A stretch of DNA of 30,515 nucleotides from a virus, in the IMG/VR virus record IMGVR_UViG_3300024518_000518, positions 1 through 30,515 of that record, one strand, 5' to 3'. A program made the translations under genes and the position numbers. The notes beneath the pieces were generated by a model that searched no databases, was not told where the DNA came from, and saw nothing but the letters and a program-made list of their open reading frames with translations. Below are positions 1 through 30,515 of the stretch, piece after piece; positions within the stretch are counted from its first letter, which is position 1; each line of letters begins with the position of its first letter.

Positions 1-83
1 GCAGACTCTCTGTATAAATTTAATATACGCTCACAGTCACTCTTTGGCATTTCTGCTGCCAGTGCGTACCACCAACTATTCAT
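1..83 (-). CDS. 5' end of an unidentified leftward gene, cut by the window edge
   Basis: A leftward reading frame opens with ATG at 83 and stays open to the window edge (27 codons). Its start overlaps the end of the upstream membrane peptide by 8 bases, the same tight packing as its neighbours, so it is probably translated. The visible N-terminus, NSWWYALAAEMPKSDCERI, has an aromatic patch followed by a Cys-containing amphipathic helix. This vaguely resembles the first residues of phage 2-oxoglutarate/Fe(II) (PKHD-type) oxygenases, but no catalytic residue is in view. That resemblance is an inference only and the gene could be something else. Confidence 0.5.
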   Translation of the reverse strand, partial: MNSWWYALAAEMPKSDCERILNLYRES

Positions 84-198
84 ATAACTTTCTTATTAAA
101 ATAAAAGGACTTATCAATACAAATATAATTGCACAGCATAATCCTAGCATTAAAAATAAAGCTATCTCCCACCACCTAGTAAATATAGGTACTTCCAT
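76..198 (-). CDS. Small single-pass membrane peptide (40 aa)
   Basis: This 40-codon frame starts at ATG 198, directly after the stop of the upstream 32-residue peptide (TAAATG junction). It ends inside the next gene. The peptide starts MEVPIFTRWWEIALF, then has a single hydrophobic stretch at about residues 11-35 and a short basic tail (IRKLYE). Charge distribution suggests the C-terminus is cytoplasmic. No family is recognised. Position in a run of three coupled membrane peptides suggests that they are made together; a role at the membrane (lysis accessory, superinfection exclusion or host takeover) is possible but not shown. Confidence 0.5.
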   Translation of the reverse strand: MEVPIFTRWWEIALFLMLGLCCAIIFVLISPFILIRKLYE

Positions 199-297
199 TT
201 AAAAGTCTCCATCATCAAGGTACAAAATACACCAAGTTACTGCAGCTAGAATTGCGACTATTGCAAATTTGGTGAGTGCGTATAGAAATGTTTCCAT
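199..297 (-). CDS. Small single-pass membrane peptide (32 aa)
   Basis: The frame starts at ATG 297, two bases after the stop of the preceding peptide, with GGAG of the upstream gene serving as a possible ribosome binding site. It encodes a short N-terminus (METFLYALTKF), one hydrophobic helix at about residues 7-26 and an acidic tail (LDDGDF). The start METFLY echoes METLIE of the preceding peptide, and both have a hydrophobic core followed by an Asp-rich tail, so the two could be a diverged tandem duplication. No function is recognised. Confidence 0.45.
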   Translation of the reverse strand: METFLYALTKFAIVAILAAVTWCILYLDDGDF

Positions 298-299
298 AA

Positions 300-404
300 T
301 TACATCTCCGCGTTGTCGTCATCAAAGAAATATATAGCATAAGCAGGTGCAGCAAAGCAGACAAAAATAGCAATGATACGCAGTATTTCTATTAGTGTTT
401 CCAT
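300..404 (-). CDS. Small single-pass membrane peptide (34 aa)
   Basis: The start codon at 404 shares one base with the stop of the preceding 163-residue gene (TAATG), a typical translational coupling junction. The 34-residue peptide (METLIEILRIIAIFV...) has one hydrophobic segment at about residues 5-27 and an acidic end (FDDDNAEM). It resembles the following 32-residue peptide in start, size and acidic tail. No known family is recognised. Evidence for coding is the overlap geometry, the clean membrane profile and the placement in an unbroken leftward operon. Confidence 0.5.
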   Translation of the reverse strand: METLIEILRIIAIFVCFAAPAYAIYFFDDDNAEM

Positions 405-895
405 TATCCTATAATCCAACCATCAGCAGATTGAATCCAACCTTTAGTTTCTAGGTTCTCTCTCACTTGATTCAATTCAGTTTCAAGTTCACTAACTAAG
501 GCATTAAGCTCGTCTGATCTTTTGACCAGCTCCTTCTCTCTTTGCATTAACCCTATGCTTTCAGAGCCATCTTTTTTTACAGGCTTCTGTTTTATTACAG
601 CTTCTTCCACTATAGGTTCTTCTTTTTTAATTTTAGTCATTTCTCTTTTCTCCTTTTTAATAAATATTGGTTTATCGCTAAGTGGTTTGCCGTCAAACCA
701 ACCCAGCCTGTTTTTTGTAAATAGCATTGTCACTCCTGCTATAATTCCAGCAGCACCGAGAGTAACTGCTATAGATGTTGACATAGCTACGAAACTGCTA
801 GCTGCACCGCCTATCTCAAACTGCCATACGCCTAGTGAAAACGATGGAATTGATACTAACAATATCCCCAGTGCTTGTTTATTTCTTTTAGTCAT
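404..895 (-). CDS. Membrane protein with two transmembrane helices and a coiled-coil tail
   Basis: The 163-residue protein has a basic N-terminus (MTKRNK), two hydrophobic segments (about residues 9-27 and 34-60), a Lys/Glu-rich linker (about 78-112) and a predicted coiled coil (about 118-152) rich in Leu, Glu and Lys. It ends with an aromatic tail, GWIQSADGWIIG. The start is preceded by GGGAGA at a suitable distance. The topology (helical hairpin with a long soluble tail) would suit a membrane-anchored scaffold or a holin-like protein, but the soluble tail is long for a holin and no family is recognised. It heads the group of small membrane peptides that follow it. Confidence 0.75.
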   Translation of the reverse strand: MTKRNKQALGILLVSIPSFSLGVWQFEIGGAASSFVAMSTSIAVTLGAAGIIAGVTMLFTKNRLGWFDGKPLSDKPIFIKKEKREMTKIKKEEPIVEEAVIKQKPVKKDGSESIGLMQREKELVKRSDELNALVSELETELNQVRENLETKGWIQSADGWIIG

Positions 896-914
896 TTAAT
901 TATCTCCCTTTGGT

Positions 915-1097
915 TTAGTTCAACAACAACCCTTTTTCTTTTCTTCTTTCATATTGTTCGTCATGAAACAGGTCTACTAATAAGCGAAGTTGTTCATCTA
1001 ATTCCTTTATTTTTTCATCCATAGAACTAATTTGATTTTGTTGTTCTATTATTCTGTTCAACATGAATTCTAATTTCTGTGTGTAGATATCATTCAT
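915..1097 (-). CDS. Small coiled-coil protein (60 aa)
   Basis: Nearly the whole peptide is a predicted amphipathic helix with heptad-spaced Leu and Ile (for example RIIEQQNQISSMDEKIKELD), ending in a basic tail RRKEKGLLLN. Such a profile suggests a small oligomeric coiled coil or adaptor. No catalytic motif or family is recognised. It lies in the leftward operon between membrane peptides, 19 bases before the two-helix membrane protein. Confidence 0.6.
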   Translation of the reverse strand: MNDIYTQKLEFMLNRIIEQQNQISSMDEKIKELDEQLRLLVDLFHDEQYERRKEKGLLLN

Positions 1098-1115
1098 TAG
1101 AAACTCCCATCATTA

Positions 1116-1178
1116 TTACTCTCCTTCTTCAGTAGCCAACCACAATAGATATAGTTCTTTCATTCTTTCGTGTTCCAT
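1116..1178 (-). CDS. Possible 20-residue peptide
   Basis: A 20-codon frame (MEHERMKELYLLWLATEEGE) begins at ATG 1178 directly behind a very good Shine-Dalgarno sequence, AAAAAGGAGAGGTT. The ribosome binding site lies within the end of the preceding 54-residue membrane peptide, and the two frames overlap by 19 bases. The peptide is a short amphipathic acidic helix. The strong ribosome binding site is the main reason for listing it; the site could instead belong to an unrelated reading, so confidence is low. Confidence 0.3.
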   Translation of the reverse strand: MEHERMKELYLLWLATEEGE

Positions 1179-1324
1179 AACCTCTCCTTTTTGTTTTCAA
1201 AAAACTCCACCAAATACTTCCCCAAGTAATAAGGCAGAAATAAAACCATAACAGTTAAAAATATAGATAAAAATAACAACCCAACAAAGGTATATATAAA
1301 TACGTTTAAAATTTCTTTATACAT
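1160..1324 (-). CDS. Small single-pass membrane peptide (54 aa)
   Basis: The frame starts at ATG 1324, overlapping the stop of the preceding gene by 8 bases. The 54-residue product has a long hydrophobic stretch (about residues 8-33, FIYTFVGLLFLSIFLTVMVL and following residues) and a charged C-terminal tail (YLVEFFENKKERLWNTKE). This is the profile of a single-span membrane peptide with a cytoplasmic tail. No family is recognised. It is the fourth small membrane peptide of this leftward operon. Confidence 0.5.
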   Translation of the reverse strand: MYKEILNVFIYTFVGLLFLSIFLTVMVLFLPYYLGKYLVEFFENKKERLWNTKE

Positions 1325-1526
1325 TCCTTTTGTCTTTCCATAATTCTTTCATAATTTGTCTGATTTCCTCTACATCATATACAGGGTTGTTAGGACTTGT
1401 AAATGATCGCACAGCTTCACTTATGATATCCCTTTGATTGTATGTGAAGTTACACAGTATCGTTTCGTAGGAGTCGTTTATTAAAGGTCTGCCGTGTTGG
1501 TCATGCGGTTCATTTGGTTCGTGCAT
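1317..1526 (-). CDS. Small protein of unknown function (69 aa)
   Basis: A longer frame opens at 1565, but the start at ATG 1526 is preferred because it has AAGGAG seven bases upstream; the longer version would also overlap the preceding gene. The product is hydrophilic (MHEPNEPHDQHGRPLI...), with a His-rich N-terminus and helical segments towards the C-terminus (DVEEIRQIMKELWKDKRNV). No family is recognised. It ends inside the start of the next membrane peptide. Confidence 0.6.
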   Translation of the reverse strand: MHEPNEPHDQHGRPLINDSYETILCNFTYNQRDIISEAVRSFTSPNNPVYDVEEIRQIMKELWKDKRNV

Positions 1527-1536
1527 ATTATTCTCC

Positions 1537-1806
1537 TTAGTAAGTCTTAAGTTTGTTTTCCCCAATGTAGTGACCTAACTCTTCCATTGAATTAAATTGT
1601 TTTGTACTCCACCCACGTTCTGCACCATGAGGTAAGCAGAAAAAGGTTTCTGTTCCTGTTTTATTGTCTGCTTCTTGCCATGCAACATACCCATAAATTG
1701 AGCCTTCTAATAATTTGGTTGTGACTCCTGTGTCTTCTTTCCAGAAGGACTTATCAATCCAGTTGGAAGGTTTCCCGCAATTATTACATTTACTTATTAA
1801 TTTCAT
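1537..1806 (-). CDS. Small predicted zinc-binding protein (89 aa)
   Basis: The N-terminus carries a CNNC pair (residues 7-10), and a later FCLPHG segment (about residues 56-61) provides a Cys-x2-His pair. These four residues could form a zinc ribbon. The middle is rich in aromatic and polar residues, and the C-terminus is helical. No family is recognised; small zinc ribbons of this kind in phages often bind nucleic acid or host enzymes, but that is inference. The gene belongs to the leftward operon. Confidence 0.6.
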   Translation of the reverse strand: MKLISKCNNCGKPSNWIDKSFWKEDTGVTTKLLEGSIYGYVAWQEADNKTGTETFFCLPHGAERGWSTKQFNSMEELGHYIGENKLKTY

Positions 1807-1912
1807 TGTTTAATACCTCTCTTGTTAAATCATTAATTCTTCTATCGGGAGTTAGTATAAGAACTTCTTCTTCTTCTCTGCAATTAAAATAAGAAGCAAT
1901 TTTCCCAACCTA

Positions 1913-2107
1913 TTAAAACCCCACTTGGACAAACCCATTAGGTTTGACTATTGCTAACTGAGCATTCTTCCAACCGATAAGATACCAATTTCCCTCTTTA
2001 TCTTTACCGCTTAGTTCTTTATCTGGATATTGTGCTCCTCCTATACCCTGACCATAACTGTCTTGTAAATATCCTGCGTATTTACCTACTGCCATTTCAA
2101 ATGTCAT
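1913..2107 (-). CDS. Small protein of unknown function (64 aa)
   Basis: The ATG at 2107 shares one base with the stop of ardC (TAATG), indicating translational coupling. The 64-residue product is rich in Gly, Tyr and Trp (YAGYLQDSYGQGIGGAQYP, later WYLIGWKNAQLAIVKPNG) and looks like a compact beta-rich domain. No family is recognised. Coupling to ardC raises the possibility of a helper role in the antirestriction function, without direct support. It ends with two in-frame stops, TAA TAG. Confidence 0.6.
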   Translation of the reverse strand: MTFEMAVGKYAGYLQDSYGQGIGGAQYPDKELSGKDKEGNWYLIGWKNAQLAIVKPNGFVQVGF

Positions 2108-3000
2108 TATGCCACCTCTTTTTTTAAGTTTAATTGTAAATTTTCAAGATAATCAACTGCTTTCTGTGCTTGTGAAAAGGCGGTTATCATTGCCTTAGAA
2201 TCATCTTTGATTGCCTTAATCCAACTGTTAAGATATTGAGCGTGGTCTTTCCTGACAGTTTTTTCTACGTTAAGAATTTGGCACATGAAAGCTGAACCGA
2301 TTTCAGCCACCAATTCTTCTTTAGCGTATTCTTCTTTGTTGTGCATTCCAGTTAACTCTCTTTCGCATCTTGATTTATGACCAGTCCAATGAGTAAGTTC
2401 ATGCAATAAAGTTGAGTAGTAAGTTACATCTGTAATAAAGTTCTCCTTCTTAGGCATTCCTATTGTGTCTTGTATAGGAGAGTAAAAAGCACTATCGCGA
2501 GAATCGTCTATTATTGCTTTCGTATTAGATATATAACTTTCTATTAATTTAAGTTGTTCTGAACTTAATTCAGTTTCATGTTTGTGATCTACTTTTTCAG
2601 TTACAAAATCTTCTATCTGTTCTGCGTTAAATACATTGTATGTTCTCCACATGAAGTAAGTTGGCAGTTGACCAGTTGACCTGTAGTTGGCAAGTTCGCC
2701 GTCTGTTAACCAAGATTCTTTTTTAGGTTTTACGCTAGCGAATACTACTTGGGTTGCTTTAGAGCCTTTCTTGATTTTATAATCTTTCTCGCTCCATTGT
2801 TTAAAAGTTCCCCATTCATTAGAGTTGTAATCTTGGCAAGAAAGCCAAAAATAATTCATACCCCTGTATGCTTTCTTTGTTACATGATTTATAGGTGCGC
2901 CTTTACCAATCCAAGACTTTGTCCAATCAGAACCTTCTGTTTCCATAAGTTCCAAAATCTTAGTCTGAATCTTTTCAAATATTTCATTTTTCTTTTTCAT
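2107..3000 (-). CDS. ardC: ArdC-type antirestriction protein with zincin metallopeptidase domain
   Basis: The 297-residue protein has the two-part build of ArdC: an N-terminal ssDNA-binding-type domain (about residues 5-130, with W26, AYRGMNYFWL at 44-53, WGTFKQW near 63-69 and the KKGSKAT turn) and a zincin-like metallopeptidase domain (about 155-290). The zinc motif HELTHWTGH begins at residue 200, and a downstream EELVAEIG gives the third ligand (E233). In plasmids ArdC binds ssDNA and protects incoming DNA from type I restriction. In a phage it probably protects the genome on entry. It sits 94 bases after the HNH gene with its own promoter-like element, so it may be expressed early. All key residues are present. 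Confidence 0.88.
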   Translation of the reverse strand: MKKKNEIFEKIQTKILELMETEGSDWTKSWIGKGAPINHVTKKAYRGMNYFWLSCQDYNSNEWGTFKQWSEKDYKIKKGSKATQVVFASVKPKKESWLTDGELANYRSTGQLPTYFMWRTYNVFNAEQIEDFVTEKVDHKHETELSSEQLKLIESYISNTKAIIDDSRDSAFYSPIQDTIGMPKKENFITDVTYYSTLLHELTHWTGHKSRCERELTGMHNKEEYAKEELVAEIGSAFMCQILNVEKTVRKDHAQYLNSWIKAIKDDSKAMITAFSQAQKAVDYLENLQLNLKKEVA

Positions 3001-3047
3001 TTTATTTTTCTCAATTTAATCAAGCCTTAATTAACTTAATGTTCAAC

Positions 3048-3091
3048 ACTATAAACCTTTTCAATTAATAAATAAACCTTTTTTGGAATAA
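3048..3091 (-). promoter_or_regulatory. Promoter-like element upstream of ardC
   Basis: Reading leftward, TTATTCCAAAAAAGGTTTAT (3091-3072) is followed by TATAGT at 3053-3048, about 48 bases before the ardC start. The TTCC to TATAGT distance is 35 bases, exactly as in the element before the replication gene at 10562-10604. The shared sequence and spacing suggest a common regulator or a phage-specific promoter; TATAGT is a plausible -10 box. No transcript evidence is available. Confidence 0.5.
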
Positions 3092-3094
3092 TAA

Positions 3095-3394
3095 TCATTC
3101 TTTTTTAACCAACTTATTTACCATTTCCAGTAATTCATATTCAGTTCCGTATGCTTGAACAAATCTTGCTTTGTATGGATGCCTACTTATTGGTTCCATA
3201 TCACTACCCATTCTGTGATGCTCAAAACATAAAGGCAAGACTTTGAAATGGGTGTCTAACTTAGTCTTACCTTCAATGTGATGTATCTCGCTAGGCACTC
3301 CATAAAACCCCTGTAAGCGACAAACGATACAGCCTAGTTGACTTACACTATCCATGTGCCTTTTCTCTTTAGCGGTGGGGTTTCTACTTTTCAT
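3095..3394 (-). CDS. Ref-like HNH nuclease (99 aa)
   Basis: This small protein has the zinc and active-site pattern of HNH nucleases of the phage P1 Ref type: C22-x2-C25, the His pair H38-H39 in EIHHIEGK, and C56-x2-H59-H60 in PLCFEHHRMG. It then has the RHPYKARF and YGTEYELLE segments that in that family follow the nuclease core. Ref is a RecA-dependent nuclease that makes targeted cuts at displacement loops. This gene lies in the same operon as Erf and a RecB-like nuclease, consistent with a role in phage recombination. An HNH nuclease for another purpose, such as a homing-type or packaging nuclease, is less likely given the context. Confidence 0.8.
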   Translation of the reverse strand: MKSRNPTAKEKRHMDSVSQLGCIVCRLQGFYGVPSEIHHIEGKTKLDTHFKVLPLCFEHHRMGSDMEPISRHPYKARFVQAYGTEYELLEMVNKLVKKE

Positions 3395-3665
3395 CTAATT
3401 TATTTATATCTATGTTTTGTATGTCGTTGTTTATTAATCCTTCCCTTAAATCAATTAACATTCTTTGTGCTATGAATTTGGCAATTTCATTTCTTAAAGG
3501 TAATGTATCTTTATGCACTTTAGAGTTTGGATAACTGAAGCTGTTGCCTAGTGTGCCTAACATATCATTTATTGAACCCTCTATGCCTTTCTTTAAAAAG
3601 TTTGATTGTGCCTCTTTGTATAGGTCACTATTAAAAATAATATCATCTAGTGTTTTATGCTCCAT
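3384..3665 (-). CDS. Uncharacterised protein (93 aa) in the recombination operon
   Basis: A longer frame opens at 3716, but the start at ATG 3665 is preferred because it follows AAAGGAAAAG and keeps a modest 11-base overlap with the preceding gene. The product is mostly helical and polar (MEHKTLDDIIFNSDLYKEAQ...), with a helix containing IAKFIAQRMLIDLREG. No family is recognised. It overlaps the following HNH gene by 11 bases, so the two are probably translated together. Confidence 0.6.
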   Translation of the reverse strand: MEHKTLDDIIFNSDLYKEAQSNFLKKGIEGSINDMLGTLGNSFSYPNSKVHKDTLPLRNEIAKFIAQRMLIDLREGLINNDIQNIDINKLDEK

Positions 3666-3993
3666 ATCTTTTCCTTTCTTCCCTAGCATTAACCATTTTA
3701 GTTCGCCATTCTTCAAAGCCTACATCTAATGATTTAAGTTCAATCTTTAATGCCGATAGTTGACCTTTTGCTACACCTACTTTTAATCTAAATTGATATA
3801 ACGAATCATCATTATCAGCGTATGTTTTTTGAGCAGATACAGTCTTAACACCTTTAGCAGTAGCCATGAGTTCTAACTGTGCTTGTAATCTTTTAACGTC
3901 AGCTTCACATTTTAGCACCTCATATTCTGCTTTAGAAACACGAGGTGCTAAAGACCTTATCTTATCTTGCCAAGATTCTACTTGTTCATTCAT
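3655..3993 (-). CDS. Coiled-coil protein of the recombination operon (112 aa)
   Basis: The protein is almost wholly alpha-helical with two coiled-coil stretches (about residues 14-46 and 68-95), a central segment with KGVKTVSAQKTYADNDDSLY and a basic end REERKRYGA. From memory, similar proteins occur next to single-strand-binding genes in environmental phages, but I know of no assigned function. It starts two bases after the candidate ssDNA-binding gene and overlaps the next gene by 11 bases. A structural or partner role in recombination or replication complexes is a reasonable guess. Confidence 0.65.
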   Translation of the reverse strand: MNEQVESWQDKIRSLAPRVSKAEYEVLKCEADVKRLQAQLELMATAKGVKTVSAQKTYADNDDSLYQFRLKVGVAKGQLSALKIELKSLDVGFEEWRTKMVNAREERKRYGA

Positions 3994-3995
3994 GC

Positions 3996-4412
3996 TTAAA
4001 AAGGTATGTCGTCAGATGATTTATCTTCTACTTCAGTCTGAACAACTTTATTTTCAATTATTAAATTACCCTCTGAATCATAAGGTGTCAATTTAACGCT
4101 TGTATAGTCTGTGCCTTTATCGGACATATTCGCCCAACCTCCAAATTTATATACAGTTCCTTCGTGGGTTATTTTTCCTCCTATATCTGGTGTGCCTTTG
4201 CTTTTTTTATCTTCAGGCTTGTTGTAATGTAAAAGACCCAAAGAAACTACCAATTCATATTTATCTGGATAATTGCCGTCTCCACTGTACTTTAAGATAC
4301 CGCAGTATTTATCTTCTCCATTTATATTAATTTTACCTTTTCTTGGTACTGTTACATTATTCTCAAGGAACATATTCCCTGTGTTATTTTTAATTACATA
4401 TTTTTCAGACAT
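3996..4412 (-). CDS. Candidate phage single-stranded DNA-binding protein (138 aa)
   Basis: The protein is beta-rich for about 110 residues and ends in an acidic, flexible tail finishing with DDIPF (residues 134-138). That tail closely matches the DDDIPF tip by which bacterial SSB recruits partner proteins. Residues 80-110 contain ITHEGTVYKFGGWANMSDK, a pattern of short strands consistent with an OB-like domain. Position directly after erf and a winged-helix gene supports a role coating ssDNA during recombination and replication. The core does not clearly match classical SSB, so this is assigned from the tail, fold impression and context. The start overlaps the preceding gene by 8 bases. Confidence 0.6.
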   Translation of the reverse strand: MSEKYVIKNNTGNMFLENNVTVPRKGKININGEDKYCGILKYSGDGNYPDKYELVVSLGLLHYNKPEDKKSKGTPDIGGKITHEGTVYKFGGWANMSDKGTDYTSVKLTPYDSEGNLIIENKVVQTEVEDKSSDDIPF

Positions 4413-4677
4413 TATTTTCTCCTGTTATTAGTCTATATTGATAACCCTTACCTTCGGTTATTCTTTTTTTTATTACAATATCTCCATTCAAAGGCAATCC
4501 GTATTTGACCCTTGAAGGATATTTTCTCAATTCTCTTATTGAAGCAGACAATGAAGGCTCTCCGTAGAACCTTCCTGTCATATCTTGTATATTTTTTTGC
4601 AGACTCCAAAAAGTCCACCATTGTCCATTTCTCATGGATAAATATACAAAGTCATTAATAGAATTAGGTTTGCTCAT
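4405..4677 (-). CDS. Small winged-helix DNA-binding protein (90 aa)
   Basis: The predicted pattern is helix (SINDFVYLSMRNGQW), turn, recognition helix (SLSASIRELRKYPS) and a beta wing (DIVIKKRITEGKGYQYRLI). This is the order expected for a winged-helix domain. It overlaps the end of erf by 14 bases and the start of the candidate ssDNA-binding gene by 8 bases, so all three are likely produced from one message. Such proteins sit in the recombination modules of many phages; whether this one regulates the operon or loads recombination proteins is not visible. Confidence 0.65.
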   Translation of the reverse strand: MSKPNSINDFVYLSMRNGQWWTFWSLQKNIQDMTGRFYGEPSLSASIRELRKYPSRVKYGLPLNGDIVIKKRITEGKGYQYRLITGENNV

Positions 4678-5281
4678 ATACTGCTATGAGTCTTTCATAT
4701 CCTTCTATGAATTTTTTAACCCTAGTGTCAGCTTTTGCTTGTTTGATAATTGTTTTATTAACTTCATATAATCCTATGGAATCTGTATCAGGATTTTCAG
4801 AAGGTAAAACTTTACCTATAGATGATAAAAACTTGGTTGGGTCAGTATCTTCAAATAAAGTTTCCCCTTCGGCATTAGCAAATGCATATTTAACTTGCCT
4901 TCGCATTGCTTTCTCGGCGTCATCATCTTCGTCTGCAGTAGCAATACCGCAAGCCATCTGTAAAGAATATCTTTTTGCATAAGATAGAGCCGAACCGAAT
5001 GCTTGTGGGTCATTCTTAGAAGCAGGTATATACACTTGCCCTGACGTTATAGAAGCACCGTGACCCATAAATACAGTTTCAATAGAAACACCATTCTCTG
5101 ATAAATGGCTTATCTGTTGTAGATATATGCCTTCATCATTTAATGGTTTTTTAATGGTATCTAGTACTTGCTTTAACGACGCATAACTACTCTTAAAGAA
5201 AGGGTTTTTAGCATCATTTACGACATGGTCAATTTTTTCTTGTGCTTTGACCAAAGCAGTAATCAATGTTTGATTATTCAT
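4664..5281 (-). CDS. erf: Erf-family single-strand annealing recombinase
   Basis: The product matches the ERF family: N-terminal helix with LVKAQEKIDHVVNDAKNPFF, then SSYASLKQVLDTIKKPLNDEG (Y-A-S-L is typical), a strand segment around SIETVFMGHG and the conserved QAFGSALSYAKRYSLQ followed by an acidic DEDDDAEKA. Erf proteins form rings on ssDNA and anneal complementary strands, giving phage recombination without RecA. A start four codons upstream (5293) is possible, but ATG 5281 has GGAG seven bases before it and forms an ATGA overlap with the nuclease gene. That overlap supports coupled production of nuclease and annealing protein, the usual pairing. Confidence 0.88.
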   Translation of the reverse strand: MNNQTLITALVKAQEKIDHVVNDAKNPFFKSSYASLKQVLDTIKKPLNDEGIYLQQISHLSENGVSIETVFMGHGASITSGQVYIPASKNDPQAFGSALSYAKRYSLQMACGIATADEDDDAEKAMRRQVKYAFANAEGETLFEDTDPTKFLSSIGKVLPSENPDTDSIGLYEVNKTIIKQAKADTRVKKFIEGYERLIAVYEQT

Positions 5282-6075
5282 TTTATACTCCATATTGTTT
5301 TAGCAAACTTAATTTCTTCCGCACCCCATTTCCAGTCATCTAGGTTTGGATAAAAAAGATTTGCTATCTCATGTTTATCATTTGAATAGGACAAGAGGTT
5401 CATTATCTTTAATGCTACTTGTTCTACAGTGTGAATGTGCTTATCTACTTGATGTACTGTTTCAGATACTACCTGTTCATCTTTGGCAGTAACTACTATG
5501 TAATCAAGAATAGGCACACAATCTTCTGCCTTTGCGTAAACAGAAACCTGTCTAGCGTGAGCATCAGAAACTTTGTAGGGTCGCCTTGCGGTGGTTTTTA
5601 TATCCCTAATAGTATCGTTGTACTTTAAATCTATGAACCCAATTATAGGAACAGGGATAGATTCAAGGTTAAGTTCAATTCTTTTTTGGTATTCAGTAGG
5701 TTGCCCTAAATCTTCATAAAAATCTATTGCAGTTTTTATGTATCTAGGAATCCTGTCTGCTTCTTCTAAAAACTTTTTATGATTTATCTCTTGTGTTGGG
5801 TATTCACTTTTACAATTATCATAAGTAACTTGGTATTCAAAAAGTGCAGACTGTATTGTTTCTCCTAAATCTATGGGTTTTTCTGTGAAGCCAAAATATT
5901 TACCAACTCCATGATCGGTTACAGTGCCTCGCCACATTGCGGGACCGCCACCGTTTCTGAATTTGAATAGATATCTCATTATCCAAATACAAGGGTCGTC
6001 TATGTAACTGTTGATAGAGGAAGGGGAAAGGTGTTCTATATCATGTATAGAAAATACATCATTATTATTTTTCAT
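5278..6075 (-). CDS. PD-(D/E)XK nuclease of the RecB/Cas4-like class
   Basis: The 265-residue protein has the signature order of RecB-like nucleases: LSPSSINSYIDDPCIW near residue 16, a conserved His (H55 in GTVTDHGVGKY), the active-site GFIDL (D149), D158-I-K160 (RDIKTT) and the downstream Q176-x3-Y180. These catalyse metal-dependent DNA cleavage. It lacks the C-terminal Cys cluster of iron-sulphur Cas4 proteins. As the first gene of the leftward operon with an ATGA overlap to erf, it is the expected partner exonuclease that resects ends so that Erf can anneal them. The start has a clear AGGAAAT-type upstream region and a divergent promoter region behind it. Confidence 0.87.
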   Translation of the reverse strand: MKNNNDVFSIHDIEHLSPSSINSYIDDPCIWIMRYLFKFRNGGGPAMWRGTVTDHGVGKYFGFTEKPIDLGETIQSALFEYQVTYDNCKSEYPTQEINHKKFLEEADRIPRYIKTAIDFYEDLGQPTEYQKRIELNLESIPVPIIGFIDLKYNDTIRDIKTTARRPYKVSDAHARQVSVYAKAEDCVPILDYIVVTAKDEQVVSETVHQVDKHIHTVEQVALKIMNLLSYSNDKHEIANLFYPNLDDWKWGAEEIKFAKTIWSIK

Positions 6076-6119
6076 TTTATTTCCTGTTCAATTTATTGAT
6101 TGACTCTGTAACTGGTTTC

Positions 6120-6140
6120 ATTATAATTCATTTCTGGAAT
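6120..6140 (-). promoter_or_regulatory. Candidate leftward promoter/operator in the divergent control region
   Basis: Between the two opposite operons (6076-6155) the leftward strand reads TTATTCCAGAAATGAAT and runs directly into TATAAT at 6125-6120, a perfect -10 box. ATTC and GAAT form a short inverted repeat around the centre. The TTATTCC start matches the elements before ardC and the replication gene. The Cro-like protein encoded just to the right is a natural candidate to bind here. The -35 region is weak, which would suit an activator- or repressor-controlled promoter. Confidence 0.5.
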
Positions 6141-6155
6141 AATTAAAACTAATTT

Positions 6156-6359
6156 ATGAAATTAAAAAAATACTTAAAAACAAATAACTATACCCAAATG
6201 TCTTTTATTAAAGAGATAGAAGAAAGAGAAGGATTGCGAATTCCTCAAGGCACTTTAGCTAAATGGATAACTGGAACTAGAATACCTAGAAAAAAAGAGA
6301 TGCTATTATTAATTCGCATGACAGACGGCTTGGTGACCCCTAATGATTTTTATATATAA
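6156..6359 (+). CDS. Cro/CI-type helix-turn-helix regulator (67 aa)
   Basis: The small protein has the order LKKYLKTNNYTQMSFIKEIE, then GTLAKWITGTRIPRKKEM, then LIRMTDGLVTPNDFYI. This corresponds to the scaffold helix, the recognition helix with W-x-TG-x-R-x-P and the terminal helix with T-x-G-x-V-x-x-x-D-F of Cro-like phage repressors. Nothing is fused to it, so it would bind as a small dimer. It is the first gene of the rightward arm, next to the divergent promoter region, and probably sets the balance of the two arms. The upstream ribosome binding site is weak, suggesting low-level production. Confidence 0.8.
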   Translation: MKLKKYLKTNNYTQMSFIKEIEEREGLRIPQGTLAKWITGTRIPRKKEMLLLIRMTDGLVTPNDFYI

Positions 6360-6370
6360 AAGGAGAGAAA

Positions 6371-7006
6371 ATGTCTTATAAAGTTGAGATGATTGATATA
6401 GCTGAACTAATTCCATATGAAAACAATCCAAGAGATAACAAAAATTCAATAGAAAAAGTTGCTGAAAGCATTCGTAATTATGGATTTAAAGTTCCTGTTG
6501 TTGTAGATGAAAATAATATAATTTTAGCAGGTCATACAAGGGTTCTTGCAGCCAAATTGCTCGGTCTAAAAAAAGTGCCTACACACACGGCCACTGGTCT
6601 TTCAAAGCAGCAAAAAACTGCTTTCCGCATAATGGATAATAAGGTGCACGAATTTTCAGAGTGGGATATGGGTTTGTTGGCTAAAGAATTTGAAAATTTA
6701 GCTGAACAAGACTTTGATTTAGGTTTGACTGGTTTTGAATTCTCAGAAATTGGAAAAATCACTAAGGGTGCGATGCTAGAGTTTGACGCTCCTGATTTAG
6801 AGCTATCAGACACTGACTGGTCTGCAGAAGGCGTATATATCCCCGAAACAAATATTAAACAATTTATGCTTTTATATGACATATCAACAATAGAAGAAAT
6901 GAAAACGATGATAGAGGCTCTACGAGAGGAATATAAAATAGAAAGTCCTTCAGACATTATCTTTGAGGCAGTAACGCGTGAATACAAAAAAAATACCAAT
7001 CTATAA
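6371..7006 (+). CDS. ParB/sulfiredoxin-like domain protein of the DNA modification cassette
   Basis: Residues 5-90 form a ParB-type N-terminal domain: IPYENNPRDN, SIRNYGFKVPVVVDENN, and the GHTRVLAAK motif (GHTR at 54-57), with the KVPTHTA end. The C-terminal part (about 155-211, with KQFMLLYDISTIEEMKTMIE and SPSDIIFEAV) resembles the segment that follows ParB domains in phage modification proteins. ParB-like domains can bind or hydrolyse nucleotides or cut DNA. There is no methyltransferase domain. The gene has a strong ribosome binding site (AAAGGAGAG) and overlaps the TET/JBP gene by 29 bases. From published comparative work (Iyer, Aravind and colleagues) ParB genes recur next to phage TET/JBP enzymes, so a part in locating or tailoring modification is likely. 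Confidence 0.85.
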   Translation: MSYKVEMIDIAELIPYENNPRDNKNSIEKVAESIRNYGFKVPVVVDENNIILAGHTRVLAAKLLGLKKVPTHTATGLSKQQKTAFRIMDNKVHEFSEWDMGLLAKEFENLAEQDFDLGLTGFEFSEIGKITKGAMLEFDAPDLELSDTDWSAEGVYIPETNIKQFMLLYDISTIEEMKTMIEALREEYKIESPSDIIFEAVTREYKKNTNL

Positions 7007-7904
7007 TCTTAAGCCTGTTTGTAGTTACGAAGAATCTCATAAATACGCAAGCAATTACGCAACAGACAAAGACTATTCAGTCTTAATCAATAGCGACTGC
7101 GACGCATATAAAGAGGACGGGCAGCCTTTATTTTTCTATCGTAAGAATCGCATACCTGCGAGCATTTGTAAAACAGCTTATAAGAATTTAAGGAAGGCAG
7201 CGCAGCCCACTGAGAATCGCGGCATGGCGGCTGGAATTTTAGACAACGAAGAACATTTAAAACACAAGCAATCTAGTGTCACAAGATTCCAAAGAATTAA
7301 GAAAGACGGTACATTGAGTCGGGTTCATAGAGCGAAGAAAGTTTGTTCAGGGATAGCAGGTTATTTTGATAGGAATGCAAGGAGACCTTATTGTAGGCAA
7401 ACAGCTTTCACAGAACATAACCGTAAAGAGTTTACTGCTTCTATACCCTACCTCAAGAGTATAAATTCTCTCTTTGCTGAAGCTTGCCCAGAACGGTATA
7501 ACGCACAAGCAGAATATGCGGGGAAAACCAATAAAGATTTTATTATCTCTGGTACTGTTTTTACTACCGTTACGGTTAATCTTAACTTTCAGACAGCCTA
7601 CCATTTAGATGCAGGTGATTTGAAAGCAGGGTTAGGAAACATAGCCGTTCTCAAGGCAGGGAAGTATGAAGGTGGATATACGGTGATGCCAAGATATGAT
7701 TGCGCCTTTGATTTGGGGAGCGGTGATGTTTGTTTTTTTGATGTGCATGAATATCACGGCAATACTAAAATTAAGGCTAAGGCTCCGTATGAGCGTATCT
7801 CCGTTGTTTGCTACTATCGTGAAAAAATGACTGACTGCGGAAGTATGTTAGAAGAATTAGACAAAGTAAAGAATAGAAAAGAGGGGGATTCTATTGGAAA
7901 GTAA
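6978..7904 (+). CDS. TET/JBP-family 2-oxoglutarate/Fe(II) DNA base dioxygenase
   Basis: This 308-residue protein carries the full catalytic set of the TET/JBP family: H209-x-D211 in TAYHLDAGD, H260 in DVHEYHGN and the 2-oxoglutarate-binding R273 in ERISVVCYYREKM, which closely parallels the TRISLVFYQHK of animal TET. The preceding GTVFTTVTVNLNFQ and GGYTVMPRYDCAFDLGSGD also match the family. The enzymes oxidise the methyl group of 5-methylcytosine or thymine in DNA to a hydroxymethyl group. The start is GTG 6978 with GAGG ten bases upstream; no ATG exists before residue 83, so GTG is favoured. No cytosine methyltransferase is encoded in the window, leaving thymine (JBP-like activity) or an externally methylated cytosine as substrate. 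Its product would be the acceptor for the genes that follow. Confidence 0.9.
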   Translation: MNTKKIPIYNLKPVCSYEESHKYASNYATDKDYSVLINSDCDAYKEDGQPLFFYRKNRIPASICKTAYKNLRKAAQPTENRGMAAGILDNEEHLKHKQSSVTRFQRIKKDGTLSRVHRAKKVCSGIAGYFDRNARRPYCRQTAFTEHNRKEFTASIPYLKSINSLFAEACPERYNAQAEYAGKTNKDFIISGTVFTTVTVNLNFQTAYHLDAGDLKAGLGNIAVLKAGKYEGGYTVMPRYDCAFDLGSGDVCFFDVHEYHGNTKIKAKAPYERISVVCYYREKMTDCGSMLEELDKVKNRKEGDSIGK

Positions 7905-10032
7905 ACGTAATTTTCTGAACAAAGATACTGAAGACAGCATCGTACCTTTTGGAGCTAATCGTTGGTCTGATTATCTTTTCAGACTAACCCCAGTAGAACA
8001 AAAGTCAGATGGCGTTTGGTATAAAAGGGAAGACAAGTTTGCTCTCTTTGGAATTAACACTCTCAATGGTTCTAAATGCCGACAATTACTTTACCTTTTT
8101 GAATCTAGACCGCAAGGAGCTGATACCGTTATACACGGAACCAATGTCAATGCTTCTCCACAAACACCAATGACAGCCGCGATGGCTGAGCATTATGGTC
8201 TAAGGTGCATACAAGTCGCAGGAGGAACAAATTTTAATTCTATTTCAAAGAAAGATTTACCGCGATTTGCCACTATGTTTGGGGCAGAGTATGACCTTTC
8301 TTGCCGTAGTGGTTTTAATGTGGGGGTTCAAAAGCGCGTAAGAACGATAATGAAAGATTTTGATAATTGCTTCACCATAGAAAGAGACATTACTTTAGAC
8401 CACGCAAGAGCTGAAAACACAGCATCAAAAATTCTCTCCTTTCACGAGGTAGGGGCAAGACAAGTAAAAAATATACCTGACCATATAGAAGATTTGATCA
8501 TACCTTTTGGTTCAGCCAATTCAGCAACCTCTATCATGTTGGGTTTATCTATGTATAAGCCGAAAAATGTCTGCCGCGTCCACTTAATTAATGTGGGAGT
8601 AGACAAGAGAGATTACATGTTTGAGAGGTTAGGTCTTATGGGCGCTGATGTTTCTGCGTATGACTACTTCTGGTATGACACTAAAATACCCTATAGCAAG
8701 CTCTTTAAGGGGGTACAGATAGATGATATGACGTTTCACCCAAGATATGAGGCAAAGGTGATTAACTATATGAGAGACAACTTGCCTGAGTTGATGAAAG
8801 ACACGACCTTGTTTTGGAATATTGGCTCATACCCTGATATTAATACTGTAGCTAAGAACCTCAATCTGAATGTCCCTAAAAAAGTTAAAGAATATACAGA
8901 GAAAACAAGCGCGTTAATCGGTTCATACAGCAAGCTCCACAATGATAAAGAAATTAAACTCCTAAAATACGGTATGGATTTCCGAGAGCCGAAGTATCGC
9001 AGAGAAGTATTTTTGCGTCTTTATGAATTTCACCTAAAACACAAGAGCCATCCTGGAGGCGTTTATTTTGCGTTCCCTTGGCTTACGAAAGAGTACGAAT
9101 TGAACATAGACCAGAAACTTTGGCTAGCATTCATTAATGGCTGCTCACAAAATATTATAACCAGTTGGCATATATTCAATAAATTTCCAGAGCCAAAAGG
9201 CTTAAACTTGGATTTGGTAGATGATTGGTGGAATAAAACGCAGCACAAATTTAAGTCTGGTTCTGGATGGGACGCTGACAGGAGATATTTCAAAGTAGGG
9301 AAAACAGGCATGCCCAATTGTATGCGCTCGTATATAAAGCAAGTCAATAAATATGGTTCGCAAGAGAAGATGTTCAATGCTTTATGTGAAAAAAACGATC
9401 CTTATTTAAACTTTGGTGTTGTCTGGGACTTTGTTAGAGATAATTTCCTTTCCTTTGGGAGATTATCCACGTTTTCATATTTGGAGTATTTAAAGATTCA
9501 AGGCGTAAACATAGATTGTAATAATCTTTTCATAGAGGATATTAATGGCTCGCGTTCTCACCGCAATGGGATTTGCAAGGTGTTAGGTAGAGATGATTTA
9601 GATTGGTGGAAAACAAAGGTGGCCTATTCCCCAGAAATAATACGTTGGTTGAAAGGGGAGGCTGTTAAGTTGTTAGATGAGGCAAAGGAGCGTTACCCGC
9701 ACGAAGACGCAGGTTATTTCACCCTAGAATCTGCTCTGTGTAATTACAAATCATGGCACAGACCTAATCGCCGATACCCAAATGTTTATATGGATATGTT
9801 TCACAACAGGATTAAATACGCTGAGAAAGAATGGGGACTTAAAGAGGGAGAAATATTTTGGAAAATGAGGACAGACTGTTTGCCCAAAGCGTTATTACTT
9901 GAGGAAAACCCAAAAGATTTAGGCTTGTGCCCAGAAAAGCAAAATCATTATTTATACACAGGTCAACCCGTCATGATGGATGGTGATTGGGAATGTTTTA
10001 ATAATGACTATAATCGTTTGGTTAACTCATGA
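7894..10032 (+). CDS. PLP-dependent enzyme fused to an amino acid:DNA transferase-like domain
   Basis: The 712-residue protein has two parts. Residues 20-325 resemble fold-type II PLP enzymes such as ACC deaminase and D-cysteine desulfhydrase: WYKREDKFA, the probable PLP lysine K61 in NGSKCRQLLYL, NASPQ at 86-90 for substrate binding, and the phosphate loop FGSANSATSIMLGL (205-218). Residues 360-712 form an all-helical domain (LWLAFINGCSQNIITSWHIF near 409-428, and LESALCNYK later followed by RRYPNVYMD) resembling the amino acid:DNA transferase domains linked to phage thymine hypermodification. I infer transfer of an amino acid to the activated base followed by PLP-dependent trimming. The start is TTG 7894, placed behind GAGGGGG; the next in-frame Met is residue 93, inside the PLP domain. 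It overlaps its neighbours by 11 and 4 bases. Confidence 0.8.
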   Translation: MESKRNFLNKDTEDSIVPFGANRWSDYLFRLTPVEQKSDGVWYKREDKFALFGINTLNGSKCRQLLYLFESRPQGADTVIHGTNVNASPQTPMTAAMAEHYGLRCIQVAGGTNFNSISKKDLPRFATMFGAEYDLSCRSGFNVGVQKRVRTIMKDFDNCFTIERDITLDHARAENTASKILSFHEVGARQVKNIPDHIEDLIIPFGSANSATSIMLGLSMYKPKNVCRVHLINVGVDKRDYMFERLGLMGADVSAYDYFWYDTKIPYSKLFKGVQIDDMTFHPRYEAKVINYMRDNLPELMKDTTLFWNIGSYPDINTVAKNLNLNVPKKVKEYTEKTSALIGSYSKLHNDKEIKLLKYGMDFREPKYRREVFLRLYEFHLKHKSHPGGVYFAFPWLTKEYELNIDQKLWLAFINGCSQNIITSWHIFNKFPEPKGLNLDLVDDWWNKTQHKFKSGSGWDADRRYFKVGKTGMPNCMRSYIKQVNKYGSQEKMFNALCEKNDPYLNFGVVWDFVRDNFLSFGRLSTFSYLEYLKIQGVNIDCNNLFIEDINGSRSHRNGICKVLGRDDLDWWKTKVAYSPEIIRWLKGEAVKLLDEAKERYPHEDAGYFTLESALCNYKSWHRPNRRYPNVYMDMFHNRIKYAEKEWGLKEGEIFWKMRTDCLPKALLLEENPKDLGLCPEKQNHYLYTGQPVMMDGDWECFNNDYNRLVNS

Positions 10033-10559
10033 AATGTTTAGCGATAGGGGGTGAGCCCGCTACTGGGAAAACTACACTGATGCGAGAAGTGTTAAAAATG
10101 GTTAAACCCAGTAAAAAGTTTAAATATGGCTTGTTGAGAGGGTACATTGAACCTTTTGCAAATGTCAGCGTATTAGGTATTTATGAACACCAAGAGGTGT
10201 TTGCAGGAACTGATAAATTGTCAATGGCAGTTCAAAAAGACTTTGATAAATTTGTTCAACTTAAAACTAAAAATATTATTTTTGAGGGGGATAGGTTGTT
10301 TACAAAAAAAAACCTTTTATATTTAACAAAAAATTACGAGACTAGAATAATCATTCTTAAAAATGAAAAGAAAATTATTGCTAGTAGGCACATAAACAGA
10401 GGGGACAATCAATCAGAGACGTTTAAAAAATCTAGGCACACTAAAATATCTAATATAATTTCTGAGCCAAATTTGAAACATATAGAATTTTATAAATTGA
10501 ACGATATATCTGAATCAGAATCTTTGGCAGCGGAGATATACAATTGGTTTTTTATATAA
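10029..10559 (+). CDS. P-loop kinase, candidate hydroxymethyl-base DNA kinase
   Basis: This 176-residue protein has a Walker A loop GEPATGKT (residues 8-15), a GTDKLSMAVQ segment (about 61-70), a second acidic strand IIFEGDRLF (about 88-96) and a basic LID-like stretch with SRHINRGD and SRHTK. This is the profile of a small nucleotide or nucleic-acid kinase. In Vi1- and M6-type phages a P-loop kinase phosphorylates 5-hydroxymethyluracil in DNA so that an amino acid or amine can replace the phosphate. Position directly after the TET/JBP and transferase genes, with an ATGA overlap, makes the same step the best guess here. It is strikingly AT-rich compared with its two upstream neighbours. An ordinary nucleotide kinase is the alternative. 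Confidence 0.75.
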   Translation: MKCLAIGGEPATGKTTLMREVLKMVKPSKKFKYGLLRGYIEPFANVSVLGIYEHQEVFAGTDKLSMAVQKDFDKFVQLKTKNIIFEGDRLFTKKNLLYLTKNYETRIIILKNEKKIIASRHINRGDNQSETFKKSRHTKISNIISEPNLKHIEFYKLNDISESESLAAEIYNWFFI

Positions 10560-10561
10560 AA

Positions 10562-10604
10562 TATTCCAATAAAGGTTTATTTTTATTTATAAACAAGTTA
10601 TAGT
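10562..10604 (+). promoter_or_regulatory. Promoter-like element upstream of the replication genes
   Basis: TATTCCAATAAAGGTTTATT starts at 10562 and TATAGT lies at 10599-10604, 35 bases after the TTCC, exactly the arrangement found before ardC on the other strand. It lies in the 99-base gap between the kinase and the replication gene, which also carries an excellent ribosome binding site (AAGGAGG, 10648-10654). The element probably starts a separate early transcript for replication. Confidence 0.5.
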
Positions 10605-10658
10605 TTTAATATTAAGAATAATCTTAATCCAATTTTTAAATCACCAAAAGGAGGATAA

Positions 10659-11297
10659 ATGTCTATAGAATGTTTAAATCAAGCCTTAAAGATAAAAGGC
10701 TTCACGCCAACCAAAAAGTTTATTTTAGTTTTGTTAGGGAATTATTGTGATGAAAGGGGAAGTTGTTACCCTTCATATAGGCATATCGCTGATATAGTAG
10801 GTCTAAAGGACACAAAAGGCGTACAAAGGGCTATCAAAGAATTTGAAGAATTAGGATATCTCAAAATACAAAGAAGGAGAACCCCAGACGGGAGTAATAC
10901 AAGTAATAGATACCACTTATCTATCAGTGATGGCTCTCAAACCCCGAGGGGTCTAGAAACCCCTCAGCTAACCGCCTCAGCACCCCTTAATACTAAAGAG
11001 AATACAAAAGAATATATATGTAAGGAATTTAAAACCTTTTGGTCAGTCTATCCAAGAAAAATTGGAAAGAAGATGGCTATGAAGATTTTTAATAAATTTG
11101 ATGAAAAACACCACTCAAAAATATTATATGGTGCACAAAGATTTGCAGAACAAAATATCCAAACAGATGAGAAGTTTATACCCCATGCTCAAACTTGGTT
11201 AAACCAAGAGAGATGGATGGATCATTTTGAAACTGATGAGAATGGGTATGCAATAAAACCTAAAGAAGTAAAAACAATTAATAATTTAGCGGGGTAA
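10659..11297 (+). CDS. Winged-helix phage replication protein (initiator/replisome organiser type)
   Basis: Residues 1-95 form a helix-turn-helix domain of the phage type used in replication organisers: SIECLNQALKIKGFTPTKKF, then CYPSYRHIADIVGL, KGVQRAIKEFEELGYLKIQR and a wing ending in NRYHLSI. After a variable linker, residues 125-190 contain FKTFWSVYPRKIGKKMAMKI and FIPHAQTWLNQERWMD, the usual C-terminal domain of lambda O/DnaD-like proteins, which contacts the helicase. The protein likely binds the phage origin and loads the primase-helicase encoded next. The start is fixed by a near-perfect ribosome binding site. An origin inside or near this gene would be usual, but I see no clear repeat cluster. 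Confidence 0.83.
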   Translation: MSIECLNQALKIKGFTPTKKFILVLLGNYCDERGSCYPSYRHIADIVGLKDTKGVQRAIKEFEELGYLKIQRRRTPDGSNTSNRYHLSISDGSQTPRGLETPQLTASAPLNTKENTKEYICKEFKTFWSVYPRKIGKKMAMKIFNKFDEKHHSKILYGAQRFAEQNIQTDEKFIPHAQTWLNQERWMDHFETDENGYAIKPKEVKTINNLAG

Positions 11298-11300
11298 TCA

Positions 11301-13001
11301 ATGGAAAATAAAACACCACAAGAACACGGAATAAAATTAAGAACCACAGAACATGGCTCACAAAAAATTAAGTGCCCTGAATGTCAACCGCCACACAAGC
11401 AATTAGATAATCCTTTAACTGTTACCATTAACGCAGAAGGCACAGTCTGGTATTGTCATCATTGTGATTGGAGAGGGTCTTATTTTGATAACCCTAAATC
11501 TAGTTTTCCATTACCTAAAAAGACTTATACAAAACCGCCACCACCTAAACAAAACAACACAGATGATATGTATTCCTTCTTTAAAGGTAGGGGGATAGAA
11601 AAAAAGGTAGTTGATAAGTTCAAAATATTTGATGAAAACAAATGGTTTGGTTTTCAGTACTTTAATGAAAATAACGAATTAGAAAATATAAAATACAGAA
11701 CAGTAGATAAAGGCTTTAGGCAAACATCAGGAGCAAAATCAATACTTTATAACTACAACAATGTTCACAATAAAGAAACTGTTGTATTTGTAGAGGGAGA
11801 AATGGATGTATTAAGTTGCGAAATGGTTGGCTATCCTGCAACTACATTACCAAATGGAGCACCCAAAGAAGCCAAGTTCAACAAGAATGATGCAAGATTT
11901 ACTGCTCTAACTAATTGTCCGCTCAAAGCAAAAAAGATTATTATATTTACTGATACAGATACTTCTGGCAGAGCCTTACATAAAGAGTTGTTGCATAGAT
12001 TTGGTAAAGACGTAGCTTGGTTTGTGAGACTTCCTGAAGATTGCAAAGATGCTAATGATGTTTTAATGAAACACGGGAAGGTAGAATTACAAAATATAAT
12101 TAACAAAGCAGAACCTTACCCTATAGATGGTTTATATACTGCTAACGACTACCACGGACAGTTACATGATTTATATGAGGGTAACTATGAAAAGCCTTTA
12201 GACGTCGGTATACAAGGGTTAGATGATATCTACAAGATAATGCCTTCCACCTTTCATACAATCACAGGTATACCTAATCATGGGAAGTCATTGTTCCTTG
12301 ACCAAATACTTTTAACTTTAGCAAAAAACCACGATTGGAAGTTTGCGGTGTTTTCTCCCGAACACAGCACACAGTTCCATATAAGAAGAATGGCACAGAT
12401 GTATATTCACAAAGGATTTGATGAAGGGTTAAATAACAGAATGTCCGTTACAGAATTAAACGAAGCAATAGAGTTTATACACAACCATTTCTACTTTATA
12501 GAAACAAGGGAAAGTGTGCCTTCTATAGATTTAATACATAGCATAGTTAAATCAAGCATCTTTAAGCATGGAATAAATGGCTTTGTTATAGACCCCTTTA
12601 ATGAAGTAAGTGCTAAACGTGCAGGTAACGCTAGAGAAGATGAACATATAAGAGACTTCATATCCTTATGTAAACGATTCAGCCGTATATACGAGATTGT
12701 TACATGGGTGGTTGCACATCCTACAAAACTTCAAAAGGGAACGGATGGCTCTTACGCACCACCTACTGCTTATGATATTAGTGGGGCAGCTCATTGGCAC
12801 AACATGTCAGACGTGGTTATAACAGTGCACAGAGACTTTGACACCAACACTACAAGAGTAATAACAAGGAAAATAAGGGAACAAGACTTATACGGAAAGA
12901 TAGGGGAAGCTAAGTTTGTATATAATTTTAATGACCATTGTTTTAAGCCAGAAATCATATCAACAATAAGTGATTGGAATGATATAGCTTTCAATAAATA
13001 A
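11301..13001 (+). CDS. Bifunctional DNA primase-helicase (T7 gp4/Twinkle type)
   Basis: The 566-residue protein has an N-terminal zinc finger (C25, C28, C52, C55), a TOPRIM primase core with FVEGEMDVLS (E166) and FTDTDTSGRALHKEL (D218, D220), and a RecA-like hexameric helicase domain with Walker A GIPNHGKS (323-330), a Walker B region GFVIDPFNEV and the conserved VVAHPTK histidine motif. It primes and unwinds DNA at the replication fork. It starts three bases after the replication organiser, with GGGG in the preceding stop region as ribosome binding site, so the two are a unit. No phage DNA polymerase is in the window, so either it lies elsewhere or the host polymerase is used. Confidence 0.93.
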   Translation: MENKTPQEHGIKLRTTEHGSQKIKCPECQPPHKQLDNPLTVTINAEGTVWYCHHCDWRGSYFDNPKSSFPLPKKTYTKPPPPKQNNTDDMYSFFKGRGIEKKVVDKFKIFDENKWFGFQYFNENNELENIKYRTVDKGFRQTSGAKSILYNYNNVHNKETVVFVEGEMDVLSCEMVGYPATTLPNGAPKEAKFNKNDARFTALTNCPLKAKKIIIFTDTDTSGRALHKELLHRFGKDVAWFVRLPEDCKDANDVLMKHGKVELQNIINKAEPYPIDGLYTANDYHGQLHDLYEGNYEKPLDVGIQGLDDIYKIMPSTFHTITGIPNHGKSLFLDQILLTLAKNHDWKFAVFSPEHSTQFHIRRMAQMYIHKGFDEGLNNRMSVTELNEAIEFIHNHFYFIETRESVPSIDLIHSIVKSSIFKHGINGFVIDPFNEVSAKRAGNAREDEHIRDFISLCKRFSRIYEIVTWVVAHPTKLQKGTDGSYAPPTAYDISGAAHWHNMSDVVITVHRDFDTNTTRVITRKIREQDLYGKIGEAKFVYNFNDHCFKPEIISTISDWNDIAFNK

Positions 13002-13010
13002 GTCTTAATT

Positions 13011-13037
13011 GTTCCTTTTTGGAATCTTATGTATTAT
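13011..13037 (+). promoter_or_regulatory. Inverted-repeat promoter-like site upstream of the packaging genes
   Basis: GTTCCTTTTTGGAATC, a near-perfect inverted repeat (TTCC-N5-GGAA), lies at 13011-13026 and is followed by TATTAT at 13032-13037, 24 bases before the terminase small subunit. It shares TTCC and a nearby GG with the sites before ardC and the replication gene, but its -10-like box is closer. It may be the start of the late transcript or an operator for it. Confidence 0.4.
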
Positions 13038-13061
13038 CATCTTGGGAAAGATTGAGAATAT

Positions 13062-13628
13062 ATGAGTAAAAAATCTACAACAAACAAACTTACCACAGAT
13101 TTAAAACTGGAAATACGCAACCTTTATGTGCAAGGAATAAGTAATGAAGAAGGCACAAGAAAAACATATACACTTGATGAACTGTATAAAAAGCACAACG
13201 TAGCTAAATCAACACTTTACAGGGTTTCACAAAAAGAAAATTGGAAGGTTGAAAGAGAACAATTCCAACAAAGATATTTAGCAGATTTAGATGTAGAAAG
13301 GACAAGGAATCTAACAGAAGAATCAAAGAAGTTTGACTTAAACAGTCTCAATTTAGCCAAAGCACTTATGGCAACAGTAGGTCAGAATATTAGAACGAAT
13401 ACTGAAAACATAAATAATGGAGCAAAGAATTTCCTTCCTCATCAATTAAACGCCCTTGCAGGTGCAGCTTTATCATCACAAAGATTGGCTAAACTAGCAT
13501 TAGGCGAAAACACTGAGAACGTAAACATAAATGCAAACATACACGACGAAGCCTTCAGAGAAGCTATGGAATTGCTTGACACAGTTGCAGACGGACGCAG
13601 AGAAAGCAACAATAAGCCTATACACTGA
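13062..13628 (+). CDS. terS: Terminase small subunit
   Basis: The N-terminal 75 residues contain a helix-turn-helix typical of terminase small subunits (TTDLKLEIRNLYVQGISNEE, TLDELYKKHNVAKSTLYRVS, KENWKVEREQFQQRY). The rest is helical and fits an oligomerisation domain. The protein would recognise the packaging site in phage DNA and direct the large subunit to it. It lies immediately upstream of the large subunit, the canonical order. Its C-terminal 98 bases overlap the large-subunit reading frame, an unusually long overlap. The ribosome binding site is weak (GGGAAAG 14 bases upstream). Confidence 0.85.
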   Translation: MSKKSTTNKLTTDLKLEIRNLYVQGISNEEGTRKTYTLDELYKKHNVAKSTLYRVSQKENWKVEREQFQQRYLADLDVERTRNLTEESKKFDLNSLNLAKALMATVGQNIRTNTENINNGAKNFLPHQLNALAGAALSSQRLAKLALGENTENVNINANIHDEAFREAMELLDTVADGRRESNNKPIH

Positions 13629-14835
13629 TTGGCTCAAGACAGCTAGACTTAAACAGCTACAGCCAAAAGAAAGCCATTACATCTGGTTAATTCTTGCAGG
13701 CAGAGGTTGGGGCAAGACAAGAACTGGCGCACAAGATATTGCCCTGTATGCTTTACGAAATCCTAATACAATTTGTGCAGTTGTAGCACCAACGTCTGGA
13801 GATTTAAGGAGAGTTTGTTTTGGCGGACCTAGCGGTTTAGTAGAGATAATACCTAAAGAATGTTTGTCAGAGCAAAAGGATATGAAAGGCTATTCATCAA
13901 GTATGTCTGAAATACGATTACATAATGGTTCTAAAATAATAGGTTATTCAGCATCAGAACCAGAAAGATTAAGAGGACCTCAGTTTCATAGAGCATGGGC
14001 TGATGAGTTGGCAGCTTGGAGATACCCTGAAACGTTTGATCAGTTAATGTTTTCATTAAGATTAGGAGATAACCCTCAATGTGTGATAACCACCACACCC
14101 AAGCCAACAAAGATAATTAAAGAACTGGTATTGAGAAAAGATGTACAGGTAACATCAGGCAGCACGTTTGAGAATGAAGAAAACTTAGCAGACACCGCAT
14201 TGGCTATGCTTAGAGAAAGATACGAAGGCACGGCTATGGGTAGGCAAGAGTTGTATGCAGAAATTATAGAGGATATAGAAGGTGCTTTGTGGACAAATAA
14301 AATGATTGAAGGCATGAGAATCACTGATGATACGGAAACAACCTTAAAACAAATAATAGTAGCGATAGACCCTGCTGTAACCGCTAACGAGAATTCAGAT
14401 GAAACAGGAATTGTTGTAGTAGGCAAAGATTACAACGAAAGATATTATGTTTTAGAAGATGTATCTGGCAAGTATTCTCCCGACCAATGGGGAAGAAAAG
14501 CTATAGATTGCTATTATGAATGGCAAGCTGATAGAATAGTAGCAGAAGTAAATAATGGTGGTGACTTAGTAGAAAGATTGTTGAGAAGTATAGATAACAA
14601 TGTTCCTTACAGGTCAGTGAGGGCAACAAGAGGTAAGCTCACAAGAGCAGAACCTATATCTGCCCTTTATGAACAGAAGCGAGTTCACCATGTTGGATAT
14701 TTTGCTGAATTAGAATCGCAGATGTGTTCTTATACTGGCGAAACGAGACCTTCCCCTGACAGATTGGATGCTTTAGTATGGGGTCTAACCGAACTAAGCA
14801 GATCAAGAGGAGAAGTTAACTGGAGAATAAGCTAA
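13531..14835 (+). CDS. terL: Terminase large subunit (packaging ATPase/nuclease)
   Basis: The 434-residue protein has the ATPase Walker A GRGWGKT (57-63), Walker B with HRAWADELAAW (about 153-163) and an RNase H-like nuclease with VAIDPAV (D280), VAEVNNGG and DRLDALVWGL near the C-terminus. The form AGRGWGKTRTGA is typical of the terminase class found in gene-transfer-agent and alphaproteobacterial HK97-type phages. It drives DNA into proheads and cuts it. The only ATG before the Walker A is at 13531, inside terS; TTG codons at 13576 and 13585 would give a shorter version with less overlap, so the start is uncertain by up to 54 bases. Confidence 0.95.
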   Translation: MQTYTTKPSEKLWNCLTQLQTDAEKATISLYTDWLKTARLKQLQPKESHYIWLILAGRGWGKTRTGAQDIALYALRNPNTICAVVAPTSGDLRRVCFGGPSGLVEIIPKECLSEQKDMKGYSSSMSEIRLHNGSKIIGYSASEPERLRGPQFHRAWADELAAWRYPETFDQLMFSLRLGDNPQCVITTTPKPTKIIKELVLRKDVQVTSGSTFENEENLADTALAMLRERYEGTAMGRQELYAEIIEDIEGALWTNKMIEGMRITDDTETTLKQIIVAIDPAVTANENSDETGIVVVGKDYNERYYVLEDVSGKYSPDQWGRKAIDCYYEWQADRIVAEVNNGGDLVERLLRSIDNNVPYRSVRATRGKLTRAEPISALYEQKRVHHVGYFAELESQMCSYTGETRPSPDRLDALVWGLTELSRSRGEVNWRIS

Positions 14836-16181
14836 TGGCAATGAGAGACAACATAAAAAATCTTTTTAACGGCAGACCTAAAACGCAATCAAAGGCTATA
14901 GGGAACATGGTCAGTTATTTTGGTGTCAACACAAGCGGTAAGCAGTACGACTATAAAGACTTAGCTGAAGAAGGCTATATGAAGAACAGTATTGTTTATA
15001 GGTGTGTTAATGAGATATCACATGGAGCAAGTGCAGTTCCATATATGCTCAAGTCAGGCGATACAGTAATAGAGCAACATCCACTTCTGTCATTAATAGA
15101 CAGACCCAATCCTTTGCAATCACATAGTGAGTTTTTTAATGCGTTGTTTGGTTATCTATTATTAAGCGGTAACGCATACATTTTGAAAGTGGGTTCTGAT
15201 TTAGGCAAACCCAAAGAGCTGCATTTGTTAAGACCAGACAGAATGGTAGTCAAAGGGGGGAGTAAGCCAATACCCGATAGATACGATTACGTTATTAATG
15301 GCAAAGTACAAGCAAGTTACGATGTTGATGACACAACTGGCTATAGTGAAGTCAAACACATTAAGCTATGGAATCCATTAGATGATTACTGTGGATTATC
15401 TCCAATGGCTGCTGCTGCCCTTGAGATAGACCAACACAACATGGCAAGCAAACACAATGTTAATCTGCTAGAGAACGGAGCAAGACCAAGTGGTGCTGTG
15501 GTGTATAAGCCTAAAGATGATGGTGGTTTTGCGGTCAACCTAAGTGAATCACAAAGACAACAACTCATTACAGACCTCAATAACAGATTTACTGGTACTG
15601 CTAATGCAGGTAGACCCATGTTACTAGAAGGAGACTTTGACTGGAAAGAAATGGGATTGTCTCCTAAAGACATGGATTTTTTAAACCTCAAGCACATGGC
15701 AACAACCGATATAGCATTATGTTTTGGAGTTCCCAGTCAGTTAGTGGGTGTACCCGATGCACAGACTTATGCCAATGTAGCTGAAGCTAGACTGGCTTTA
15801 TATGAAGAAACAATTATTCCTCATCTTAGAAAGATAGAGTCTGATATTAATGAGTGGTTAGTTCCCATGTTTGGAGAGAACTTAACCTTTGAATATGACA
15901 TAGACAAGATACCTGCCTTATCTGAGCGCAGAAGAAAGATATACGAGAATGTCACAAGTGCAGTAAGGGAAGGCATCATGACTCGCAATGAAGCAAGAGA
16001 GTTAATAGGTCTGTCCCCTATAGACGGTGCAGATGAATTGTATATATCTGCTAACCTATTCCCAATAGGTGAGGAGCCAACACCCGTACCTAATAATCCT
16101 ATTTCAGATGATGAGCTAGATGACTTTGATATAGAGGAAGAATTACCAGAAGGAGATGAAGCTGTAGATGCCCCTACTTAG
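14835..16181 (+). CDS. Portal protein (HK97-type)
   Basis: The 448-residue protein matches HK97-type portals: NSIVYRCVNEISHGASAVP near residue 51, HPLLSLIDRPNPLQS, the FGYLLLSGNAYILKV helix, PDRMVVKG, a long central helix region and the tunnel-side GVPSQLVGVPDAQTYANV. It then has NEARELIGLSPIDG and ends in an acidic disordered tail (DDFDIEEELPEGDEAVDA). It forms the dodecameric ring through which DNA enters and leaves the head. The start shares one base with the terL stop (TAATG). Confidence 0.94.
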   Translation: MAMRDNIKNLFNGRPKTQSKAIGNMVSYFGVNTSGKQYDYKDLAEEGYMKNSIVYRCVNEISHGASAVPYMLKSGDTVIEQHPLLSLIDRPNPLQSHSEFFNALFGYLLLSGNAYILKVGSDLGKPKELHLLRPDRMVVKGGSKPIPDRYDYVINGKVQASYDVDDTTGYSEVKHIKLWNPLDDYCGLSPMAAAALEIDQHNMASKHNVNLLENGARPSGAVVYKPKDDGGFAVNLSESQRQQLITDLNNRFTGTANAGRPMLLEGDFDWKEMGLSPKDMDFLNLKHMATTDIALCFGVPSQLVGVPDAQTYANVAEARLALYEETIIPHLRKIESDINEWLVPMFGENLTFEYDIDKIPALSERRRKIYENVTSAVREGIMTRNEARELIGLSPIDGADELYISANLFPIGEEPTPVPNNPISDDELDDFDIEEELPEGDEAVDAPT

Positions 16182-16989
16182 AAAAGAGTTCAGGAATATA
16201 AGGCGTGGCAGAGTAAGTGCTAGAGCAGAGATACGGAAACAACAAGTCTTAAGAAACAATCTAGAAAAATTAGCTTATAGAAGGTTAAACACTTTATTTA
16301 GAAAGTTTGTAAGGACAAGAGCTTATCTATACAAAGAGTTTGGTGTGTATGATGCAAACCAATCAAGAATAGATTTAGATGAAGAATTAATCCCTACAAT
16401 GACAAGACATTACAGGAGAGTGTTCAAAGCTATTTTTGCTAATGCCAATGAACTTTATGATAAAGGCACTAAAGATGATGAAATCTTTATCATGGGCAGA
16501 AGCGTGGACTTTGAAAGATTGGTAGAAAGTTATTTTGCAGGCAGGGCATTAACACTTAGTGGTATATCAACTCGTATGGCGAACCGAATAGATAGAATTA
16601 TAAGAGATGGGCGAGCAGACAATTTAACATTGGCACAAATATCTAAGTCCATATCAGATAAAGTAATGCCAATAACCAGAGCAAGGGCAGCCACCATAGC
16701 AAGAACTGAAACTCACAACGCTGCAAGTTTTGCCAATCATTCTTATCATGGAACAGTTGCAGATGACTTGGGAATGGAGATGGTTAAGCAGTGGGTATCT
16801 ACAAACGACCTAAGAACAAGGTCGGCTCATTCATCTGCTAATGGACAACAAAGACCGATGAATGAAGATTTTTTAATAGGGGGTACTCCTATGGGTTACG
16901 CAGGTGATCCTAAAGGTGGTGCTAAGAATGTAATAAATTGTAGGTGTGTGATTATTTACACTGATGCACAAGATGTTGTGTCTAATTAA
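16168..16989 (+). CDS. MuF/SPP1 gp7-like head morphogenesis protein
   Basis: The C-terminal half carries the MuF-type pattern: LTLAQISKSISDKVMPITRA, RAATIARTETHNAASFA, then QWVSTNDLRTRSAHSSANGQ and the final NVINCRCVIIY. The N-terminal half is helical and basic. MuF-family proteins are minor head components that bind the portal and can travel with the DNA. No toxin or effector domain is fused to the C-terminus, unlike in some temperate phages. The gene overlaps the portal by 14 bases and its ribosome binding site (AGAAGGAGA) lies inside the portal gene. Confidence 0.9.
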   Translation: MPLLRKEFRNIRRGRVSARAEIRKQQVLRNNLEKLAYRRLNTLFRKFVRTRAYLYKEFGVYDANQSRIDLDEELIPTMTRHYRRVFKAIFANANELYDKGTKDDEIFIMGRSVDFERLVESYFAGRALTLSGISTRMANRIDRIIRDGRADNLTLAQISKSISDKVMPITRARAATIARTETHNAASFANHSYHGTVADDLGMEMVKQWVSTNDLRTRSAHSSANGQQRPMNEDFLIGGTPMGYAGDPKGGAKNVINCRCVIIYTDAQDVVSN

Positions 16990-17031
16990 ATATTCAGATA
17001 CTATATATTGAGTAAATTAGGAGATAGCACT

Positions 17032-17871
17032 ATGAGCAGTGAATTAACATCTAATAATCCTGACGTAGCTGTCCGTACAGACGAGTACGATTCCCACGAA
17101 GATTCTAAACAGAATGACGAAAAGCATATAAGAGCAGTCCAAGAGACTGACGATTCTTATATTGTTGAGTTTGGAAAAGACATGGCAGAACCTTCTGAGG
17201 AATCTGACTATGAGGAAGAAAAAGAAGAAAAGAGTTACATTGAAGTCAAGTCTGAAATCAAAGCGGAATCTGATGATGGCACTTTTGAAGGTTACGGCAG
17301 TGTATTTAATAATACTGATCTTGGTAATGATATAATTAAAGGTGGTGCATTCACTAAGAGTCTCAACGAAAGAGGACATGGTGGAGTTAAACTTTTGTAT
17401 CAACACAAATCCGATATGCCTATTGGAGTCTTTGACGAAATAAGAGAAGATTCACATGGTCTATATGTAAAGGGCAGACTTGCTCTTAAAACACAAGCAG
17501 GCAAAGAAGCCTACGAATTATTGAAGATGGGTGCTTTAGATGGTCTAAGTATAGGCTTTAGAGTGAACCCTAAAGAAGTTTCTTATGATAAGCGTAAAAA
17601 TCAACGCATTATCAAAGAGGTAGATTTAATGGAGATTAGTCTCGTAACTTTTCCGATGAACCCTAAAGCTACGGTTCGGCAGGTAAAGGGAGAGGAAATC
17701 TCTATTAGAGAATGGGAAAACGGAATGCGTGATGCTTTCAACTTATCTCGTTCAGAATCCAAGATTGCAGCAAAAGCTGTTAATCTGGCATTTACGCAAC
17801 GAGATGTTGATGCTAATGCTGAAGTGGTAGAAGCCATGAAACAATTAACATTAACTATTAACCAACTCTAA
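17032..17871 (+). CDS. Prohead maturation protease (HK97 gp4-like)
   Basis: The core shows the Ser/His protease pattern of HK97-type prohead proteases: FEGYGSVFNNTDLGNDIIKG, the catalytic His in LLYQHKSDMPIG, the catalytic Ser in GALDGLSIGF and the strand VDLMEISLVTFPMNP. It removes the scaffolding part of the capsid protein during assembly. An acidic, disordered N-terminal extension of about 65 residues precedes the core, unusual in length and possibly a scaffold or encapsidation segment. ATG 17032 is chosen over a TTG 24 bases upstream because AGGAGA lies just before it. Confidence 0.92.
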   Translation: MSSELTSNNPDVAVRTDEYDSHEDSKQNDEKHIRAVQETDDSYIVEFGKDMAEPSEESDYEEEKEEKSYIEVKSEIKAESDDGTFEGYGSVFNNTDLGNDIIKGGAFTKSLNERGHGGVKLLYQHKSDMPIGVFDEIREDSHGLYVKGRLALKTQAGKEAYELLKMGALDGLSIGFRVNPKEVSYDKRKNQRIIKEVDLMEISLVTFPMNPKATVRQVKGEEISIREWENGMRDAFNLSRSESKIAAKAVNLAFTQRDVDANAEVVEAMKQLTLTINQL

Positions 17872-17880
17872 GGAGCAATT

Positions 17881-19098
17881 ATGTCTGAAGATATAAAGCA
17901 AGTTGTTTCAGAATTTGGTCAGGCTTTTGAAGAATTTAAAAAAGCTAATGACCTGAAACTAGAAACATTAGAAAAAGGGCAAAGTGCGGATAGTTCAGTA
18001 GAAGCTAAACTCAATAGTATTGAGGAAAAGCTAAACGGACTTGAAGATATTAATCAGGAGATTACACAAGCCAAACTTGCACAAGACGGAATCAAAGAGC
18101 AGGTAGAACAACTAGAGACAGTCATGAAAAGACCGAACTCTGGTTATGAAGCCAAGCAAATTGATGAAACCTGTGCAGCTTTTGACTCATACTGCAGAAA
18201 AGGACTGGAAGGTCTACAAGATGCAGAGAAGAAAGCATTAACGGTCAGCAATGACTCAACAGGTGGGTATCTAGCACCACCAGAATACGTGAGGGAGTTA
18301 CTGAAAACAGTAACAGAAATCTCGCCTATTCGTTCAATCGCTAGAGTGAGAAGCACTGGACAAAGATCAATCCAAGTGCCTAAACGTGATGGTCAATTCT
18401 CTGCCTCTTGGGTAGCAGAAAGTGCAACTCGTTCAGAAACCACTGGTTACACAGTTGGATTAGAAGAACTACCTGCACATGAGCTTTACGCTTTAGTAGA
18501 TATCTCTGAGCAAAACTTAGAAGATACTGTCTTTGATCTAGAATCAGAAATGCAATCAGAATTCGCGGAGCAATTTGCGAAAGCTGAAGGAACAGCATTT
18601 GTTAGCGGTAACTCCGTTGGTAAGCCTGAAGGTTTATTAACTAATGGTGACGTTAGTGAAACTGTATCAGGACATGCTAGTACATTATTAGCAGACGGAC
18701 TGATTTCACTAGTTCATTCTATTAAGTCTGACTATGGAAGAAATGGTACTTTTGTTTTTAACAGAAGCACTTTAGCTGCCATAAGAAAACTTAAGGACAC
18801 TGCAGGACAGTATGTGTTCCAAACAGGTATGTCTCTACAGTCAGGAGTTCCTAATACTATATTAGGCTCGCCTTACGTTGAAGCTACCGATATGCCAGAT
18901 GTAGGTGCTAACACTTACCCTGTTATATTCGGAGACTTCAGAAGAGCATACATGATTGTAGACAGGGTTGCTTTATCAGTAACGAGAGACCCCTTTACAC
19001 AAGCCACTTCAGGTAATGTTAGATACATTGCTAGAAGAAGGGTTGGTGGACAGGTTCTCCAAGCTGAAGCAGTTGTTAAACAAAAAGTATCAGCTTAA
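17881..19098 (+). CDS. Major capsid protein (HK97 fold)
   Basis: The 405-residue protein has an N-terminal coiled-coil delta domain (about residues 1-85, Glu/Lys-rich) that in this family acts as internal scaffold and is removed by the protease. It is followed by the HK97 fold: TGGYLAPPEYVRELLKTVTE, IRSIARVRSTGQRSIQVPKR, FAEQFAKAEGTAFVSGNS and VRYIARRRVGGQVL. It forms the icosahedral shell. The gene starts with a good ribosome binding site (AAGGAGC) nine bases after the protease gene. No separate scaffold gene is present, consistent with the built-in delta domain. Confidence 0.95.
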   Translation: MSEDIKQVVSEFGQAFEEFKKANDLKLETLEKGQSADSSVEAKLNSIEEKLNGLEDINQEITQAKLAQDGIKEQVEQLETVMKRPNSGYEAKQIDETCAAFDSYCRKGLEGLQDAEKKALTVSNDSTGGYLAPPEYVRELLKTVTEISPIRSIARVRSTGQRSIQVPKRDGQFSASWVAESATRSETTGYTVGLEELPAHELYALVDISEQNLEDTVFDLESEMQSEFAEQFAKAEGTAFVSGNSVGKPEGLLTNGDVSETVSGHASTLLADGLISLVHSIKSDYGRNGTFVFNRSTLAAIRKLKDTAGQYVFQTGMSLQSGVPNTILGSPYVEATDMPDVGANTYPVIFGDFRRAYMIVDRVALSVTRDPFTQATSGNVRYIARRRVGGQVLQAEAVVKQKVSA

Positions 19099-19111
19099 TT
19101 AGGAGTAATTT

Positions 19112-19576
19112 ATGCAAGACTTATCAAATAATATTAATCCTGCTGTTTCCATTCTTAACGCAGTTAAAACTGCTGCAGGTAATGGTACTGGTGTTGACTT
19201 ACAAGGCTATGAGAGAGCAACAGTTCTTGTTGACGTAGGCGCAGAAGGCGACACTTTATCTAGCTCGGTATATTTTGAAGTTTCATTAGAGGAATCTGAT
19301 GATAACTCAACTTTTACTGACGTTGCCCAAGCAGGCATTACTGATGGAACTATTGCTGCAGGGGGTATCTTCTTGAAATTAGATGGTACTGCTAACGGCA
19401 ATCCTGACACAGCAGGCGGTATTTTCCGTGTTGAATATGTCGGTAACAGTAGATATATAAGAGTTGTACTAGCTAAGACTGGAACACACTCAAGCGGAAC
19501 ACCTATTGGTGCTATCGTTGTGAGAAGTGGTTCAAGACATAGTAGCGACAACGCTTTTACAGCACATAACGCTTAA
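19112..19576 (+). CDS. Probable head accessory or decoration protein (154 aa)
   Basis: The protein is beta-rich with alternating hydrophobic residues and many Gly, Ser and Thr. Examples are VDLQGYERATVLVDVG, SSSVYFEVSLEESDDNSTF and SRYIRVVLAKTG. No enzymatic motif is visible. Position immediately after the major capsid gene with its own good ribosome binding site (TTAGGAGT), and before a stem-loop terminator-like structure, suggests high-level production as a capsid stabilising or decorating protein. A head-tail joining protein is the main alternative. Confidence 0.7.
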   Translation: MQDLSNNINPAVSILNAVKTAAGNGTGVDLQGYERATVLVDVGAEGDTLSSSVYFEVSLEESDDNSTFTDVAQAGITDGTIAAGGIFLKLDGTANGNPDTAGGIFRVEYVGNSRYIRVVLAKTGTHSSGTPIGAIVVRSGSRHSSDNAFTAHNA

Positions 19577-19590
19577 ATAAGCATAAGACT

Positions 19591-19610
19591 GTGGGGGTTT
19601 ACGCCCCCAC
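19591..19610 (+). terminator. GC-rich stem-loop after the capsid genes
   Basis: GTGGGGG (19591-19597) and CCCCCAC (19604-19610) form a perfect 7-bp stem with a 6-base loop, in an otherwise AT-rich region. It is followed by TATCTTTAAA, a poor T-run. It lies between the head accessory gene and the next gene. A partial terminator that lowers transcription of the downstream fibre genes relative to the capsid genes, or a message-stabilising hairpin, both fit. Confidence 0.6.
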
Positions 19611-19633
19611 TATCTTTAAACTTGGAGATATGA

Positions 19634-19972
19634 ATGGCGAATAAAACGTACAAAATGATAGTACCAAAAGCAGGTGCAGCCAATAAAGACGGCACTGACA
19701 CTATGCTCTATTCCGTAGATGGAATCTACGAAGCAAAAGAAAGTTTCCAAAAAGACTTAATGGAAGTATTCGTGGCTAATGGTCACGCTATGGAAGTTAA
19801 AGTAGAAGCTACAGCAGAAGAAGAAGGCGAACCTGTTAGAGCTAGAAACGAAAAAGGACAATTAAAGGGAGATGACCCTGACACGCCAGATGTAAATGAA
19901 GCGTGGGAAGGTGGAGAAGCACCAAAGGTAAAAACCAAGAAAAAGAGAACCACTAAGAAGAAGGCTTCTTAA
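19634..19972 (+). CDS. Small virion-associated protein with basic tail (112 aa)
   Basis: Residues 1-60 look like a small folded domain (KTYKMIVPKAGAANKDGTD, with a segment DLMEVFVANGHAMEVK). The middle contains an acidic linker with RARNEKGQLKGDDPDTPDVN, similar to a short motif I recall from uncharacterised virion genes in environmental phages. The C-terminus is very basic (KVKTKKKRTTKKKAS). The basic tail suggests nucleic acid or capsid interior contact. It follows the stem-loop and has GGAG before the start. Function is not assigned. Confidence 0.65.
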   Translation: MANKTYKMIVPKAGAANKDGTDTMLYSVDGIYEAKESFQKDLMEVFVANGHAMEVKVEATAEEEGEPVRARNEKGQLKGDDPDTPDVNEAWEGGEAPKVKTKKKRTTKKKAS

Positions 19973-20078
19973 CTTGTACCCTTAATCATTTTTTAATGGT
20001 CAATACATTACAAAGTGATATTATTAATAAAGCAGATGCTAATGATGGTAGAGACCATGCAAATTAAAGGGAATATAT

Positions 20079-20432
20079 ATGAGTGCAGGTTATCATCATT
20101 TTATCATAGAGCAGGGAGCGACCTTCGGGCAGACCCTTACACTTAAAGATTCAAGCGATACTTTAATAAATCTTACAGGCTACGCTTCCGCAGAAATGGA
20201 CTTGAGGGAAACACCTGAAAGTTCTTCAGAAGTTTTAACACTCACAACAGCTAATAGCAGAATTGCATTAGGTGGTACAGCAGGCACAGTCACACTCACA
20301 ATATCCGCATCAGATACAGCTAACCTAACCGCAGGAGATGGTGTCTTTGATTTAGAAGTTGTGGATGGCTCAAGCAATATCTACCGAATACTGGAAGGCA
20401 CATATTCAGTGAGAAGGAACATAAGTAGATAA
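20079..20432 (+). CDS. Small beta-sandwich tail/baseplate protein (117 aa)
   Basis: The sequence HHFIIEQGATFGQTLTLKD, followed by INLTGYASAEMDLRE and then GTVTLTISASDTANLTAGDG and a final strand LEGTYSVRRNIS, resembles the small beta-sandwich domain that opens many phage fibre and baseplate upper proteins (BppU-like). Here it is a free-standing protein. It overlaps the giant fibre gene by one base (TAATGG), suggesting coupled production and perhaps a role attaching the fibre to the virion. A preceding 106-base gap has a possible TATTAT box at 20019 and a weak 5-bp stem (20045-20058). Confidence 0.75.
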   Translation: MSAGYHHFIIEQGATFGQTLTLKDSSDTLINLTGYASAEMDLRETPESSSEVLTLTTANSRIALGGTAGTVTLTISASDTANLTAGDGVFDLEVVDGSSNIYRILEGTYSVRRNISR

Positions 20433-23400
20433 TGGCTATATCAAAAGTAACCACTTCCAATACGAACACGATAAACAAGGTTACAGTAACCGATGGAGAT
20501 GCCGTAAGCATCATAACAGTTGGAACTCAAGGTCTTGCGGGTCCCGCTACCATATTAGGAAGAACCATAGCAGGTTCTACAGTAAGCACTGATGACATTG
20601 GCGCAACTTTAATATACGACCACGCAAACACCAGATGGTTAGCAACTACTGATAGCAATGCCGCTTCTCTCAACTTAAAGATAGCCAATCTTAACTTTAC
20701 TGCAGGTGGGGCAACTGCAACTGGAATATTAGATGAAGATAATCTAGGCACTAATAGCAATACAAAACTTGCTACCCAACAATCAATAAAAGCGTATGTA
20801 GACGCACAATTAACAGCACAAGACCTAGACTTTCAAGGAGACTCAGGCGGTGCGTTATCAATAGATTTAGATAGTGAAACCCTAAGTATCTTAGGTGGTA
20901 CGGGATTGGCAACTGTAGGAAGTGGCAATGGGGTCACTGTCAATATAGATAGCACTGTCACAACGCTTACTGGCTCACAAACCTTAACCAACAAAACCCT
21001 GACGGCTCCTGTGCTAAACACAGTAGATATCAATGGTGGAGATATTAGTTCTGGAACTACTATCAACAAGTCACCACAGATAACTCTGGCAGGAGACTTG
21101 AGTGGGTCAGTAACACTATCAAACTTAGCAAATGGCACTCTTACTGCAACCATAGTAGCCAATAGTGTGGCTCTAGGTACTGATACAACAGGCAACTACT
21201 TAGCCACATTGGTAGCTTCAAATGCAGGTATAGACTTAGCCAATAGTGGTTCTGAATCAGCAGCAGTAACAGCAGGTCTTAATACCGAGTATGTTCAAGA
21301 CCTTGTTGGGGCAATGTTTAGTTCTAATACCGAAACAGGAATATCAGTAACGTATCAAGACGGAGATGGAACTATAGACCTAGTAATAGGTGCAGGGGTT
21401 ATAACAAGTGCTATGTTGGCAGGTTCAGTAGCCAATGCAAAGCTAGCCAATTCAACCATAACAGTTTCAGACGGCAGTAATACCACAGCTATAGCATTAG
21501 GCAGTACGATCACTTACGCAGCAGGAGAAGGACTGGATGTAGCCGAATCAAGTGGAACAGTTACCTTTAGTGCCGAAGATGCCACTGCTAGTAATAAAGG
21601 TGTAGCTTCTTTTGACAGTACAGACTTTGCAGTTAGTTCTGGTGCAGTAACGCTAGTAGTAGAAAGAATATCAGACATAGTTGGCTCTATGGTCACTTCT
21701 AATACAGAAAGTGGCATAGCAGTAACCTATCAAGATTCAGATAACACAATAGACTTTGATGTAGGAGATTTTGACATAGCCTTAACAGGAGATGTAACGG
21801 GGTCAGGAACAGTTACCAATTTAGGCAATGTTTCTTTTGCAGCAACTATTCAAGCCAATTCAGTAGCATTAGGTACAGACACAACAGGTAATTATGTAGG
21901 AACTATTACTGGCGGAACAGGAATAGATTCCACTGCAGCCACAAGCGGAGAGGGAACAACCCATACTCTAAGCCTAAACCTTAATGAACTAACAACAGAA
22001 ACCACTATTGCCGATGCTGACTTTATTGCAATGGTTGATGCCACAGATGATGGTTCAGGAAAAATAACATTTGAGAATTTAGAAGATGCCATATTCTCCT
22101 CAATTAGTGGCGATGTAACCATAGCTGAAGATGGAGTTGCCACTATACAAGCTAACAGTGTGGCTTTGGGTACAGATACTACTGGTAGCTATCTGCTTGA
22201 AATAGCAGTAGGCGAGGGATTGGATGTTTCTCATACACAAGGCGAAGGCTCAACTGCTACCCTTTCTGCAGAACTTGCCACTGAAACTAATGCAGGAGTA
22301 GCCACCTTTGATGGCACAGACTTCACAGTCAGCAGTGGAGATGTAACAGTCAATGTAGAAAGAGTCCAAGATATAGTGGGAGCAATGGTAGGCTCAAACA
22401 CTGAGTCAGGTATAGCGGTTACTTATGAAGATGGCGATGGTACTTTAGACTTTAACGTCAATGACCCAACCATAACCATTAGTGGAGATATAGATGGTTC
22501 TGCCACTATGACCAATCTTGGCAATACCACAATAAGCACAACACTAGACACAGTTAATTCAAACGTAGGTTCATTTGGTAGTGCTACAGCCATACCTGCA
22601 TTAACAGTCAACGCTAAAGGTTTAATAACAGCAATATCAACCAACAGTCTGACTACCAACTTCACTCTATCAGCAGATAGTGGCACTAATGATACGTTTG
22701 CAACAGGAGAGACACTTACTTTTAGCGGAACAACTAATGAGGTTACAACCGCAGTATCTAATAACGCAATTACCATAGGTCTGCCAGATAACGTAACGAT
22801 AGGTGGCAATCTAATAGTTACAGGAGACTACACAGTCAACGGAACGACCACAACTGTCAGCACAGCCACTTTGGCAGTGGAAGACCCACTCATTAAACTA
22901 GCCAAAGGAAACGCTGCAGCAGATTCAGTTGATATAGGTATCTATGGTCTGTATGACACTTCTGGCTCACAAGATTTATACGCAGGGTTATTTAGAGATG
23001 CTAATGACAGTGGCAAATGGAAACTGTTTAAAGACTTACAACCCGAACCAACAACCACAGTAAACGTAAGTGGAACAGGTTATGCAGTAGCAACACTGGT
23101 AGCCAACCTAGAAGGTGCAGTAACAGGCAATGCAGATACAGCAACGGCACTTGCTACAGCTCGTACTATTCACGGCGTAAGTTTTGACGGAACTGCCAAT
23201 ATTGATTTAAGTGAAGTGGTTTCAGACACAGTTGGGGCAATGTTCTCTAGCAACACTGAAACAGGAATAACTGCGACCTATCAAGATGGCGATAATACAA
23301 TAGACTTAGTGGTCGGTACTCTTAATCAAGACACCACAGGTTTAGCTGCAACTGCTACCGCTTTAGCAACTGCCAGAACAATTCATGGGGTTAGTTTTGA

Positions 23401-26050
23401 TGGTACTGGTAATATTGATTTATCAGAAGTCATATCTGACACAGTTGGAGCTATGTTCAGTTCAAACACTGAAACAAACATAACAGTAACTTACCAAGAC
23501 GCAGATAACACCATAGACCTTGTTATAGGAACTCTGAATCAGGACACTACTGGATTAGCAGGAACAGCTACCGCACTAGCAACAGCTAGGACAATAGGTG
23601 GAACAAGTTTTGATGGTACTGCAAATATAGCAGTTGCTTTATCGGCTACCGCAACAGCATTAGCTAATGCTCGCACTATTCATGGTGTTAGCTTTGACGG
23701 AACAGCAAACATTAGTCTTACAGAGGAAATACAAGACACAGTAGGAGCAATGTTCACCAGTAATACCGAAAGTGGTATCACTGTAGCTTATGATGATATT
23801 GACGGAACTGTAGACTTTACAGTAGGCACACTCAATCAAAATACAACTGGTTTGGCTGCAACCGCAACAGCATTGGCTACCGCAAGAACCATACACGGAG
23901 TGTCTTTTGACGGAACGGGCAACATAGATTTAAGTGAGGAAATATCCGATACAGTCGGTGCTATGTTCTCTGGTAATACAGAGACTAATATCACTGTAAC
24001 TTATCAAGACGCAGACAACACAATAGATTTAGTCATTGGTACATTAAACCAAGACACAACAGGATTGGCTGCAACAGCAACACTAGCAGCATCAGCAACA
24101 GCACTAGCAACAGCAAGAACCATACATGGTGTCTCATTTGATGGCACAGGCAACATTGACCTGTCAGAAGTTATTGCAGATACCGTTGGTGCAATGTTTT
24201 CAAGCAATACGGAAACAGGAGTCACTGTTACTTACCAAGACGTAGACAATACAGTTGATGTAGTAGTAGACACTTCTGCACTCACTGAAACACTTACTAA
24301 TAAAACCTTAACCAGTCCAGTATTCAATACAGGGGTTTCAGGAACAGCTATTAAAGATGAAGATAACTTGGCTTCTGATTCTGCTACACATTTAGCCACT
24401 CAACAATCAATCAAGGCTTATGTAGATTCAGCAGTATCAACAACTGAAGGCATACAAGATATTGTAGGTGCTATGTTCAGTAGCAATACTGAAACAGGCA
24501 TTACAGTCACATATCAAGATGTAGATGGCACAGTTGACTTAGTTATTGGAACACTTAACCAAGATACAACTGGAACTGCAGCATTAGCCACTTCATTAAC
24601 TATTTCAGCAAATAACAGCGCCAATGAAACTGTATACCCAGTATTTGTAGATGGCGCTACTGGAACGCAAGGTGCAGAGACAGATACAGGACTTACCTAC
24701 AATCCATCAACAGGGTTATTAACAGCCACAGGGTTTTCAGGCAATTTAACTGGAACTCTGCAAACTGCAGCACAAGCTAACGTAACAAGCGTAGGAACAT
24801 TAACGTCATTAAGCGTTACAGGCGATTTAGCAATAGATACCAACGTGCTTAAGGTAGACACCACTAATAACAGGGTAGGCATTAAACAAGCTACGCCTAC
24901 TGTTGGTTTAGACTTAGGAAGTGTTACTGACGCTATATTAGTAGCCAAAGGAACAACTGCACAACGTCCTACAGGTGCAGCAGGACATTTCAGATACAAC
25001 ACTACTCTTGGTAAGTTTGAAGGGTATACGGATGCTTGGGGAGAAATAGGTGGTGGTGGAACATCCACTTTTGCGGTTAATAATTATACAACTGCCAATT
25101 CAAGCACAACTGCTTTTACATTAAGTTCAGCACCAGATAGCGAGGACAATATATTAGTCTTTGTTGAAGGTGTGTTCATGAACGCAGCAGACTACACGCT
25201 CAACGGAACAACTTTAACATTAGACGCAGCACCGCCTTCAGGAAGGAAGGTTACTGTTTATCATGTGACAGCAGCAGTTGCAGGAACAGGAGTACACCAA
25301 AACAGCTTCACAGGAAACGGAAGTGCAACTGCCTATACTCTAGGGGTAACTGCTGATAGTGAGAACAACACACAAGTTTATATAGATGGTGTTTATCAGA
25401 ACAAAGCAACCTACGCCATATCAGGAACTACATTAACCTTTGATACCGCCCCCGCCAGTAGTGCAGCCATAGAGGTAATGACATTCACACAAACGAATAT
25501 CAACACTTTCCCTGCAAGTGGTATATCAGGTCTAACGCAAGTTACGGCAGCAGGTGCAGACCATTTTATGATTTTTGATGCTACTGATAACGCACTGAAG
25601 AAATCATTAGTATCAGACGTACTTGATAATGTTGTACTTACAAGTGAACAAGTACAAGACGTTGTAGGGGGCATGGTTTCAAGCAACACAGAAACAGGTG
25701 TTGCAGTAACTTATGAAGACGGAGATGGTACGCTTGATTTTGTACTAGCAACGGCTCAACCAACAGTCACAAGTTTAGGTACTCTGACAACACTTACTGT
25801 TGATAATGTAATTATTAATGGGTCTACTATTGGACACACAGGCGATACAGATTTAATAACAGTAGCTTCAGGAATAGCTACAGTAGCAGGTGAAGTCTCA
25901 ATGACTACGCTAGATATAGGTGGAACAAATGTGACAGCTACTGCTACAGAACTTAACTATGTTGATGGTGTAACATCAGCAATACAAACCCAAATGGACA
26001 CGAAAGCGTCCACAGGAAAGGCGATAGCTATGGCTATGATTTTCGGATAA
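20432..26050 (+). CDS. Giant repetitive tail fibre protein (1872 aa)
   Basis: The protein is rich in Thr, Ala, Gly, Ser and Asp and is built of short beta repeats, as in trimeric phage fibres. I see ten copies of a unit like VGAMFSSNTETGITVTYQD (from about residue 288 to 1770) and six of ATALATARTIHGVSFDGTAN (from about residue 901 to 1250). Two copies of LATQQSIKAYVD and of LTNKTLT are also present. Near residues 1550-1690 two copies of a fibre domain with YTLNGTTLTLD/YAISGTTLTFD appear. The C-terminus STGKAIAMAMIFG is like fibre ends in marine phages. It probably binds host surface structures. The length far exceeds typical fibres, so it may reach out as a long whisker. No chaperone domain is present. 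Confidence 0.9.
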   Translation: MAISKVTTSNTNTINKVTVTDGDAVSIITVGTQGLAGPATILGRTIAGSTVSTDDIGATLIYDHANTRWLATTDSNAASLNLKIANLNFTAGGATATGILDEDNLGTNSNTKLATQQSIKAYVDAQLTAQDLDFQGDSGGALSIDLDSETLSILGGTGLATVGSGNGVTVNIDSTVTTLTGSQTLTNKTLTAPVLNTVDINGGDISSGTTINKSPQITLAGDLSGSVTLSNLANGTLTATIVANSVALGTDTTGNYLATLVASNAGIDLANSGSESAAVTAGLNTEYVQDLVGAMFSSNTETGISVTYQDGDGTIDLVIGAGVITSAMLAGSVANAKLANSTITVSDGSNTTAIALGSTITYAAGEGLDVAESSGTVTFSAEDATASNKGVASFDSTDFAVSSGAVTLVVERISDIVGSMVTSNTESGIAVTYQDSDNTIDFDVGDFDIALTGDVTGSGTVTNLGNVSFAATIQANSVALGTDTTGNYVGTITGGTGIDSTAATSGEGTTHTLSLNLNELTTETTIADADFIAMVDATDDGSGKITFENLEDAIFSSISGDVTIAEDGVATIQANSVALGTDTTGSYLLEIAVGEGLDVSHTQGEGSTATLSAELATETNAGVATFDGTDFTVSSGDVTVNVERVQDIVGAMVGSNTESGIAVTYEDGDGTLDFNVNDPTITISGDIDGSATMTNLGNTTISTTLDTVNSNVGSFGSATAIPALTVNAKGLITAISTNSLTTNFTLSADSGTNDTFATGETLTFSGTTNEVTTAVSNNAITIGLPDNVTIGGNLIVTGDYTVNGTTTTVSTATLAVEDPLIKLAKGNAAADSVDIGIYGLYDTSGSQDLYAGLFRDANDSGKWKLFKDLQPEPTTTVNVSGTGYAVATLVANLEGAVTGNADTATALATARTIHGVSFDGTANIDLSEVVSDTVGAMFSSNTETGITATYQDGDNTIDLVVGTLNQDTTGLAATATALATARTIHGVSFDGTGNIDLSEVISDTVGAMFSSNTETNITVTYQDADNTIDLVIGTLNQDTTGLAGTATALATARTIGGTSFDGTANIAVALSATATALANARTIHGVSFDGTANISLTEEIQDTVGAMFTSNTESGITVAYDDIDGTVDFTVGTLNQNTTGLAATATALATARTIHGVSFDGTGNIDLSEEISDTVGAMFSGNTETNITVTYQDADNTIDLVIGTLNQDTTGLAATATLAASATALATARTIHGVSFDGTGNIDLSEVIADTVGAMFSSNTETGVTVTYQDVDNTVDVVVDTSALTETLTNKTLTSPVFNTGVSGTAIKDEDNLASDSATHLATQQSIKAYVDSAVSTTEGIQDIVGAMFSSNTETGITVTYQDVDGTVDLVIGTLNQDTTGTAALATSLTISANNSANETVYPVFVDGATGTQGAETDTGLTYNPSTGLLTATGFSGNLTGTLQTAAQANVTSVGTLTSLSVTGDLAIDTNVLKVDTTNNRVGIKQATPTVGLDLGSVTDAILVAKGTTAQRPTGAAGHFRYNTTLGKFEGYTDAWGEIGGGGTSTFAVNNYTTANSSTTAFTLSSAPDSEDNILVFVEGVFMNAADYTLNGTTLTLDAAPPSGRKVTVYHVTAAVAGTGVHQNSFTGNGSATAYTLGVTADSENNTQVYIDGVYQNKATYAISGTTLTFDTAPASSAAIEVMTFTQTNINTFPASGISGLTQVTAAGADHFMIFDATDNALKKSLVSDVLDNVVLTSEQVQDVVGGMVSSNTETGVAVTYEDGDGTLDFVLATAQPTVTSLGTLTTLTVDNVIINGSTIGHTGDTDLITVASGIATVAGEVSMTTLDIGGTNVTATATELNYVDGVTSAIQTQMDTKASTGKAIAMAMIFG
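21293..25741 (+). repeat. Protein-level repeat A in the giant fibre, ten copies
   Basis: The unit of about 31 residues, VGAMFSSNTETGITVTYQD followed by an acidic GDNTIDLVIG-type ending, recurs ten times between these limits. Copies differ most at the first residues and in the Q/E-D-x-D positions. Five copies are followed by TLNQDTTG or TLNQNTTG. The unit probably forms one layer of the fibre shaft. Confidence 0.8.
23132..24172 (+). repeat. Protein-level repeat B in the giant fibre, six copies
   Basis: The unit ATALATARTIHGVSFDGTAN recurs six times, with ART-starts at 23159, 23372, 23585, 23669, 23882 and 24113, mostly spaced 213 or 231 bases and once 84. Copies are near-identical in protein but strongly different in codon choice. 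For ARTIHGVSFDGT, the copies at 23372 and 23882 differ in 10 of 12 codons. The motif is common in phage fibre proteins. Confidence 0.85.
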
Positions 26051-26069
26051 TAATTAGGAGAAATAAAAA

Positions 26070-26441
26070 ATGGCAATCCCAAATTTAGTTAATGTAAGTT
26101 CAATATATGCAAAAACGCATCAAGTTGCACTAACTACTACAACAACAACAGCTCTATTAACTAATTCAGCTAGTTCAGATGACTGTTATAAAATTAACTC
26201 AATTGTCATAGCAAATATAGATGGCACAAACTCAGCAACAGTAACTATGGGTATAGTTAAATCTGGTGGGTCTCTCATTTCATTTGCTACTACAATAGCA
26301 GTACCAGCAGATGCTACATTAGTTTTAGTAGATAAAAACTGGGGGTTATACCTTGAAGAAGGAGATGCTATACAAGGTGGAGCTAGTGCAACAGGTGATT
26401 TGACTTGCACTATTTCATATGAAATTTTAGATGACGCATAA
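26070..26441 (+). CDS. Small beta-rich virion structural protein (123 aa)
   Basis: The product is rich in Thr and Ala, with alternating strands (AKTHQVALTTTTTTALLTNS, INSIVIANIDGTNSATVTMG, LVLVDKNWGLYLEEGDAIQG) and ends in a strand TCTISYEILDDA. The pattern resembles small virion proteins encoded beside fibres in marine phages, from memory. The gene has a strong ribosome binding site (TTAGGAGAA) 19 bases after the giant fibre. It may be a fibre-associated accessory protein; no enzymatic function is suggested. Confidence 0.7.
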   Translation: MAIPNLVNVSSIYAKTHQVALTTTTTTALLTNSASSDDCYKINSIVIANIDGTNSATVTMGIVKSGGSLISFATTIAVPADATLVLVDKNWGLYLEEGDAIQGGASATGDLTCTISYEILDDA

Positions 26442-26452
26442 GGAATAATTAT

Positions 26453-26827
26453 ATGGCACATTTTGCAGAACTTAATTCAAGCAACGGGGTATTACGAGTA
26501 ATCGTAGTATCTAATGATGATGTAAACGCTAATGGTGGAGATCAACATGCTGATGCAGAAACTTTTGTTACAACTATTGTTCCGCATTCAACAGGTGGAG
26601 TAGCTTGGAAACAATGTTCTTATAATAATAGTTTTAGAAAACAATATATAGGCAAAGGAGGTACTTACGATGCATCAAAAGATAAATTTATATATCCCCA
26701 ACCATATGCGTCATGGTCTTTAGATTCTAGTGATGATTGGCAAGCACCTACTGCTTACCCTGATGATGGCAAAATGTATAATTGGAATGAAACAGACACA
26801 CAATGGGAGGAGGTAACTAATGGCTAG
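26453..26827 (+). CDS. Small tail/fibre-associated protein (124 aa)
   Basis: The order MAHFAELNSSNGVLRVIVVS, AWKQCSYNNSFRKQYIGKG, TYDASKDKFIYPQPYASWSL and PTAYPDDGKMYNWNETDTQW is strongly like a family of small marine phage proteins that start MAHFA and end with an aromatic W-x-E-x-x-x-x-W segment. These are found next to fibre and receptor-binding genes. Their exact role is unknown to me; attachment to fibre or adhesin is a reasonable guess. The gene overlaps the glycine-rich adhesin by 8 bases. Confidence 0.75.
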   Translation: MAHFAELNSSNGVLRVIVVSNDDVNANGGDQHADAETFVTTIVPHSTGGVAWKQCSYNNSFRKQYIGKGGTYDASKDKFIYPQPYASWSLDSSDDWQAPTAYPDDGKMYNWNETDTQWEEVTNG

Positions 26828-27761
26828 TTTAAATGGTGGAATAATAGGAAAATATAATGTGCCAGTGGATAATGGTCAAGATGAGATTATAACAACATTT
26901 AATTCAAGTGGTACTCTTACAACAGGCGCGCAAACAACTGCAGTTGAATATTTAGTTATTGCAGGTGGTGCAGGTGGTGGTGGTTCAGTTGGTGGTGGTG
27001 GAGGAGCAGGTGGTTATAAGACAGCTAGTAGTTTCTCTGTTTCGGCATCAACGGATTATTCAATTACTGTAGGTGCAGGTGGTGCAGGTGAAGGACTAGC
27101 ACAAGGAATAGGTGCTGATGGTTCAAATTCAGTTTTTTCTTCAATAACTTCTACAGGAGGTGGCGGAGGCGGTGGTTGGGAAGCTTTAGGTCGTGCTGGT
27201 GGTTCTGGCGGTGGTGTTGGTGGTAGAACTGGTCAAGCAAACGGTGCAGGAGGTGGCGATGCATCGCCATCTGGTCAAGGTAATGATGGCGGTGATCGTG
27301 GAGGCGGTGGAGCTAACGCTGTTTGTGGCGGTGGCGGTGGCGGAAGTGCTGGTGCAGTTGGTGGCGATAGTAGGAATGACGGTGCAGGAGCATATCGTTG
27401 GGGCGGTCACGGTGGTAATGGTTCAGCTTCTTCAATCACAGGTTCATCTGTAACAAGAGCAGGTGGAGGCGGTGGCGGAGGCGATACATCTAGTCAGGCT
27501 GGAAGTGGTGGCTCTGGTGGTGGTGGTCAAGGTACTGGTTCCAATCCCCAGTCATCAGTAGCAGGAACTGCAAACACAGGTGGCGGAGGCGGTGGTGCTG
27601 GTTGGACTGATACAGGTTACGCCAACGCAGTTGGAGCCAAAGCTGGTGGATCTGGTGTTGTCATTATTAAAGAACCCGCAATAGTTGATATACAAAACAC
27701 TTCTGGTGTATGGAGTATGCAAGCTGTTTATACGGCTGTAGCATCAGACAACTGGATTTAA
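26820..27761 (+). CDS. Glycine-rich adhesin-like protein (313 aa)
   Basis: About residues 48-270 are dominated by long runs of Gly (GGAGGGGSVGGGGGAGG and many others) interrupted by short variable stretches such as RTGQANGAGGGDASP and YRWGGHGGNGSASS. This is the pattern of polyglycine-helix sandwiches in gp38-type receptor-binding adhesins of T2- and S16-like phages, where the variable loops contact the host. It starts with a beta region (MASLNGGIIGKYNVP) and ends VVIIKEPAIVDIQNTSG. The gene's ribosome binding site GAGGAGG lies inside the preceding gene. It is probably the tip adhesin of one of the fibres. Confidence 0.8.
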   Translation: MASLNGGIIGKYNVPVDNGQDEIITTFNSSGTLTTGAQTTAVEYLVIAGGAGGGGSVGGGGGAGGYKTASSFSVSASTDYSITVGAGGAGEGLAQGIGADGSNSVFSSITSTGGGGGGGWEALGRAGGSGGGVGGRTGQANGAGGGDASPSGQGNDGGDRGGGGANAVCGGGGGGSAGAVGGDSRNDGAGAYRWGGHGGNGSASSITGSSVTRAGGGGGGGDTSSQAGSGGSGGGGQGTGSNPQSSVAGTANTGGGGGGAGWTDTGYANAVGAKAGGSGVVIIKEPAIVDIQNTSGVWSMQAVYTAVASDNWI

Positions 27762-27762
27762 C

Positions 27763-29580
27763 ATGGCAAACACAAAGGTATACGGAGAACAAATAGTAGA
27801 TGGCTCTATAACGGCAGCCAAACTTGCCGATGGAACTATTGTTGCAGCAGAACTGGCAGATAACGCAGTAGTCACTGCAGCCATAAACGCAGACGCAGTA
27901 ACCAATGCAAAGATTGCCGATAACGCCATAGACTCAGAACACTACACAGACGGCTCTATAGATACTGCTCATATTGCAGCTTCACAAATAACCCTTGCTA
28001 AAATGGCAGTTAATTCCATAGACAGCGACCAATACGTTGACGGAAGCATAGACACCGCACACATTGCAGCTTCACAAGTAACCACAGCAAAGATAGCAGA
28101 CGGAAACATAAGCACTGCTAAGTTGGCAGACCTATCCGTAACCAGTGGTAAGTTAGCAACCAATTTAGACTTAGCAGGTACGTTAGATGTAACAGGAGCA
28201 ACAGTTCTTGATAGTACATTAGGAGTTACAGGTACAGCTACATTTACTGGATTAGTTGATGCTGCAATTATTGATGGTGTTAACTTTAAGGTCAATGGCG
28301 GACAGGGCAGTGATGGACAAGTATTAACTTCTACTGGAAGTGGAGTAGCTTGGGAAACTGCAAGTTCTTTTAATGCAGATGCAGCACAAGTATTTAACGA
28401 AAGCGGAGCAGATGTAGACTTTAGAATTGAATCTGATGGTAACTCTAATATGTTCTGGGTAAATGGTGGTACTAATGCAATAGCAATAGGTTCAGATAAT
28501 TTACTTACTACTTTGCATGTAGATGCAGCAGATAGTGAAATAACAATGAATGTTTCTAGTGGATTATCTACAACTTCAGCTTGGAATGGAATAGGGTTTG
28601 GTGCTAGAAATTCTATGAAATCTGCAATTCTTCATCAAAGAACAACCAGTTATTCAAGAGGAAGTTTACTTTTTTGTGTGAATTCAGATGCAGATAATTC
28701 TCATGCTGATATTAATGATGTTGCACTGACTATTGATAATGCCAAATTAGCTACATTCGCAGGAGCAGCAACAATAGCAGGAGTTACAACAATAGCAAAC
28801 ACATCAGCTGCTAACGTCAATAACGAGAGTCATATACTTATAAGAAATCTAGCAAACGGCAACATTGTTACAGACGGGCTTACTTATAATTGTGCAGAGG
28901 ACAAACTGGGTGTTGGCACCAATCTCTTTTTAGCTGGTGGCTACATTAGAAGTGGTGCTGCAAACTTAGGTTTTGGAACCGCATCAATGGGGCAAATAGT
29001 AACCTTAGATAATAGCACTGGAGATTTTTTAGTTGATTCTACAACTGCTGTAGGTTCTTTTTACAATGGACTTAATGATACTGGATTCGGAGCTGCTCGC
29101 GGTGGTTATACGGCTTGTGTAAGAAGTGGAACAAATACACCTTTATATGTTTCAACAGCAGGAACAGGTTCAGGTGGGTTCATATCATTTTCTCAAAATG
29201 GAGCTACTAGAGGAGACATTACATACACTGGTTCAGCAGTAGCTTACAACACATCTTCAGACTATAGATTAAAAGAAAATGTAGTAACCGATTGGAATGC
29301 AACTACTAGATTAAAACAATTAAAACCTTCACAATTTAATTTTATTGAAACTCCTGACACAACTGTAGAAGGATTTTTAGCACATGAAGTATCAAGTATA
29401 GTTCCTCAAGCTGTAACAGGCGAAAAAGACGAATTATATACAGCAGAAAATTCTCCTGAAGAAATGGAAGACTTAATTGGAGAGCCTAAGTATCAGGTTA
29501 TAGATCAAAGTAAATTAGTTCCATTACTAGTAAAAACAATACAAGAATTAGAAGCAAGAATAACAACACTAGAAGGGTAA
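27763..29580 (+). CDS. Tail fibre with C-terminal S74 intramolecular chaperone domain (605 aa)
   Basis: The N-terminal 130 residues carry repeated units like SIDSDQYVDGSIDTAHIAAS and AKIADGNISTAKLADLS, typical of trimeric fibre shafts. The middle region is beta-rich and longer. The last 100 residues are a Peptidase S74 chaperone: SDYRLKENV with the Ser of the cleavage site and Lys of the dyad, KQLKPSQFNFIE, GFLAHEVSSIVPQAVTGEKD and a final coiled coil VKTIQELEARITTLEG. In that family the domain helps the trimer fold and cuts itself off. It follows the adhesin by one base without a clear ribosome binding site, suggesting coupling. Confidence 0.9.
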   Translation: MANTKVYGEQIVDGSITAAKLADGTIVAAELADNAVVTAAINADAVTNAKIADNAIDSEHYTDGSIDTAHIAASQITLAKMAVNSIDSDQYVDGSIDTAHIAASQVTTAKIADGNISTAKLADLSVTSGKLATNLDLAGTLDVTGATVLDSTLGVTGTATFTGLVDAAIIDGVNFKVNGGQGSDGQVLTSTGSGVAWETASSFNADAAQVFNESGADVDFRIESDGNSNMFWVNGGTNAIAIGSDNLLTTLHVDAADSEITMNVSSGLSTTSAWNGIGFGARNSMKSAILHQRTTSYSRGSLLFCVNSDADNSHADINDVALTIDNAKLATFAGAATIAGVTTIANTSAANVNNESHILIRNLANGNIVTDGLTYNCAEDKLGVGTNLFLAGGYIRSGAANLGFGTASMGQIVTLDNSTGDFLVDSTTAVGSFYNGLNDTGFGAARGGYTACVRSGTNTPLYVSTAGTGSGGFISFSQNGATRGDITYTGSAVAYNTSSDYRLKENVVTDWNATTRLKQLKPSQFNFIETPDTTVEGFLAHEVSSIVPQAVTGEKDELYTAENSPEEMEDLIGEPKYQVIDQSKLVPLLVKTIQELEARITTLEG

Positions 29581-29581
29581 T

Positions 29582-30515
29582 ATGGCAAACACTAAAATAA
29601 CATCAAGAGTCTTAGCAGATGATGCAGTTCTAACTGCCAATATAACTGACGCTAACGTAACAACTGCTAAGATAGCAAACGCCAATGTAACAGTAGCTAA
29701 AATGGCAGCTAACTCAGTTGATAGTGACCAATACGTTGATGGTTCTATTGATACGGCTCATATCGCTGCAGACCAAATTACCACAGCCTTAATAGCCGAT
29801 GATGTTGCTTTAGGAGGTAACCCTACGACTACGACTCAATTAGGGTCAAACAGCACCACTCGTATAGCCACAACTGCTTTCGTGCAACAAGAATTAACCA
29901 CGTTAATAGGTGGCGCACCTAGCACACTCAACGATTTAAATGAATTAGCTGCAGCCATTAATGATGACGCTAACTACAACTCAACTTTAACCACAGCACT
30001 CGCCACTAAGTTGCCACTAGCAGGTGGAACTATGACTGGCACTCTTGCGATGGGTGCTAATAATATTACTTCTTCTGGAACAATAACGGGCACATTAGCT
30101 ACAGCAGCTCAAACCAACATTACAAGTCTAGGTACTCTTACTGCCCTTACAGTAGACGATATAACTATTAATGGTTCTACTATTTCTGATTCTGGTGCTT
30201 TATCACTAACTAGTGCAGCATTTACAGTAGATGCAACAGGAGTTATTACTTTAGATTCAGATGCAGGTGGTATTTACTTTAAAGATGGTGGTACGACAAT
30301 AGGAGAATTTATTAATTCTTCTTCTGATTTGATGATTAAATCTGCTGTTCAAGACAAAGATATACTTTTAAAAGGCAACGATGGTGGTTCAACAATAACT
30401 GCTCTGACTCTTGATATGTCAGAAGCAGGAGCAGCTACATTTAATTCAAGTGTAACTGCACTAACAAATTTTAATTCTACTTCTGGAAATGACCTACGAT
30501 TAAATGCTGGAAGTG
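29582..30515 (+). CDS. 5' part of a further tail fibre gene, cut by the window edge
   Basis: ATG 29582 is preceded by AGAAGGG and the frame stays open for 311 codons to the window end. The N-terminus MANTKITSRVLADDAVLTAN and the following SVDSDQYVDGSIDTAHIAAD are paralogous to the fibre just upstream. The unit TSLGTLTALTVDDITINGST and the segment IATTAFVQQELTTL are also shared with the giant fibre and common phage fibres. It continues a block of mosaic fibre genes; a chaperone domain like that of its neighbour may lie beyond the edge. Confidence 0.85.
   Translation, partial: MANTKITSRVLADDAVLTANITDANVTTAKIANANVTVAKMAANSVDSDQYVDGSIDTAHIAADQITTALIADDVALGGNPTTTTQLGSNSTTRIATTAFVQQELTTLIGGAPSTLNDLNELAAAINDDANYNSTLTTALATKLPLAGGTMTGTLAMGANNITSSGTITGTLATAAQTNITSLGTLTALTVDDITINGSTISDSGALSLTSAAFTVDATGVITLDSDAGGIYFKDGGTTIGEFINSSSDLMIKSAVQDKDILLKGNDGGSTITALTLDMSEAGAATFNSSVTALTNFNSTSGNDLRLNAGS

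Follow-up and report, generated by a model that had tools for sequence, protein, structure and literature searches.

A predicted thymine-hypermodification cassette with a fused PLP enzyme and amino acid:DNA transferase in a marine phage

The sequence considered in this study (the window) is an entire record of the IMG/VR database, the 30,515 bases of the marine virus IMGVR_UViG_3300024518_000518. It carries, in overlapping frames, four genes that are predicted to specify a post-replicative pathway for the hypermodification of thymine. I put the probability of this reading at about three in four, on the basis of the families of the proteins, their catalytic residues, the order of the genes, the selection acting on them, homology to proteins of Salmonella phage Vi01, and a fold match of the predicted amino acid:DNA transferase (ADDT).

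In the proposed route, a ParB-like protein would help put a TET/JBP dioxygenase onto DNA, and the dioxygenase, to judge from gene content, would hydroxylate certain thymines at their methyl group, giving 5-hydroxymethyluracil in DNA. A P-loop kinase would then phosphorylate the hydroxymethyl group, yielding 5-phosphomethyl-dU. The ADDT half of a fusion protein would swap the phosphate for an amino acid, and the PLP half would decarboxylate or otherwise trim that amino acid to a short amine, the intermediate being passed between the two active sites of the fusion. The product would probably be serine-derived and resemble the 5-(2-aminoethoxy)methyl-dU of Vi01; the choice of serine is a guess to which I give slightly less than even odds. 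The purpose of all this would be to conceal phage DNA from restriction enzymes.

Being compact, the four-gene cassette is well suited to testing whether phages put amino-acid-derived bases on thymine after replication, leaving the nucleotide pool unchanged. If the reading is true, it would supply a portable enzyme set to write amine handles into ordinary DNA and a bacterial-virus counterpart to JBP-type thymine hydroxylation, and it would explain why phages whose replication and packaging genes are closely related present differing DNA surfaces toward restriction systems.

The four genes and their products

The four open reading frames lie in series on the + strand, at 6371-7006, 6978-7904, 7894-10032 and 10029-10559, with overlaps of 29, 11 and 4 bases. 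The initial annotation had described them as genes for a ParB-like protein, a TET/JBP dioxygenase, a PLP-ADDT fusion and a P-loop kinase, and both the coordinates and all four family assignments are borne out by the reading frames, Pfam and PHROGs, in the case of the kinase through the matches of its relatives. The start codons are, in order, ATG (ParB), GTG (TET), TTG (fusion) and ATG (kinase), and the purine-rich sequence AGAGGGGG lies upstream of the TTG at ribosome-binding distance. A second contig (L004, a 34,118-base record) is 99.98% identical to the window over positions 1-18029 and reaches about 13.4 kb farther left, so that the two, taken as unjoined contigs, would jointly span some 44 kb. 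A search of the window for an end repeat found none. When two related contigs (L005 and L006) were compared, dN was 0.04-0.16 and dS 0.77-1.8 for all the genes of the cassette, and every one of them is thus under purifying selection.

The first gene (6371-7006, + strand) encodes a ParB/Srx-fold protein of 211 amino acids with a GHTR motif, which matches ParB_N (PF02195, 1.8e-6) and phrog_620 (1e-47). A ParB gene stands immediately 5' of the TET gene in nearly all loci of the window's TET clade, and no other neighbour of TET is as constant; its product probably serves the dioxygenase as a partner that loads it onto DNA or targets it. The dioxygenase itself (6978-7904, + strand; 308 amino acids) belongs to the 2OG-Fe(II) family Tet_JBP (PF12851, 6.4e-26). 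It had been called complete, and it is: the iron ligands of the HxD...H motif (H209, D211 and H260) and the 2OG arginine (R273) are present and invariant in an alignment of 28 members. A single-sequence search of the PDB gave nothing relevant for this protein, and a profile search found TET2 and NgTet1. The protein annotated as 'queuine tRNA-ribosyltransferase' in mycobacteriophage JAMaL (gp2, L114 785-1759) also has a Tet_JBP match, at 5e-8 and below the curated cut-off, and the invariant TET residues are present in it.

The third gene joins two enzymes. The N-terminal half (amino acids 1-341; 7894-8916, + strand) is a fold-type-II PLP enzyme, with the Schiff-base lysine, Lys61, in an NGSK motif and a phosphate loop, GSANS, at residues 206-210; both K61 and GSANS are conserved, and thus the lysine and the phosphate loop of fold-type-II enzymes have been retained. 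This half matches phrog_3650 (5e-64) as well as PLP-fold relatives, and it is 38% identical to Vi01 orf226 (Vi01_182; E 2.6e-47). The latter itself matches PALP in Pfam (2.5e-7), as do relatives of the window's PLP half. A sequence search of the PDB gave ACC deaminase (8.6e-4), and Foldseek, queried with a low-confidence model, gave D-cysteine desulfhydrase (2e-4). The fold call rests on sequence, with weak fold support because the model of this half is poor. A standalone PLP protein in two other records (L028 and L030), 65-66% identical to the window's PLP half, adjoins ADDT and 5-hmdU DNA kinase 2.

The C-terminal half (amino acids 342-712; 8917-10032, + strand) contains an invariant block, D549..GSxSHRNG, and matches the ADDT family PF18724 over residues 401-625 of the fusion (7.2e-23, 82 bits against a cut-off of 26.2). 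The dioxygenase and this C-terminal domain therefore both fall in the families first proposed for them, Tet_JBP and ADDT, and not in unrelated ones. The ADDT half is 28% identical to Vi01 orf247 (Vi01_199; 1.6e-18), which is an ADDT in Pfam. A search of the PDB by sequence returned no meaningful match, and the structural placement came from the fold search only: with an AlphaFold model of good quality (pLDDT 91.7), the one significant match in the PDB was 8z2m, the 5-PmdU glycinyltransferase PUGT (E 9.4e-4, probability 1.00, TM 0.46/0.58). When the full fusion was modeled by AlphaFold, the C-terminal half came out well and the N-terminal half poorly, and the arrangement of the domains was therefore not used. 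Hemagglutinin matches of the fusion in the PDB, weak and confined to a single stretch, were treated as chance.

An assembly artefact is ruled out as the origin of the fusion, whose reading frame is uninterrupted in the window, in the 99.98% identical L004, and in six more contigs (L005-L010) at about 78% protein identity. Elsewhere the two proteins are unfused, with PLP before ADDT in L012, L014, L031-L033 and L038, and ADDT before PLP in L028, L030, L040 and L041. The join in the fusion coincides with the start of the separate ADDT proteins. No cellular relative of the fusion was found in the cellular genome contigs searched.

The role of the PLP half allows a different reading, one that overlaps the main route as a sub-case of it. 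Rather than decarboxylating the bound amino acid, the enzyme might, for example, make or activate the donor, and the final base would then not be 5-NeOmdU-like. The nearest solved folds, ACC deaminase and D-cysteine desulfhydrase, are indeed eliminating enzymes, and some cassettes keep ADDT and the kinase with a 246-amino acid protein, or with an amidotransferase and GNAT, in place of PLP. Sequential action on the base is nonetheless favored by the fusion to ADDT and by how strongly the enzyme matches Vi01 orf226, and I consider the different role rather unlikely.

The last gene (10029-10559, + strand) encodes a P-loop kinase of 176 amino acids with the motifs GGEPATGKTTL, FAGTDKLS and EGDR. 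Taken alone, it matches Ploopntkinase3 (PF18751) at 0.0022, below the Pfam cut-off, and its membership in the family comes through its relatives only, 15 of the 23 aligned matching PF18751 (best 1.4e-71). From these matches and its occurrence in cassettes with ADDT but never in those with the TET-associated glycosyltransferase, it is a probable 5-hydroxymethyl-base DNA kinase. The kinase also matches phrog_800, which covers gp4 of JAMaL and of Vincenzo (L114 2834-3460 and L200 2559-3152), annotated as 'terminase small subunit' in these Cooper-type mycobacteriophages. JAMaL gp4 matches Ploopntkinase3 at 1.4e-71, and Vi01_061c, likewise labeled a terminase small subunit, belongs by Pfam to the 5-hmdU DNA kinases (2.6e-116). 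To judge from these matches, the terminase label on phrog_800 looks wrong.

The surroundings of the cassette include a small HTH protein encoded by the first gene of the + strand run (6156-6359, + strand; PF01381 at 0.0017, below cut-off), a possible regulator, and, downstream, a replication initiator and primase/helicase (10659-13001, + strand; phrog_270, 4e-39; phrog_239, 8e-80). An ArdC-type anti-restriction protein with a zincin domain (2107-3000, - strand; PF08401, 3.6e-21; PF18818, 1.1e-43) provides, as context, a second anti-restriction function beside the cassette. A protein of 1872 amino acids at 20432-26050 has repeated tail-fibre-like PHROG matches, with ten stretches matching phrog_30390. 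In the left extension of L004 (L201, 3529-9080), genes for CsgF, CsgG, an unmatched open reading frame, FecR, a curlin-repeat protein and a CHASE2-adenylate cyclase lie in a row. A phage-borne curli (T8SS) module is known from pelagiphages (PMC9599517); the same module occurs here on a phage with a hypermodification cassette, a possible sign of a SAR11-type host.

The base and the source of its hydroxymethyl group

In the TET/JBP family, JBP enzymes oxidize T in DNA and TET enzymes 5mC. If TET acted on 5-methylcytosine, a C5-cytosine methyltransferase might be sought in the same genomes. None was found in the window (a possibly incomplete record), and PF00145 found no match in any of 50 records, which include the complete phages HTVC112P, P12024L and JAMaL, as well as three records (Montesquieu, L028 and L030) that have ADDT and PLP but no TET. 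The record of Methylophilales phage Melnitz, used as a control, does score a PF00145 match in the same kind of record-level search. The phage TETs fall into two clades, the window's and that of Melnitz, with about 20% identity between them, and at the level of loci a C5-methylase accompanies 0 of 100 in the former versus 65 of 71 in the latter; these counts are not independent trials, since many of the records are fragmentary and the sequences related to one another. PF00145 is also absent from the TET phages Cr30, DLP_6, S-CBWM1 and C48C1. The lack of a methylase in the 50 records, as compared to 65 of 71 loci in the other clade, makes thymine the likelier substrate than 5-methylcytosine, a judgment drawn from gene absence in mostly fragmentary contigs of related sequence, with a host that might supply 5-methylcytosine. 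The window's TET is therefore taken, from gene content, as a probable thymine hydroxylase working on DNA.

The active site was compared as well. Eight residues past the 2OG arginine (R+8), a position that I take to contact the base, the window's TET has R281 where TET2 and NgTet1 have a histidine; the residue is R in 94% of the window's clade and D in 93% of the methylase-linked clade. This difference fits another base but is no proof of one. The motif HxDxxD was considered as a discriminator between T and 5mC and rejected, since it is common to both clades.

The cytosine version of the pathway has some points in its favor. In it, TET would oxidize 5mC, supplied by the host or by a methylase that escaped detection, and 5hmC would be the substrate of both the kinase and ADDT. 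The phage TETs studied to date reportedly act on 5mC (Burke 2021, cited in PMC12730594), and D214 of the window's TET is also present in the methylase-linked TETs. Furthermore, the TET-associated glycosyltransferase (TAGT), to which the di-glucosylated cytosines of T6-like phages are probably due (PMC13390438), occurs behind the same ParB-TET core. Against these stand the methylase survey, the R+8 residue of the base pocket, and the characterized relatives of ADDT, PLP and the kinase, which use thymine derivatives. On balance I regard the cytosine version as improbable.

With thymine as the preferred substrate, the hydroxymethyl group could still enter through a modified precursor, as in Vi01, which has thyA (a thymidylate synthase match in Pfam) and polymerase B. 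The initial annotation had favored oxidation in DNA over such a precursor, and the gene content supports it. There is no sign of a dUMP hydroxymethylase (a thymidylate-synthase homolog), PF00303 being absent from the near-identical contig (G001) and its relatives and PF02511 from G000 and G001, and no DNA polymerase A or B was found in G001. Among the ParB-TET records searched, none has a thymidylate synthase over the cut-off or a polymerase A or B, with the exception of JAMaL, which has polymerase A. Montesquieu alone gave a thymidylate synthase match over the cut-off, to its thymidylate synthase/hydroxymethylase; this phage lacks TET, encodes DNA polymerase A, and has ADDT and PLP as two genes. 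Host machinery copying the phage DNA would make replacement of dTTP hard, and oxidation in finished DNA would therefore be the natural solution. L028 and L030 have ADDT, PLP and polymerase B, yet neither TET nor a thymidylate synthase of either family; L030 has in addition 5-hmdU DNA kinase 2 and an NT5C nucleotidase.

As to the product, the M6-type aminoethyl base presumably requires a radical SAM enzyme. None was found in the fusion phages, which makes a serine-derived aminoethoxymethyl, or a base like it, more likely than an M6-type aminoethyl.

Exchangeable genes behind ParB-TET

The genes that follow TET were counted in loci with at least 3.5 kb after it (the window and L004/L042, though a single phage, were counted separately). 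ADDT is present in 45 loci and TAGT in 24, and in none are both together. The kinase accompanies ADDT in 43 of 45 loci by tblastn, and in the remaining two (L041 and L114) by other evidence, while it is found with TAGT in 0 of 24. The partners of ADDT are a PLP enzyme, a 246-amino acid protein, or a glutamine amidotransferase and GNAT, sometimes with a 290-amino acid protein. Those of TAGT are FkbM, a second glycosyltransferase, an HAD/APH-like protein with a cytidylyltransferase, or a cytidylyltransferase-cupin protein.

Phages with similar backbones need not have similar cassettes. L057 resembles the window in TerL (89%), primase-helicase (79%) and Erf (81%), but identity falls to 55% for TET and 45% for ParB, and the tail is of the amidotransferase type. 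L006, with a TerL of 77%, has the fusion and a TET of 80%. The cassette therefore moves independently of the phage backbone and, by gene content, ParB-TET is a constant core with exchangeable tails, in which phages of closely related backbone differ.

The largest class of cassettes has the 246-amino acid protein between TET and ADDT (L092 8911-9651; cluster c3, 27 members). It has no Pfam or PHROG match and is probably a tailoring enzyme in the place of the PLP enzyme. Another class (L087 4662-5309 and the genes following; clusters c4, c17 and c14/c18) has the glutamine amidotransferase, the 290-amino acid protein and GNAT before a divergent ADDT and kinase, and is predicted to make a further variant of the base, one not found described in the literature consulted. 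In L051 (8918-10552), a rearrangement has left ADDT and the 246-amino acid gene inverted relative to TET and the kinase, beside the same replication genes.

It is very improbable that RNA or free nucleotides are the substrates of the cassette, or that its genes are passengers in decay: PLP and P-loop are broad families, and phage relatives bear the labels 'queuine tRNA-ribosyltransferase' and 'terminase small subunit', but those annotations conflict with the Pfam matches to TET and kinase, the catalytic residues are intact under strong purifying selection, the gene order is conserved, and the fold match of ADDT is to an enzyme named for 5-phosphomethyl-dU.

Post-replicative modification of thymine by the window's four genes may belong to something wider, and I lean slightly toward thinking so: ParB-TET would be a general platform for in-DNA thymine hydroxylation in small, host-polymerase-dependent phages unable to exchange the dNTP pool, behind which tailoring modules (amino acid with PLP, amino acid with amidotransferase/GNAT, or sugar) are exchanged, two consecutive enzymes having here been fused into one channelling enzyme. 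If so, this would be the first route from thymine in DNA to a base derived from an amino acid to be shown in a phage.

Comparison with known systems

In the DNA of Vi01, 5-(2-aminoethoxy)methyl-dU replaces about 40% of T (PMC11721090), and the hypermodified T of Vi01 and M6 is thought to come from 5hmdU via a DNA kinase (PMC6449724). Pfam identifies Vi01 orf67, orf160 and orf243 as 5-hmdU DNA kinase domains. The products of these three with those of orf226 and orf247 are reported to rebuild 5-NeOmdU in vitro (Lee 2018). The window resembles Vi01 in the homology of its fusion halves to orf226 (PLP) and orf247 (ADDT), in the predicted kinase step on the hydroxymethyl group, and in the proposed amine product derived from thymine. 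It differs in that Vi01 supplies hydroxymethyl-dU at the precursor stage, by means of a thymidylate-synthase homolog and its own polymerase, whereas the window and its relatives have TET, no match to which was seen in Vi01. The kinases also differ, those of Vi01 belonging to the HMUDK/HMUD2 families and the window's to Ploopntkinase3, and the PLP and ADDT genes of Vi01 are separate, about 10 kb apart.

Among solved structures, PUGT, gp46 of Pseudomonas phage PaMx11 and a stand-alone enzyme, is the sole significant match of the window's ADDT half, with 12% identity and a TM of 0.46-0.58. PaMx11 encodes a thymidylate-synthase homolog (PMC9599517). Melnitz likewise has a TET predicted to oxidize a base methyl group in DNA, but one from the separate clade, with a methylase gene adjoining it. 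Phage systems of TET plus C5-methylase were reportedly the subject of Burke 2021, and enzyme combinations of the present sort are said to have been predicted by Iyer 2013.

The kind of cassette seen here is already known. Rhodococcus phage Tonitrus has, among its first five genes, a predicted thymidine hypermodification cassette of ParB, a TET-like J-binding protein, aGPT-Pplase2 and a 5-hmU DNA kinase (PMC11955845), the same set of ParB, TET-like protein, transferase and kinase as in the window, though with no PLP enzyme named and no fusion in its published description. Genes 1-4 of JAMaL (Coopervirus) are ParB, TET, ADDT and Ploopntkinase3, in the order of the window; its cassette lacks a PLP enzyme, its ADDT is 36.8% identical to the window's, and it has its own DNA polymerase A. 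The suggestion that a compact cassette with a fused enzyme may be new thus survives for the fusion, which was not found in the literature, and fails for the ParB-TET-transferase-kinase cassette as such, predicted earlier for Tonitrus (PMC11955845) and visible in JAMaL. Measured against the literature consulted, the new parts are the PLP-ADDT fusion, the survey-wide absence of a methylase, the lack of both a precursor and a methylase route, and the exchange of tails, in which a single core bears either an amino-acid tail or a sugar tail but never both.

Follow-up and report, generated by a model that had tools for sequence, protein, structure and literature searches.

Thymine as the probable substrate of a phage TET/JBP dioxygenase encoded beside an amino acid:DNA transferase

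TET proteins oxidize DNA bases in animals. A TET/JBP dioxygenase gene found in a phage with no visible methyltransferase raises the question of whether its product oxidizes thymine or methylated cytosine. The base J pathway of kinetoplastids (JBP1/JBP2) uses a TET/JBP dioxygenase and no methyltransferase, and thymine is the proposed substrate. Phage systems that combine a C5 methyltransferase with a TET enzyme were reportedly described by Burke et al. in 2021. The phage pathways to hypermodified thymine that are well described are not known to start from anything but a nucleotide pool modified before replication. The TET gene considered here is the second of four overlapping plus-strand genes in a stretch of viral DNA of 30,515 bases, which was analysed as a whole and is referred to as the window. 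The four genes are as follows.

6371-7006, + strand: ParB-like protein (ParB_N), first gene of the cassette, overlapping the TET gene by 29 bases
6978-7904, + strand: TET/JBP Fe(II)/2-oxoglutarate (2OG) dioxygenase, 308 amino acids (aa), GTG start, second gene of the cassette
7894-10032, + strand: PLP-dependent enzyme fused to an amino acid:DNA transferase (ADDT), 712 aa, overlapping the TET gene by 11 bases
10029-10559, + strand: P-loop kinase, 176 aa, Walker A motif GGEPATGKTT, overlapping the fusion gene by 4 bases

On the minus strand, the window also carries a recombination block at 3095-6075 (a RecA-dependent nuclease, an Erf annealase and a PD-(D/E)XK nuclease) and, at 2107-3000, a gene for an ArdC-type antirestriction protein (ArdcN, 3.6e-21; MPTase-PolyVal, 1.1e-43), a second possible anti-restriction gene of the same phage. 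An overlapping record of this phage (L233) encodes a FecR-domain protein and a 2OG-Fe(II) oxygenase (PF13640), at 5494-6558 and 12987-13541.

The TET protein matched the Pfam model Tet_JBP with an E value of 6.4e-26 and 91 bits (cut-off 34.9). Its metal ligands, H209, D211 and H260, and its 2OG arginine, R273, which the preliminary description of this DNA had reported as intact, were all found at those positions in a residue check and are invariant across a 42-sequence alignment of relatives. Searches of solved structures with the single protein as the query returned chance matches only, and with an alignment profile they returned TET2 plus chance matches and no other structure. The profile of alignment A1 reached human TET2 by sequence with an E value of 2.2e-6, the match consisting of two pieces that are weak when taken singly. 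In this pairing, H209 and D211 fall on the HRD of TET2, R273 on the R of TRISLVFYQHK, Y279 on its Y and R281 on its H; the base-side residues of the phage enzyme, by alignment to TET2, are D214, Y279 and R281. We take the TET2 residues concerned, and their contacts with the base, to be those numbered H1382, D1384, N1387, H1881, R1896, Y1902 and H1904. An AlphaFold2 model built from 42 aligned sequences had a mean pLDDT of 92.3 and a pTM of 0.90, and its best match among known structures was TET2 (Z 20.7, 259 residues, rmsd 3.6), followed by CMD1 and NgTet1 (18.8), with the best AlkB-type structure well below at 14.1. Sequence matches and the predicted fold together confirm 6978-7904 as the gene of an intact, real TET/JBP dioxygenase. 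Names attached to this family elsewhere can mislead: PHROG 6059, which matches the protein, bears the ill-fitting name queuine tRNA-ribosyltransferase, and in other records the TET goes under the name of SNF2 DNA repair protein.

The preliminary description had also pointed to a kinase and a transferase-like domain nearby, and both are present. In the fusion protein, the PLP part, in which Lys61 lies in the motif expected of a PLP lysine, covers approximately aa 1-316, and the ADDT part approximately aa 361-712. The latter matched Pfam PF18724 at aa 401-625 (E value 7.2e-23; 7.9e-26 in a six-frame search), and a profile of it matched the transferase of phage Vi01 (7e-82). The PLP part resembles the PLP enzyme of Salmonella phage PS5 (Kuttervirus), both as a tblastn match and by profile (2.7e-96); its match to Pfam PALP (1.6e-4) was below the cut-off, and M6 gp52 gave no match in the profile comparison that matched the PS5 enzyme. 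Fused PLP-ADDT genes also occur in loci L165-L168, and two separate genes in other loci. In L220 (888-6320), two ParB-like genes, TET, ADDT, a PLP enzyme and a kinase stand in one row, each separate. The ParB-like protein matched Pfam ParB_N (1.8e-6), PHROG 620 (1.2e-47) and PHROG 498, a family of ParB-DNA methyltransferase proteins (2.2e-41). The P-loop kinase at 10029-10559 is a candidate for the kinase of a hydroxymethylated base in DNA.

According to the preliminary description, the known phage TET enzymes for cytosine need a C5 methyltransferase. As it had claimed, no C5-cytosine methyltransferase (METHYLTRANSFERASE) was found in the 30,515-base window, either with PF00145 or in a six-frame motif scan, and neither the thymidylate-synthase family (PF00303) nor ThyX was found in it. 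The window record is probably a fragment, because its last open reading frame runs off the end. A second record, G001 (34,118 bases), shares 20.66 kb with it at 99.97% identity and reaches 13,458 bases further to the left; PF00145, PF00303 and ThyX were all absent from it. The search of the rest of the genome for a C5 methyltransferase or a dUMP hydroxymethylase, which the preliminary description had proposed, thus found neither in approximately 44 kb of this phage, the window and G001 combined, both of which may be incomplete records. Among 56 records with related TETs, chosen from 89 loci, 55 had no C5 methyltransferase, the exception being Melnitz, whose TET is distant; the shorter loci, screened solely with the motif and for resemblance to the enzyme of Melnitz, gave no match. 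The same absence holds for eight of nine GenBank phage genomes with related TETs (32-168 kb, described as complete), namely those of HTVC112P, P12024L, Cr30, DLP6, S-CBWM1, C48C1, Kharcho and Adawi. A profile scan of bacterial genome contigs for prophage relatives matched 30 stretches, none of which was a relative.

The neighbours of the TET bear on which base is modified. Homologues of the window ADDT were found in 374 phage records, most of them from phages of Salmonella, Vibrio, Klebsiella and Escherichia. For Vi01, M6 and PhiW-14, 5hmdU is thought to be the common intermediate, according to the accessible text of PMC6449724. In a panel of 11 ADDT genomes (these three and eight hand-picked from the homologue list), the thymidylate-synthase family occurred in 10 and a TET in one, with no overlap. 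The one is Magpie, whose TET match, at 27.8 bits, falls short of the curated cut-off, and which lacks the thymidylate-synthase family. PF18724 was detected in 10 of the 11, that is, in Magpie and nine of the ten thymidylate-synthase genomes; it missed Montesquieu, whose protein is 39.6% identical to the window ADDT (E value 1e-53). A twelfth ADDT genome, Cr30, breaks the pattern with TET, ADDT and thymidylate synthase together, giving 10 genomes with the thymidylate-synthase family and no TET, one with a TET and no such gene, and one with both. The Cr30 enzyme scored 373 bits as against 27-86 bits in the panel, and is for that reason read as an ordinary ThyA.

Among 50 records with ADDT relatives, 36 had a TET, one had a member of the thymidylate-synthase family (Montesquieu, which has no TET) and one had a C5 methyltransferase (G092, approximately 64 kb from its TET). 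In each of the 13 virus records of this set that were without a TET, the sequence begins at the PLP or ADDT gene or immediately ahead of it. The TET therefore seems, on gene content, to stand in for the dUMP hydroxymethylase, which would make thymine its likely substrate; if one set of tailoring enzymes can receive its substrate from a pre-replicative hydroxymethylase or from a TET, then 5-hydroxymethyluracil would be the shared intermediate.

The lineage of TETs that are accompanied by a C5 methyltransferase differs from this. With the Melnitz TET as the query, 71 loci were obtained, or 72 with Melnitz itself, and 67 of these have a C5 methyltransferase, nearly always just upstream of the TET (some kb downstream in L144 and L153); the other five contigs have their first base at position 1-28 of the TET gene. 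In the viral contig scans, TETs of the Cr30 type were represented by one locus and those of the Kharcho type by four, and the methyltransferase-linked sample is the Melnitz lineage. None of the 67 methyltransferase-TET loci had a ParB relative or an ADDT homologue, 24 had a related kinase and eight a TET-associated glycosyltransferase. In the 80 loci of the window TET clade, by comparison, a ParB-like gene was found in 76, ADDT in 40, a kinase in 41 and a glycosyltransferase in 27. The C5 methyltransferase was found in none of the 80, and ADDT and glycosyltransferase never occurred together; neither of these two was present, within the fetched stretch, in 13 loci. Cr30, which lies outside this set, has ADDT and a weak glycosyltransferase match of 31 bits.

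The two kinds of cassette also differ at one residue on the base side of the TET. R281 aligns with TET2 H1904, eight positions after the 2OG arginine. At this +8 position, counted over 205 TET loci that include duplicates of some contigs, loci without a C5 methyltransferase had Arg (114) or Leu (19), and loci with one had Asp (60) or Gly (3), the residue being unreadable in four cut sequences; the five cut members of the Melnitz lineage had Asp. In a less redundant set of 51 sequences, the corresponding numbers were 30 Arg and 9 Leu against 10 Asp and 1 Gly linked to a methyltransferase, plus one cut sequence with Asp. The polarity would fit, as Arg could donate a hydrogen bond to O4 or O2 of thymine, and a carboxylate could accept one from the amino group of cytosine. 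However, the Asp/Gly TETs form one lineage in the tree (support 100/100), so shared ancestry explains the residue contrast equally well. This tree carries a long-branch warning; the C5 label needs two changes on it, since L139, a cut locus, falls within the Melnitz lineage. D214, at the TET2 N1387 position, was rejected as a discriminator, as Asp is found there in both kinds of cassette.

Two other genes were considered as clues to the base and set aside. The preliminary description had used the kinase as an argument for thymine, which does not hold: in profile-profile comparisons, the window kinase was closest to that of Melnitz (E value 4.9e-33), and much less close to M6 gp54 (7.3e-7, probability 91.8) and Vi01_196 (2.9e-4). 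Outside the clade it is thus most closely related to a kinase beside a C5 methyltransferase, as in 24 of the 67 such loci. Moreover, it had no match to the Pfam models of 5hmdU kinases, which M6 gp54 and Vi01_196 do match, and its score against Ploopntkinase3 (0.0022) was below the cut-off. Cassette kinases (L231 5686-6249, the NC_025422.1 gene under H23, L162 2863-3462) bear other names in their records, such as terminase small subunit in M6 and RefSeq Cr30 and adenylate kinase in Magpie, and PHROG 800, matched by the window kinase, has the same terminase name; these names are likely misannotations.

The second clue would be the TET-associated glycosyltransferases, which act on hydroxymethylcytosine derivatives in T6-like phages according to the accessible text of PMC13390438. 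A glycosyltransferase of this TAGT family lies beside close relatives of the window TET, for example in L005 (67% TET identity). As evidence for cytosine it was rejected, since eight of the 67 loci that pair a methyltransferase with a TET have it, and so do 32 of the 133 Arg/Leu loci that have no methyltransferase. L005 (10918-12451) has the TET followed by a fusion of cytidylyltransferase-like and mannose-phosphate-isomerase-like parts and a TET-associated glycosyltransferase, a gene set that suggests a dedicated sugar nucleotide. In L002 (16409-18674), from Nonlabens phage P12024L, genes for a TET-associated glycosyltransferase and an N6/N4-type DNA methylase come after the TET, and no C5 methyltransferase was found in the 35.6-kb genome of this phage. 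P12024L is, on its gene content, a candidate for a base-J-like pathway in a cultured phage.

What, then, would this cassette do? The hydroxymethyluracil that the preliminary description had held to be the simpler expectation is supported by the absence of the methyltransferase, by the homology of the ADDT and PLP parts and by R281, and thymine is at present the better supported of the two candidate substrates. We infer, with a probability of about 0.8, that the TET hydroxylates thymine after replication, in place of a dUMP hydroxymethylase, and that the kinase, ADDT and PLP enzymes tailor the product. The sequence data establish which genes are present and in what order, the lack of the alternative genes and the replacement pattern; the substrate, each reaction and its place in the pathway, the product and its purpose are our interpretation. 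The TET would hydroxylate thymine of the phage DNA at its 5-methyl group, giving 5-hydroxymethyluracil; the kinase would phosphorylate the new hydroxyl; the ADDT domain would swap the phosphate for an amino acid; and the PLP domain would trim or decarboxylate the adduct, in the manner of ViI-type phages. The pathway would end in an aminoalkylated thymine, which may shield the DNA from host nucleases. As a speculation, the ParB-like protein might bring the modifying enzymes to the DNA or load them onto it. The DNA of ViI carries 5-(2-aminoethoxy)methyluridine, according to the accessible text of PMC11721090. Because the ADDT and PLP parts in the window are of the ViI type, the phage may, as a guess by analogy that we hold loosely, make a product related to that base. 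An equally tentative idea is that one phage TET scaffold serves two bases with the +8 residue as the switch, enzyme and partner changing together as a unit, and the ParB-like partner supplying the targeting as the methyltransferase does; a C5 methyltransferase with Asp or Gly might then go with methylcytosine, and a ParB-like protein with Arg or Leu with thymine, where the TET would take over from dUMP hydroxymethylase and feed ADDT or a glycosyltransferase.

It appears unlikely that the TET instead oxidizes 5-methylcytosine supplied by a methyltransferase of the host or by an unsequenced phage gene, with the kinase and the transferase acting on hydroxymethylcytosine. The absence of a C5 methyltransferase from approximately 44 kb of the phage and from eight of nine related GenBank phages argues against such a route, even if the genome may be incomplete and a host could supply methylcytosine. 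The window kinase is nearest to that of a C5-methyltransferase-TET cassette, and TET-associated glycosyltransferase genes adjoin close TET relatives, both of which favour cytosine; on the contrary, ADDT homologues are found in none of the 67 methyltransferase-TET loci, and ADDT and PLP enzymes belong to phages that hypermodify thymidine. One ADDT-TET record, G092, does have a C5 methyltransferase, albeit approximately 64 kb away. Dependence on a host enzyme would, in addition, presumably restrict the modification to few sites and few hosts.

A TET of both tastes, which oxidizes thymine and methylcytosine alike and feeds the cassette with whichever methyl group is present, is hard to believe in. 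The kinase and glycosyltransferase families are common to both kinds of cassette, and D214 (the TET2 N1387 position) and Y279 are kept in both, but the base-side +8 residue divides with the cassette type, and ADDT was found only with the methyltransferase-free kind, apart from the distant case of G092. As for a TET outside the hypermodification pathway, whether a chance neighbour of the ADDT and kinase genes or an enzyme for different bases, we give it almost no credence: the genes overlap in one operon, ADDT and glycosyltransferase occur in 40 and 27 of the 80 clade loci, and a TET occurs in 36 of the 50 ADDT-relative records, the rest being cut or Montesquieu. The 13 clade loci with neither ADDT nor glycosyltransferase in the fetched stretch are what speaks for it.

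The preferred reading, oxidation of thymine by the TET, places the window between several known systems. Vi01, M6 and PhiW-14 share with it an ADDT-family transferase and a kinase near the ADDT gene, and the ViI type has a PLP enzyme and an ADDT homologous to those in the window. These three phages have a gene of the thymidylate-synthase family and no TET, so that their hydroxymethylation precedes replication, whereas the window has a TET and no such gene. The window alone has a ParB-like gene and PLP and ADDT in one protein, and its kinase lacks the match to the 5hmdU-kinase models seen in M6 gp54 and Vi01_196. With the Melnitz type, the window shares the enzyme superfamily and fold and, in part of the loci, related kinases and glycosyltransferases (24 and eight of 67); that type has Asp or Gly at +8, a C5 methyltransferase in 67 of 72 loci and neither ADDT nor ParB in those 67, whereas the window has ADDT, ParB and Arg and no C5 methyltransferase. 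The likeness to base J lies in a TET/JBP dioxygenase without a methyltransferase and with thymine as the proposed substrate; the difference lies in glucosylation there, and in the phosphorylation and amino-acid transfer proposed here. Relatives of the P12024L type, with a TET, a glycosyltransferase and no C5 methyltransferase, are closer to base J.

The idea of a thymine TET in a phage is not new. A thymine-TET prediction may also be contained in Iyer et al. (2013), Lee et al. (2018), Burke et al. (2021) and Lee et al. (2022). In the accessible text of PMC11955845, a five-gene cassette of Rhodococcus equi phage Tonitrus is annotated as possible thymidine hypermodification, and includes a ParB-like protein, a tet-like J-binding protein, an aGPT-Pplase2-domain protein and a 5-hmU DNA kinase; its likeness to the window is one of annotation. 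In the accessible open-licence PMC literature, the Tonitrus note is the one text found to join a TET to thymidine hypermodification in a phage, and no statement of the replacement pattern or of the residue contrast was found there; the accessible parts of PMC12783734 and PMC8670742 contain nothing on thymine TETs. DLP6 was rejected as a witness of restriction resistance, as the accessible text of PMC5349666 names a digest with 18 enzymes without stating its outcome.

If the reading is true, then a small phage that relies on the host polymerase and dTTP pool could modify its own DNA, and bacterial viruses would have an equivalent of the step that opens base J synthesis. Laboratories would also gain an enzyme for introducing 5-hydroxymethyluracil into ordinary DNA. 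The same pairing of genes occurs in phages that are in culture, namely Magpie and its cluster relatives (Mycobacterium smegmatis) and Cr30 (Caulobacter crescentus), which makes the question testable, and an answer in favour of thymine would show what decides the choice of a TET between cytosine and thymine.
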